Origin: Anagrus nilaparvatae
Taxonomy: Eukaryota; Arthropoda; Insecta; Hymenoptera; Mymaridae
DNA length: 64,000 bases
Assembly: GCA_022575985.1 (NCBI GenBank)
Contig: JAKSXM010000040.1
Coordinates: 13,472,001 to 13,536,000 of the forward strand
Reading direction: 5' to 3'
The notes beneath the pieces are model-generated. The model saw nothing but the letters and a program-made list of their open reading frames with translations. It was not told the DNA's origin and did no database searches. Shown here piece after piece: positions 1-64,000 of the stretch. Numbering within the stretch: position 1 is the first letter of the stretch; the number at the start of each line of letters is the position of its first letter. The position numbers and the translations under genes were made by a program.

Positions 1-416
1 CTAGAAGTTACACATTTTTCACGTACTTTCACGTGAAAAAAGTTTTTTTTTGATTTGGGACATCCTAACCTCCAAAACTTTAATTTTCGTTAAAAATAAA
101 TGTTTTTTTTCGAGTTTTACTCCAGCCAACAGACGGGTTTGGTTGTATTTTCACTGGCGAACACAAGATTTGCTCTATTATAGGTTTTTTGGGTCGCTGA
201 AGACCAAAATCGGGGTCATTTCGTGAACAAAGTAGAGGCTACATATTTGCATTTTGTGCGCTCAGATTTGCACCATACGGGTTTTGTGAGTCAATGATTA
301 AGAATTTCGACTTCTTTAACATAAATAATCAATATTTCACCCTTCAAAGAGCTAAAGCTACCCCTAAAATAGCTGAAACTACCTGTAAAAGGGGTGTTTT
401 TCCTATTTTCGTACTT
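1..416. other. No gene seen (flank of the LINE remnant)
   Basis: AT-rich sequence with T- and A-runs and no convincing reading frame. The ORF1 remnant that starts at 417 on the minus strand would be expected to continue here into its zinc-knuckle region, but no Cys-His knuckles are visible, so the LINE is truncated or replaced at about this point. Confidence 0.5.
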
Positions 417-1948
417 TTATACATATCTATTGTCGTCATCGTTTTGCAGCTTGGTTGCCTCCTTTATGACCTGACTCACTTCGTCGCTGCCAGTAGTACC
501 ATCTAGGTTTCTTATCTCCACGGTTAGGGGGGGAATCAGTTCCTCGACTGTATTTTCTGGGCCTGCGACCGTCTTGACAGCGTCTAATAGTTTTTTCCGG
601 TCTTTCAACAAGCTCAGCTCTATTAGGACGCTGCTATTTTGGGTTTTCTGGATTTGGTGAACCTCAGCCCCCGAATCCTTTAGTTGGACACCTCTTTTGA
701 TTTCCAGCAGGGCTGTCGCATAATACTTCCCTTCAGGAGGCTTTATTATTAGAGCCTCTTTACGCTTAGAGATCCTTATGCGCCAGTTCTGGCGCTTCTT
801 TCTCCTACCTTTTTCTGTCACCTAGCAAAGAGGAGATTTACCATCTCCTTTCTTCTTCTGCGGCTTTTTTTTTTCTTCATTTATTCTCTGCACCTTGCCG
901 CTGGTTTGCTGCCGCTGCAGTTATTTTTGGCTGCTGCTTCTCCTGCTGCTTCTTCTTTTCCTGCTCTTGGTTTTTACGTGCCTCTGCCTCCTTTCTTTAA
1001 AACCCTTTTTTCTTTGACCTTTGCTTTTAACGGCGACGAAATCATCCTCGTCTGGAGGGGGGGTACCTGTAGCTACATCCTTTGGCTGCGTTTGCTGTTC
1101 AGAAGCTAACTTATCCACTTCCTGAACCATATCTTTCGGAGGAGACATCACTGCATTAGCGAAGGTCTTCCTTAGAGGCAGTTTCGGAGACATTTTCTGC
1201 GCCGGTCTCTTTTTTGTATTCTCCTTTCTAGGTGGACTTCGGGACGCAGTCCGAGCCCTTTTCTTTCCTTTTCTAGTCATGGTCGTTGATGCTTCCTGTA
1301 TAGGAATATCGGGTTTTTGTTTCCCATTTAATACCTCCTGCTGCAATTCAAAAATTGTCTTTAGCCTGGCTAAATATTTTTCAAACTGAGCTATGCCTTT
1401 TTTGACAGTCATATTACAGTTCTTCTGTACTTTTACTGAGTCTCTCATCTGAGTAATATCTCTCTCAACGTTTACGTGGATTTCAATGCACGCGCTGTTA
1501 TATTGCTTTGACTCCCGGAGATATCTTTCCATATTTTCTTCCTTCTTGCCTTCATCATCAAGCCCAACTTCGCTAACATTAGGCAACGAATATGACCTCT
1601 GGTCCTTCAGAATAGAAGGCCGTATCAAGCTATTGCTTGAACCTTTTTGTGTGCCACATTTTGCGCTTATATCACTTTCCATTGAGGATTTGCGGGAGGA
1701 ATCCTCGACCTCTAGCTTAGTTAAGACTACCTTTGCCGTCTTTTTTCAGCAGTAGTTAGAGCTAGATGTTGTTGCTCTGTGGGCGTGGTGTTCTGCCCTT
1801 GCTGCTGGGAAATGCTAAATTGGAGACCCCCAGAATCCGTTTCTCCGGCTCTGACCATCAAGGCTTTCACTTGATCGGAATCAGAGGTTGGATTCTCCTC
1901 TATAAGAGAAGTATCAACCTGGAGTGATTCATTGTATTTATTTAGCAT
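417..1948 (-). pseudogene. R1-clade non-LTR retrotransposon ORF1 (gag-like), degraded
   Basis: Three minus-strand blocks read in the order 1948-1727, 1682-921 and 821-417. The first is acidic and Gln-rich. The second has a helical middle part followed by a very basic Lys/Arg/Ser tail. The third contains 'EALIIKPPEGKYYATALLEI' and 'VEIRNLDGTT', the usual conserved stretch of ORF1 proteins of the R1/Waldo/TRAS type, which bind element RNA. The second and third blocks share a frame but are separated by a stop at 921; the first is in another frame. The C-terminal CCHC knuckles are missing, as are ORF2 endonuclease and reverse transcriptase. I call it a dead 5' fragment. The family assignment rests on recalled similarity; another LINE clade with the same gag type is possible. 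Confidence 0.75.
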
Positions 1949-3280
1949 TGTTCATAAAATAAGCCTGTGTCCCTGGACAAAGGGCCCTTAGTTGGTTAAG
2001 AGTACCCTTCAGAGTATTATTGAAGGATTTACATTAGTCGCTGACAGAGAATATCTATCAGCTTCCAGCGTCCATCCAGTAATAATAGTCCTACAGATCG
2101 GGGGGTTTTCACCACCATGTCTGATGGCATCACATACGATTATTAATCCGGCATATAACAGACTTCGATTGAGAGGCGGTGACGCGAGGGAACACCAATC
2201 CTCAATCTAACAGGTGAAGTGTTTTTACCTTCATGTTTGCTACCATTCCACAATGTTTTATACCTGTCATGGAACAGGTAAGGCATCTACCAGTGAAATC
2301 CTGAGGGCTGATGTCAGATTTTACTCTGGAACCAGACAATATTGATTCCATAGATAGATCCCCTACAGATTGAAGGATTGCTCCTCCTTGTCTGATGACA
2401 ATGCCACTTCTTAATAACCCAATAACTCCTCACCTTCATACATTACTAAACCAGAAAATACAACCTGCAGTCATGATTTAGCGGGACTTGCGAATACCTT
2501 TAATCAGCTACGCCGCTGTGCTCGAGGTAGAATTCTCCCAAGCTAAGAGCCAATATGTAAGGTCTAAGGCAACCCTGTATGTGGCTTAAATCGCTCTTAG
2601 GTTGGAAAGAACCTTGGAGCCCTTTTAATGTGCCTCTTCCTCAAGGATAGTTTTAGGATAGCAGTCTGCGGCTGCATGCTTGTCAAGAATGCTCGAGGGA
2701 AAGGCAAGGCATAAAACCCGGTTTATAGGGCAGCCTCAGTTATCCCAGAACCACTTATAGACTAACTCTGAGCAATCTGCGGCATTCCTAACATGGGGAC
2801 ACATGGGACAAAGCATAGAGCATGTCCCCGGAGAAATGCAATGCATGAGACCCGATTTATAGGACAGCCTCAGTTGTTCCAGAGAGCTACATCCTATATC
2901 CTTGATTCTAGTTCAACCTTGAAAAAAAGGCAGCCAGGACCACCCTCCTTCTTCCTTAGCCTTATGAGGCTCCGGGCTTGGGACAGGTACAGCGGAGTTA
3001 CATCTGCATTCTTTAATATTTATATATTTAACTTATTCCTGCTTACTTTAGCTCGTATATAAGTATTAAAATACCTGGGGCACTCAATATCCCTAGGATA
3101 AAACTTATTTATATTTATTATTTATTATGTATCCCGAATTAAACCTCAGGATACGTAACAACGTCTCCCATTTAAAATACACGGAAAAAGTCATTTAGTA
3201 GCGATTTTTCTGATTTTGCTTCACAATTTTAGTTTGACTAAGCACCAAACCAATCAGAAAATTTTTTTAACATTCATTTT
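1949..3280 (-). other. Probable 5' UTR of the LINE plus unassigned sequence
   Basis: This stretch lies upstream of the minus-strand ORF1 and is less AT-rich than the rest of the window. It has no long reading frame with recognisable content. It holds a duplicated block at about 2686-2885. Beyond about 3060 it becomes AT-rich and non-descript up to the fold-back element. LINEs of the R1 clade often have long, repeat-bearing 5' UTRs, so I infer that the GC-richer part belongs to the retrotransposon. Confidence 0.4.
2686..2885. repeat. Tandem duplication, ~132-bp period
   Basis: Two related copies, around 2700-2750 and 2836-2883, share the core 'tttatagg(g/a)cagcctcag' followed by 'tt(a/g)t(c/t)ccaga'. 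They differ at several bases, so the duplication is not recent. It sits upstream of the ORF1 remnant and could be a subrepeat of the LINE 5' UTR promoter region. Confidence 0.6.
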
Positions 3281-6200
3281 ATATACAACGTGTTCTATAC
3301 AGGGATGTAAAGGCGTGGCTTATAATAATATAAAATCGCGACGCGTGGGGGTATTCGCATGCTCCCAGAAATGAAGGGGAAATTCGAATCGTGTTTTTCC
3401 GAGCTCGAACGATTAACTACGAGCAATTTTACCTTCTGCTGCGAGAGTCGCGTGTGCTTTACTGCTTTGTATAGGCACGCGAGGTTATGTTATGCAGATC
3501 AAAAATTTTAATTGAAAATCAGAGCCAGTGGAATAAGAAATAAAAACATTACGTGCCCTTTTATGTACCATAAAATCTTTCACACTGGATATTTTTGGAT
3601 AGATATTTTGGATGGATATTTTGGAATCTCTTCATGAGGGAAGATTGCAAGACAACCATTCTCCCATGAGTGCAACAACATCTTCATCCTGATTAATCAG
3701 TCACCCTCAACAGTTGTCTTTGACTGCAAAATAACAACAATTAATAATAAGATTAAATTTTTTTTTCATTTTAATATTCAAAGATTTTATAAAACCAAAC
3801 CCAATTATTCATTATTCTTTTTAGAAAAAACATCCACATAATTGTACATTACAAAGATGAAGACGAAGTACTAAAAGGTTTCTGGACAAATATCAAGAAA
3901 GAAAGTACTATTAATTAGATTTTTCAACTCAAGACCAGATACTTAGCTTGTGAAAAATGCAATTTGCTTTTCTATTTTAGGAAAAACGAAGCAGGCTCTT
4001 GCAAAAAAAAATCTTGTAATTACAAGATCTTGTAATTTTAAGATTTTGTTATGCGTATTGACTCTTGTTTCTTGCATCGATGGTAAAAAACATATCTTGC
4101 TCTTTTCTTATTAGCACAGAAGGTACGAACAAAGAAAAGTTGAATGTTTACAAGCGATTAAATTTTTTAGCGTAGTCATAATAGGAAATTAACATTTGAT
4201 CGACATTTCACCACTAATAATTTTAATTAAGCAGGAATAACTTAAAGGCTTTTGCTTGCTCCAAAAAAAGTGAGCATAAATTAAATTGTTTTTGAAAATT
4301 TTTAACTATTTAACTATTTATTTCAGCAGTGGTGAAAAGCCCACCAAATGTTAAATTACTATTATGTGTATGCTTAACAAGTTAATTGCTTGTAAACATT
4401 CAACTTTTCTTTGCTCGTACCTTATGTGCTAATAAGAAAAGAGCAAGATATGTTTTTCACCACCGATGCAAGAAATAAGAGTCAATATGCATAACTAAAT
4501 TTTAAAAGCACAAGATCTTCTAATTACAAGATTTTGTTGAGCACATTGACTCTTTGTTTCTTGCATTGATGGTTAAAAACATATCTTGCTCATTTCTTAT
4601 TAGCACATAATGTACGACCAAAGACAAGTTGATTGTTTACAAGCAATTAACTAGTTAAGCATATTAATAATAGTAATTTAACATTAGGTAGGGTTTTCAC
4701 CACTACTTCATTTAATAAATGAAAGCAGAAATTGCTTATAACTTTTAAGCTAAAAAAATAGGTATAAAATACCAAAATCAATTTAATAAAGGCTTACTTT
4801 TTTTGGAGTAAGCAAAAGGCTTTTTCTTGCTTTTTTAAAATTAATAGTGGTGAAAAGCCCACCAAATGTTAAATTACTATTATTACTATGCTTAACTAGC
4901 TAAATGCTTGTAAACAATCAACTTGTCTTTGCTCGTACCTTATGTGCTAATAAGAAATGAGCAAGATATGTTTTTTACCATCGATGCAACAAACAAGAGT
5001 CATTGTGCAAAACAAAATCTTATGATTACAAGATATTGTAATTAGAAGATTTTGCTTTGCATATTGACTCTTGTTTGTTTCATCGATGGTAAAAAACATA
5101 TCTTGCTCATTTCTTATTAGCACATAAGGTACGAGCAAAGACAAGTTGATTGTTTACAAGCATTTAGCTAGTTAAGCATAGTAATAATAGTAACTTAACA
5201 TTTGGTGGGCTTTTCACCACTATTAATTTTAAAAAAGCAAGAAAAAGCCTTTTGCTTACTCCAAAAAAAGTAAGCCTTTATTAAATTGATTTTGGTATTT
5301 TATACCTATTTTTTTAGCTTAAAAGTTATAAGCAATTTCTGCTTTCATTTATTAAATGAAGTAGTGGTGAAAACCCCACCAAATGTTAAATTACTATTAT
5401 TACTATGCTTAACTAGCTAAATGCTTGTAAACAATCAACTTGTCTTTGCTCGTACCTTATGTGCTAATAAGAAATGAGCACGATATGTTTTTTACCATCG
5501 ATGCAACAAACAAGAGTCAATATGCAAAACAAAATCTTATGATTACAAGATATTGTAATTAGAAGATTTTGCTTTGCATATTGACTCTTGTTTGTTTCAT
5601 CGATGGTAAAAAACATATCTTGCTCATTTCTTATTAGCACATAAGGTACGAGCAGGACAAGTTGATTGTTTACAAGCATTTAGCTAGTTAAGCATAGTAA
5701 TAATAGTAATTTAACATTTGGTGGGCTTTTCACCACTATTAATTTTAAAAAAGCAAGAAAAAGCCTTTAAGTTATTCCTGCTTAATTAAAATTATTAGTG
5801 GTGAAATGTCGATCAAATGTTAATTTCCCATTATGACTACGCTAAAAAATTTAATCGCTTGTAAACATTCAACTTTTCTTTGTTCGTACCTTCTGTGCTA
5901 ATAAGAAATGAGCAAGATATGTTTTTTACCATCGATGCAACAAACAAGAGTCAATATGCAAAACAAAATCTTATGATTACAAGATCTTGTGCTTTTAAAA
6001 TTTAGTTATGCATATTGACTCTTGTTTGTTGCATCGATGGTAAAAAACATATCTTGCTCATTTCTTATTAGCACATAAGGTACGAGCAAAGACAAGTTGA
6101 TTGTTTACAAGCATTTAGCTAGTTAAGCATATTAATAATAGTAATTTAACATTTGGTGGGCTTTTCACCACTATTAATTTTAAAAAAGCAAGAAAAAGCC

Positions 6201-7737
6201 TTTTGCTTACTCCAAAAAAAGTAAGCCTTTATTAAATTGATTTTGGTATTTTATACCTATTTTTTTAGCTTAAAAGTTATAAGCAATTTCTGTTTTCATT
6301 TATTAAATGACTTAGTGGTGAAAACCCTACCTAATGTTAAATTACTATTATTAATATGCTTAACTAGTTAATTGCTTGTAAACAATCAACTTGTCTTTGG
6401 TCGTACATTATGTGCTAATAAGAAATGAGCAAGATATGTTTTTAACCATCAATGCAAGAAACAAAGAGTCAATGTGCTCAACAAAATCTTGTAATTAGAA
6501 GATCTTGTGCTTTTAAAATTTAGTTATGCATATTGACTCTTATTTCTTGCATCGGTGGTGAAAAACATATCTTGCTCTTTTCTTATTAGCACATAAGGTA
6601 CGAGCAAAGAAAAGTTGAATGTTTACAAGCAATTAACTTGTTAAGCATACACATAATAGTAATTTAACATTTGGTGGGCTTTTCACCACTGCTGAAATAA
6701 ATAGTTAAATAGTTAAAAATTTTCAAAAACAATTTAATTTATGCTCACTTTTTTTGGAGCAAGCAAAAGCCTTTAAGTTATTCCTGCTTAATTAAAATTA
6801 TTAGTGGTGAAATGTCGATCAAATGTTAATTTCCTATTATGACTACGCTAAAAAATTTAATCGCTTGTAAACATTCAACTTTTCTTTGTTCGTACCTTCT
6901 GTGCTAATAAGAAAAGAGCAAGATATGTTTTTTACCATCGATGCAAGAAACAAGAGTCAATACGCATAACAAAATCTTAAAATTACAAGATCTTGTAATT
7001 ACAAGATTTTTTTTTGCAAGAGCCTGCTTCGTTTTTCCTAAAATAGAAAAGCAAATTGCATTTTTCACAAGCTAAGTATCTGGTCTTGAGTTGAAAAATC
7101 TAATTAATAGTACTTTCTTTCTTGATATTTGTCCAGAAACCTTTTAGTACTTCGTCTTCATCTTTGTAATGTACAATTATGTGGATGTTTTTTCTAAAAA
7201 GAATAATGAATAATTGGGTTTGGTTTTATAAAATCTTTGAATATTAAAATGAAAAAAAAATTTAATCTTATTATTAATTGTTGTTATTTTGCAGTCAAAG
7301 ACAACTGTTGAGGGTGACTGATTAATCAGGATGAAGATGTTGTTGCACTCATGGGAGAATGGTTGTCTTGCAATCTTCCCTCATGAAGAGATTCCAAAAT
7401 ATCCATCCAAAATATCTATCCAAAAATATCCAGTGTGAAAGATTTTATGGTACATAAAAGGGCACGTAATGTTTTTATTTCTTATTCCACTGGCTCTGAT
7501 TTTCAATTAAAATTTTTGATCTGCATAACATAACCTCGCGTGCCTATACAAAGCAGTAAAGCACACGCGACTCTCGCAGCAGAAGGTAAAATTGCTCGTA
7601 GTTAATCGTTCGAGCTCGGAAAAACACGATTCGAATTTCCCCTTCATTCCTGGGAGCATGCGAATACCCCCACGCGTCGCGATTTTATATTATTATAAGC
7701 CACGCCTTTACATCCCTGTATAGAACACGTTGTATAT
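3281..7737. mobile_element. 4.46-kb fold-back (long-TIR) element
   Basis: The two outer ends are inverted copies of each other. The left end starts 'atatacaacgtgttctatac' and the right end finishes with its reverse complement. About 750 bp at each side (3281-~4050 and ~6960-7737) pair almost perfectly; one visible difference is agaaatg against aggaatg near 3371/7650. The interior is a chain of inverted repeats. No protein-coding gene is visible, so it would be a non-autonomous Foldback-like or long-TIR element. Outside the paired ends I see only TA-rich bases and no clear target-site duplication. The high arm identity suggests recent activity or gene conversion. Confidence 0.85.
4080..6960. 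repeat. Alternating inverted subrepeats inside the fold-back element
   Basis: A core with 'acatatcttgctc' plus 'cttattagcaca', a variant of 'aaggtacgagcaaag' and 'gttgattgtttacaagc' occurs about twelve times. Forward copies start near 4089, 4579, 5096, 5612, 6047 and 6562. Reverse copies lie near 4440, 4960, 5476, 5905, 6427 and 6916. Head-to-head pairs are spaced roughly 500 bp apart and separated by 'ggtgggcttttcaccact' and its complement. The centre of each pair carries short inverted blocks such as 'ttacaagat(a/c)ttgtaatta'. Two short minus-strand reading frames at 4947-5144 and 5464-5679 are nearly identical simply because they are copies of this repeat; I do not regard them as genes. 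Confidence 0.85.
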
Positions 7738-7739
7738 TA

Positions 7740-8488
7740 CTAGGGGGCTCCGCCCACTGCGCGCTTCGCGAACCACCCCCCTAGAGTGATTAAGGTATTG
7801 TGAAGATGGTTCCATATTGGCCTGAAAGGTGTATTTTGTTCATTTTCACAAAATGGTTCAAATAATTCATTTGACAGTGGTTGAAGTGTTGGCAACCTTT
7901 TGGCCATTCTGACACTTTTGGGCCAATCTGACACTTTCGGGCCACACAATTTGGTACTTTTGGGCCAATCTGACACTTTTGGGCCACACAACTTGGTACT
8001 TTCGGGCCAGTATGACAATTTTGGGCCAATATGTCACTTTTGGGGCACGCAATGTGATACTTTTGGGCCACGCAATATGGTACTTTTGGGCCAGTCTGAC
8101 ACCTTTGGGCCAATCTGACACTTTTGGGCCACACAATTTGGTACTTTTGGGCCATTCTGACACTTTTGGGCAAATATGACACTTTTTGGGCACGCAATAT
8201 GATACTTTTGGGCCACGCAATATGGTACTTTTGGGCCAGTTTGACACTTTTGGGCCACTCTGACATTTTTGGGCCATTCTGTAACATGTGTAGCATTTTG
8301 TCATTTTTGGGACAAATTGAAACTTTTGGGCCACGTAATATGGCACTATTGGGCCACGCAACATGGTACTTATGAGCCAAACTACAATTTTGGGCCATTT
8401 TGCCACTTTCGGACTATATAGCGACTATCGATATACGTCAATCACTCTACGTGGGTTGGCGCGCAAAGCGCTCAGGGGGCGGAGCTAG
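7740..8488. mobile_element. Minisatellite-bearing element with GC-rich inverted ends
   Basis: The left end reads ctag-ggggctccgccc-actgcgcgcttcgcg and ends in 'agagtgatt' near 7790. The right end, read on the minus strand, gives ctag-ctccgccccctgagcgctttgcg and again 'agagtgatt'. The ends are therefore imperfect inverted repeats of about 50 bp that enclose the ~510-bp minisatellite. It abuts the fold-back element directly on its left side. No coding capacity is credible. Confidence 0.65.
7903..8412. repeat. Minisatellite, ~19-23 bp unit ('cttttgggcca...')
   Basis: About two dozen head-to-tail units carry the core 'acttttgggcca' followed by one of two alternative fillers, 'atctgac' or 'cacaatttggt' and their variants. 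This makes a higher-order mix of 19- and 23-bp units. Because the unit lacks stop codons in several frames, long spurious reading frames rich in Pro, Lys and Gly appear on both strands across it. Confidence 0.9.
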
Positions 8489-8510
8489 TATATATATATA
8501 TATGTATATA

Positions 8511-8540
8511 TAGGCTGCGCCCCCCTGGACCCCTACAGCT
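8511..8540. other. GC-rich motif resembling the one at 51.26 kb
   Basis: The bases ggctgcgcccccc-tggacccct stand out from the AT-rich surroundings. On the minus strand this resembles the 'ggggtctagaggggcgcag' motif near 51,264. It directly follows a (TA)n tract, as the other motif directly precedes one. It may be a terminal hairpin of a non-autonomous element, but I cannot define the element. Confidence 0.4.
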
Positions 8541-8782
8541 TTCTTTTTCCAAAAATATGTTGTTTTAGGTAACTCAATAGTAGTATAAAAAAGAGGAACC
8601 CAGGCCAACGGTAAAAAACGATGATTGTAAAAAAGGGAAGAGGTGGATAGGGTAGTTGAAGAGGGTGGTTGAAGTGGGTGTTTTTTATGAAGGGTGTAGT
8701 GGGTGGTTGATGTGGAAATATGTAGGGTGTAGAATAAAAAATGCAAAAAAATAGAAAAAATAGAAAAATATATTTATTGAAA

Positions 8783-9269
8783 TTATACTAGCTGAATATT
8801 ATCAGAATGGAATCTGGCGTAATAAATTTTACGGTAACAATTATATTTTTTACAAAAGAAAAATATGAAAAAAGAAATAAATATAATAAAAAAACAAGAT
8901 AGAATAATAAAAAAAAAAGTGTAATCTTCGCATTCACAAATATTATTTTGAATGGCTTCGTAGCTGTTGACCTTGACAATGGTGGTAGTGGTTTTAATGG
9001 GGATCATTGTAGTTGAGGTGCTAAATAATTTTTTAATATGAAATTCAGTGCTGGAGGTATCCTGGCATTCGTAATCCTTGCACAGATTGGAGATGCACTG
9101 GAAGTTATGAAGACACCTCTCCTCAAAATCTGAAAAAAATTTAAGAGAAAAAAATAAAAAAATTTTACATTAGATATAATTTTTGAAATAAAAAAAATCG
9201 TAAAAATACCTTTTTTTTGACGCAAATTTCATAGGACAGGTATTCGTCACTGTCACAATTTGAATCCAT
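8783..9269 (-). CDS. Putative two-exon gene: Cys-rich (EB-like) single-pass membrane protein
   Basis: Exon 1 (9269-9210) starts at an ATG and encodes 20 residues ending in 'YEICVKKK' before a consensus donor (AAG|GTATTT). A 79-bp AT-rich intron ends in a pyrimidine tract and CAG at 9130. Exon 2 (9129-8783) encodes a Cys-rich block ('RCLHNFQCISNLCKDYEC') of the spacing seen in EB-type or knottin modules. A Thr/Ser-rich stretch, a hydrophobic segment of about 21 residues ('FFFIILSCFFIIFISFFIFF') and a short Tyr-rich tail follow. The layout predicts a type I membrane protein with an extracellular Cys-rich head. Exon 1 ends in phase 0 whereas exon 2 needs phase 1; an eight-A run at the junction could hide a one-base error or mutation. 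I do not recognise a specific family. Confidence 0.5.
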
Positions 9270-9365
9270 TTTTTTTTTAAATAAAAAATATGAAAAAATA
9301 AAGAGCACAATTTTTTTAAAAAAAAGCAAAGTGCACGTTTTTGTTTATAAAATGTAGTCTGCTAA

Positions 9366-9706
9366 TATTTTCTTGAGATTTCGTCGATGTCGCTACTAGC
9401 TGGATGAGATACGTAAATTTTACGCGTATTGAAAACGTACTGAATTAAAAAAAAAAAGGAATATTATTTTAATAAATATTTTTTTACTATGAGAAATAAT
9501 TAAATTATTTGATTTTTTTTTGCGGATAAATCATTAGATTTTATTTAAAAAGATTTTTTCTATAATCTATTATATGAGATTAAATATATATATACACATG
9601 TATATACATATACATGTACATGTATTATACATTCTTGAAAATTTCGTTGGTGTCGCTACTTGCTGGATGAAATACACGTTTTTTAGATGCGTATTAAATG
9701 AAGTCA
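9366..9706 (-). repeat. Duplicated mini-exon-like block
   Basis: Two minus-strand copies, 9439-9366 and about 9706-9634, encode related short peptides that share 'HPASSD' and end at a stop ('...DIDEISRKY' and '...DTNEIFKNV'). The first is preceded by a pyrimidine-rich acceptor-like tract ending in TTCAG. They lie upstream of the Cys-rich membrane gene on the same strand. They could be duplicated terminal exons of a small multi-copy gene, but no complete gene can be built around them. Confidence 0.4.
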
Positions 9707-10670
9707 CAAATTCAAAAAATTGAATTGAAATGATTATTATTTCCAATTGTTTAAAATAAAAAATATTTAAATCAATTTTTTGATTATGAAAAATCATAAA
9801 AGTGAATTATAGTATAATAGGATTTATGAAAAAATAAGATAAACAGATTGAATGAAAAAAAAATTTTGTTGTTTTTTAAGACACGCCCTCTCGTTAAGGA
9901 AGACTAGGCAGCTGCTTTTTTAAATTTTTATAGACGAATTTTTTATAGGAGCATTTTTTCCAAAAAAGTATGTTTAACCCCCGCCCTAAATTTTTTAAAC
10001 CATACGTATGAATGTACAATGAGGATTAAATTTTATGTTTTGCGCGTAATGAGAATAATTTCATGTGTAATAAAATGTAATGATCAATTAATTATTTTTT
10101 ATAATATTTACGCAATTGCGAAAGAATTTGAATGATATATTTATTTTTATTAAAAATTCATTAAGCTAATGTTATGTCGTTATCTTTATTAAAAAATTTA
10201 AAAATAGTTAATTTTATAAAAAATGCAAATTTTTATTTTTTTTATCATGTTAATGTGTTTACGAAAGAATTTCAAAATATGTTGTTTACATGTATAAAAT
10301 ATCACTCGCGTAATTAAATACTTTTACAAGATTATCAATCTATTTTGCAAATATTTTTTTTCAAAGTAGTTTTATAGAAATAATTACTTTCAATTTTATT
10401 TAAAAGTTAAAGGGTTTTTTTGATATAAATATATGAAACGTTTTTGAAAAAAAATTAGTCGTCGTTTATTTTTATCGAAAAAAGATATTTTTTAAATTCT
10501 TAATTTTGATCATTTTTTGCGCGTATTTCATATGTGGAGTGAGGTAAAAAATTCAATAAGGTGTAAAATTGATTCGGATTGTTCACATGAGGAGAAATGT
10601 TTTAAATTTATTCACCTGAACAAAGGCATCTGTATTAAAAAAGCAAGTACGTAATTTTTTACAGTTTAAT
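9707..10670. other. AT-rich spacer, no gene seen
   Basis: About 960 bp of homopolymer-rich AT sequence. A slightly GC-richer island near 9885-10000 has no recognisable coding content. Nothing is conserved between the strands. Confidence 0.5.
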
Positions 10671-10674
10671 AATT

Positions 10675-12145
10675 TTAAGATTTTATACAAAACTTGTATT
10701 TTCCTGTAAAAATCGTATGTACGTAGTAATTTTTAAATCTCGAACTTGCTTTTTTTATATACATGGAACATTTTATAAAAAAACTTGTATTTTCGTGTAA
10801 AAATTCAATGCACGTAGTAATTTTTAAATCTTGAACTTGGTTTTTTTGGGTCTTCACGATGCGTTTATTTTACACAAAACTTGTATTTTCCTGTGAAAAT
10901 CGAATGAACGTAGTAATATTTAAATCTTGAACTTGCTTTTTTTATATACATGGAACATTTTATGAAAAAACCTTTATTTTCGTGTAAAAATTCAATGGAC
11001 GTAGTAATTTTTAAATCTTGAACTTGGTTTTTTTGGTCTTCATGATGCGTTTATTTTATACAAAACTTGTATTTTCCTGTGAAAATCGAATGAACGTAGT
11101 AATTTTTAAATCTTGAACTTGCTTTTTTTATATACATGGAACATTTTATAAAAAAACATGTATTTTCGTACAAAAATTCAATGCACGTGGTAATTTTTAA
11201 ATCTTGAACTTGGTTTTTTTGGGTGTTCACGATGCGTTTATTTTATATAAAACTTGTATTTTCCTGTGAAAATCGAATGAACGTAGTAATTTTTAAATCT
11301 TGAACTTGCTTTTTTTATATACATGGAACATTTTATGAAAAAACCTTTATTTTCGTGTAAAAATTCAATGGACGTAGTAATTTTTAAATCTTGAACTTGG
11401 TTTTTTTGGGTCTTCATGATGCGTTTATTTTATACAAAACTTGTATTTTCCTGTGAAAATCGAATGAACGTAGTAATTTTTAAATCTTGAACTTGCTTTT
11501 TTTATATACATGGAACATTTTATAAAAAAACATGTATTTTCGTACAAAAATTCAATGCACGTGGTAATTTTTAAATCTTGAACTTGGTTTTTTTGGGTGT
11601 TCACGATGCGTTTATTTTATATAAAACTTGTATTTTCCTGTGAAAATCGAATGAACGTAGTAATTTTTAAATCTTGAACTTGCTTTTTTCATATACATGG
11701 AACATTTTATAAAAAAACCTGTATTTTCGTGTAAAAATTCAATGCACGTAGTAATTTTTAAATCTTGAACTTGGTTTTTTTGGGTGTTCACGATGCGATT
11801 ATTTTATATAAAACTTGTTTTTTCCTGTAAAAATCGAATGTACGTAATAATTTTTAAATCTTGAACTTGCTTTTTTCATATACATGGAACATTTTATAAA
11901 AAAACTTGTATTTTCGTGTAAAAATTCAATGCAAGTAGTAATTTTTAAATCTTGAACTTGGTTTTTTTTGGGTGTTCACGATGCGTTTATTTTATATAAA
12001 ACTTGTATTTTCCTGTAAAAATCGAATGTACGTAGTAATTTTTAAATTTTGAACTTGCTTTTTTTATATACATGGAACATTTTATGAAAAAACTTGTTTT
12101 TTCGTGTAAAAATTCAATGCACGTAGTAAATTTTTTGGGTGTTCA
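10675..12145. repeat. Dimeric satellite array, ~187-bp repeat of two ~93-bp halves
   Basis: Eight or so tandem units are marked by 'cacgatgcgtttat' variants at about 10,857, 11,043, 11,229, 11,418, 11,603, 11,790, 11,977 and 12,147. Each unit has two half-units ending in 'aatttttaaatcttgaactt', followed by gcttttttt in one half and ggttttttt in the other. One half carries 'tatacatggaacattttat', the other the 'gatgcgtttat' block. The copies are very similar, so the array is young or homogenised. It abuts the Polinton genes and could belong to a terminal repeat of that element. Confidence 0.85.
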
Positions 12146-12149
12146 CGAT

Positions 12150-12658
12150 GCGTTTTCAGCTTTGTAAATTTCAATTTCTTCGGTATTCGCAAGCCTTGCC
12201 GTTGATATTTTATCACTTTTACTCCCAAAAATTATATTCGAATAATTCGAATATTGGAAACGCATCTGCGTGAAGTTGATTCAAATAAGAATCTTTGCGA
12301 ACTGTAATTAACGTTGGACACTTTCTTTTCGAAAATTGTAAACAAATCACGCGAATCTCGATGAATAATAATTTTTATTCGAATTTAAATAGTTTAAAAT
12401 AAATTTCACCGTGGCTTTGTCTCTTCCGGACATTTTTTTGATTTTTCAAGATTGAATAAATATTTTTTTGTAAATGCGAATCTATTTTTATTGAAACTGA
12501 CACCCCTTTCAAATAGATACCTCTCTAACCCTCACCTTTCCCACACCTTTTTTGATTTATGATAGGAAGGGGTAGTTTTTTTTTTAAATACATGAAAAAA
12601 TTCATCTTGTTTATATCGCGAAAAAAAATTTTCTCAGTAAATTTTCATCATTCGAAAA
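12150..12658. other. Leader region before the first Polinton gene
   Basis: About 500 bp without a gene. It holds inverted motifs such as 'attcgaataattcgaat' near 12,236 and C-rich stretches near 12,505-12,545. I looked for a terminal inverted repeat shared with the right side of the Polinton and did not find one. Confidence 0.4.
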
Positions 12659-13156
12659 ATGAGTGTCGCAATTTTTTACCCCGCTAATGAGTTTTTATCG
12701 GTTCGCATCAGCGATCAAAAGTGCGAATTTTGCGGAGAAAGCGTTGTGTTTTACGTTAATGTAAATAAAGAGGAAACTTTTAACCTATTTGATCTCATAT
12801 CAAGTGATTGTAATTTTCTCAATGTGAATATTTCGAACGCTAAGTGGAAAAACGAAAAAACGAAAATAGAGAGCTTTCCGATAGATTTAAGCGATCCTGA
12901 TGTACGCCAAAAAGGTGTTTATATAACAATTGAGCAAAGTGAAGAAATTAAATTTTTTATCGAATACGAGGAGTTATTTTACGAATTCGATGAATTCGCA
13001 TGGACGGAAAAAGCGAATAATTATTTTTTCAAAGACATTCACGCAACTCGTGATTATGGGACGGACGAATTTCTAATAAAAATTATCAGACAAATGCCAA
13101 CAAAGATTGAGAGTTTTGACGAGGACGCCATGGATGAAAATGATGATTCATTGTAA
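12659..13156 (+). CDS. Polinton-associated protein of unknown function, 165 aa
   Basis: This uninterrupted frame starts at an ATG (MSVAIFYPANEF). It is acidic overall, with a CxxC pair near residue 22 (KCEFCGES), many aromatic residues and an acidic C-terminus ending in a DEDAMDENDDSL-like tail. There is no signal peptide or membrane segment. It is the leftmost gene of the Polinton cluster and runs toward the next plus-strand gene. I recognise no family; position and style suggest an accessory or virion gene of the element. It is one of the few genes here without an obvious lesion. Confidence 0.6.
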   Translation: MSVAIFYPANEFLSVRISDQKCEFCGESVVFYVNVNKEETFNLFDLISSDCNFLNVNISNAKWKNEKTKIESFPIDLSDPDVRQKGVYITIEQSEEIKFFIEYEELFYEFDEFAWTEKANNYFFKDIHATRDYGTDEFLIKIIRQMPTKIESFDEDAMDENDDSL

Positions 13157-13327
13157 GCCACCCCTCTTAAAGTTTGTTTCAAGTGCTCAACGTATTTTTT
13201 CAAGTGCTTAACGTATTTTTCAACCCTCGCCCACGCATATCGATACGAGAACGTTAGTCTTGTACGAAATCTCGACGTGTTCGGTTGTTTTGGAGATAAA
13301 CAGTTGCAAAAATAAAAAAGAGAAAAA

Positions 13328-13920
13328 ATGTAAGTTTTAAAAGAGAAAAAATACAAGTTTAAAAAAATAAAAAAATAAAAATATCGCAAAACTTTTTTTT
13401 ATAGGGTATTGGTTCAAACCAGAATTTTTAACCTCTCATCTTCGACTTATTTACTGGTTGGAATAAGCGTCGACAAGATAATCAAGGTCGAAGCACACTT
13501 ATTAAACCACAAGGGTGGTAGACTGATTTTCTCAAGAGATGTTTTGATGAAATTTGACTCCATCAGCGGACCGGATGTAGTTTCGAACATTGAGGATATT
13601 TCAGTGGAACGATTCAAAAACGAATCGAGTTATTGCTATAAATTAATTCAGAAAGAATTTTACGTCTCTATGTATTACACCACGTTTGACAAATTAGTGT
13701 CATGGATTCCATATATCGAAAATGTATGTTGCGCTTGGAAGAGAAAATTCCAAAAATCGAAGTATTTTTGAACGATTTTGAAAATTACCCATACTCAGCT
13801 TCAACCAATAAAGCCGAGTTGCGAGAAAAACTCTTGCTCTCTTGTACTCGAGAAGGGATTGAATTGGAATTATTAAAGGTGCACTTTGATTTTCTTATCG
13901 CTTTGTGTAAAAAATTATAA
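13328..13920 (+). pseudogene. Unknown Polinton-associated gene with intron-split start codon, frameshifted
   Basis: The frame 13,406-13,771 has no good ATG of its own. A donor 'aaaaat|gtaagt' at 13,330 and an acceptor 'ttttttttatag|g' ending at 13,404 define a 75-bp intron. Splicing would join A-T (13,328-13,329) to G (13,405) and so create the start codon exactly in frame. The protein begins VLVQTRIFNLSSS, has a beta-rich central part, then breaks near 13,735, where the frame continues in 13,702-13,920 (EEKIPKIEVFLNDFENYPYS...) to a stop at 13,918. The C-terminal part is helical and Leu-rich. I do not recognise a function. Gene position in the Polinton suggests a structural or accessory role. 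Confidence 0.55.
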
Positions 13921-14233
13921 AAAAAACGTGTAGATTTTAATGAAAATATTACAGTAAAATATACATGTAATTGTGAAAATCGTAAAAATGAAAGGTTTTT
14001 AAATACTATTCATTTTAAACATAGAATGTTAATTATTATGGAAAATTTATTATTCAATGTATTGCATTTTCGCTTTAACGGTACTATAGCTTTCGGGTCC
14101 TAAACTAGTGAGTTTTTCTTTCAAATGATGCGTTTTTGCGACTCAGGGTTAAAAAATCTTGAGAATTTTCTTTAGATAACTCGTTACCAAATTTATCCAT
14201 TTTTGAATACTGACGCGTTTTGACTGGAACGTA
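13921..14233. other. Convergent intergenic region
   Basis: About 310 bp lie between the plus-strand gene ending at 13,920 and the minus-strand gene ending at 14,234. It is AT-rich, with possible AATAAA-like polyadenylation context in both directions, and has no reading frame of note. Confidence 0.4.
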
Positions 14234-15192
14234 TCAATATATATGCCCAGATTCCTGCAGTTCCTCAAGAAGCTCGTAAATCTCATTTTGTACGCTATTA
14301 TTTCCTGCCTGGCTTTCGGTGGTCAAGAGTCTTAATCGAGAAACTAGCTCATTGGGATCGTCCCAATAAACGTAATTCTTTGAAGAATTTTTTTTAAAAG
14401 TCATCAGTTTTACTCCTTTACCCAAAGGGTTGACGGTTTCTGTGGTTGCGGAACCTGCTTCGATAAATTTTTTTATCAAACGAGTATATTTTTCCCCTTT
14501 CCAGGCCATTATCCTCTCTGTCGAATCACCGCCGGTTCGATGAAAATTTGTGTAAATTATAATTTTTTTATAAGTTAATTCATCTTCGTCTGAAAATGGA
14601 CGTTCGAGTTTTTTGTAATAAATCAAATTGAACAGTCCTTCCGTGCCTTTAAAATTTCTCGATCCTATGAGAATGGAATCGTCAGGATTTACGATGATTT
14701 TTTGGGATCCTAAGAATCTCTCATCCCCTACAAACTGTGGGCCGAAAACATCATCGTATTTCAACGGATTTTGAGCCAAATCGTCCGCTATTTTTATCGC
14801 TATAGGCCTCACTCCACCAACGTGACTGTATGCTATCCTCTTGGGACTATGTTCAACGATGGATTCATCGTGGATCAAACTAGAATCGGGAGCTTTTCTT
14901 TTCGAAGTTCTATCTTCAACGTTCTCTTGGAAATCCATTAAATCGGGTTCAATCGGCTCTTTTTCTTCCTCCACCTCCCCTTCATCCTCTCCCTCGTCCT
15001 CGTATTTGTCAATCGATAAATTTGGATTCGTATTTTTTATTTTTTTATTTTCAGCCAAAGTCTGCAAGGGTTCGATAATAGGAGCGTAAGTTTTATTGAT
15101 CATTTGTAAAGTTTCGCATCGTGATCTTTCAATAATTGGTATTTTTTTCTGATATTTTTCCGCGTGGTTTCTATTAGTTTGGCAACTCGCAT
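14234..15192 (-). pseudogene. DUF8207-like Polinton protein, one frameshift
   Basis: The main frame (15,103-14,234) has an acidic, disordered N-terminal third (runs of Glu/Asp), a Lys-Arg patch (TSKRKAP) and a globular C-terminal half with 'GTEGLFNLIYYKKLERPF', 'WDDPNELVSRLRLL' and the terminal 'EIYELLEELQESGHIY'. This C-terminal signature recurs in arthropod Polinton proteins of unknown function; I believe it is the DUF8207 group, from memory. The natural start is probably the ATG at 15,192 (MRVAKLIETTRKNIRKKYQ), in another frame, so one frameshift lies near 15,110. It is adjacent to and co-oriented with the packaging ATPase. It may be a virion or packaging-associated protein, but function is unknown. 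Confidence 0.65.
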
Positions 15193-15261
15193 ACTAAAAA
15201 AAATTTTTTTAAATTAGAAACAATTTTTAAAAAACGTAATTTTAAAAAAGCTCAAAACAAT

Positions 15262-15942
15262 TTACTTTTTATTCTCCGTCGACTCTTTGTTTTTTTTTCT
15301 CGCGGCATCGTTTGTAAATTTACGTTTTTTGCACGTTTTCTCCTTAAAATGCACGAAAGTACTGAAGCCACAACGATAACGGCCGTTATTAAATCCGAAA
15401 TCTTTCATAACGGCAACAAATCCATGCTTTTTAAGAGACCAAGATTTTTCGCACAGCTGTTTAAACTGCTTGAAACTCATGTCTCCCATTACGTGATCGT
15501 CGAAAATGTGCTTTAAATTGAGTTCGTCCTGTCTAAAAATAACCAAGCAGTTGCAATTATCTCTCAAATTATGTTTTTTTAAGTTTGCGTAGGAATGAAT
15601 TTGATATATAATATCCAAGCATTTATGTCTACCTAACGAGAGGTACATTTGAATAACGCGTTGATTCTGTAATTGCACGTCATCGAAAACCATCAGAGTA
15701 TGTCGTTTGGCTTTTTCCGGAGGGGGAATTTCATGGTCATTGAAAAAAATGCGCAATTCGATTTCTCGCAATTTTTTAAAAATTAGACGCAAAAGCTCGT
15801 ACTTTTCTTGAAACGAAGTTTTCGTATAAATGTACAGGAAAAAAAAACGAAGCCCGAAAAGTGCCCTGATTAGCGTCATGAACAAATTAGATTTTCCGCA
15901 CCCGCTTGGCCCTATCATGAGCATTCTTACGGAATCGCCCAT
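15262..15942 (-). CDS. Polinton A32/FtsK-type DNA-packaging ATPase
   Basis: This 226-codon frame begins at the ATG at 15,942. Walker A is 'GPSGCGKS' (residues 11-18) and Walker B is 'TLMVFDDVQ' (about residues 80-90). The conserved family block 'LGRHKCLDIIYQIHSY' follows, then 'LRDNCNCLVIFRQDELNLKH' and 'HVMGDMSFKQFKQLCEKSW'. It ends in a basic tail. Proteins of this family pump DNA into the capsid of Polinton-like viruses and related large DNA viruses. Codons continue in frame upstream of 15,942 to a stop near 16,036 (HPVDLQNVNFDFSGGKLPPP), a stretch expected in the family, so the true N-terminus may come from an upstream exon. I see no lesion in the core. Confidence 0.85.
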   Translation of the reverse strand: MGDSVRMLMIGPSGCGKSNLFMTLIRALFGLRFFFLYIYTKTSFQEKYELLRLIFKKLREIELRIFFNDHEIPPPEKAKRHTLMVFDDVQLQNQRVIQMYLSLGRHKCLDIIYQIHSYANLKKHNLRDNCNCLVIFRQDELNLKHIFDDHVMGDMSFKQFKQLCEKSWSLKKHGFVAVMKDFGFNNGRYRCGFSTFVHFKEKTCKKRKFTNDAARKKNKESTENKK

Positions 15943-16039
15943 GAGTTCACCATTTTTTGGTGGTAATTTTCCTCCCGAAAAATCGAAATTTACGTTTTGT
16001 AAATCTACTGGATGTTTAACAGATTTTTGGGCGGTTTAA

Positions 16040-17359
16040 AGCACGAGATACATTTACCCTCGTACAATTATTGTGTAGGTATATCTCATTTTTTTATTTA
16101 AAAAAATCGATAAAAATTTTTTTCTTTCGCATCAGGGCCCAGGGACAAAATTTCAGGTTCGAGTTGCCGCAAATTCTCAACCGATAAACAAACTCGATTC
16201 GGCTTGCTTCGATCACGATTTGGCCTATCACGAGAACAAAGACTTGAAGAATCGCCACGAGGCAGATAAAACCCTCGCCAAGGCCGCGCGCGCTCGTATT
16301 TTTGCAAGGGACGCATCGTTGGGTGAAAGGATTTCCGCAACTGCAGTTTCGGGATTGATAAATATTAAGCGTAAGCTGGGGATGGGAGTCGCTCCGAAAA
16401 AAAGAAGAACCAAAACGCGTCGGCGTTCCGGACGAAAAATCCCTCAAGCACCGCGTTTTGGAGGTTCCATCGGCGTGCGTCAGTGGGGAAACGCGGCGGC
16501 TTCCTCCCCCTCGTGGTCCCTATAGCTGCAGGAATTGGTGCTGCCACAACATTGTACAGTCGGTCAAATTAATGCCGTCCCCATAAATTTATAAGTAATT
16601 ATACGGTTGAATATTAGTTGACATTTTATTTAAAAAAATAAAAAATAAAAAAATATGGTATATTTACAAAATTTAAAATTTACAATTCGCGAAAAAAATA
16701 AAATTTAAAAAGATGATATTTGTAGAGGAAAATTCGCTGATTAAAATAAAATTTGAGTTTGCAAAATCGGATGAAAATTGGCAGCTCTAGACGATAAAAA
16801 AGATGACAAAATCATTAAAAATTTTGAAATTAAAATAAATAAAAATATTATTTTTATCTTAATACAAAAGAGTCGCTATGGGGAGTATCTGATGCTTAGA
16901 TACTTATTTTTATTTATTTTAATTTCCAAATTTTTAATGATTTTGTCATCTTTTTTATCGTCTAGAGCTGCCAATTTTCATCCGATTTTGCAAACTCAAA
17001 TTTTATTTTAATCAGCGAATTTTTCTCTACAAATATCATTTTTTTAAATTTTATTTTTTTCGCGAATTGTAAATTTTAAATTTTGTAAATATACCATATT
17101 TTTTTTTTTTAAATAAAATGTCAACTAATATTAAACCGTATAATTACTTATAAATTTATGGGGACGGCATTAATTTGACCGACTGTACAAGACTTCGAGG
17201 GATTTACAGGCTAGTAAAAAAATGCTCCAAGAAACTAAAAGACACGACAAGGAAATGGAGAAAATGGCCGCCAGCGGTTTGCATCTAAAACCGCACCCCA
17301 GGCGCGGGAGGGGTTTAAGGACTAGGAAACGCCGAGGGCGCAAGAAACGGCGAGTTTAA
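16040..17359 (+). pseudogene. Virion protein with parvovirus-type phospholipase A2 domain; spliced, MITE-interrupted
   Basis: A 61-bp intron (16,075-16,135, GT..CAG) sits just before the Gly-Pro-Gly Ca2+-binding loop. After it come 'LDSACFDHDLAY', with the catalytic His-Asp pair, and an Arg/Ala-rich helix with 'NRHEAD'. This is the PLA2 fold known from parvovirus VP1 and also reported in adintovirus/Polinton virion proteins, where it helps the particle leave endosomes. A nuclear-type basic stretch (PKKRRTKTRRRSGRK) follows near 16,395-16,440. The frame then shifts near 16,460 into a hydrophobic GxG-type segment and is cut by a 629-bp MITE at 16,557-17,185. After the MITE a basic Lys/Arg tail runs to the stop at 17,359. 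The first exon's start is not resolved and overlaps the ATPase 5' region on the other strand. It is not functional as it stands. Confidence 0.75.
16557..17185. mobile_element. Palindromic Tc1/mariner-type MITE, 629 bp, TA target
   Basis: The ends are perfect inverted repeats beginning 'cagtcggtcaaattaatgcc', each flanked by TA (16,555-16,556 and 17,186-17,187). Almost the whole element folds back on itself, with its centre near 16,871. It lies inside the PLA2-protein gene and interrupts its coding frame. The TA duplication and CAGT start fit a Tc1/mariner-mobilised element. It encodes nothing. Confidence 0.9.
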
Positions 17360-17390
17360 CGAGTTTACGACGGCTGCTCAGCTCTTAAAA

Positions 17391-17698
17391 ATGGGTGAAA
17401 AAATTAGAGCTGTTCGAGGGGTTTTTATGAGAAACGCCTTACCTACTCGTCCCTGGACCAACGAGACGGCAATATTAAACCTGGACGACATGGACTTGCC
17501 TGGAACTCACTGGACCGCATATCGGAAAATTGGCAAAAAAGTTATCTATTTTGACAATTTCGGTAACATTCCGCCCCCTAAAGAGTTGATTGATTACTTG
17601 ACGAATTGCCAGATCAAGTACGTTCCTTTCAAAATTTTGGTCAGTCGAACTGCGATCCTTTGTGCATAAGATTCTTGAAAAAATGTCCTTCGTTTTAG
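17391..17698 (+). pseudogene. Adenovirus-type cysteine protease (PRO), frameshifted
   Basis: The frame starts at an ATG (17,391). It contains 'GTHWTAYRK' with the catalytic His and 'YFDNFGNIPPPKEL' with the Asp/Asn region, as in the C5 maturation protease of adenoviruses and Polintons. The expected Gln and Cys of the active site ('FGQSNCDPLC') lie in another frame after about 17,632, so one base has been gained or lost just before the catalytic loop. In the shifted frame the protein would end at 17,698 and overlap the ATG of the penton gene (17,683). The protease normally matures capsid proteins. This copy would yield a product without the catalytic Cys. Confidence 0.8.
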
Positions 17699-18422
17699 AG
17701 CTTTCAGGGAACGACTCGATTTTAAGGGCGGATTACTTCCCATCGATAATCCTAGACGAGGATCACGAGATCGCCCTGTTATCTTTTTAAGGCTGGAACA
17801 GCGTGGCCAATATTACACCCGAGAATAATATATTTCATTACACGGTTGGAAAAAACCCCCAAATCGTCCAAGTGGAAACAGGGAGTTATGAGATTGTTGA
17901 TATTGAAAAATATTTACAAAGAGCACTCAGGCCCGAGCATCTAAAGAACCCTCTCAAACCCGAACAGAAACAAGAATTGGGGGAGGAAGCTATCGTTTTA
18001 TCCGGTAATAATTTAACTTTTCGGACGGAAATTATCTCTCGATACCCTATAGATTTCACGAAACCTAAAAATATAGATCAAGTTTTGGGATTTAGCGATA
18101 AACAAAAGTGCGAGCCCTTCAAGAGATGCTCTAGTCAAGGGTTGATAAAAATACTCTCTGTTGAAACGATCGATTTGCATGGTAATCTTATAAAAAACTC
18201 GTATTACAATGATCAAAAATCTCAAATATTGCATCAAGTTTGTATTTTGGAACCGCCGGGATATAAGGTCAATAAAATGCCAACCAATCTCATTTATCTC
18301 TCGTTAACGACGAGAGAAATAAGTTCCATAGTTTTGAGTTACGAGACCATGCGGGCAAGCTCATCGATTTTCGCAAAGAACACATAAATATACGTTTGCA
18401 TCTTAGAAAAATCAAAAAATAA
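17683..18422 (+). pseudogene. Penton-like minor capsid protein, nonsense and frameshift
   Basis: The ATG at 17,683 overlaps the protease end. The frame opens MSFVLELSGNDSILRADYFP, stops at TAA 17,788-17,790, then continues in the same frame with GWNSVANITPENNIFHYTV to 18,387. The stop replaces a codon within the typical 'SFxGWNS' stretch and looks like a single substitution. Near 18,330 a frameshift moves the usual C-terminal block ('GKLIDFRKEHINIRLHLRKI') to another frame, which ends at 18,422. The protein is of the single-jelly-roll vertex type of Polintons. It lies directly upstream of the hexon gene, the normal Polinton order. Confidence 0.75.
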
Positions 18423-18439
18423 TCATGCCAAAAATATAA

Positions 18440-18600
18440 AACTCGGGTTGCTTGTTCAAAACCAACATTTCGACCCTCGCGAGTGAAGGAGGAGGATTAG
18501 ACTCGCGAGATCGTAAAGCTTTTTTTAAAAATCTCGCTTCGTTGAATTAAAAAACAAGGAGGCGGCTTAAACTCGAAAAATATTGAATTTCTGAAAAAAA
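18440..18600 (+). other. Possible small Gly-rich ORF remnant between capsid genes
   Basis: Two similar phrases, 'GGGLDSRDRKAFFKNL' near 18,490-18,535 and 'GGGLNSKNIEFLKKTG' near 18,560-18,600, occur between the penton and hexon genes. Small proteins with a Gly-rich start and an 'FLKSLG'-like end are found at this place in related elements, as I recall. Here frames are broken by stops, so I list only a remnant, possibly internally duplicated. Confidence 0.35.
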
Positions 18601-18622
18601 CTGGGATACAAGGTTAGAAAAA

Positions 18623-20333
18623 ATGGACATATTAAATATTTTGGAGCAACCACCGGAAGATAAAAGCATCGTTGGGTACACATATAGACATTAAAAGCCT
18701 TTTTCTCCATCCGAACTTTCAAAAGGAAATGGGAAACGAATTCCCATTTAGTGTAGCGACTTATTTTTACACCTATCCGAGGGCTATATTTACATTGAAG
18801 GACAAGTGAGCGTCGCGACCCCAAACGGTACTGTGAAATCTGTGAAAAATTCTTCGTTTTATTTTTTTGAAAATGCGCGTTTGGAAATTGGCGGAAAATG
18901 CATAGATGAGGTGAGAGACCTTGGTCTTGTAGCTAATTTGAGAAATCTTTTGTGCAAGAGCGGAAGCAAAAGCAAAGCGGCTAGTGCTGTGGGATGGTTT
19001 CCCTCGGACAATACTTTATCCAACAACGCAAAATTCTAATATATATTTTTAAAAATTATCGAACAGGGCCGGAAAATCGAAATGCGATTTCGAGCTTTCA
19101 AATTATTTATTTTTCCAAAATTACCACGGACAATGAGTCTTTACTGGCAAGTGCAAAATTTTTCCCTCACGAATCGTCCAATTTTCATAATCGTCGCACA
19201 CTGATTCAGAAAAATAAAAAGCGGCAAAAAATTAGCTTCAAGCGAGGTTTTAATGAATTTCGATGCGGTTTGCGGCATTCAGTTCCTAAAAATGTGTATT
19301 TACCGAAAAGTACGGCAAGAATTTCTGATTATTTGAATTTTCACCCCTTAAGTACTTAAAACTACCCTTAAATAAGAGTTTTTTTATAACATTCATTTTT
19401 TGCAAAAATTAGTTACCAATCACTTTTATAACTATTATAAACATTAAAAATTGTGAATTTTCATGAATTTAAAGTAGAAGAATAAAAACTGCCCCTATTA
19501 AAACCCTCTGAAGTACCTCTGAAACTACCCTTAAAATTCTAAGGCTATTTGCATGTGCAACTCAATTTCTTTGAGTAGTTTCAGAGGTACTTTGGGTTTT
19601 AATAGGGGCAGTTTTTCTTCTTCTGCTTTAAATTCATGAAAATTTACAATATTTAATGTTTATAATAGTTATAAAAGTGATTGGTAACTAATTTTTGCAA
19701 AAAATGAATGTTATAAAAAAACTCTTATTTAAGGGTAGTTTTAAGTACTTAAGGGGTGAAAATTCAAATAATCAGAAATTCTTGCCGTACTTTTCGGTAA
19801 ATACACATTTTTAGGAACTGAATGCCGAAAACCGCATCGAAATTCATTAAAACCTCGCTTGAAGCTAATTTTTTGCCGCTTTTTATTTTTCTGAATCAGT
19901 GTGCGTCGCTTTTTCCAACAACAGAGCAAATAATCTTAAAAAGGACAACACTCATTTTGATTACCTGAAACTCAAAAATATGAAAATATTTTTAAATTCT
20001 CAGTTGCTGCCCTACGAACACCAGTCTTTCAATTTTGAAAACTCGAAATGCTCCGAAGCCTATAAAGCATTTTTGGATTTCCGAAAATTTTATCTCGGGA
20101 GAGACGAAAACGATAGTGCAATATCTTTTGACAATTTTCTGAAAAATTATCCAATTTTCGTGTTTAATTGCATGTTTATGGAACCCGTTTTGAAATCAGG
20201 TTCCATAGATTTACGGATTGAGGCGGACTTTCATGAAATCATACCTTCGGAAAACGCGAGTGCTTACTGCTTTGCCGTATGCGAGGAATCCATATTTTAC
20301 AATCCTCTAACGAATATTGTCGAAAAAAAATAA
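18623..20333 (+). pseudogene. Hexon-like major capsid protein, MITE-interrupted with internal lesions
   Basis: The gene starts at an ATG (MDILNILEQPPEDKSI), the usual N-terminus of the Polinton double-jelly-roll capsid protein. It stops early (TAA near 18,690). A later frame (about 18,800-19,037) holds 'IEGQVSVATPNGTVK', 'FYFFENARLEIGGKCID' and 'SAVGWFPSDN'. Another begins near 19,070 ('GRKIEMRFRAFKLF', 'NRPIFIIVA'). A 707-bp MITE (19,197-19,903) then splits the coding sequence. After it the frame resumes with 'FSNNRANNLKK', 'LPYEHQSFNFENSK', 'FLDFRKFYLG' and 'PIFVFNCMF', and ends at 20,331-20,333. About a third of the usual middle part appears lost near 19,040. It would be the shell protein; this copy cannot make one. 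Confidence 0.75.
19197..19903. mobile_element. 707-bp palindromic MITE with 5-bp TSD (cgtcg)
   Basis: The ends are 'cacactgattcag' and its reverse complement, flanked by cgtcg at 19,192-19,196 and 19,904-19,908. The arms (about 350 bp each) are nearly identical, meeting near 19,555. Each carries the same 55-codon open stretch ('KNKKRQKISFKRGFNEFRCG'), one on each strand, so this frame is a property of the arm and not two genes. The two arms differ at one visible codon (Leu versus Phe). Insertion is within the hexon gene. The superfamily is uncertain. Confidence 0.85.
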
Positions 20334-20346
20334 ATTCAGTGCAACA

Positions 20347-20830
20347 ATGGCCGCCTTTGCGGATTTACAGTTTTACAGAATCGACGGACGATACTCGGTC
20401 AAAGAATTTGCTCTCGTGACAGAAGAGTCGCGAGTCGTTCACTACGTTTTACGAGCCCCCACCGATAATCGATTGGAACCACGACGATTTGAAAAATAAC
20501 GATTGGGTTTACCGCAACCACCACGGGTTACATTGGTTTTCCGATTTCGTTCCTTATCGAGAGACGTTTAAAAAAATTGCAAACAGCTTGAAGAGAAACG
20601 ACATTTTCATAATTTACGTAAAAGGATACGAAAAGATGAAATTTCTTGCAAAATTTGACGTAAACGTTCAAAATATTGAAAATTGCGGGCTCGCTTACAA
20701 AATTAAAGATGTTAGAAATGGTATCTCGTGCTTGCATCACCGAGAAAAAAACGACGTCTGTGCTCTAAGGAACGTTTTTCACATGAAAAATTGCATGAGC
20801 TCGGCTCCCCTCTCAGTCGACCCTCGATAA
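20347..20830 (+). pseudogene. Conserved Polinton-type protein of unknown function, one frameshift
   Basis: The ATG at 20,347 opens MAAFADLQFYRIDGRYSVKE. The frame fails near 20,460 in a C-run (agccccca). The other frame continues 'IDWNHDDLKNNDWVYRNHHG' and then 'FIIYVKGYEKMKFLAKF', 'CLHHREKNDVCALRNV', ending at 20,830. The pattern 'FxDLQ...(V)KEFAL', 'NHHGLxW', 'VKGxEK' and a late Cys/His cluster recurs in arthropod Polinton and related proteins. It might be a degenerate nuclease-like fold, but I do not know a proven activity. It lies between the hexon gene and the integrase, all on plus. Confidence 0.55.
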
Positions 20831-20973
20831 GTCTTGGAGTACGAAGATTGGAGAAGAAAAATTTAACGTGCTACTGATTGAAAATCAGTTACACAACGGT
20901 CAATGCAAATATAAAAAAGTTTATGTATTGCTCGTTGTTTTGGTCGTCGTCGTCACAACAACTTTTATTTACA

Positions 20974-21171
20974 ATGAGTTTTTCTTCGGATATTTGCGGT
21001 AAGCACGAGTTGATTTGCACCACGAGTCAAGTGCACGTTAAATCTTGTCAAATTTGTAAACAAGAATTGAAATATCTAAAAACAACAGACGTGTGTATAT
21101 CCTCGGTAGCGTTAATAATCGCATCAGTTTGCAATCTACTTGCAACGGTATTATCTCTACTGAAACAATGA
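20974..21171 (+). CDS. Small putative tail-anchored membrane protein, 65 aa
   Basis: The ATG at 20,974 is the first in a region of good codon continuity. The product has three Cys pairs or singles in its N-terminal half (DICGKHELIC, SCQICKQEL) and a C-terminal hydrophobic helix (VALIIASVCNLLATVLSLL). This gives a predicted C-terminal membrane anchor with a possibly metal-binding cytosolic head. Its stop codon overlaps the integrase start as ATGA (21,168-21,171), which suggests coupled expression or at least tight packing. I do not recognise a family, and the ORF is short enough to be chance. Confidence 0.4.
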   Translation: MSFSSDICGKHELICTTSQVHVKSCQICKQELKYLKTTDVCISSVALIIASVCNLLATVLSLLKQ

Positions 21172-22088
21172 ACGATTTCGTTCGTAAAAAAATAGTCGAG
21201 GAACTACATTCTCAAGCTAGGAAGAAATTTTCGAGGAGACGGGTTATCGTTAAATCCATAAACGATCTTTTTCAATCGGATCTCATAGACATGAGGAAAT
21301 TTTCTCGGCAAAATAAAGGTTTCAAATATCTCCTTGTGGTTATCAATACCTTTTCAAAATTTGCGTAGGTGGAGGCTCTCAAATCTAAGACTGGAGACGA
21401 AGTTACAAAGAAGATGGAAAAAATTTTACAGTCTATTCCGAACAAGCCGCGTTTTTTACATTGCGATGAGGGAAAAGAGTATTTTAACGCAAAATTTAAA
21501 GCTCTAATAGAAAAATTCAACATAGTTCTTTACGCCACTCATTCGGTAATGAAAGCTAGTATCGTGGAACGTCTTAATCGTTTTCTCAAGACAAAAATAT
21601 GGAAGAATTTCAGATTATCTGGAAAATACGAGTACATTAGCGTTTTACAAAAATTGGTCGACGAATACAATTCCTCGTACCATCGCACGATGGGCATGGA
21701 GCCCAAAAACGTGATCAAAAAAGATGAAAGATATCTTTTGAATCACATTTACAACATCGAAGCAGCCCCGAGAAAAAAACCAAAGTTTAAAGTTAACGAT
21801 ATAGTGAGAGTGAGCAAGTTTAAACACGTTTTTTCTAAGGGCTTCACCGCCAACTGGTCAACTGAGCTTTTCAAAATTTTTAAAATTAACCCTACTTTTC
21901 CTACAACCTACACGCTGGAAGACTACAAAGGTGAACGGATTCTTGGGAGCTTTTATGAAGCAGAGCTTTTGAAAACAAAATATCCAAATGATTTTTTAAT
22001 CGAAAAAGTTTTAAAAACTGATAAAAATAAAATTTTTGTAAAATGGCTGGGCTTTGATTCAAGCCACAATTCTTGGATAAATAAATAA
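21168..22088 (+). pseudogene. Polinton retrovirus-type integrase with chromodomain, one nonsense codon
   Basis: The frame starts at the ATG at 21,168. The rve core has Asp at residue 38 (QSDLIDM), Asp at residue 100 (LHCDEGKEYFN) and Glu at residue 134 (ASIVERLNRFLKTK), giving the D,D,E catalytic set. A basic SH3-like part (KPKFKVNDIVRVSKFKHVF) and a C-terminal chromodomain (FLIEKVLKTDKNKIFVKWLG) follow. The only lesion I see is TAG at 21,366-21,368, in the place where 'SKFAWVE' is normal, so a single Trp-to-stop change. The 306-codon span is close to full length for the family. It would integrate the element; chromodomains steer integration to marked chromatin. Confidence 0.9.
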
Positions 22089-22209
22089 ACAATTTTTTTT
22101 ATACACAAAAGCATTTTTTATTGAATAAACTAATCTATTTCACATTTTTTTATACATAATCTTTTTTTTATTTTATTCAATAAACCATTCTGTTTTATAT
22201 ATTTTTTTT

Positions 22210-25053
22210 TTATTTTTTTAGCGAAAAATGTCTCCAAGATAATGTATTTATACCGTCTGGAAGGATGAACCTTTTCTCATCATAAGGATTTAATGTGGCT
22301 TTTTTTTCTCTGACAGAATAAACGCGATGTAACTTTGAACGAATATTATTTTGAGTACAATTAAAAATTTTTTTATCGAATAACGCAGATTCGTAATCTT
22401 CAAAAGTTATTTTATTCGATACTACACTACGTTTAATTCCTTTCAAGATTTTTGCAATTTTTGCACGAGTACGGTAAGCGTACATCTTAGAACGTAGACC
22501 AACAAATTTAATTATTATAAATCCATTTGCCTCGTCTTTAAATTTACCCAAGATTTTGTTATTTTTTCTTTCAATTTTATAAACGTTATTTTCGGGATAA
22601 TTAAAAGTGTCAAAAAATTCGGAATTATTTTTTACAATTTCATACACATTGCGGTACTTAAATTCTAGGAAAAAACTGTCTGTGTCCATGTACAACAAGC
22701 TACAATTTTCACCGCATTCGGGTTTAATAAACCCATAAAAAAATTCATACATCAAAGTTTTAGACAAATCCAATATTGCCGCTCCTGCGTAAATCGGCCT
22801 GTTTATGGTTACATTGGATTGTTTTATTTCTATCTCTTAATAAGAGTATCGTAAAAGGATTCTTTCGAAGGAAGTTTTTCAACGTTCAAGGAACCCCACG
22901 AATCTACAAACTCGTAGGGGAAAATAGCCTTGCGATTAATCATATTAAACTGCGTATTATCGCTAAAGTGTTTGCGTAAAATAAATTTATTTTCATCGGG
23001 TAAAAAAGACGCTAATTTTTCAAGCAAACAATTTAAAAATTTAAACGAATCGATAAAATTAAAGCGAATTCCCGCATTTTCAACTTTTTTACTCACACAG
23101 ATATATTTTTCGGTGTTATGGGGAATCACGCTAATATTTCCTGGAATCTGAGTTGCTATATCCGATATAATCAAGTGCATATCATACCTAAAAAATAAAA
23201 AATAAAAAATAAATTTCTCGTAAAAAAATTTTTTTTTTTTTTTATACCTGCTTAAATTATGCATAAAAATTGGGATATCGTAATTGTCCTGGTAACGTAA
23301 ATTACACCCAATATGGGCTGATCCACGATAAGCACCTAGGCAAAAAATAAATTATTATATAAAGTATAAAAAATCAAGAAAAGAAGTATCACCTGTTAAA
23401 TGGTCGATACGATCCTTGCATCGTATCTCCCCTCGTATAATTGGAATTTTACACACGTGACAAGTGGCATCTACCGCATCGTGAATTGCACGTTGTTCAG
23501 GTCCAAAGTTCATTGATCTTTGTTTTATCCTTATCTAAATAAAAAAAACACTTGTAGAAAATTTTATTTTATTCTTTTTTTTTTCAAATAAAAAAACTTA
23601 CCTCGTTTACTTGTTGTGAAATCTCTTTGAGTTGATCCGCAAACCATGAAGCGCAATCTGGACCACGATTAAATTCGTATCTCGATAAACTATCGTCAAA
23701 ATTGCATTTTAGGTAGTAGCCCAATGAGTAAATATCCTGACGTCTGTATGCGTTCAATGTAGTTTCATCAGCATCAATGTCTTTACTCAAAATTGCCTCT
23801 GAATCCGCATAAATAACGAATGGTACTTTTATTTCCTTTTTATGCGATGTAAATTTTAAAGAATCATTCCCTTCTCTAGGTAACGTTATCGCGCAATTTA
23901 ATACCTTTTTACAGGCAATCTTGTGGATCTCCATTTTTTCTTTTTGATAAAAAAAATGCAAGCAACGATCACAGAAAAATCTTTTCTTTTTAGTTTTTGG
24001 TGAAAAACGTCGCATTAACTTCGAGAGATCTTTAATCCAACAAAAATGATTACTACCATTTTCAGAAGTAATCATTAATAAATTCACATGTTTATTATAA
24101 AGTCTCTTGCACAAATGTGCAGTCCCAATCATGTCCCTTCCATTTTCTTGATCAATAAACATAACGTTTACCGAAATCTTATTTCTCTTTTCGAAAATCG
24201 GGATTTCATTCAATTTTATAGGATTACTCATCCCCCTGAAATCGTACTTTTTTCCTTTGAGATTCACGTAACAACACGGTCTCTCGAGAAGACCACGGTT
24301 AGGAATCTCTAAAGCTGCCAAAAGACACATTTCAAAACAATCGTTCTCGTTAGTCTGTATGTTAATAACTCCTCCGGTTCTTGAAACCCAATTCGGCACA
24401 TCGAGATATGAGCCTACCGATAAAGGCGAATATTTCACAACATTGATTGAAAAAAATTTCGCTTCTTTAAAGGCCCAACCACTTTCGCGCTGTACCTCAA
24501 AATCGTCGATATATGATAAAATTTCCTCTTTTATTTTATCAAACCACTTTACCAAATTTGTGGTTCTAAAAATTTCATCGTACTTCACTGTAAATTGTTT
24601 TCCTTCCAACTTTTCCATCAATTCAAAATCACCGTAAAAAGTCACATTCACTTTAATATTTTTCAAATCGTTTAAAACGCCCTTAACAAAGTCACACATT
24701 TTATCTCTAGATGCGTCAAAAAATCTACCCACGTCAAAGTTTCTTAGATTAGCAACCAGTGCCGTACGAAAGCGATTTTGGAAAAGTGATTGGGTAACTT
24801 GAAAAGCGACTTGTAAATTTTAATCGCGTTTCAACACCATCAACTTTTTAAATATAATTCTATACATTAAAGCTTCTAAAGAAAATTTAACGCCCACTGG
24901 TGCATATCCATTCTCAAAATATCTTTGTATCCGGTTCACAACTTCGTCGCAATATGTAATAAATCGATCGAAACTAACCTCATCGTTTATTACACTCGTG
25001 AGACGATCAACCTCTTTTCCGGATTTTAAAAATTCTGCTTTGACGTCCACCAT
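22210..25053 (-). pseudogene. Protein-primed family-B DNA polymerase, four exons, internally deleted
   Basis: It reads on minus from an ATG at 25,053. Exon 1 (25,053-23,602) has a zinc-finger-like segment (FFCDRCLHFF...) and exonuclease motif 'VIYADSEAIL'. It holds an in-frame TAA at 24,820-24,822. Consensus splice sites define exon 2 (23,534-23,393, with 'CHVCK'), exon 3 (23,335-23,248, 'YRGSAHIGC', 'IPIFMHNLS') and exon 4 (from 23,187, 'RFNFIDSFKFL', 'FPYEFVDSW'). Introns are about 55-70 bp. Exon 4 ends at TAG 22,830. The next block (22,835-22,210) resumes with 'RPIYAGAAILDLSKTLMYEF' and palm motif C 'YMDTDSF'. Some 300-350 residues that should lie between, including palm motifs A and B, are missing. 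This polymerase replicates Polinton DNA from a protein primer; this copy is inactive. Confidence 0.85.
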
Positions 25054-25075
25054 TTATTTTTTTTTTTTTTTTTTT

Positions 25076-25534
25076 TTAATCCCTATCCGTATCCGAATCG
25101 GAAATGATGTCCAAATTCAAATATCGTCGTGTAGTTCTTAAATATGCGTCACGATCTATTCTCCTTCTAATAAACGAAGGAGTTTATCTAATGATCTCAA
25201 TGTTAAAGTGGAATTTTTTTTCGCATAATGTGATTTCCGGTTTACCATCCACCATGCGGGTAATTGATTCAAATTCCTTTTTACAAAATGGACAAACGTT
25301 ATTTCGCAACATCCACTGTCTTATACACTCGAAACAAAATTTATGCACGCAAAAACTCAAAGTCGCCTCGTCTTGCAATTTCTCCAAACAAATACCGCAC
25401 TCTTCCTCCTCCCCCTTATCACTATCTTCTAAACACACCAACTCAACAGTCTTATTCGCATCCTTATCGGCTTTTTCTAAAGGCATTGGTTTTCCACTCT
25501 CACAAACCGTCGCGAGATCCATAAGAGATGCCAT
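25076..25534 (-). pseudogene. RING-finger protein (putative E3 ubiquitin ligase), possible premature stop
   Basis: The ATG at 25,534 opens MASLMDLATVCESGKPMP. An acidic linker leads to a C3HC4 RING: 'CGICLEKL', then 'FCVHKFCFECIRQW' and 'CPFCKKEF'. The frame stops at TAA 25,184-25,186 but continues in the same frame for about 35 codons (an Arg-rich stretch ending in Asp/Ser residues) to a second stop at 25,076. That tail could be chance, or the first stop could be a nonsense mutation. RING proteins recruit E2 enzymes and ubiquitinate targets; DNA viruses and some Polintons carry them, often to modify host defences. It is the last gene of the cluster and is co-oriented with the polymerase. Confidence 0.7.
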
Positions 25535-25599
25535 TTACTCGGTTACCAAAATAAAACTAACACCCTTTTAATTTATTTGTATACGATTTAAAATATTTA

Positions 25600-26798
25600 C
25601 TCGAGAAATCGTAAGATAACTCAACCCCTCTCCCTGGCCGTTGTAGCATCCCCTTTTCAAATATTCAAATATATTAGATATTTACATCGCAATGGTAAGA
25701 AAAAATTTTCAACACGCCCATCCCTTAAAAAAGTAAATACGTTTTTTCGTAAAAAATAAAAAAATACTCGCCATTTCTAATATTCATTAGAAAAAATAAC
25801 CAAATCATAATTTTATAGCTTGATACTTTAAATAAATAGACACCCTCCAAACGATTCTTTTACACATACGCACTTAACATTTACATAACTATAGAACAAA
25901 ATATTAATTCAAAAAATTTGTCAACACACACCCTCTATAATACTTTTATTATTGACATCACATACGAACTTAACATTTACATAACTATAGAACAAAATAT
26001 TCATTCAAAAAATTTGTCAACACACACCCTCTATAATACTTTTATTATTGATATCACTTGACAAAACAAATTTAAGATGCGCCCCCCTTTTCAAACTCTG
26101 ATTTAAAAAAATATTATAAAATACTCTCATATGCATAAAACGAATTTTTTTGACCTATACTTACAATAGACACAATCCTTTTATACCTTTATTATTAAAA
26201 ACACTTATATATATTTTTTAAACACCCACTTAACAAAAATACAAATTTAAAATGTGCTCCTCTTCAAACTCTGATTTAAAAAATATTATAAAAGACACCC
26301 TCTCAAAACAATCCTTTTATACAAATAATAATATTTTACCTTTATTATTAAAAATACTTATATATATATTTTTTATATTAGATATTTATATTAGATATAT
26401 CAAAGCGATTATTAATATTCTCATCCCATTCGTATTCTTTAAATCCATAATATCTTATTTTTTCATTAAAAATATAAGCATTCCTATCTTGAACCATAAC
26501 TTTTTCCAGTTCATCTTCATTTCTCCTTTCAATCTCCAAATTTACATATCTTTCTTCCATATCAGTTTGTAATTTAAAACAAAAACATCAAATCCCATCA
26601 CGTCATCTATGCTTTCTGATGTATATAGGTGTATCCATTACTTTTCATACAAAAGTGGGCGCACGCATGTCACCGATTGGGCTCAAATTTTAGATTATGT
26701 TTGGGGTTATAAAAAACTCACCTAGCCAAATTTTTAGCCCTCTAGAAGAATATGGAGCCAAGTTATGGCCTCCAAAAGGTCCAAAAAATGACCTATTT
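25600..26798. other. Right flank of the Polinton, no gene seen
   Basis: AT-rich sequence with short repeats. A plus-strand frame at 26,252-26,572 is rich in Ile, Phe and Asn and has no recognisable content, so I reject it. Motifs 'caaactctgattt' recur near 26,093 and 26,266. The Polinton terminus should lie here but I see no inverted match to the left side. Confidence 0.45.
25868..26058. repeat. Tandem duplication of about 107 bp
   Basis: The block with 'acttaacatttacataacta', 'caaaaaatttgtcaacacac' and 'cctctataatacttttatta' occurs twice, near 25,871-25,961 and 25,978-26,050, with almost no differences. It lies just beyond the RING gene and could be part of a degraded terminal repeat. Confidence 0.8.
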
Positions 26799-28836
26799 TA
26801 GCCTATTTTCAAAATTTTTCCATTCCCTTATTTTTCAGTCAAATTACTTTCGGCTGGTCGCATTTTTTTGGTATAAGCTTCAGAATTTACCAAAAAAATT
26901 TATAGACACTTTTATTACGTAGATTTTATTTGGCGATAAAAAATGTTAGATGACTGAAACGAAAAAAAACAGGAATTTCAAATTGGTGCCAAATCTGGAA
27001 ATCTTTATATAACTACTTACGGTTAGTCGCAAAATTTTGTACTACTCAAGACCTTTCGAATGCGACCTACAAAATTAAAAATGGCTGAAATTATCCGGAG
27101 TTGTACGTATTTTAGTTTGGTCGTTTTTCGGAAATTTTGATTTTTTTGCGTTTTCAAATTACTATAACTTTTTTCTATCATAACCAAAATGGCCAAAAAT
27201 TTCAGAGAATATTCTTCAAATATAAATAAATAATCTCTGAAATTTTGGTGGATGATATTGGCTTTTATCCGTTTTTATACATTCCCAAAAAAGCCTTATT
27301 CTTCACGTATTTTGTGTATTAAAGTGGACCTATTTTTGGACTTTGTGGAAAAACTTTGCTCCCCGGGTTTTTTTGTGATGTTTTGGTCATAAAAAGTTCC
27401 CAGTTCCAAGGATTTTGCTTTTGCGTTGCAAAAACACGTGCTTGTAAGCATCTCAATTTTCCCATTTAAATAACATAGGAATTTTGACTTTTCAGCTTTC
27501 TAATTTTTTACAAAGCTTGCAGAATGTTTTGAAAAGCTACTAATCGATGGAAAGTACTATTTAAATATATAAAAAATGATACCCAATCTCAAGTAGCCAA
27601 AAAAAATATTTTTTAAACGATTTTACTGGTAATAAACGAAAAAAAAGTACTCCATGGCTTCATGTAATTTAAATGGATATATTTTCGGACTCTGAGGACC
27701 TCATTTTCGAGTTTAGCGACACCGAAAACATATTAAGATGCATAGAAAACGTATTTTGAAAAAAAATTTTGTGGTTTGAGTAGATGTGTTATGTTCATAT
27801 GAGCACAGTACCCCCACCCCCTAGATAATAGAAATAAAATAGATAACCTTATTATATTATTTCTCAATATTTTTATTAATTATTCGCAATGATTATAAAA
27901 TAAGATAATTCTTTCATCATGTTTTATAAATTATATATTTTTATGTATATATGTTAAGTAGTATCACTTTGATAATTTTTTAATTTCTATATATTCTCAT
28001 ATTATAATATTACAATTATTGTTTTTAAAATATGACAATTTCTGTCAAATTTTAATTATGATTATTTTCTATTTTGTTCCTCCCCTTCTATCTTCGCTAA
28101 TTCCTTCCCCTTCCCCCTAGTTAATAGAAAAAAATATAAACAACATTAGTTAACAAGTATTTTATTTCTCCATCCACAGATAATTACATAAGTGTTATAA
28201 AATTATTACAATTAATTTAAAACAATAGTGTTTTATAAAATATTTATAATATATTTATTTAATTTTTTAATTATGTTTCTTTTTTGAGTTGATCCACCTC
28301 CTCTTCACCTCTCACTTATAAATTTTCCCTCTTCTGCTTGGGTTCAAGGTTAACTTACTTTTACACATTATAACTACGTTACGCTTTATGATTAAAGTTA
28401 TGTATAAAATACATAGAGTTTTTCAATCATTTAAAACACATATATATATATTAATATTTTTCTACATTTGAAGTTAAAGACCTAAGACAACTTTCAAAAT
28501 TTTTTACTTATTTTAAATTAAACCATAAAACAAAACACAGTTTTTGAAAAAAATATAGATAACCTTAGTTAACAAATTATACTATTAATTTATAAAATAT
28601 ATTTTTTTATTTTCATAAATATAATTACATTACAGAGTACATTAATGTTGTATGCGTCAAACATTTTAATTTTATTTTACTTTTTAATCCTTCATTAATC
28701 CTTTACTAATTATCATAACAAATATTTTATTTAAAAAAATATAAATCTGTTATAAATATTACAATTGGAGAATTTTTACGCATACCATCTAATAAAAGAA
28801 AAAACTCATAATAAGTTATATTAATTTTATTTTTTA

Positions 28837-29199
28837 TTAATTAGGAAAAAATAAAATATTTTTACATATATAATTATTAATATTAATATGAACTAAATCG
28901 CCTTGTCTCCAACAAAAAAGACAATGAGCTTTGAATTCATCAAAACTCATATTATCTCTAACATGTTCATTATATATAACCATTAAACTAACTACATCTT
29001 GAGAAGAAAAAAACAAAGTATTTGCATTTTGTCTTAATCTTGGTAATAGTTTTATATAAGAATAACAAAACATCATTGAATCAACTTTTTCGTGTCTACC
29101 GATATTAAAATATTTATAACATTCCTCGTCATCTGTTCCTTGATAAAAAATTTTTAAACGACGATTCATGTTGATTTTATTATAACTTTTTAATACCAC
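28837..29199 (-). pseudogene. Polinton-type packaging ATPase, C-terminal half (left arm copy)
   Basis: The 120-codon frame, probably starting at the internal Met of 'NKINMNRRLKIFY', contains 'YFNIGRHEKVDSMMFCYSY', 'LRQNANTLFFSSQDV', 'IYNEHVRDNMSFDEFKAHC' and a Trp after it. These align in order with the block 'LGRHKCLDIIYQIHSY ... LRDNCN ... QDELNLKH ... HVMGDMSFKQFKQLC' of the packaging ATPase at 15,262-15,942. Walker A and B are absent, and the upstream DNA is AT-rich with a possible splice acceptor ('tttctaatttgtatag' on minus). It is either a 3' exon or a fragment. The divergence shows that it is not a copy of the neighbouring Polinton but of another lineage. Activity is unlikely. Confidence 0.7.
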
Positions 29200-30036
29200 T
29201 CATGCAACTATACAAATTAGAAAAATATAATTTACAATATTTTTTCAAGTAATAACTTGATATAAGAAAATGTTGAGTTACACATTTATATTTGTTATAT
29301 AGTTAGTATTATCTATATATATAAACATATATATACACCTTACACATAACAGCTTATTCTTGTTTTTCATACCAATCATTCAAATTTCATATATATATAT
29401 TATACACACTTATATTTTTATGCACTAACTTAACTCTCTAACAATGTATATTATACTAGCACAACACTGATTCTATAATTTTCCAAGTTTTTATAGAAAG
29501 GTGAGAGTATTTTATTTAAATAAACTGTAAAACCTCATTTTCTACTTTTACCTTTTATAACACTTGTTATATATATCTTAAAAAAATTTTTGTATTACAT
29601 ATTTTTTTAACAACTACAAGACAATATTAAAAAAAATGAAAAATAGTGTAGTTGTTTATTTGTATCTCATATAAATTAATGTAGTAGTTTTCAGTTTCAT
29701 AATTTTTATTTTTTATTTCATGTCTAAACAATATCATTACAACTATTTACATAAATAATAAAATATTGAAATTAAATTTAATAAATTAGTATTATATTAA
29801 CTTAAGTTAAAAAATACATATAAACATAAGCTTTGTACTTATTATTATTCTTTTAAATTAATAAGTATTAATTTACTTTAAACTTTTTGAATTTATTATT
29901 AATATACTTGTAAAATAAAAAATTAAATTAACTAACATAATTTTAAACATATGCTTTATATAAATAATAAAATAATAAAATTAAATTTAACAAATTAGCA
30001 TAACTTAAAAAATATACATGAACATAAGCTTTACAC

Positions 30037-30072
<36 letters not shown>

Positions 30073-30211
30073 TTTAAAATTAATAACTTGAACAAGTTTA
30101 AAAAGAATGTATATATGTATATATTGAGAATAGAAACATAAGAAAAAAAGAATACCCATTCACCTACAAGCAAATCAATTGGATGCATGCTCTTACTTTC
30201 ATATGTATATA

Positions 30212-30258
<47 letters not shown>

Positions 30259-33200
30259 TTAAGAACACAACATTATAATAATTATATAAAACTAACGTCA
30301 CTGCGACTATTACTACATAACTTCAATTTTATGAATAAGAATTTAAACACTTGTACTTCTCACACGAATAATTTAAATGATATAATTTAAAAAAATTTTT
30401 TACACATTCTAAAAAAATATTATTTTATTTATTTATATAATAAAATCTTACAATAGATTCTTTGGTTATTAATATACACTTCATAAAAATAATAGGTGTA
30501 TATAAATATACACTTCAATAAAAATATTATTTAATTTGATAAGTTGCACAACACTAAAAATATTAGTATCTAAAATTTGTAGATAGGTGTATTTTGGATA
30601 ACGAAAAAACAAACAAAAAGTCCTATAAATGTCAAATGATACTGATTTGGATGTGAATAACAGTATACACCAGCAGAATATAATGATAAGTAATTAATAA
30701 ATTTATTTTTTTATTTTTATTTTTTACAAAGCAATATTATTTTAAATTCATTGTAATAAATCTATAACGCATACATAATTATCTTATATATAAAACACCT
30801 TATCAAAAAACCTTTTTCTTAATTTAAATTTACATATAAATCGTTTTATCAACTATTCTTAATATTGCACCTTAATATTTTAAGGTGGAATGTTAATAAA
30901 GCTTAACTAATAGTTTTATATTTTTATAATATTTTAATAAAAAGATAAAACGTTATATATTTTTATTTTTAAGAAATTATTTAAATTACTTATTAAATTA
31001 TGAGAATATATTAAAAAATATGAAATTAATATTACAGCATCCAAAGTTTCATATTGTAAATATTAAAACTTCATCATTTTTAATACACAGTAGATAACTT
31101 CAATTAACAAATAAAACTATATTTAAGAAAAATAATAACTAGATACGAGAAAAATGTTAAGTTACACATTTTATATTAGTTATATACTTAATATTATCTA
31201 TATAAACACATATACACTTTACATATAATATCTTATTCTTGTCTTTTAACACCCATCATTCACATTTCGTATATATTATACACTCTTATATTTATTATGC
31301 ACTAATTTAACACTTTAGCAACATATATTGTACTAAGACAACATTGATTATGTAACTTTTAAAGTTTTATAGAAAGGTGGGGTATTTATTGAATAAACTT
31401 CAGCACCTCATTTTCTACTTTTACCTTAAACAACATTTGTTATATATATTTTTCAATATTTTGTATTACATATTTTTATAATAACTACAAGACTATATTA
31501 AAAAAGTGAAAAAATAGTACAGTTGTTCATTTGTATCTCATATAAATTAATGTAGTAGTTTTTATTTTGTAATTTTTATTTTTCTATTTAATGTCTAAAT
31601 AGTATTATTGCATAGTATTACATAGAACAACTATTTACATTCATCGTAATGTAAAAGTTTACATTACATAGAACCCGATCTATTTGTATAGAAATTGATC
31701 TGATTTATATCCCTCATCGTCATGCTTTTTTATTAGCATATTTTAAAATATAAATTTTTTTTAATTTTTTTAAATCTTTTTTTAAATAGCTTTATGAAAA
31801 GTTTCTCGATACTATGGTATATCTATAAAGAATTAATTATATTGTTAATTAAATAATTGTCTACATTTTAAAAAAGTAAAGTCTATTGCATTATTTATTA
31901 AATGATACTTTTTCTTAATTAATTTTTTAACCCTCTAAATTGAGGAACTCATGCAGAAAACCGAACATGAAATTTTTTTGCGCTACTTCTATGCAGAAAA
32001 CAGTCATAAACAACATAGGTGTAAAACTTAAGACATTAACACGAACATATCACTCGAGACCAGTTTCATTAAACACTAATACAAGTGATTTCACTAAGCT
32101 AAAACTTTTAATTACTCAATACTTAATATAATATAATTTAACTTATTAAACAATATTTAATATAACAACCCCTATGTAACCTACATATACAAGTGCAAAA
32201 TAAAAACAATATTCACAAATATTAGAAAATGAATAAAAAATGGATATAAAAAAATTATTTTGTAATACATTGCATGAATTTTCAGTATAAATATGAACAG
32301 TTTTTAATCAAATCATCAATTAAATTTTTAGTTCTAAAAAGATTTTTGAATTAAAAAATGAGAAAAATATATAATTTCATATTTATTAAATAAAATAACC
32401 ATCCCAATAATCAATCATGATAGAATAATATATTTTTTTTCTTCAAAATTTGCATGAATCACTCTGATAAAGATCCTTAAATCAAAATTATTTTTAATAT
32501 TTTGATACACATAATTTTATTTACTTAATTAAAAAATTAAATAATCTAACTGATATGACTAATTATGCAAGTGAGCAAATAGAAAAAATATATAATCTTA
32601 GAAATATGTTTTCGTTTTTGTGTTTTAACATTATAAATAATATTAATCAAAAGCCTATATAACTTAAGTTAAGTGTATATAGTTTACAATAAAATTTTTC
32701 TATAAAAATATTAATAAAAAAATATTTTAACTTTTAAAATGAAATTCCTAATCAAATAAGATTATTTTTAGATTTAAGAAGCTCATTTCATATATATATA
32801 AAATCATTAATAATGTAATGTTGAATTAGTTTTTACATATAAGCATATATTAATATGTGTATAGTTATATAATAGTATTTTTTAAAAAAAGTTTTTAAAG
32901 ATACTGTTTTGATATAGAATGGAGAAGTATAAATAAAGATATTGTAAGCAACCAATAACCGCTTGATTCTTTATTTATTCTTTCTTTTCCTATATCAAAT
33001 AAGTTTCTTTAAAACCATGTTTTAAAAAGTATTTCTTATAATTATGACATCAAAGTGTATGTAAAGTAAAACTTTACACACTTTTTATCTATAAAGAAAA
33101 GATTGAATTTTCATGCAGATTAAATTTTGTAAAACTACATCTTAGACATTATTATTATAAAAGATGTTTTTAATGTTTAAGACATCGAGTTTTTTTATAT

Positions 33201-35360
33201 TAACATATACTCTGATACTCTAACTTGGTTCAGACACATTTTTGCACATTTAAATCATATAAAAAATGCAGGGATTAACCTTTTCACACTATCTACTCTC
33301 GACCATGCAAACAAGTGCATGCAAAGTAAAAACAATATTTTCTCCATTATTTAAAAAATTTTAAACAAATTTATTTCAAGCTTTAAAATACATAGATGAC
33401 AAATTTAATTCAATCATTGATTAAAATTACTTTTAAAAAGAGAGGTTTGACATAATTTTAAGATAATAGCTACCACATTAATATCAAAAAAAAAATTTAA
33501 TTTAAATGAATGGTAAGAAATTGAAATAATTTTAAGATAATAGCTACCACATTAATATCAAAAAAAAATTTAATTTAAATGAATGGTAAGAAATTTTGTA
33601 ATTTGAGTAAAAATTGTTTATTCAAATATTTTTACTATAAGATGTTCTTTTAAATTTTAGTTTCAAATTGTATTAATATTTAATAATATGTTTACTTTTA
33701 AATTCATTATTAATTTATTCGTTTTATTTAAATTTTTTATTTGAGTAAATTATTTTAAAGATATTTTTTAGATGGATAATTAGTGTAAATTACATTAACT
33801 TTATTTAGATAGAAATATATGTAATTAATTATATTTTTATAATTTTTTATTTTTTTTTAAATAATGTAAATAATATCTAACAGAATATTCAAGTTTTTTG
33901 TTACAAATTTTAGTTGAATATTTCCAATTAAATTTACTATAAACTTTAATTTGTATAAAATTCAATCGTTTTAATTAAAAATTTTTTTAAACTTGTACAC
34001 TGAAAAATTACCATAATTCAAATAATTTTTAATTAATTAATTACTGAGTATAAAAAATATAACTCTGTTATAAAAGAGTCAAACACAAAAGACATTAAAT
34101 TTTTTAATACCTATTTTAATTACTTACTGTAAAACTTCAAAACTGAAAAAGAGTAATCTTATTTCTAAACCATTTTAATAATAAGTATTATAAAAGAAAT
34201 ATTTATCCATATTGCAATAAGAATTTTTTTCTTCATTTTTTAATCTTAGAGTTATTTTCATGTATAGTTTTTGTAGTTCAAACAAAAAATTATCATTTTT
34301 TTAATGTAGAAAATTATTTTTTTATTATTTTCTTATTTGTAGAAAATAAGAATGTTAAATAAAAAAAATAACGATCAGGATTGAACAATTTTTTTATGAA
34401 ATCTTACACAAACCAATATTAAAAATTTTTAAACTTCTTGAAAATGAACCAGAATGTTTATTAAAAACAGTTTTTAATCACAAGCTATCAACATGCAAAC
34501 TACAAGCTAATACCAATTATTTTCTTCATTCAATACACTCATAAAACACACATACGTAATTAAAAAGCAGATTAATTAACTATTAAACCATATACTTTAT
34601 AATTAACCATAATGAAGATATAAGGAACCACATTATTTACACTAACATACAAGATCACATTAATTGACATAAAAATATGTCTTTTTACAATAAATTATCA
34701 ATCATTATTAACATAATACTTTTCGAAAGTACATTGAATTATTAAAATTACACACCTAAAAAAAACACTTCATAAGTAAAACTCTCACAAACAAAAATGT
34801 CTATAGATATGTATTTAACGATTAAACAATTAACTATTAATATTAATAACATAAAACTTCCCACAAAATAATTAAATCTTACACAAATTTTAAAATAAAC
34901 CTATAAAATAATAAAAATTAGGAAACATTTTTCACAATATATTTAAAAAAACACAAATCATAGATAATTTTTCAATCAATTTTTTTTTTTAAGCAATACA
35001 TACTATATATTTTTTAAATACTTTAAGATCATTCACTAGTTTGAATTCAGAACATATATAGTGCTTGTAATCATTAACTGATATCTCATATATCATTTAT
35101 AATCATCTTTTACTAGAATTCAGTTTTTATAAAAGGAGGTAGGCTTTTTCATATAAAAAATAGATTTTCTTTATTTTTCAGGTAATTCTAACCGAACATC
35201 TAAAGACTAATTCAAAGTCATTTTATATCCCCATTCATTTTACCTGGTTGTATGGAATCTCTTCTTTGAAATCCTCTTCATTAAGCAACAAACTTAACAT
35301 ACTTTTTAGGTAAATATAAACGATCTTGGACTGCTTATTAGTTTACAAGAGGGATTCTCC
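29200..35360. other. Left palindrome arm, no recognised gene
   Basis: Over 6 kb of very AT-rich DNA. The frame 31,940-32,131 (63 codons, mirrored at 42,129-42,320) has no recognisable domain; it is the same DNA read twice. A 66-bp block is tandemly duplicated at 33,450-33,590 ('gataatagctaccacattaa'). I see no RNA genes. The right arm mirrors this from about 38,900 to 46,960. Confidence 0.5.
30187..30260. repeat. (TA)n microsatellite in left arm
   Basis: A run of about 50 bp of TA repeats, with a nearby (ATT)n tract at 30,041-30,072. The corresponding right-arm sites (about 44,003-44,033 and 45,838-46,121) are where the two arm-specific insertions sit, so these microsatellites served as targets. 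Confidence 0.85.
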
Positions 35361-35439
35361 TGGGCACTAATTGATTAAAGATTATTTAAAAATCCATTTA
35401 TTCAATCATTTGACAAGACTACCTTTCCAGTTAACCAGA

Positions 35440-38400
35440 CTAGAAACCAACCAAACAGTTGCTACAGTTAACCTGCAACCAACCAAGCGGTTGCTGCAAG
35501 CGATGCTTGGTAGGCTTTTTCATATAAAAACTAGATTTTCTTCATTTTTCAGGTAATTAATTCTAACCAATCATCTAAAGACTAATTCAAAGTCATTTTA
35601 TATCCCAGTTACTGCATCCGCAAGCGGTTTGTCAAACCGAGCGGTTAATCAAGCAGTTTGTAGTAAACGGGCAGAGCGGTCGGTTTTTGTCGAAGACAAA
35701 AAATACTAATTCAGATTTAAAGTGAATTTTTTATCTAAGTGTTTAAATCAAGTAAGATTTTAGCCGAACTTAACTACATATGTTTTCGTTATTACAAATA
35801 GTTTTTTAAAAATAAATTAATTTAATAAACTACTATAAGTATAAATATATTATTAATTTAAAATATTAAATTTTTTTAAATTAAAATATTAATAGGTACA
35901 TACTTTGTTCTGATAAAACCATTTTTTTAATATTCAAACTTTTAATACAATTAATTTTAACTAATTTTAATACAAAAATAATGTTTTTTTACAGAAAAAA
36001 TTTTTAAAATCTTATACTTGCTTAAGATAAAAAAATTTTTATCCATACCCCACTTTTATCTTCATAGATAAGCCGAACGGGTTATTTTTTTTACTTATTG
36101 AATACAAATTATATTTTCTCAATACTTTTTATAGTATTTTAAAATCAACTTTTAAAATCAGAATAAAAAAATTTTTTTCTTATCATGTCTCATTTTTTCC
36201 TATACTCTGTATCACTGTGCAACGGTTACTGCATCCAGAAGCGGTTAACCGCTCGGTTTGACAAGCAGATTGTAGTTAACGGACAGAAGCAGTGTAGAAA
36301 AAAGTTTTAAATTATTTTGAACTTAAAAATCAAATTAAAACTCGTACCAATCGGTTTAACATCCATATTAATAAATTATGTGTATGTTAATGTAGGGGTT
36401 TAGAAAAAACACTGTGGTTAACTAGAAACCACCCAATCCTAAGTTTAATATTTTGTATTAACATATTTTGTATTAAAAAAAAAAAAAAATGGTTCTATCA
36501 GAACAAAGTATGTACTTATTAATAATATAATTAAAAAATTTAATATTTTAAATTAATAATTTATTTATACTTATAGTAGTTTATTAAATTAGTTTATTTT
36601 TTAAATATATTAAAAATATATTTAAATATATTTAAATATATTTCCTGTTAACGAAGGTAAAGTAATGTATGATATATTATACCGGTTTAACAAACCGCTT
36701 GTGGTTGCAGTAACCCGCGCGGTTACGATTAATAAATTATGTGTATGTTAATGTAGGGTTTAGAAAAAACACTGTGGTTAACTAGAAACCATACAATCCT
36801 AAGTTTAATATTTTGTATTAAAATATTTTGTATTAAAAAAAAAAAATGGTTTTATCAGAACAAAGTATGTACTTATTATATAATTAAAAAATTTTAATAT
36901 TTTAAATTAATAATTTATTTATACTTATAGTAGTTTATTAAATTAGTTTATTTTTTAAATAACTATTTGTAATAACGAAAACATATATATAGCTAAGTTC
37001 GGTTAAAATCTTATTTGATTAACACTTAGATAAATAAATTCACTTTAAATCTGAATTAGTATTTTTGTTTTTGACAAAAACCAACCGCTCTTCTGTTAAC
37101 TGTAAACCGCTTGCGGTTGCAGTAACCGCCGGTTACAGTAGCAACCGCAAGCGGTTTACAGTTAACAGAAGAGCGGTTGGTTTTTGTCAAAAACAAAAAT
37201 ACTAATTCAGATTTAAAGTGAATTTATTTATCTAAGTGTTAATCAAATAAGATTTTAACCGAACTTAGCTATATATATGTTTTCGTTATTACAAATAGTT
37301 ATTTAAAAAATAAACTAATTTAATAAACTACTATAAGTATAAATAAATTATTAATTTAAAATATTAAAATTTTTTAATTATATAATAAGTACATACTTTG
37401 TTCTGATAAAACCATTTTTTTTTTTTAATACAAAATATTTTAATACAAAATATTAAACTTAGGATTGTATGGTTTCTAGTTAACCACAGTGTTTTTTCTA
37501 AACCCTACATTAACATACACATAATTTATTAATCGTAACCGCGCGGGTTACTGCAACCGCAAGCGGTTTGTTAAACCGGTATAATATATCATACATTACT
37601 TTACCTTCGTTAACAGGAAATATATTTAAATATATTTAAATATATTTTTAATATATTTAAAAAATAAACTAATTTAATAAACTACTATAAGTATAAATAA
37701 ATTATTAATTTAAAATATTAAATTTTTTAATTATATTATTAATAAGTACATACTTTGTTCTGATAGAACCATTTTTTTTTTTTTTAATACAAAATATGTT
37801 AATACAAAATATTAAACTTAGGATTGGGTGGTTTCTAGTTAACCACAGTGTTTTTTCTAAACCCCTACATTAACATACACATAATTTATTAATATGGATG
37901 TTAAACCGATTGGTACGAGTTTTAATTTGATTTTTAAGTTCAAAATAATTTAAAACTTTTTTCTACACTGCTTCTGTCCGTTAACTACAATCTGCTTGTC
38001 AAACCGAGCGGTTAACCGCTTCTGGATGCAGTAACCGTTGCACAGTGATACAGAGTATAGGAAAAAATGAGACATGATAAGAAAAAAATTTTTTTATTCT
38101 GATTTTAAAAGTTGATTTTAAAATACTATAAAAAGTATTGAGAAAATATAATTTGTATTCAATAAGTAAAAAAAATAACCCGTTCGGCTTATCTATGAAG
38201 ATAAAAGTGGGGTATGGATAAAAATTTTTTTATCTTAAGCAAGTATAAGATTTTAAAAATTTTTTCTGTAAAAAAACATTATTTTTGTATTAAAATTAGT
38301 TAAAATTAATTGTATTAAAAGTTTGAATATTAAAAAAATGGTTTTATCAGAACAAAGTATGTACCTATTAATATTTTAATTTAAAAAAATTTAATATTTT

Positions 38401-38820
38401 AAATTAATAATATATTTATACTTATAGTAGTTTATTAAATTAATTTATTTTTAAAAAACTATTTGTAATAACGAAAACATATGTAGTTAAGTTCGGCTAA
38501 AATCTTACTTGATTTAAACACTTAGATAAAAAATTCACTTTAAATCTGAATTAGTATTTTTTGTCTTCGACAAAAACCGACCGCTCTGCCCGTTTACTAC
38601 AAACTGCTTGATTAACCGCTCGGTTTGACAAACCGCTTGCGGATGCAGTAACTGGGATATAAAATGACTTTGAATTAGTCTTTAGATGATTGGTTAGAAT
38701 TAATTACCTGAAAAATGAAGAAAATCTAGTTTTTATATGAAAAAGCCTACCAAGCATCGCTTGCAGCAACCGCTTGGTTGGTTGCAGGTTAACTGTAGCA
38801 ACTGTTTGGTTGGTTTCTAG
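35440..38820. repeat. Palindrome centre: AACCGC/GCGGTT motif cluster and nested repeats
   Basis: Short motifs of the type 'gttactgcaaccgcaagcgg' and its complement recur near 35,450-35,690, 36,225-36,290, 36,690-36,730, 37,080-37,165, 37,540-37,580, 37,985-38,035 and 38,580-38,655. They are the only GC-rich spots in an otherwise AT-only region. The exact centre (37,122-37,136) is a perfect 7-bp stem 'gtaaccg' around one base. A ~120-bp block containing 'atcagaacaaagtatgtac' occurs six times in alternating orientation (near 35,900, 36,500, 36,850, 37,400, 37,750 and 38,350). The layout resembles terminal repeats with protein-binding sites folded head-to-head. Confidence 0.75.
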
Positions 38821-41800
38821 TCTGGTTAACTGGAAAGGTAGTCTTGTCAAATGATTGAATAAATGGATTTTTAAATAATCTTTAATCAATTAGTGCCCAG
38901 GAGAATCCCTCTTGTAAACTAATAAGCAGTCCAAGATCGTTTATATTTACCTAAAAAGTATGTTAAGTTTGTTGCTTAATGAAGAGGATTTCAAAGAAGA
39001 GATTCCATACAACCAGGTAAAATGAATGGGGATATAAAATGACTTTGAATTAGTCTTTAGATGTTCGGTTAGAATTACCTGAAAAATAAAGAAAATCTAT
39101 TTTTTATATGAAAAAGCCTACCTCCTTTTATAAAAACTGAATTCTAGTAAAAGATGATTATAAATGATATATGAGATATCAGTTAATGATTACAAGCACT
39201 ATATATGTTCTGAATTCAAACTAGTGAATGATCTTAAAGTATTTAAAAAATATATAGTATGTATTGCTTAAAAAAAAAAATTGATTGAAAAATTATCTAT
39301 GATTTGTGTTTTTTTAAATATATTGTGAAAAATGTTTCCTAATTTTTATTATTTTATAGGTTTATTTTAAAATTTGTGTAAGATTTAATTATTTTGTGGG
39401 AAGTTTTATGTTATTAATATTAATAGTTAATTGTTTAATCGTTAAATACATATCTATAGACATTTTTGTTTGTGAGAGTTTTACTTATGAAGTGTTTTTT
39501 TTAGGTGTGTAATTTTAATAATTCAATGTACTTTCGAAAAGTATTATGTTAATAATGATTGATAATTTATTGTAAAAAGACATATTTTTATGTCAATTAA
39601 TGTGATCTTGTATGTTAGTGTAAATAATGTGGTTCCTTATATCTTCATTATGGTTAATTATAAAGTATATGGTTTAATAGTTAATTAATCTGCTTTTTAA
39701 TTACGTATGTGTGTTTTATGAGTGTATTGAATGAAGAAAATAATTGGTATTAGCTTGTAGTTTGCATGTTGATAGCTTGTGATTAAAAACTGTTTTTAAT
39801 AAACATTCTGGTTCATTTTCAAGAAGTTTAAAAATTTTTAATATTGGTTTGTGTAAGATTTCATAAAAAAATTGTTCAATCCTGATCGTTATTTTTTTTA
39901 TTTAACATTCTTATTTTCTACAAATAAGAAAATAATAAAAAAATAATTTTCTACATTAAAAAAATGATAATTTTTTGTTTGAACTACAAAAACTATACAT
40001 GAAAATAACTCTAAGATTAAAAAATGAAGAAAAAAATTCTTATTGCAATATGGATAAATATTTCTTTTATAATACTTATTATTAAAATGGTTTAGAAATA
40101 AGATTACTCTTTTTCAGTTTTGAAGTTTTACAGTAAGTAATTAAAATAGGTATTAAAAAATTTAATGTCTTTTGTGTTTGACTCTTTTATAACAGAGTTA
40201 TATTTTTTATACTCAGTAATTAATTAATTAAAAATTATTTGAATTATGGTAATTTTTCAGTGTACAAGTTTAAAAAAATTTTTAATTAAAACGATTGAAT
40301 TTTATACAAATTAAAGTTTATAGTAAATTTAATTGGAAATATTCAACTAAAATTTGTAACAAAAAACTTGAATATTCTGTTAGATATTATTTACATTATT
40401 TAAAAAAAAATAAAAAATTATAAAAATATAATTAATTACATATATTTCTATCTAAATAAAGTTAATGTAATTTACACTAATTATCCATCTAAAAAATATC
40501 TTTAAAATAATTTACTCAAATAAAAAATTTAAATAAAACGAATAAATTAATAATGAATTTAAAAGTAAACATATTATTAAATATTAATACAATTTGAAAC
40601 TAAAATTTAAAAGAACATCTTATAGTAAAAATATTTGAATAAACAATTTTTACTCAAATTACAAAATTTCTTACCATTCATTTAAATTAAATTTTTTTTT
40701 GATATTAATGTGGTAGCTATTATCTTAAAATTATTTCAATTTCTTACCATTCATTTAAATTAAATTTTTTTTTTGATATTAATGTGGTAGCTATTATCTT
40801 AAAATTATGTCAAACCTCTCTTTTTAAAAGTAATTTTAATCAATGATTGAATTAAATTTGTCATCTATGTATTTTAAAGCTTGAAATAAATTTGTTTAAA
40901 ATTTTTTAAATAATGGAGAAAATATTGTTTTTACTTTGCATGCACTTGTTTGCATGGTCGAGAGTAGATAGTGTGAAAAGGTTAATCCCTGCATTTTTTA
41001 TATGATTTAAATGTGCAAAAATGTGTCTGAACCAAGTTAGAGTATCAGAGTATATGTTAATATAAAAAAACTCGATGTCTTAAACATTAAAAACATCTTT
41101 TATAATAATAATGTCTAAGATGTAGTTTTACAAAATTTAATCTGCATGAAAATTCAATCTTTTCTTTATAGATAAAAAGTGTGTAAAGTTTTACTTTACA
41201 TACACTTTGATGTCATAATTATAAGAAATACTTTTTAAAACATGGTTTTAAAGAAACTTATTTGATATAGGAAAAGAAAGAATAAATAAAGAATCAAGCG
41301 GTTATTGGTTGCTTACAATATCTTTATTTATACTTCTCCATTCTATATCAAAACAGTATCTTTAAAAACTTTTTTTAAAAAATACTATTATATAACTATA
41401 CACATATTAATATATGCTTATATGTAAAAACTAATTCAACATTACATTATTAATGATTTTATATATATATGAAATGAGCTTCTTAAATCTAAAAATAATC
41501 TTATTTGATTAGGAATTTCATTTTAAAAGTTAAAATATTTTTTTATTAATATTTTTATAGAAAAATTTTATTGTAAACTATATACACTTAACTTAAGTTA
41601 TATAGGCTTTTGATTAATATTATTTATAATGTTAAAACACAAAAACGAAAACATATTTCTAAGATTATATATTTTTTCTATTTGCTCACTTGCATAATTA
41701 GTCATATCAGTTAGATTATTTAATTTTTTAATTAAGTAAATAAAATTATGTGTATCAAAATATTAAAAATAATTTTGATTTAAGGATCTTTATCAGAGTG

Positions 41801-44001
41801 ATTCATGCAAATTTTGAAGAAAAAAAATATATTATTCTATCATGATTGATTATTGGGATGGTTATTTTATTTAATAAATATGAAATTATATATTTTTCTC
41901 ATTTTTTAATTCAAAAATCTTTTTAGAACTAAAAATTTAATTGATGATTTGATTAAAAACTGTTCATATTTATACTGAAAATTCATGCAATGTATTACAA
42001 AATAATTTTTTTATATCCATTTTTTATTCATTTTCTAATATTTGTGAATATTGTTTTTATTTTGCACTTGTATATGTAGGTTACATAGGGGTTGTTATAT
42101 TAAATATTGTTTAATAAGTTAAATTATATTATATTAAGTATTGAGTAATTAAAAGTTTTAGCTTAGTGAAATCACTTGTATTAGTGTTTAATGAAACTGG
42201 TCTCGAGTGATATGTTCGTGTTAATGTCTTAAGTTTTACACCTATGTTGTTTATGACTGTTTTCTGCATAGAAGTAGCGCAAAAAAATTTCATGTTCGGT
42301 TTTCTGCATGAGTTCCTCAATTTAGAGGGTTAAAAAATTAATTAAGAAAAAGTATCATTTAATAAATAATGCAATAGACTTTACTTTTTTAAAATGTAGA
42401 CAATTATTTAATTAACAATATAATTAATTCTTTATAGATATACCATAGTATCGAGAAACTTTTCATAAAGCTATTTAAAAAAAGATTTAAAAAAATTAAA
42501 AAAAATTTATATTTTAAAATATGCTAATAAAAAAGCATGACGATGAGGGATATAAATCAGATCAATTTCTATACAAATAGATCGGGTTCTATGTAATGTA
42601 AACTTTTACATTACGATGAATGTAAATAGTTGTTCTATGTAATACTATGCAATAATACTATTTAGACATTAAATAGAAAAATAAAAATTACAAAATAAAA
42701 ACTACTACATTAATTTATATGAGATACAAATGAACAACTGTACTATTTTTTCACTTTTTTAATATAGTCTTGTAGTTATTATAAAAATATGTAATACAAA
42801 ATATTGAAAAATATATATAACAAATGTTGTTTAAGGTAAAAGTAGAAAATGAGGTGCTGAAGTTTATTCAATAAATACCCCACCTTTCTATAAAACTTTA
42901 AAAGTTACATAATCAATGTTGTCTTAGTACAATATATGTTGCTAAAGTGTTAAATTAGTGCATAATAAATATAAGAGTGTATAATATATACGAAATGTGA
43001 ATGATGGGTGTTAAAAGACAAGAATAAGATATTATATGTAAAGTGTATATGTGTTTATATAGATAATATTAAGTATATAACTAATATAAAATGTGTAACT
43101 TAACATTTTTCTCGTATCTAGTTATTATTTTTCTTAAATATAGTTTTATTTGTTAATTGAAGTTATCTACTGTGTATTAAAAATGATGAAGTTTTAATAT
43201 TTACAATATGAAACTTTGGATGCTGTAATATTAATTTCATATTTTTTAATATATTCTCATAATTTAATAAGTAATTTAAATAATTTCTTAAAAATAAAAA
43301 TATATAACGTTTTATCTTTTTATTAAAATATTATAAAAATATAAAACTATTAGTTAAGCTTTATTAACATTCCACCTTAAAATATTAAGGTGCAATATTA
43401 AGAATAGTTGATAAAACGATTTATATGTAAATTTAAATTAAGAAAAAGGTTTTTTGATAAGGTGTTTTATATATAAGATAATTATGTATGCGTTATAGAT
43501 TTATTACAATGAATTTAAAATAATATTGCTTTGTAAAAAATAAAAATAAAAAAATAAATTTATTAATTACTTATCATTATATTCTGCTGGTGTATACTGT
43601 TATTCACATCCAAATCAGTATCATTTGACATTTATAGGACTTTTTGTTTGTTTTTTCGTTATCCAAAATACACCTATCTACAAATTTTAGATACTAATAT
43701 TTTTAGTGTTGTGCAACTTATCAAATTAAATAATATTTTTATTGAAGTGTATATTTATATACACCTATTATTTTTATGAAGTGTATATTAATAACCAAAG
43801 AATCTATTGTAAGATTTTATTATATAAATAAATAAAATAATATTTTTTTAGAATGTGTAAAAAATTTTTTTAAATTATATCATTTAAATTATTCGTGTGA
43901 GAAGTACAAGTGTTTAAATTCTTATTCATAAAATTGAAGTTATGTAGTAATAGTCGCAGTGACGTTAGTTTTATATAATTATTATAATGTTGTGTTCTTA
44001 A

Positions 44002-44033
<32 letters not shown>

Positions 44034-44035
<2 letters not shown>

Positions 44036-45672
44036 GCATATCTCACCAAGTGGTTATATTTCTAATTTTATAAAATAAATTTTATTTTTGAGAGCACAAT
44101 AACGACATTTGGACAGAAGTTTAATAAAACAATAAAAATTAAGATTTTCTTTGCGTAACTTAATTTTAAGCTACGGCGTTTGATAAATGAACTTCTTAAA
44201 TTACAAAATATATTTAAGGTTATATTTACTAAATGATGAAATTAGTTCTCAAAAATACTGGAAAATATAGAGGTACATAACAATAAATTTTATTTCTGTC
44301 CAAAAACCAATAATAAGAAGATAAATTTTCAATTTTTTTATAAACAAAAAATTAAATGTTCTACCTTCTAGATTTAATCTCTGGTTCTACAGACTGCGCT
44401 ATAGTTATAGCGAGGCTAAGCTCTCTGAATCTTTAACTCATTGCTCCTCGCATTGCTCACATAAAGCCTAAGTTACTGCTAAAATCATGGGCGGATCAAA
44501 AGGGGGGTATTAAGGGTAATTGCCTCCCCTGAGCTCCAAAAAATGCATGTTTTTTGTTCATAATTTTGTTTTTTTATACAAATTTCATCAGAAAACATAC
44601 AAAATTTTGCTTAAGAGCCCCACCCCCTTAGGTCCTTTTCTGAATCCGCCACTGGTTAAAATATGATCGCATTATTTTATTATAATTTATTAAATCATTT
44701 AGTTGTGCCTTTTATGATTTTTCAAACATTTTTTTAGAGTTTTTGATTTTTTTCAAAATGTATTTTTTTTGAAATATAGATTTTAATGATCCACTAAGTA
44801 TGACCTACAACTACATAATTTTATTTATTTTTTTAAAGCACTAAATTCAAATCAAAAACATCTTTTTTGAACTAAGAATGAAATATAGGTAGTTCTTACA
44901 CGTTTGTTATTTTTAGGTTATTGGTAAACAACGCTTCTAAATTGTACGATTATTTTATATAAAACTGAGGTTTATACATACAACGCATTGAATCAAGCTA
45001 TGCCGTTTTTTTTAACTGAAATCTTATAACATTTTACATAAATCACAAAAGATTTTGCGAAGATTTTTTAAAAATTGAACGAGTGCCATTAAAAAATGTG
45101 ATTTTAGTACCAAAATTACGCATCGACAACAAAGCCTTTTGATGTCGATATCTACAAAATTATTGGAGGCACCAGTTTTTCTCAAATCACTTTCAAATTG
45201 TGAAACATTGTAGAGAATTTTCACAATAGTTAGAAATAAAAATTGTTCACGGCATTCATTTGTGGCTTAAAAAACTTTCTTTGATCGTATTTATTTGAAA
45301 ATATGGTTACCAATATTTCAGCTGGCAGAATTTTTTTTAGAAAAGGAGCACACTGTTTTAATTATGTGAAGAAATTAAATATATTATTAATTTATCAAAA
45401 TCTATTTATAAAAAGGCAAATGGTTTTACGGCATTCCCACTGTAATGTTAAGAATTTAAAAAACTTAACAAGGTTACCAACAAAATATTAGGGTTTCGAA
45501 TCATTCCAAGGTTGTTATTTCATAATAATTAACGAAATTAGGCAAAAAAATTTCTTGAGGCTTGAGAAGAAATATATATAAATAAATTTCAATAATTTTT
45601 TTTTGAAACAGAAAGCTGGATTTTCATTAAAGCTCTCATATATGCAATATAACCACTTGGTGAGATATGCCC
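44034..45672. mobile_element. 1.64-kb element with 26-bp TIRs, right arm only
   Basis: The ends are 'gggcatatctcaccaagtgg' plus ttatat and the exact inverse. It sits inside a (TA)n tract that is uninterrupted in the left arm. No transposase is recognisable; frames at 45,024-45,224 and 45,303-45,491 are short and unrevealing. The stretch 44,480-44,660 carries the phrase 'gggcggatcaaaaggggg' and, facing it, 'ctgaatccgccac', a local inverted repeat common in insect repeats. Likely a non-autonomous DNA transposon of unknown superfamily. Confidence 0.8.
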
Positions 45673-45844
45673 ATATATATATATAAATATATATACATAT
45701 GAAAGTAAGAGCATGCATCCAATTGATTTGCTTGTAGGTGAATGGGTATTCTTTTTTTCTTATGTTTCTATTCTCAATATATACATATATACATTCTTTT
45801 TAAACTTGTTCAAGTTATTAATTTTAAAGAATAATAATAATAAT

Positions 45845-45846
<2 letters not shown>

Positions 45847-45880
<34 letters not shown>

Positions 45881-46077
45881 CTTGCACAGTGGCAGAGAGG
45901 TGAGAATGCGTTACGCACGAACAGAACCCGGTGTTCTGAACAGTGTCGGACTCCATGATGGCAAGGCACTCTACAAAGAATGCATTGCCCCATGTTTACC
46001 GACTAAACTCACCCCTCATCATACCTTATACAAGTCAGCCCGGAACCGTTTATCACATTACATCGGGTTGACTTAAC
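45847..46077. mobile_element. SINE-like insertion, right arm only
   Basis: A T-run of about 30 bases is followed by about 190 bp of markedly GC-richer sequence, inserted in an (AAT)n microsatellite. The element lacks a counterpart at the mirror position (about 30,050). 'tggcagagagg' near 45,890 matches the RNA polymerase III A-box consensus on plus, whereas the T-run would be a poly(A) tail if the SINE lies on minus. I therefore leave the strand open. The GC-rich body and the homopolymer end fit a SINE better than a MITE. Confidence 0.55.
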
Positions 46078-46082
46078 TTAAT

Positions 46083-46124
<42 letters not shown>

Positions 46125-46961
46125 GTGTAAAGCTTATGTTCATGTATATTTTTTAAGTTATGCTAATTTGTTAAATTTAATTTTATTATTTTATTATTTA
46201 TATAAAGCATATGTTTAAAATTATGTTAGTTAATTTAATTTTTTATTTTACAAGTATATTAATAATAAATTCAAAAAGTTTAAAGTAAATTAATACTTAT
46301 TAATTTAAAAGAATAATAATAAGTACAAAGCTTATGTTTATATGTATTTTTTAACTTAAGTTAATATAATACTAATTTATTAAATTTAATTTCAATATTT
46401 TATTATTTATGTAAATAGTTGTAATGATATTGTTTAGACATGAAATAAAAAATAAAAATTATGAAACTGAAAACTACTACATTAATTTATATGAGATACA
46501 AATAAACAACTACACTATTTTTCATTTTTTTTAATATTGTCTTGTAGTTGTTAAAAAAATATGTAATACAAAAATTTTTTTAAGATATATATAACAAGTG
46601 TTATAAAAGGTAAAAGTAGAAAATGAGGTTTTACAGTTTATTTAAATAAAATACTCTCACCTTTCTATAAAAACTTGGAAAATTATAGAATCAGTGTTGT
46701 GCTAGTATAATATACATTGTTAGAGAGTTAAGTTAGTGCATAAAAATATAAGTGTGTATAATATATATATATGAAATTTGAATGATTGGTATGAAAAACA
46801 AGAATAAGCTGTTATGTGTAAGGTGTATATATATGTTTATATATATAGATAATACTAACTATATAACAAATATAAATGTGTAACTCAACATTTTCTTATA
46901 TCAAGTTATTACTTGAAAAAATATTGTAAATTATATTTTTCTAATTTGTATAGTTGCATGA

Positions 46962-47324
46962 GTGGTATTAAAAAGTTATAATAAAATCAACATGAATCGT
47001 CGTTTAAAAATTTTTTATCAAGGAACAGATGACGAGGAATGTTATAAATATTTTAATATCGGTAGACACGAAAAAGTTGATTCAATGATGTTTTGTTATT
47101 CTTATATAAAACTATTACCAAGATTAAGACAAAATGCAAATACTTTGTTTTTTTCTTCTCAAGATGTAGTTAGTTTAATGGTTATATATAATGAACATGT
47201 TAGAGATAATATGAGTTTTGATGAATTCAAAGCTCATTGTCTTTTTTGTTGGAGACAAGGCGATTTAGTTCATATTAATATTAATAATTATATATGTAAA
47301 AATATTTTATTTTTTCCTAATTAA
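46962..47324 (+). pseudogene. Polinton-type packaging ATPase, C-terminal half (right arm copy)
   Basis: This is the mirror copy of the frame at 28,837-29,199, with an identical predicted protein of 120 codons. Perfect conservation of both copies means either a recent inverted duplication, ongoing gene conversion between arms, or an assembly duplication. The same residues mark it as an ATPase relative: the Gly-Arg-His triplet, the Ser-Tyr pair, Leu-Arg...Asn, Gln-Asp and the Met-Ser-Phe...Phe-Lys stretch. N-terminal nucleotide-binding motifs are again missing upstream. Confidence 0.7.
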
Positions 47325-48211
47325 TAAAAAATAAAATTAATATAACTTATTATGAGTTTTTTCTTTTATTAGATGGTATGCGTAAAAATTCTCCAATTGT
47401 AATATTTATAACAGATTTATATTTTTTTAAATAAAATATTTGTTATGATAATTAGTAAAGGATTAATGAAGGATTAAAAAGTAAAATAAAATTAAAATGT
47501 TTGACGCATACAACATTAATGTACTCTGTAATGTAATTATATTTATGAAAATAAAAAAATATATTTTATAAATTAATAGTATAATTTGTTAACTAAGGTT
47601 ATCTATATTTTTTTCAAAAACTGTGTTTTGTTTTATGGTTTAATTTAAAATAAGTAAAAGATTTTGAAAGTTGTCTTAGGTCTTTAACTTCAAATGTAGA
47701 AAAATATTAATATATATATATGTGTTTTAAATGATTGAAAAACTCTATGTATTTTATACATAACTTTAATCATAAAGCGTAACGTAGTTATAATGTGTAA
47801 AAGTAAGTTAACCTTGAACCCAAGCAGAAGAGGGAAAATTTATAAGTGAGAGGTGAAGAGGAGGTGGATCAACTCAAAAAAGAAACATAATTAAAAAATT
47901 AAATAAATATATTATAAATATTTTATAAAACACTATTGTTTTAAATTAATTGTAATAATTTTATAACACTTATGTAATTATCTGTGGATGGAGAAATAAA
48001 ATACTTGTTAACTAATGTTGTTTATATTTTTTTCTATTAACTAGGGGGAAGGGGAAGGAATTAGCGAAGATAGAAGGGGAGGAACAAAATAGAAAATAAT
48101 CATAATTAAAATTTGACAGAAATTGTCATATTTTAAAAACAATAATTGTAATATTATAATATGAGAATATATAGAAATTAAAAAATTATCAAAGTGATAC
48201 TACTTAACATA

Positions 48212-48381
48212 TATACATAAAAATATATAATTTATAAAACATGATGAAAGAATTATCTTATTTTATAATCATTGCGAATAATTAATAAAAATATTGAGAA
48301 ATAATATAATAAGGTTATCTATTTTATTTCTATTATCTAGGGGGTGGGGGTACTGTGCTCATATGAACATAACACATCTAC
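48212..48381. repeat. 170-bp direct repeat, copy 1 (inside right arm)
   Basis: It runs from 'tatacataaaaatatataat' to 'gaacataacacatctac'. The identical block recurs at 49,361-49,530. Its inverse also lies in the left arm at about 27,782-27,950, as expected from the palindrome. Confidence 0.9.
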
Positions 48382-49360
48382 TCAAACCACAAAATTTTTT
48401 TTCAAAATACGTTTTCTATGCATCTTAATATGTTTTCGGTGTCGCTAAACTCGAAAATGAGGTCCTCAGAGTCCGAAAATATATCCATTTAAATTACATG
48501 AAGCCATGGAGTACTTTTTTTTCGTTTATTACCAGTAAAATCGTTTAAAAAATATTTTTTTTGGCTACTTGAGATTGGGTATCATTTTTTATATATTTAA
48601 ATAGTACTTTCCATCGATTAGTAGCTTTTCAAAACATTCTGCAAGCTTTGTAAAAAATTAGAAAGCTGAAAAGTCAAAATTCCTATGTTATTTAAATGGG
48701 AAAATTGAGATGCTTACAAGCACGTGTTTTTGCAACGCAAAAGCAAAATCCTTGGAACTGGGAACTTTTTATGACCAAAACATCACAAAAAAACCCGGGG
48801 AGCAAAGTTTTTCCACAAAGTCCAAAAATAGGTCCACTTTAATACACAAAATACGTGAAGAATAAGGCTTTTTTGGGAATGTATAAAAACGGATAAAAGC
48901 CAATATCATCCACCAAAATTTCAGAGATTATTTATTTATATTTGAAGAATATTCTCTGAAATTTTTGGCCATTTTGGTTATGATAGAAAAAAGTTATAGT
49001 AATTTGAAAACGCAAAAAAATCAAAATTTCCGAAAAACGACCAAACTAAAATACGTACAACTCCGGATAATTTCAGCCATTTTTAATTTTGTAGGTCGCA
49101 TTCGAAAGGTCTTGAGTAGTACAAAATTTTGCGACTAACCGTAAGTAGTTATATAAAGATTTCCAGATTTGGCACCAATTTGAAATTCCTGTTTTTTTTC
49201 GTTTCAGTCATCTAACATTTTTTATCGCCAAATAAAATCTACGTAATAAAAGTGTCTATAAATTTTTTTGGTAAATTCTGAAGCTTATACCAAAAAAATG
49301 CGACCAGCCGAAAGTAATTTGACTGAAAAATAAGGGAATGGCAAAATTTTGAAAATAGGC

Positions 49361-49530
49361 TATACATAAAAATATATAATTTATAAAACATGATGAAAGA
49401 ATTATCTTATTTTATAATCATTGCGAATAATTAATAAAAATATTGAGAAATAATATAATAAGGTTATCTATTTTATTTCTATTATCTAGGGGGTGGGGGT
49501 ACTGTGCTCATATGAACATAACACATCTAC
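49361..49530. repeat. 170-bp direct repeat, copy 2 (at the palindrome's outer right junction)
   Basis: This copy begins exactly where the inverted match with the left arm ends (49,362) and stops where unrelated sequence starts (49,531). It is the scar of whatever event closed the right end of the palindrome: a template switch, an end-joining step, or an assembly overlap. Confidence 0.9.
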
Positions 49531-49706
49531 TGGTTTGCACTAATTGTCGGTGTTAGACAACCACTTGAGAGCTACCCTGGGTTTGTGCGACCCCTAAATC
49601 GTTCTTAAATCAGCTGAAAATTAGTACGGGATCATTTTGTCACCTAAACTTCAACATACTTCAGGAAGAACATTTTGGGCGCACTTTTTTTTTTGAACAA
49701 CCCTAT

Positions 49707-49965
49707 TATATCTGTGGCCGCGAGGAAAAAACGCACAAGTCACATATTTATGTTTTTGAGATAAATGCATTTAAAGATTTTTTTTTCCTTGAAACTTAAT
49801 AGTTTTACGTTTTTTTATTTCTAATTTTAAGACCTAAATTTTTGATTTAAGGGCTAAAAATTGAATTCATATGAAGGATATGACCTTAAAAAATATAAAA
49901 ATAAAAAAAAATTAGTTTTTCAAAATTTGTGACTTGTGCGTTTTTTCCTCGCGGCCACAGATATA
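49707..49965. mobile_element. 259-bp Tc1/mariner-like MITE
   Basis: The inverted ends 'tatatctgtggccgcgagg' continue through aaaaaacgcacaagtcac, about 37 bp per side, with TA at the borders. The middle is AT-rich and non-coding. TA target and length fit a small Tc1/mariner-type MITE. Confidence 0.8.
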
Positions 49966-50527
49966 TATGTAGGATATAGATATAGATAGGATAGGATATA
50001 AATTTGCAATCCAAATTTTATGCTAATAAATATATGTAACTCTGGAAACATCTAACCGATTTGCTTGAAAATTTAGATGGCCACGTAAAAAACAATTCTA
50101 AATCCTATAACAACTTTTCAGATTACAAAAAAATTTCAAGTTTTTAAGTTAAATACGATTTTTTTGAAAATTTACGAAAACGTTTGAAAAAACGTTTTTT
50201 TGGCGACAAAAATTTTTTTTCGCATCAATCCAAATCCTGTATAGCCTATGACACTACTTCAATTTTTCCTCGTTTTTTGCCGAATACCGCATCTCTCTAG
50301 CTATTATCGTCTAGGCGTGGTTATCAAACTAAAAAAATTCTCTATCGCCATATATCCTATCCTATCCTATCTTATCCTATATATATATAAATCTTTAATT
50401 TTGTATTTTTGTTTGTTTGTTTGTTTTTTTGTCCGAAATGGATAAACTAGAATGCGATACAAGTTAGGAACGCAGTGTTTACGGCAAAAGATGGCAAACA
50501 TTACTGGTCAAAACATAGGTTAGGTTT
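49966..50527. other. Inverted GGATA microsatellite flanks, no gene
   Basis: 'gataggataggatata' near 49,983 and 'tatcctatcctatcctatct' near 50,351 are inverted relative to each other and enclose about 350 bp. The enclosed DNA may be another small element. A 65-codon frame at 50,248 has no recognisable content. Confidence 0.4.
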
Positions 50528-51148
50528 AGCTATTATCAGGCAGAACCCGGATAGTCGAGAGAAACTACTACTGCTTACGGATCCTATTAAAGGCTAGCGA
50601 AGCTTTGTATTGCTCATCACTAATTATCCATCTGGGTTCATATGCCCAAAATTTTTACGATTCAGATAAGAAATTTTATGTATTCAATTTATCGATTGAT
50701 AACGACAAAAATTTTTTATGTTGAAAAAACTAAATATTCAAGAAAAAAATTTTTATCAGATTTTAAAAAACATTAAAAAGATTAGCAAATAACTTCTAGT
50801 ATGAATAAATAAAAGAATATTCCCTATGGAATTAGTTCTAAAATTAGGATTTTAAAATTTTAAGGCGCATTTTTACGTTTCTGAAACGGTTCCAGAAACG
50901 TTTCTTAAACGGTGCAAATTGGTTTAATTCGTTTCTTCAGAAACGGGTTGGAGACGTTTCCGAAACGTCGTTGGCTGCCTGGGATGTATTAACTGAATAT
51001 AGAAACTAAAAGAAGCTTGAACAGCTATTATCAGGTAGAACCTTAGAATGGGTAGTCGAGGGAAACAATATTTGCTTGTGGATTCTATGGAAGAGTGGCG
51101 AAGCTTTGTAATGCTGATCATTAATTAACCGTTTGGGTTCATAAGCCC
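50528..51148. repeat. Direct repeat pair of ~120 bp, 494 bp apart
   Basis: Copy 1 (50,528-50,647) and copy 2 (51,022-51,148) both start 'agctattatcagg' and end in 'tgggttcata(t/a)gccc', with 'gcgaagctttgtaatgct' near the end. They have diverged by several substitutions and small indels. Between them lies a cluster of 'gaaacgtttc'-type palindromes (50,880-50,970). They may be related non-autonomous element ends. Confidence 0.7.
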
Positions 51149-51260
51149 ATTATTTAAAAATAAATAAAAGTAAATTTTAGATAATACTTCGGGTAAAAAA
51201 AGATTATTTTACAAAATATTGAGTAAGCTAAAACAACATATCTTTGGAAAAATCAAGTCG

Positions 51261-51320
51261 CAGGGGTCTAGAGGGGCGCAGCCCCCATGGCGGTTGCCGG
51301 GGCGAGCAAAGCGAGATAGA
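51261..51320. other. GC-rich hairpin next to (TA)n
   Basis: 'ggggcgcagccccc' can form a stem, followed by 'ggcgagcaaagcgag' and then a TATATA tract from about 51,330. A related motif in the other orientation occurs at 8,511-8,540. It resembles the terminal hairpins of non-autonomous elements such as Helitron-like ones, but I see no diagnostic ends. Confidence 0.4.
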
Positions 51321-51871
51321 GGCAGCTATTATATATATATAGATATAGATATATAATATTTTAGTTGAATATTTATTATTTTAATGTTATGATAAACTTA
51401 ACACTGTATTGAAGAGTAATATTGTTTTTGATTTTTAATTTTAATTTTATTATTTATCTATTTTTTCAAGATGACAAATGTGTATATGAAATTCAATGTA
51501 CTTCGTTCTGGAAAATTTTAAATGTTCAGCTGGTAAAAATTGGTAAATGTGTTTCATTATTTCAATAGTATTTTGGATTTTGTGTCGAAAATTTGCCTGA
51601 TTTACAAGAAATACTCAGTTAAAAAAACTTAAAAAATTTTGGAAAATTAAAAAAAAAATTCAAATAACTTATTCTCAAATTTTTGTTTATTCAACTATTT
51701 TATTTTGTTGTGTTATTCCCCCAATACGTGGAAGTGTCAGTCTTGTTACGTCCAATTTTCGATGGCGTCCCTAATTATTTTGGGGGAATCGCAAAGAGGG
51801 ATTTATAAAACTTTTCGCTGTATAAGATATTTTGGAAATACGTTATTGCTGACATATGTTTTGCGTCAATA

Positions 51872-52171
51872 GTGAGGAGGAGCTGGAACTGTATAGCTGA
51901 AATTATAGCTGACACTATGAGATCTAGAAAAAGATTCAAAGCAACGGGACGGGATCAACTTTGCGCTGCGCTTCGAGCTGTAGGTCTACCCGAAAACTTT
52001 GTTGGAATCCAAGAATTTTGGAGAGAAGGAGTTGTAGTTTCTCCTCATACTACTTCAGCGTCGCATTCAATTTTAACGTCTCCGTTGCATTCGGTGAGTA
52101 CATCTCTGCACAAAAATAAAACGGTTGCATCGGTAAAGGATTCGACTTTCAAGGACGCTCTTGACACATGA
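51872..52171 (+). other. Unrecognised open frame, 99 codons
   Basis: The frame has balanced composition unlike its AT-rich surroundings: 'MRSRKRFKATGRDQLCAALR', then 'AVGLPENFVGIQEFWREGVV' and a Ser/Thr/His-rich end. Downstream codons (STSSSNTIPTTAAEAKRK) stay coding-like in the same or a neighbouring frame to about 52,245. It could be a decayed host exon or transposon gene. I recognise no domain. Confidence 0.3.
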
Positions 52172-52806
52172 GATACTTCACCTATAGACTCAACGTCGTC
52201 TTCAAATACTATTCCAACAACAGCCGCAGAAGCAAAAAGAAAATAGCATTCTTTATGGTCTTATAAATTTACTTCCATTTAAAATGCATTTAAACGGGCA
52301 CGTTTTTTTAAAATTTCTGTGTATGGTTTCCCAGCGAATCTGAATTTGTAGTCAGAATTTCATTTCGTCACTTGACTTGGCGGAAAATTTGAAATTTTTG
52401 AAAAAATTTGAGATTCATAGGATAAAAATTGAAGTGTCTGCAGTCGAGGTATTTAAGCTAAGAAAGTTGATTTTCTCACAAATGCGTAAATAAAAACAAA
52501 TTTTTGACAAAAACAAAGAATTGCGTTTTTACGAAACCAAAAATAAAAATGTCACAAAAATAATTTATTTCTTATCATGGGTTTCAAATTTATTTAAAAC
52601 ATATACAAAAATATAAGCATAACTATAATAAGTAAAAGTCAATTTTTTTAGTTCTATAGTTTTAGTATTATGACAATTTATGCTCATAGTTTTTTATGAT
52701 TAAATATTGTTATATAATTTTTCTGAGTACCAATATTTATGACATAATTTTTTAAAAACTTTTTTTTTTAATTTCGATTAATTCTATTTTTTTAATGATT
52801 TTTCAG

Positions 52807-52997
52807 GTTTTGCGTTAGTTGGGGTGAATATCTATACATGCCATAGTTTGCTTTGGTACTTTTTTTTTCTATTATATGCCCCTTATCTTATGCTTCCACT
52901 GTCTTTTCGATGGTGCATCCTTGCAGGAATCAGTTCCGGAACAGCTCATTTAATAGCAGCAACCATATTCTTTTTTCAAAAAGAAAATGAGAATCAA
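52807..52997 (+). CDS. Probable host exon: adenylate cyclase-like transmembrane segment
   Basis: A 191-nt exon is bounded by an acceptor (gatttttcag) and a consensus donor (CAA|GTAAGT). It encodes about 63 residues with two or three hydrophobic helices, including 'YAPYLMLPLSFRWCILAGIS' and 'SGTAHLIAATIFFF'. The signature Tyr-x-Met-Leu-Pro-Leu-x-x-Arg, a Gly and a later His-Leu is typical of the last helices of a membrane cassette in animal adenylate cyclases, which make cAMP. The remaining exons are not visible in the window, which would be normal for a gene with long introns full of transposons. If right, much of the region around it is intronic. Other multi-pass proteins are possible. Confidence 0.5.
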
Positions 52998-53704
52998 GTA
53001 AGTAAAAAAATATTATGTTTAATCCTAATTTATCTTGTTTCTTTTAAATAACAAAATAATCAAATAAAATTAATTGTTTATGAAATATTTAATTGGCAAA
53101 ACTAAATACAGAAAAAATTTTCATAACAAGGCCACACGCCAATTAGACATTAATCCTATAAATATTTGTCTAGTTAACTGAAATGTTTTTTTAGTTAACT
53201 GCTTCTATTTAAAGCAACAGTAATAAACATACTTATATTAAAATTTATGGTTCATTAATTAATAATAAAATATTAATTAATAAATTACCAATTTATTGCA
53301 GGTTTCATTTTTTTTTTAAATAATTACTGCAATAACACTTGTATGGGAAAACATATTGGTAACCTAAAATAAAAAAATAAAAATTTCCTGAATTCAAAAG
53401 TTATAAAAATAATTTGTTCGTGATAACTCCTAGAGTTTACGATTTTTAACGATTTATGTCAATTTAATAGCTTTCAGAATTAAGAGATAAATTTTTACCT
53501 TACACCTCTCGATTTAATGCAATAAAATACGATAGTTTATATTTTCAAAAGTATTTGAGGGACCTAAAAACGTTTTATCACTTCATTTAACACTCTTAAT
53601 CTTTGCTATATAAAATCTTATTCTCAATGCAGCGTTTGTCTCGTTTTAAAACTATTTAAAAACCTAAATTGATTTAAATATAATAAATATGAAAACCCAA
53701 ATTG

Positions 53705-53735
53705 ATGTAACCTAGTGCGGTGCACTAGGTTACAT
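53705..53735. other. Perfect 14-bp-stem hairpin
   Basis: 'atgtaacctagtgc' is followed by a three-base loop (ggt) and its exact complement. It is isolated in AT-rich DNA, and no T-run or gene is adjacent. It may be a remnant of a palindromic element or a transcribed hairpin; nothing more can be said. Confidence 0.6.
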
Positions 53736-53970
53736 ACTCTTCTAGATTAAATATAATATAATGTCACTATTAGTACCAAATTTTCATGATAGAAAATAAT
53801 TCACTTAAATAATTGTGTAATCTTTAGTCAAAATCCGGTGGAAGTGGAGGGGGGCAGTCTGAAATTGAAAATATAGAAAAAATATACATTGGATGGTTTT
53901 TCTAATGTAGCTGAATATTATATTAACTACTCCATTTGGAGTGTTTTTTACAAAATTATATAAATAGAGA

Positions 53971-54799
53971 TAAAATTATCGGATAAATTGCAAACTTTTT
54001 AAAGAATTAGGGGGCGAAATGAAGCTTCCCAACCCCCTCAAATCATATTTCATGTTTAATCACGGTAAAATTTGCTCAATTCAATAATAAATAATTATTA
54101 TTTTTATTTTCAAAATTTGTCTTAAAAAAAATTATTATTTAGTACTTCATCTAAATGAAAATATTGTATACTGTCCCGTGCTGCGCACCTAGGGCCAGAA
54201 ACCTTCTCATCTCTCAAAGTAAATTTTTCTGTTGTCCTGAACGACGAAATCAAGAACAAAATTTTATAATAGGATAACGAAATACTCGAATGAATTTTCA
54301 TATTTTATGTGTCACACCTACAGATGTAATGTTTGATTAGCTTAGTTATATGATAAAATTCAAAGGCATTATTTTGTTTATAGGATGAATGGGACCAGGA
54401 CGTATGTGTATGAATGTATGTGTATTGACCGAGAAGAGATAAAGGTCCTAAGCCCTCGGTGATAGAAAGAGTAAAAGAAAAGATTTTATTTATATCCTTT
54501 TTACTTTCGATTTCCGTATTCTTACCTCCCCCGGAAATTTATACAGGCAGAGCATTGATGGCTAAATTACAGTGAACACCATCACGCGTTGTTTAGAAAA
54601 TTATTAAAGTTTTCATTTTTAGTAATGGATTTTGTTGTGGATAATTATTATTGATTATTGGCAATATTTTTGGATGATTATTTTTGATTGACAACATCGA
54701 GTTTTGGAGTAATTTGGCAAATGAACAAAATATCGTATTCAATTTTATAAGATTTGACTTCTTGGATTTTAATGATCACTTTTAAATGTTTCTTTGAAT
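53971..54799. repeat. 829-bp direct repeat, copy 1
   Basis: It starts 'taaaattatcggataaattg' and ends 'aatgtttctttgaat'. The sequence contains 'actgtcccgtgctgcgcacc' and 'cctaagccctcggtgataga'. It matches 56,955-57,783 over the full length with very few differences (for example tgtgtatt versus tgtgtgtt). It has no reading frame of note, no TIR and no TG..CA ends. Confidence 0.95.
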
Positions 54800-55166
54800 T
54801 TAATAATAAATTTTTAGTATTGCATTTACTTCTGTTTCTGTTGCTTAAGAAAACCATGTTTCACTGCAAATTTATAATTATGCAAACACATTCATAGTTT
54901 TCAGAGGAGCCTAGTTCTGACCCCAGTAAAGTTATAAATATTAATTACAGAATCATATTTAAAAAGGTATTGGAGAGGCTATGTCTAATCCTAAAGATAA
55001 TTTATTTCTTACTTAATCGACGCGTTTCTTCCGCACAAACAGAATCTAGCATTTTAGTATTAGTATCTCGTGTACTGTTTTGGTACTATATAAATATAGA
55101 GACTTCAAGACCTATTATGAATCATTTTACTTGGCTAGTGATTTCATAATTTAAACTTCATTTTAT
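54800..55166. other. AT-rich spacer, no gene seen
   Basis: About 370 bp between the first 829-bp copy and the hAT-like end. It holds no recognisable feature. Confidence 0.5.
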
Positions 55167-55792
55167 AGGGTTCGCAGCCCTTTTTCAGCAAAAAATAGGT
55201 ACAAAAGGTACGCAAATATTTAAAAAAAAGGGACAAATAGGTACAATATTTTTTCATTTATAAGTAAATTTTTTTTTATTTACGGTTACGTAAAGGGATA
55301 TTATATTTTGAGAAGGGAATATTGGTGTAAAATTCCAGGTTACAAATAAATTTTAAATAAATAATAAAATTTTTTTCATGACTATTAATGTTGCTTGAAA
55401 ATTGCTTTATTCATTACTTATATACAGATATAAAATAATACATACTATAAATATTAAAATTACAATATAAATTACTATACTAAAAATAAGATAGAAGTAT
55501 ACTTTAAATGCTTAAAAATTTTTACCCTTTATTTAACCCATATTCCGAGGCAAATTAGTATATTAAAATGAAATATCTATTTTACAAATTTTACAAATAA
55601 AACTTATGGTTTTTTATTATTTTTACGTTGTAAAATTTGAAATTTAATATTTTTCAATTTTGGTATTTATTTTAGCAATTTGAATCCATAAAAATGAAAA
55701 TGTTATAAAAATATAGGTATACGATACCCATTGGAACATGCAAAAAATTTGTTTTATTGTTCAACTTTTTTTTCGTACTTTTTACACGCTAT

Positions 55793-56195
55793 TTAAAGAG
55801 CAGCAGTTTGCTTTTTCCTTAAATTTTCCGATAACTCGTCGAGTTTTTTCTGTTGATTATTAATTTTTTTTTTAATCGGCCGTAGCATTAATTAATTTAT
55901 TCAAAGATTCTTGACTTGCTATCTTACTTTTTGATTCAGTATTTAATAAATTAAAAAAGTAACCATAATTATTTTGACATTCTTTAAAAATATTTTTTTC
56001 TTTTTTTAGTTCCTCTGTTAAAATAGATAAATTTTTAACTTCATTTTTAATAGTCGCCAGAGTTTCTTGTTCAATAGCATTTTCTTTTAAATCCAGTTCT
56101 TCTTTTTTTTCTTTTCTTCTTCCATCTTGGCTAATTGTTCTAAGTACGTTTGATATGACTTGTGTGCCGATTGGCCATCCCTAATTAATTCAGAG
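55793..56195 (-). pseudogene. Coiled-coil coding remnant near the hAT-like left end
   Basis: On minus from about 56,195, the codons read 'IRDGQSAHKSYQTYLEQLAK', a Glu/Lys-rich stretch, then after a one-base shift in an A-run 'KEELDLKENAIEQETLATIK' and onward for more than 100 codons to a stop at 55,793-55,795. The composition predicts a long coiled coil. It has no start codon of its own and is probably the 3' end of a transposon-encoded or captured gene. Its nearness to the left terminal repeat favours the element's own ORF. I do not recognise a family with certainty. Confidence 0.45.
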
Positions 56196-56563
56196 GTAAT
56201 AAAATTGGTACTTTATGTGTTTTATTATTATTATTATTATTTGATTTATTTGCTTAACACAAAATAAAGTAACACTCAAGTTTTACATAGTAAATATAAA
56301 TAATTTCTTTATTAATAGATGTTAATTTAATTAAAGGTAAATATGTAAATATCTGAGTAAAATTGATTAATAAAATTTTAAAATTAAATTTAAAATTAGT
56401 CAACAAAAGTAATATAAGAGTAAATATGGGTAAATATACGTTAATATCTTGTTAATTTTTTGTACATAAAATAGTGATAATAATACTGATTTAGTAAAAT
56501 TTAACATTTTAAAAAGTTTAATTAAATTTAATGACTAAGCATACACAGCATCAATGTTTGATT

Positions 56564-56776
56564 CTATATATCCTGCTTAGAGAAGTATAATTTTATGCTT
56601 CTCTTGAATTGGGAAAATGTTGGTAGATCACGATAGCTGGGAGGTAGAGAATTCCAGGTATATTTTTTCATTGCGTCGTTTATTGTTAAACGTAAAAACA
56701 TAAAAAATTTAATTACTTGAGATTTATAATTTTCTAAAATAAGTTTTTTTAATTTTTTATGAAAGAAAATAAACAT
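56564..56776 (-). pseudogene. C-terminal fragment of a non-LTR reverse transcriptase
   Basis: The 70-codon frame contains 'WNSLPPSYRDLPTFSQFKRS' followed by IKLYF. The pattern W-N-x-L-P ... L-x-x-F-K-x-x-(I/L)-K-x-Y-(F/L) is the usual carboxy-terminal end of LINE ORF2 proteins. Catalytic parts are absent. It is a short dead 3' fragment. Confidence 0.5.
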
Positions 56777-56954
56777 AAAAATTGCGCGATTTATTTATTG
56801 TTTTTCTAAAAAAAAAATTACCAATCAATATTTTCTGCATATTAATGATAATATTAACTTATAAAAAAATATTTTTTAATCACATAATTAAATTTAATAA
56901 AATTTTTGAAAAGAAAAATATGTGTATTTAATTACCTGTAAAGTTCCTGAGAAT

Positions 56955-57783
56955 TAAAATTATCGGATAAATTGCAAACTTTTTAAAGAATTAGGGGGCG
57001 AAATGAAGCTTCCCAACCCCCTCAAATCATATTTCATGTTTAATCACGGTAAAATTTGCTCAATTCAATAATAAATAATTATTATTTTTATTTTCAAAAT
57101 TTGTCTTAAAAAAAATTATTATTTAGTACTTCATCTAAATGAAAATATTGTATACTGTCCCGTGCTGCGCACCTAGGGCCAGAAACCTTCTCATCTCTCA
57201 AAGTAAATTTTTCTGTTGTCCTGAACGACGAAATCAAGAACAAAATTTTATAATAGGATAACGAAATACTCGAATGAATTTTCATATTTTATGTGTCACA
57301 CCTACAGATGTAATGTTTGATTAGCTTAGTTATATGATAAAATTCAAAGGCATTATTTTGTTTATAGGATGAATGGGACCAGGACGTATGTGTATGAATG
57401 TATGTGTGTTGACCGAGAAGAGATAAAGGTCCTAAGCCCTCGGTGATAGAAAGAGCAAAAGAAAAGATTTTATTTATATCCTTTTTACTTTCGATTTCCG
57501 TATTCTTACCTCCCCCGGAAATTTATACAGGCAGAGCATTGATGGCTAAATTACAGTGAACACCATCACGCGTTGTTTAGAAAATTATTAAAGTTTTCAT
57601 TTTTAGTAATGGATTTTGTTGTGGATAATTATTATTGATTATTGGCAATATTTTTGGATGATTATTTTTGATTGACAACATCGAGTTTTGGAGTAATTTG
57701 GCAAATGAACAAAATATCGTATTCAATTTTATAAGATTTGACTTCTTGGATTTTAATGATCACTTTTAAATGTTTCTTTGAAT
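56955..57783. repeat. 829-bp direct repeat, copy 2, flanked by a 41-bp direct duplication
   Basis: This copy lies between two identical 41-bp blocks, 56,913-56,953 and 57,784-57,824 ('gaaaaatatgtgtatttaat' plus tacctgtaaagttcctgagaa). Copy 1 lacks these flanks, so copy 2 is the newcomer. It inserted with a long duplication of the target, as in repair of a staggered break, rather than by a standard transposase. It sits within the hAT-like element's span. Confidence 0.95.
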
Positions 57784-58303
57784 GAAAAATATGTGTATTT
57801 AATTACCTGTAAAGTTCCTGAGAAAATGTCTTGTATTCTTGATTAAAAATATTTTTTTAAGCGATAAAATAAAATACTTTTTTAAAACCGCTTTTTATTT
57901 TTTTTCGAAAATTTGTGCAAATAAAAATGTTCTTGCAACCAGAAAAATTTTTTAAATGAGAATCATTATGTATCAGTAAACAACACGTAAAAGTAGAATA
58001 ATTTATTAAAAGTGGGGGTGAATATTCGGCGAAATCTATATCAACTTGAGATTCTCAGGAAGTGGTGCTTTTTTGGTAACAAAAAACCTACCGAAGTCAT
58101 TATTTAATTTTTAGTATCGGTTTTGATGATATTGGCCAAAATGTGCCCTATTTAAATAACATTGGAAAAGTGGTTTTTTGAAAATAACACGAAAAAGTGG
58201 GGGGGGGCTACACTTTTCTAACCTATACTAATCGACTCAAATATCGATCAACTTCACTCTCTATATGATAAATTGAGGGGCAATTCGTGTGCTCATACTC
58301 ATA

Positions 58304-61115
58304 CTAAAATTCTATATAGAACATTTCAGAAAATAATATTTTTGATTTATTCCTTTCTCTATCTATCATTTTAACGTTATCAAAATCTATTGACTTACAA
58401 TTATTATCTAACATATGCTTATACGGTAAGCGGTGAGTTCCCCCCCGTGGACATTCCTCCCCAGTTACTTTTCCCCCCTGATACACTTCTCCCCCGGACA
58501 TTTCCACCCCAAGATTTTTTCCCCATACTTATAAAAATTAATAAATTTTAAAAAATAATACTAATAGTAAAGAAAAAAAATTAATTATTATTAAACTAAT
58601 GTACTTTTTTACATGGTTACCAATATTTATGTAAACATAATTTAAAAGAATGTATTAGTATTATTATATTATTATTATTATATTCTTATATAATACTTAT
58701 TCTTACTCTGGAACCAAAATCAGAGAATAAAAAATATAGTAAATAATTACGATAGAAAGTAAATTTATAAAGTTAAAAATTATAGAATAATAATAAAATT
58801 AAAAATTCAGATTACTTAGTATAATTGGAGTTAGTATTTCAATGATACTTTGGGGGTGGAGGGGACGAAGTCCCTCGTGGGGGTATGGGGGCGAAGCCCC
58901 CACTGAGGAAACCATTAAAAATAACGTACCCCCAAATGCTGTACTCGCACCTACCCCTAGAATAAGCAAAACGTTAGGAGGCAAATATCCGGGGGGGGGG
59001 ATAGTCGTCGGAGGGAACTATCCAGGGGTGAAAAATCCTCGGGGGTAAATGTCCGGGGGAGAAACATGCCAGGGAAGAAAAGTACGGGGGGGAAATGTCG
59101 ACGGGGGGGAACTCATCGCAGTCACAGCTTATACAATGCTGTTTTACATTTTTTTACATCTTTTTTATTTTCATCCACTCTAATTTGAAGTTTTCTTCCA
59201 CTTTGACCTATATATATACTTTCACAATCTTTATAATTAATTTTATAAACAATATTTGAAATTTCCTCTTTTTTATATTTGTCCTTTCCTAATTTAATCA
59301 TATTATCAAATTTACAATTAACATTATTTATAGGTAACACTTGTAATTGTTTTAACATATTATTTAGTTCATTAATAACATTTTTGTAAAAAGGAAGAAC
59401 AAAATATATCTTTTTTTGTACATCATTATTACTACTATTTCCTAATTCAATACTCTTATTGTTATTATTTAAAATTAATTTTTTTCTCTTTTTAATGTTT
59501 TGGTCAATGAAGTATTCAGGATAATTATTTTCTAAAAGCAATTGTTTGATTAAATTTAAATTTTTTTGATGGAATTTTTTATCAGCTAATAGCATACTTT
59601 TATCTACTAAACAGTAAACAATTGTTTTTTCTTGAGAAGAAAAAATGTGATAAAAAATTTAAATACCTTCCTGAAAAAGTTTTCTTTCTAAATCAATCTG
59701 TTATTACTTTATCTTTATCGTTTCTTATCAGTAGTAAATCCAAAAAACTAATTTCTTTGTCAATATTTTCTTTTTCTATGGTAAATTGTAAATATTTATT
59801 AAAATCATTAAAAGTATTTAATATTTTACTTTTTTTATCTTTGTCTACCAATAAAATACAATCATCAACATATCTCTTATAAAAAAAAACTGGATTGTTA
59901 AAATTATCTATAAAGAAATTATTCATTGCATTACTACTGTTAAGTTTATTTAACGAATTAGTTTCTAAAGCGTCCATAACTAATTCTCCAAACCAAGGAC
60001 TTGTACAAAAACCTGTAAGAGCACCTAATATTTGCTTGTAATATTGGTTATTAAATCTAAAATAGGTTGACTTTAATAAAAACTGTATTCCTTCTAAAAA
60101 TACATCTTTTGTTAAAGGTATAATTTAATTACATAGTAGATCACATTTTCTACTTAATACTTCTTTAATGAAATAATCTGGAAGGTTTTGATATATTGCA
60201 ACAACATTTAAAGATACAATAAATTATATTATCCATCAAAGATTTTACTTGAAAACTATTTTTCACTGAAGCTCTAGGTTTTTTAAGATATTTATTAAAA
60301 AATATGGATAGTGCTTTATCAAACTCATATGAAACTATTTATTCATGATATTACTATTCTTACTGGAAAATCCTCGTTTTCTTTATGTGCTTTCATCAAA
60401 CCATAAGCATAAGCTAAAACCTTACTATCTACATTAACTCTAATATCTTTAAAGCGCCATCCCAGTCAAATATATCTAATTTTTCCCATTTTTCTAAAAA
60501 TTTTTTAACTCTATTTTTTAGAAAATTACTCGGATCTATTTCAATTTTTTCATATCTTTCTGCGTTATTTAATAGCTATGGTTAAATTACCTTTATCAGC
60601 TCTAGTAAAAAGTATGTCTTTATTATCCTTTATAAATTTTTTTGTTTTTTGTAATTTGTAATTTTTTAATTTATCATTAATATTTATATGATGTTTATTG
60701 TGAATTTTTTTATTTACAATGCATAATGCTCTTCTTTTTATTTTATTAATTATTTCGTAATTTAAATTTTTATTATAAAAAACAGCTAGTGATTTTAATA
60801 TTTCAAAATAATTTTTTAATTTAAATAAATCTTAAAATTAAATTTTTCTCCTAATGATAAAATGTCAACAACATAATCAGGAATTTGTATATCCGTTAAA
60901 TTCTTAAACCATTTGTTTTCCTTTACTTTAGATCTTACAATATTATTGTTAATATTATTATTATTAACATTATTTAGTGTTGCTATTTCTAACTTTTTAT
61001 TGTTATTATTATAATTATTATTAGTAATCAAAAAGTCATTATTACTCATCGTTATCAAAAAATTAAATTTCTTTTCTTTTACAATTTTTAATTCTAATCT
61101 TTTCTTTTTGAACAA
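58304..61115 (-). pseudogene. Penelope-like reverse transcriptase with GIY-YIG endonuclease, degraded
   Basis: From 61,115 on minus: an Asn-rich N-terminal part and 'WFKNLTDIQIPDYVVDILSL', typical of the PLE N-terminus. A damaged RT region follows, with 'PVFFYKRYVDDCILLV' (catalytic Tyr-Val-Asp-Asp, about 59,880) and 'ISFLDLLLIRND'. A linker and the GIY-YIG nuclease start 'IVYKINYKDCESIYIGQSGR' (about 59,210) come next. The nuclease is split by a 702-bp insertion and resumes at about 58,415 with 'SIDFDNVKMIDRERNKSKIL' up to the stop at 58,304. Several frameshifts and stops occur between 59,980 and 60,815. PLE proteins copy their RNA at nicked DNA; this copy is dead. Confidence 0.85.
58425..59126. 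mobile_element. 702-bp G/C-run element, 8-bp TSD, inside the PLE nuclease
   Basis: It is flanked by 'gcttatac' at 58,417-58,424 and 59,127-59,134. The two outer parts are inverted: 'gtgagttcccccccgtgg' at left and its counterpart near 59,103-59,115. They consist of short units such as 'cccccggacatttcc' and 'ggggggaaatgtcga' with long C or G runs on one strand. A GC-rich hairpin (ggggacgaagtccc and gggggcgaagccccc) lies near 58,860-58,900. Removal of the element and one duplication copy would restore the PLE reading frame. An 8-bp duplication fits a hAT-like MITE. Confidence 0.8.
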
Positions 61116-61690
61116 TTCATTTAAAAATTATAAGTACTAGTTTGTGTAGTTTGCTAGTAAACAAAAAAAAATGATAATTTTAGCTATATTAATTTTTTGA
61201 TTTTTAATTATGTTAAATGATATTCAAATTAAGATTTTACGTAGGAAGAGTGTGAAATTAAAAATGTGCAATAAATTCAATTAATTTCTTTAAGTTTATG
61301 ACAATAAGTGTAAATATTTTTTATATAAAACTTAATATCATAGGTTATTTTTTAAAAATAAGTTATTTTGGTGAGTTTTTATAAGTGAATGTATTTTGTA
61401 TTATAGTTATATTTATAAAAAAATTTTTGAGTCGATTAGTATAGGTTAGAAAAGTGTAGCCCCCCCCCCCCGACTTTTTCGTGCTATCTTCAAATGACCA
61501 CTTTTCCAATGTTTTTTAAAAGAGGCAAATTTTGGCCAATATCATCAAAACCGAGACTAAAAATTAAAAACCGACTTCGGGAGGTTTTTTATTACCAAAA
61601 CAGCACTACTTCCTGAGAATCTGAAGTCGATCCTCTCCAGAGCAGATTTCGAATATTTACCCCCCCCCCCCCTTTTTCATGTATTTATTA

Positions 61691-62090
61691 CTAAATTACA
61701 AATTTTTCAAATTTTAATTTAAGTGTTGCCTCTTTTGAAACTAAAACTTAAATGAGTTTATGGTTTTAAAAAAATCATAAAGTATTAAATTTTTAATTTT
61801 ATTGTAGTAGGAGAAATTGTAGAAAAAATTTTTAACAAATATTTCTTAAAAAATAAGCTTGTGAGTTTAATTTAAATAAAAATGCAAAAAGAGCAAAATA
61901 AAAACAAAGAAAGCCGATCTTTGGATTATTTCCCAAAAAGACTCATGGTTTCATTAATGCTTATATAAACATTATTTCATAATATACTAATAAAAAACAT
62001 ATACTTTTTATCGCATATAAGTGACACTTTATATTAAAAATTTATTTTTCAATTCTTGTTTAATATTTATAATATTATAAGACTCAAAAA
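61691..62090. other. AT-rich stretch without gene
   Basis: About 400 bp between the PLE's outer repeat and the right subterminal region of the hAT-like element. Nothing recognisable apart from A/T runs. Confidence 0.5.
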
Positions 62091-62263
62091 AAGGGAAATA
62101 GGGACAAATTTGTTGAAACAGGGTCAAAAAGGTACAAAAAAAATAGGGAAAAAGGTACAAATAGGTATGGTCTGTGAACCCTGATTTTATTAACTGGATA
62201 TGCAATTTTTTTGGTTTTTTAAATCTAGAGATTTTAAATCCTGATAATAAAAAATTGTCAAAT

Positions 62264-63816
62264 AACACAGGCCAACAAAAAAAAAAGTCAAGACCCAGAA
62301 GGTACACCCTATGAAAGTTACTTATTTTGGTGTGCATAGATGGTATATAACCTTAATATTAAGATTTAACTGTTCAGTTGGCCGTCCTCTACCCCCCTGT
62401 ACCCCCCGAGGGGTGAAAAATTTGTTTTTCATAAAAATTTTAATTTAAGGCCCCCTTTTCATTTTTTTGTGTAATTTTAATAAATTTTAAACGTGTTTTT
62501 TTTTAGTTATTTTATTATACAAGAACATCAAATTTTTTTTTAAATTGTTACAAAAGTATTAAAGAATACAAAAAAAAATACTATTTTAATTTTCCATATT
62601 TTTAACATTGTAGAGGGCGTCAAAGTAGAGGCTGAAAATAAAAAGTTAAAATCGGTTCCACACCTAGCGCCTATTGTGGTCCATGAAAAAAAAAAATAAA
62701 AGAGCATTTTATTCCCTGTAGAGTTCTCAAGTGCTGGAACTAAAAGTTTCCAAAAATTCCAAAAATTGACCATTTGGTGGGCAAAAAACGAAAAATGTAG
62801 ATTTTTAAGTACAAAAAAGCACCTAATATGGTCAATAAAAAATTTTCTAATCCACCTTTTCTCGATCTTCTAGTTCCAGCACTTGACACTACAATTACAA
62901 TTAAAACGCACAAAGATTTAGGTCAATAGCTGAAAAAGTTTTTGAGTTAGAACTGGAACCGATTTAAAAAAGTAGTTTTGAGATAAACGCGTTTAAAGTT
63001 TTTAAATGCTTATGTTTTCATATGATTCCGTCCCATAAAAATCAAAATATCTCAAAAACATATATTTTTTTTTGCTTGAAAATTTTTTTATACATTCTTC
63101 AAATGTTTTTAAGCAAGAAAATGAAAGAAAAAAAAAGTGCATTACGAATTTTAATTTTTGAAAAGGGGGCCTTAATACATATTCCTATGTATTTTGGTGT
63201 ACTTGAACTGAAAAGGTCGAAAAAAAATTAATTGCGACCCCCAAATGACCCTCTAAACCATACTAAAGCCACTTTGGGCCCCCCTGGGGGTTGATATTTC
63301 GTTTTTTATAAAAAATTAAAATTAACGTATATTTCTAGATATTTTATAAGAAACGAAATTTCAACCCTCAGGGGGGCCCAAAGAGGCCTTGGTGTGGTTT
63401 AGAGGGTCATTTGGGGGTTGTAATAACTTTGTATCGACATTTTCCTTTCATATACACAAAATACCTAGAAATATATGTTAATTTTAATCTTTTATAAAAA
63501 ACGAAATTTCAACCCTCAGGTGGGTCCAAAGTGACCTTAGTATGGTTTGGAGGGTCATTTGGGGGTCGCAATTACTTTTTTTTCGACATTTTCAGTTCAA
63601 GTACACCAAAATACATAGGAATATGTATTAAATAAAAATTTTTATGAAAAACAAATTTTTCACCCCCTGGGGGGTACAGGGGGGGGGTAGGGGCAGGCCA
63701 ACTGAACAATTAAATCTTAATATTAAGGTTATATACCATCTAAGCACACCAAAATAAGTAACTTTCATAGGGTGTACCTTCTGGGTCTTGACTTTTTTTT
63801 TTTTGTTGGCCTGTGT
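62264..63816. mobile_element. 1.55-kb element with ~190-bp terminal inverted repeats
   Basis: The ends 'acacaggccaac' plus an A-run, and 'gaaggtacaccctatgaaag' just inside, are mirrored at the right end (63,630-63,816). The inverted match continues through 'gttatataccatct' to a C/G-run block ('gtaccccccgagggg' versus 'cccctggggggtac'). The interior has several copies of 'gggggcccaaagtggcctt'-like blocks near 63,270, 63,375 and 63,525 and a second inverted pair with 'agttccagcactt' near 62,735 and 62,873. There is no transposase. It is probably a non-autonomous long-TIR element of unknown family. Confidence 0.8.
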
Positions 63817-64000
63817 AATTTTCAGAGGGGCCTCTTTATAGTGCTAATAGTTTGCAGCAGATACAATATAAATTGCAATTAATACAGTAATTTTTAAATA
63901 AACAATCGTGCGTTTAACTCCTAGATATGCAAAATCTAGTTTTTCAGAGGGCCCTAATTTTTCGTTAATGATAATAATCTCTATTAACTAATTTGTAAAC
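63817..64000. other. Window end, nothing recognised
   Basis: AT-rich sequence with two 'cagaggg(g/c)cc' motifs near 63,824 and 63,945. No gene. Confidence 0.4.

Follow-up and report, generated by a model that had tools for sequence, protein, structure and literature searches.

Palindromic mobile elements with Polinton-type ends in Anagrus nilaparvatae and their probable fold-back ancestry

The window analysed here is a stretch of 64,000 nucleotides from the genome of Anagrus nilaparvatae (GenBank assembly GCA_022575985.1, contig JAKSXM010000040.1, positions 13,472,001 to 13,536,000). It contains a giant palindrome with a piece of a Polinton-type packaging ATPase gene in each arm. Chromosomes do not stably maintain long perfect palindromes, and the locus raises the question of what this structure is and how it could have come to lie there.

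The palindrome and the limits of the element

The inverted repeat pairs positions 26,799–37,120 with 37,141–49,362, and its 10,167 aligned bases contain three substitutions and a single one-base gap, which confirms the near-perfect palindrome of the original prediction. The arms measure 10,331 bp (left) and 12,231 bp (right), and they differ in length because two insertions sit in the right arm only. One is a TIR-bearing DNA element and the other, which starts with poly-T, we take to be SINE-like; both are younger than the palindrome. Outside these insertions the claimed base-for-base match of the arms holds, except for the four small differences. As had also been proposed, there is almost no central spacer, and the 146 nucleotides around the centre form a single, slightly bulged hairpin whose loop has 3 nt. 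The palindrome is self-complementary over most of its length, as expected of a snap-back (fold-back) viral genome. Rfam and tRNA scans gave no match.

The predicted limits, 26,799 and 49,362, are correct for the inverted repeat but not for the element, since the outer 980 bp on the left are host flank. Sequence from 26,622 to 27,677 resembles a repeat found elsewhere in the genome at ~96%. An inverted copy of the left flank is present on the right side, where it is joined at 2 bp (TA) to a second, 171-bp copy of the element end, so that the flank copy lies between two element ends. This single flank copy is the footprint of arm-to-arm copying; the geometry is observed directly, whereas the enzymology is something we infer. 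The ends of the C1 and C234 palindromes show no sign of an overrun. The features of the locus are collected in Table 1.

Table 1. Features of the palindromic element and its surroundings (window positions)
Feature	Position	Strand	Details
Host flank, source of overrun copy	26,799..27,778	+	980 bp, outside the element
Left target duplication, GGTTTG	27,773..27,778		Perfect, 6 bp
Whole mobile element	27,779..49,531		21,753 bp; AGTAGATG ends and 6-bp duplication
Left arm of element	27,779..37,120	+	Arm alignment
120-aa ATPase C-terminal fragment, left arm	28,840..29,199	-	Homology to the ATPase at 15.3 kb
Block in common with the C1 palindrome	30,231..31,211	+	81%; mirror ~43,049-44,029
Block in common with FLYWCH palindromes	33,064..33,899	+	81-91%, no long frame; mirror ~40,361-41,196
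Centre	37,121..37,140		Slightly asymmetric, hairpin-forming; without the longer hairpin spacer seen in C234 and in C196
Right arm of element	37,141..48,382	-	Arm alignment
TIR-bearing DNA element in a TA repeat	~44,034..45,672		Right arm only; ~1.64 kb, approximate limits
Presumed SINE-like insertion, poly-T start	~45,848..46,077	-	Right arm only; ~230 bp, approximate limits
120-aa ATPase C-terminal fragment, right arm	46,962..47,321	+	Homology to the ATPase at 15.3 kb
Inverted copy of left host flank	48,383..49,362	-	Arm alignment
Second 171-bp element-end copy	49,361..49,531	-	Identical to 27,779-27,949 and 48,212-48,382
Right target duplication, GGTTTG	49,532..49,537		Perfect, 6 bp

Sister loci, element ends and gene content

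The palindrome in the window is not unique, and many sister loci of the same architecture are found in the 489-Mb genome. Those read end to end and free of large extra insertions are ~20 kb long, with arms of ~10 kb. At seven loci the two arms differ by 0–1%, which is below the differences between loci; the C1 arms show no difference in 6,195 bases, and the C234 arms two in 9,999. All four palindromes for which both ends were read (the window copy, C62, C234 and C1) have AGTAG ends, and each is flanked by a perfect 6-bp duplication that is private to it, whereas random pairs used as a control agreed in 112 of 200,000 cases. The earlier suggestion of a replication intermediate is not supported, as these four palindromes are integrated with different target duplications.

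The end motif of C234 is (AGT)2. That of the window element occurs six times in the genome, three times within the element itself, and all six matches lie at palindromic loci, with none outside them genome-wide. The C1 end motif also closes two stretches of 21–22 kb, each with a Polinton ATPase match inside. For the window's own Polinton, the stretches tried contained no AGT/ACT pair that combined a 6-bp duplication with ends alike at 14 or more of 30 positions. A shared transposon was considered as proof of inheritance between palindromes and rejected: the insertions of C196 and C62 near window-equivalent position 35,000 have no mutual blastn match.

In the FLYWCH group of palindromes, both arms contain a fusion in which a FLYWCH finger precedes or follows no other recognised part than the DUF8207 tail of Polintons. 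Inverted pairs account for 23 of the 87 FLYWCH loci and are oriented outward in every case; the arm-long check was made for four of the 23. Among 13 FLYWCH pairs, the copies at the same locus are mutually nearest in 11; C147:16.91 is not a true pair, and C347 has a nearer match than its partner. For the 277-aa family, the structure model of a relative had a mean pLDDT of 42.5 and was not usable. A search of PDB sequences gave no match.

The 120-aa ATPase frame is identical between the arms of the window palindrome and, as predicted, distinct from the ATPase at 15.3 kb (37.7% identity over ~69 aa). Pfam did not recognise this C-terminal fragment, and a protein database search returned no homologue, the candidates being similar-length proteins only. 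The dN/dS values are 0.75–0.88 when the window and C234 copies are compared with the diverged ones of C62 and C317, 0.50 for C317 against C62, and 0.21 between the two C62 arms, the last on four changes only. Purifying selection on the frame was not found, given the values against C62 and C317 and a stop within the C317 frame. Judged from these sequence comparisons, the window's frame appears to be a fragment under near-neutral evolution, and the FLYWCH frames are likewise near-neutral between the copies compared.

This fragment is all that the window arms have in common with Polintons. With the polymerase and integrase pieces of the window's Polinton as queries, tblastn found no family B polymerase in the arms, where a distant or broken copy could escape, and no RVE integrase. 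Compact-Polinton and window-Polinton proteins likewise matched no capsid protein or protease in the window arms. Among the 83 of 370 candidates for PF03175 that were scored, none lay at a palindrome, and the window's own polymerase pieces were also absent there. The Polinton link of the original prediction is upheld by the ATPase homology, the AGTAG ends and the 6-bp target duplication. Its unrecognised virus with a gene set of its own is not, because the arms hold only the near-neutral, Pfam-negative ATPase fragment, which is interrupted in C317.

Origin of the palindromes

On balance, we favour the interpretation that these elements are snap-back derivatives of Polintons which depend on a helper and are already palindromic when they integrate; the fold-back step is the part that we infer. 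The window element would be one copy within a mobile element class whose members are palindromic over almost their whole length. The AGTAG ends, the 6-bp target duplication and the Polinton genes still present, as fragments or in small sets, point to an ancestry among Polinton-type viruses. Polymerase and integrase would have been lost, and the enzymes of resident Polintons presumably used instead. A strand displaced from a linear, protein-primed genome probably folds back at a hairpin-forming sequence, and copying of the folded strand would yield a head-to-head inverted dimer, both ends of which would then be the same origin and integration end. The inverted-dimer shape put forward earlier is supported by the related palindrome at C79:5.91 Mb, which is centred on the left end of a compact Polinton-like provirus, with remnants of the neighbouring frame on both sides. 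In favour also count the smallness of arm-to-arm differences relative to those between loci, the mutual nearness of most paired FLYWCH copies and their uniformly outward orientation, the two 21–22 kb stretches closed by the C1 end, and the strong nested hairpins formed by the centres of C234 and C196. Against it stand the confinement of the window's end motif to palindromic loci, the single ATPase fragment in common with Polintons, and the near-neutral evolution of the ATPase and FLYWCH frames between the copies compared. Once integrated, the arms can still copy each other in the chromosome, to judge from the overrun flank at the right end of the window copy. A more elaborate version, which we offer tentatively and consider doubtful, describes a standing class of palindromic satellites of Polinton viruses that replicate as snap-back hairpins from one type of end and have arisen several times in one genome; in the FLYWCH group, the DNA-binding zinc finger fused to the DUF8207 tail of the helper would perhaps dock the satellite's DNA to helper proteins.

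A rather unlikely alternative is that ordinary rearrangement gave rise to the palindrome on one or a few occasions and that it is moved as an ordinary element with very long TIRs, its arms being alike only through chromosomal conversion. The flank overrun is what arm-to-arm copying after integration would leave, and the window arms have three substitutions against two large one-arm insertions, a pattern that an erasure of small differences would produce. Furthermore, C234 and C196 have a common central spacer, and therefore a single palindrome was inherited by at least this pair. However, the near-identity of the C1 and C234 arms without any end overrun fits copies that start out identical, and the palindromic pairs are spread over several clades, with differing centres.

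The remaining explanations have little probability. Inverted repeats used by the host to give hairpin RNA against Polintons, as a silencing locus, would be in keeping with the abundance of Polinton ATPases in this genome and with long, self-complementary arms that contain pieces of Polinton genes. This is very improbable, as the copies integrate like mobile elements and transcripts of the FLYWCH and ATPase frames would miss the centre because the frames face outward from it. Perfect palindromes are a known assembly fault, and at the window locus 980 bp of host flank do lie inside the palindrome, yet it is scarcely credible that host DNA around a Polinton fragment was locally duplicated in inverted form or was misassembled. 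Transposon insertions that distinguish the arms, and the recurrence of the architecture at other loci, make an artefact unlikely; in addition, the 6-bp duplications lie outside the palindrome at all four loci. A self-sufficient virus with a palindromic genome would agree with the up to three frames per arm at C373:5.57 Mb and with relatives of the FLYWCH-DUF8207 fusion elsewhere at 40–73% identity. We give it hardly any weight, since polymerase, integrase and an intact capsid gene were all unrecognised in the arms and the FLYWCH alignment had no match in IMG/VR, a search that may omit records of this genome.

Significance and comparison with known systems

Fold-back genomes are usually regarded as viral replication by-products, and mirror-image genomes were formerly met mainly in that role, whereas here they are inserted at several chromosomal sites. 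A family that integrates as palindromes at several sites would mean that fold-back genomes can be heritable mobile elements; its loci would document in nature how protein-primed elements replicate by folding back, and they offer a direct setting for studying arm-to-arm conversion. A literature search, with preprints and most subscription journals outside its scope, gave no palindromic Polinton elements among the matches listed, as judged from titles and the starts of abstracts, and no match for a Polinton with FLYWCH.

Foldback/Galileo-type elements also have long inverted repeats and are internally repetitive, but they are relatives of P-element or Mutator without Polinton genes. Teratorn, a herpesvirus-piggyBac fusion, differs from the palindromes in its many-gene unique region, its piggyBac transposase and its 18-bp TIRs. 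The hallmarks of Polinton/Maverick elements are AGT-type ends and a 6-bp target duplication (PMC8097293, PMC4028283), and the palindromes have both, together with Polinton gene pieces. The TIRs of intact vertebrate Mavericks span 46–1,447 bp (PMC8097293), whereas here the arms make up the whole element, and polymerase and integrase are unrecognised. The compact Polinton-like proviruses of the same genome (10.5–12.5 kb, non-autonomous-looking) also have the FLYWCH-DUF8207 gene, AGTAG ends and the 6-bp duplication, and the C79:5.91 Mb palindrome draws its centre from them; unlike the palindromes, they have a single copy per gene, and the TIR is 678 bp in the copy read. The snap-back (self-complementary) form of AAV has a fold-back genome that is copied to a head-to-head dimer and replicates with helper functions (PMC8235507). 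The palindromes resemble it in their self-complementary, head-to-head dimer shape, but snap-back AAV genomes are parvovirus by-products in virions, whereas the palindromes belong to another lineage, measure ~20 kb and are integrated, with duplication of the target.

Arms and limits of the window palindrome

The inverted repeat in the window pairs positions 26,799-37,120 with 37,141-49,362. Its arms are AT-rich, as had been noted (17-28% GC). The near-perfect palindrome of the original prediction holds for the 10,167 aligned bases, which differ by three substitutions and 1 one-base gap, and does not extend to two insertions found in the right arm only; the right arm is the longer by 1,900 bp. 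Comparison with sister copies places the start of the element at 27,779, with AGTAGATGTGTTATGTTCAT, and this end is found again at 48,382 and 49,531. Because GGTTTG flanks both 27,779 and 49,531 as a common 6-bp target duplication, the element spans 27,779-49,531. The predicted limits of 26,799..49,362 are replaced accordingly, and 26,799-27,778 is host flank.

Positions 48,383-49,362 are a copy of this left flank in inverted orientation. Beyond it lies a second 171-bp copy of the element end, identical to the other two, with a junction of 2 bp (TA). The order at the right end is element end, flank copy, element end, and the window shows that conversion-like copying between arms does occur. 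We infer that the right arm was broken 171 bp from the right end of the element and repaired on the left arm as template; copying would have continued beyond the end of the left arm through 980 bp of flanking host DNA before the product was joined to the leftover right end.

Features of the window (bare coordinates) and of other loci (C, contig number), with substitutions between palindrome arms over aligned parts
Feature	Position	Substitutions	Description
Window palindrome	27,779-49,531	3/10,167	
TIR-bearing element in TA repeat	~44,034-45,672		right arm only, absent from left
SINE-like piece	~45,848-46,077		right arm only, absent from left
Palindrome	C234	2/9,999	
Palindrome	C1	0/6,195	
Palindrome	C196	3/3,376	
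Palindrome	C79:5.91 Mb	12/3,457	
Palindrome	C62	21/3,406	
Palindrome	C373:5.57 Mb	47/4,695	each arm with three frames, namely FLYWCH-DUF8207 (329 aa), 132 aa and DUF8207 (350 aa)
Palindrome	C95:16.71 Mb	1/3,477	outer part only
C1-type stretch	C47:268,058-289,237		21.2 kb; C1-type end both sides, Polinton ATPase match within
C1-type stretch	C347:145,683-167,952		22.3 kb; C1-type end both sides, Polinton ATPase match within
Compact Polinton-like provirus	C62:26,269,622-26,280,128		10.5 kb; TIR 678 bp; duplication TCGGAA
Stretch with compact-provirus ends	C62:60502175-60519432		17.3 kb; exact end at both sides
Inverted FLYWCH pair	C79:13558803-13563624		a short way right of the window; 98.9% alike
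Palindrome-like inverted repeat	3281-7737		~2-kb arms, 97.8% alike; internal repeats; ends begin ATATACAACGTG, unlike AGTAG
Tandem array	10680-12135		187-bp unit, 7.8 copies
Polinton	12641-25571		DUF8207-, ATPase-, PLA2-, protease-, integrase- and polymerase-like frames (some names presumed), polymerase split over several; AGT-type ends with duplication sought, not found
Direct repeats	53971-54799, 56955-57783		829 bp, 99.76% alike, 3 kb apart; like LTRs of a young element
Frames	59122-61127		resembling a Penelope-type reverse transcriptase with GIY-YIG end; no clear Pfam match for one frame

Sister palindromes, ends and centres

The assembly (488.7 Mb, 393 contigs) was searched with pieces of the window arms. 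Besides the window, inverted pairs were found at C234, C62, C1, C79:5.91 Mb, C95:16.71 Mb, C373:10.47 Mb, C373:11.97 Mb, C196 and C317 (read in part). Between loci, the arms diverge by <1% across the greater part of the alignment among the window, C196 and C234, and by up to 20-25% elsewhere. The C196 and C62 palindromes carry unrelated transposons at the same AT-rich spot (window-equivalent ~35,000), which reads as an insertion hotspot.

All four palindromes with both outer ends read terminate in AGTAG, each within a perfect 6-bp duplication of its own (GGTTTG, GGAACG, CTAGTG and CTTTTA); when AGTAG/CTACT pairs were drawn at random from this sequence, the 6 bp agreed in 112 of 200,000 draws. 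Long palindromes with Polinton-type ends and target duplications are present at several loci. Genome-wide, the window end motif occurs at six sites (two on C62, three on C79, one on C317; none for the reversed-pattern control). The C1 end occurs at seven sites (control 0), namely the two ends at C1, a lone site and the four ends of the two C1-type stretches. A central spacer of ~80 nt is common to C234 and C196, whose contigs carry it in opposite orientations, and it forms nested hairpins when folded (z = -12.8 and -14.0). The window centre is without this spacer, and those of C1 and C79:5.91 Mb are different.

Genes in the arms

In the window's group, the only gene piece recognised is the ATPase fragment. 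As predicted, the 120-aa frame is the same in both window arms and differs from the ATPase of the Polinton at 15.3 kb in the window (37.7% identity over ~69 aa). With 150 of 217 candidates scored, at least eight genome matches have 89-100% identity and at least 142 more have 31-42%. The fragment aligns to residues 214-293 of a 323-aa ATPase, and we take the Walker motifs to lie ahead of these residues. It was not recognised by Pfam. Since dN/dS against C62 and C317 is 0.75-0.88 and the C317 copy contains a stop, the arm ATPase is read as a decayed fragment. Polymerase and integrase from the Polinton in the window, used as queries, had no match in the window arms. A PF03175 search gave no match at palindromes among 83 of 370 candidates scored; this result is weak because of that fraction and because the list also lacks the window's own polymerase pieces.

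In a second group (C1, C79:5.91 Mb and C95:16.71 Mb), each arm contains an open frame of 285-291 aa that joins a FLYWCH zinc finger to a C-terminal match to a Polinton DUF8207 protein (PF26634). The fusion is maintained over the long term, despite a dN/dS of 0.80-0.87 in C1 and C79:5.91 Mb, because database relatives P0001, P0002 and P0007 (40-73% identity) retain both parts; the named relatives come from Leptopilina and aphids. At C373:5.57 Mb, the 350-aa DUF8207 frame of the right arm is broken into two frames.

Clustering 150 of the 155 protein matches (134 of 507 candidates scored) at 12 kb gave at least 87 FLYWCH loci, with copies on both strands at 23 and on a single strand at 64 among the matches listed. 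In 23/23 both-strand loci the left copy is minus and the right copy plus, and the reverse was not seen; the arm-long comparison covered C1, C79:5.91, C95:16.71 and C373:5.57. By gene DNA, locus-mates are mutually nearest in 11 of 13 pairs. The exceptions are C147:16.91, with two different copies (86.6%), and C347, with 98.0% to its own partner versus 98.6% to C79:13.56. The tree recovers 10/13 as sister pairs, including C347 with weak support. The pairs are spread over several clades, and the C156 pair, classed as a pair from its gene copies, clusters with three compact-Polinton rows (support 100/100), which makes more than one origin of palindromic pairs probable.

Origin and relation to known systems

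The compact Polinton-like provirus at C62:26.27 Mb contains 277-aa, 554-aa, minor-capsid-, protease- and PLA2-like, ATPase, DUF8207 (378 aa) and FLYWCH-DUF8207 frames, several of these names being assumed or given by likeness to the window's Polinton. The 554-aa frame is taken as the major capsid protein; inspection of the listed frames revealed no polymerase or integrase. Two different proteins of this provirus (378 and 288 aa) share one DUF8207 tail at the C terminus, which would suit a docking tag.

The centre of the C79:5.91 Mb palindrome matches the provirus left end (277-aa gene and inner TIR 88.6%, TIR 92%), and each side of it retains a remnant of the adjacent 554-aa frame. The palindrome is thus a head-to-head junction of two such left ends that have undergone internal deletions. 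The provirus end motif has 25 genome sites (control 0): nine pairs at 10.5-12.5 kb, one pair at 17.3 kb and five lone sites. The 17.3-kb stretch has the same ends and a polymerase match within, and the compact form may therefore have come from it by deletion.

The palindromes contain Polinton-derived genes, and there is one conversion-like footprint. A palindrome probably arises when a displaced strand folds back during protein-primed replication; the integrase of a resident Polinton would insert it, and the palindromic elements would depend on helpers. Against this, the window arms have little in common with Polintons, the compared frames are near-neutral after insertion, and a genome search with the window's own end motif gave no helper candidate away from palindromic loci. 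The arms may be alike from the birth of each copy or may have become so by later conversion.

The best analogue in its mode of working is the snap-back AAV genome, which is described in PMC8235507 as self-complementary, relying for its replication on Rep and on helper functions of adenovirus, and giving head-to-head dimers. The palindromic element matches a Polinton in its ends and target duplication but not in core genes. Whereas intact vertebrate Mavericks have TIRs of 46-1,447 bp, by the values in PMC8097293, here the arms make up the element itself. We file it as a form of non-autonomous Polinton derivative, not as a Polinton.
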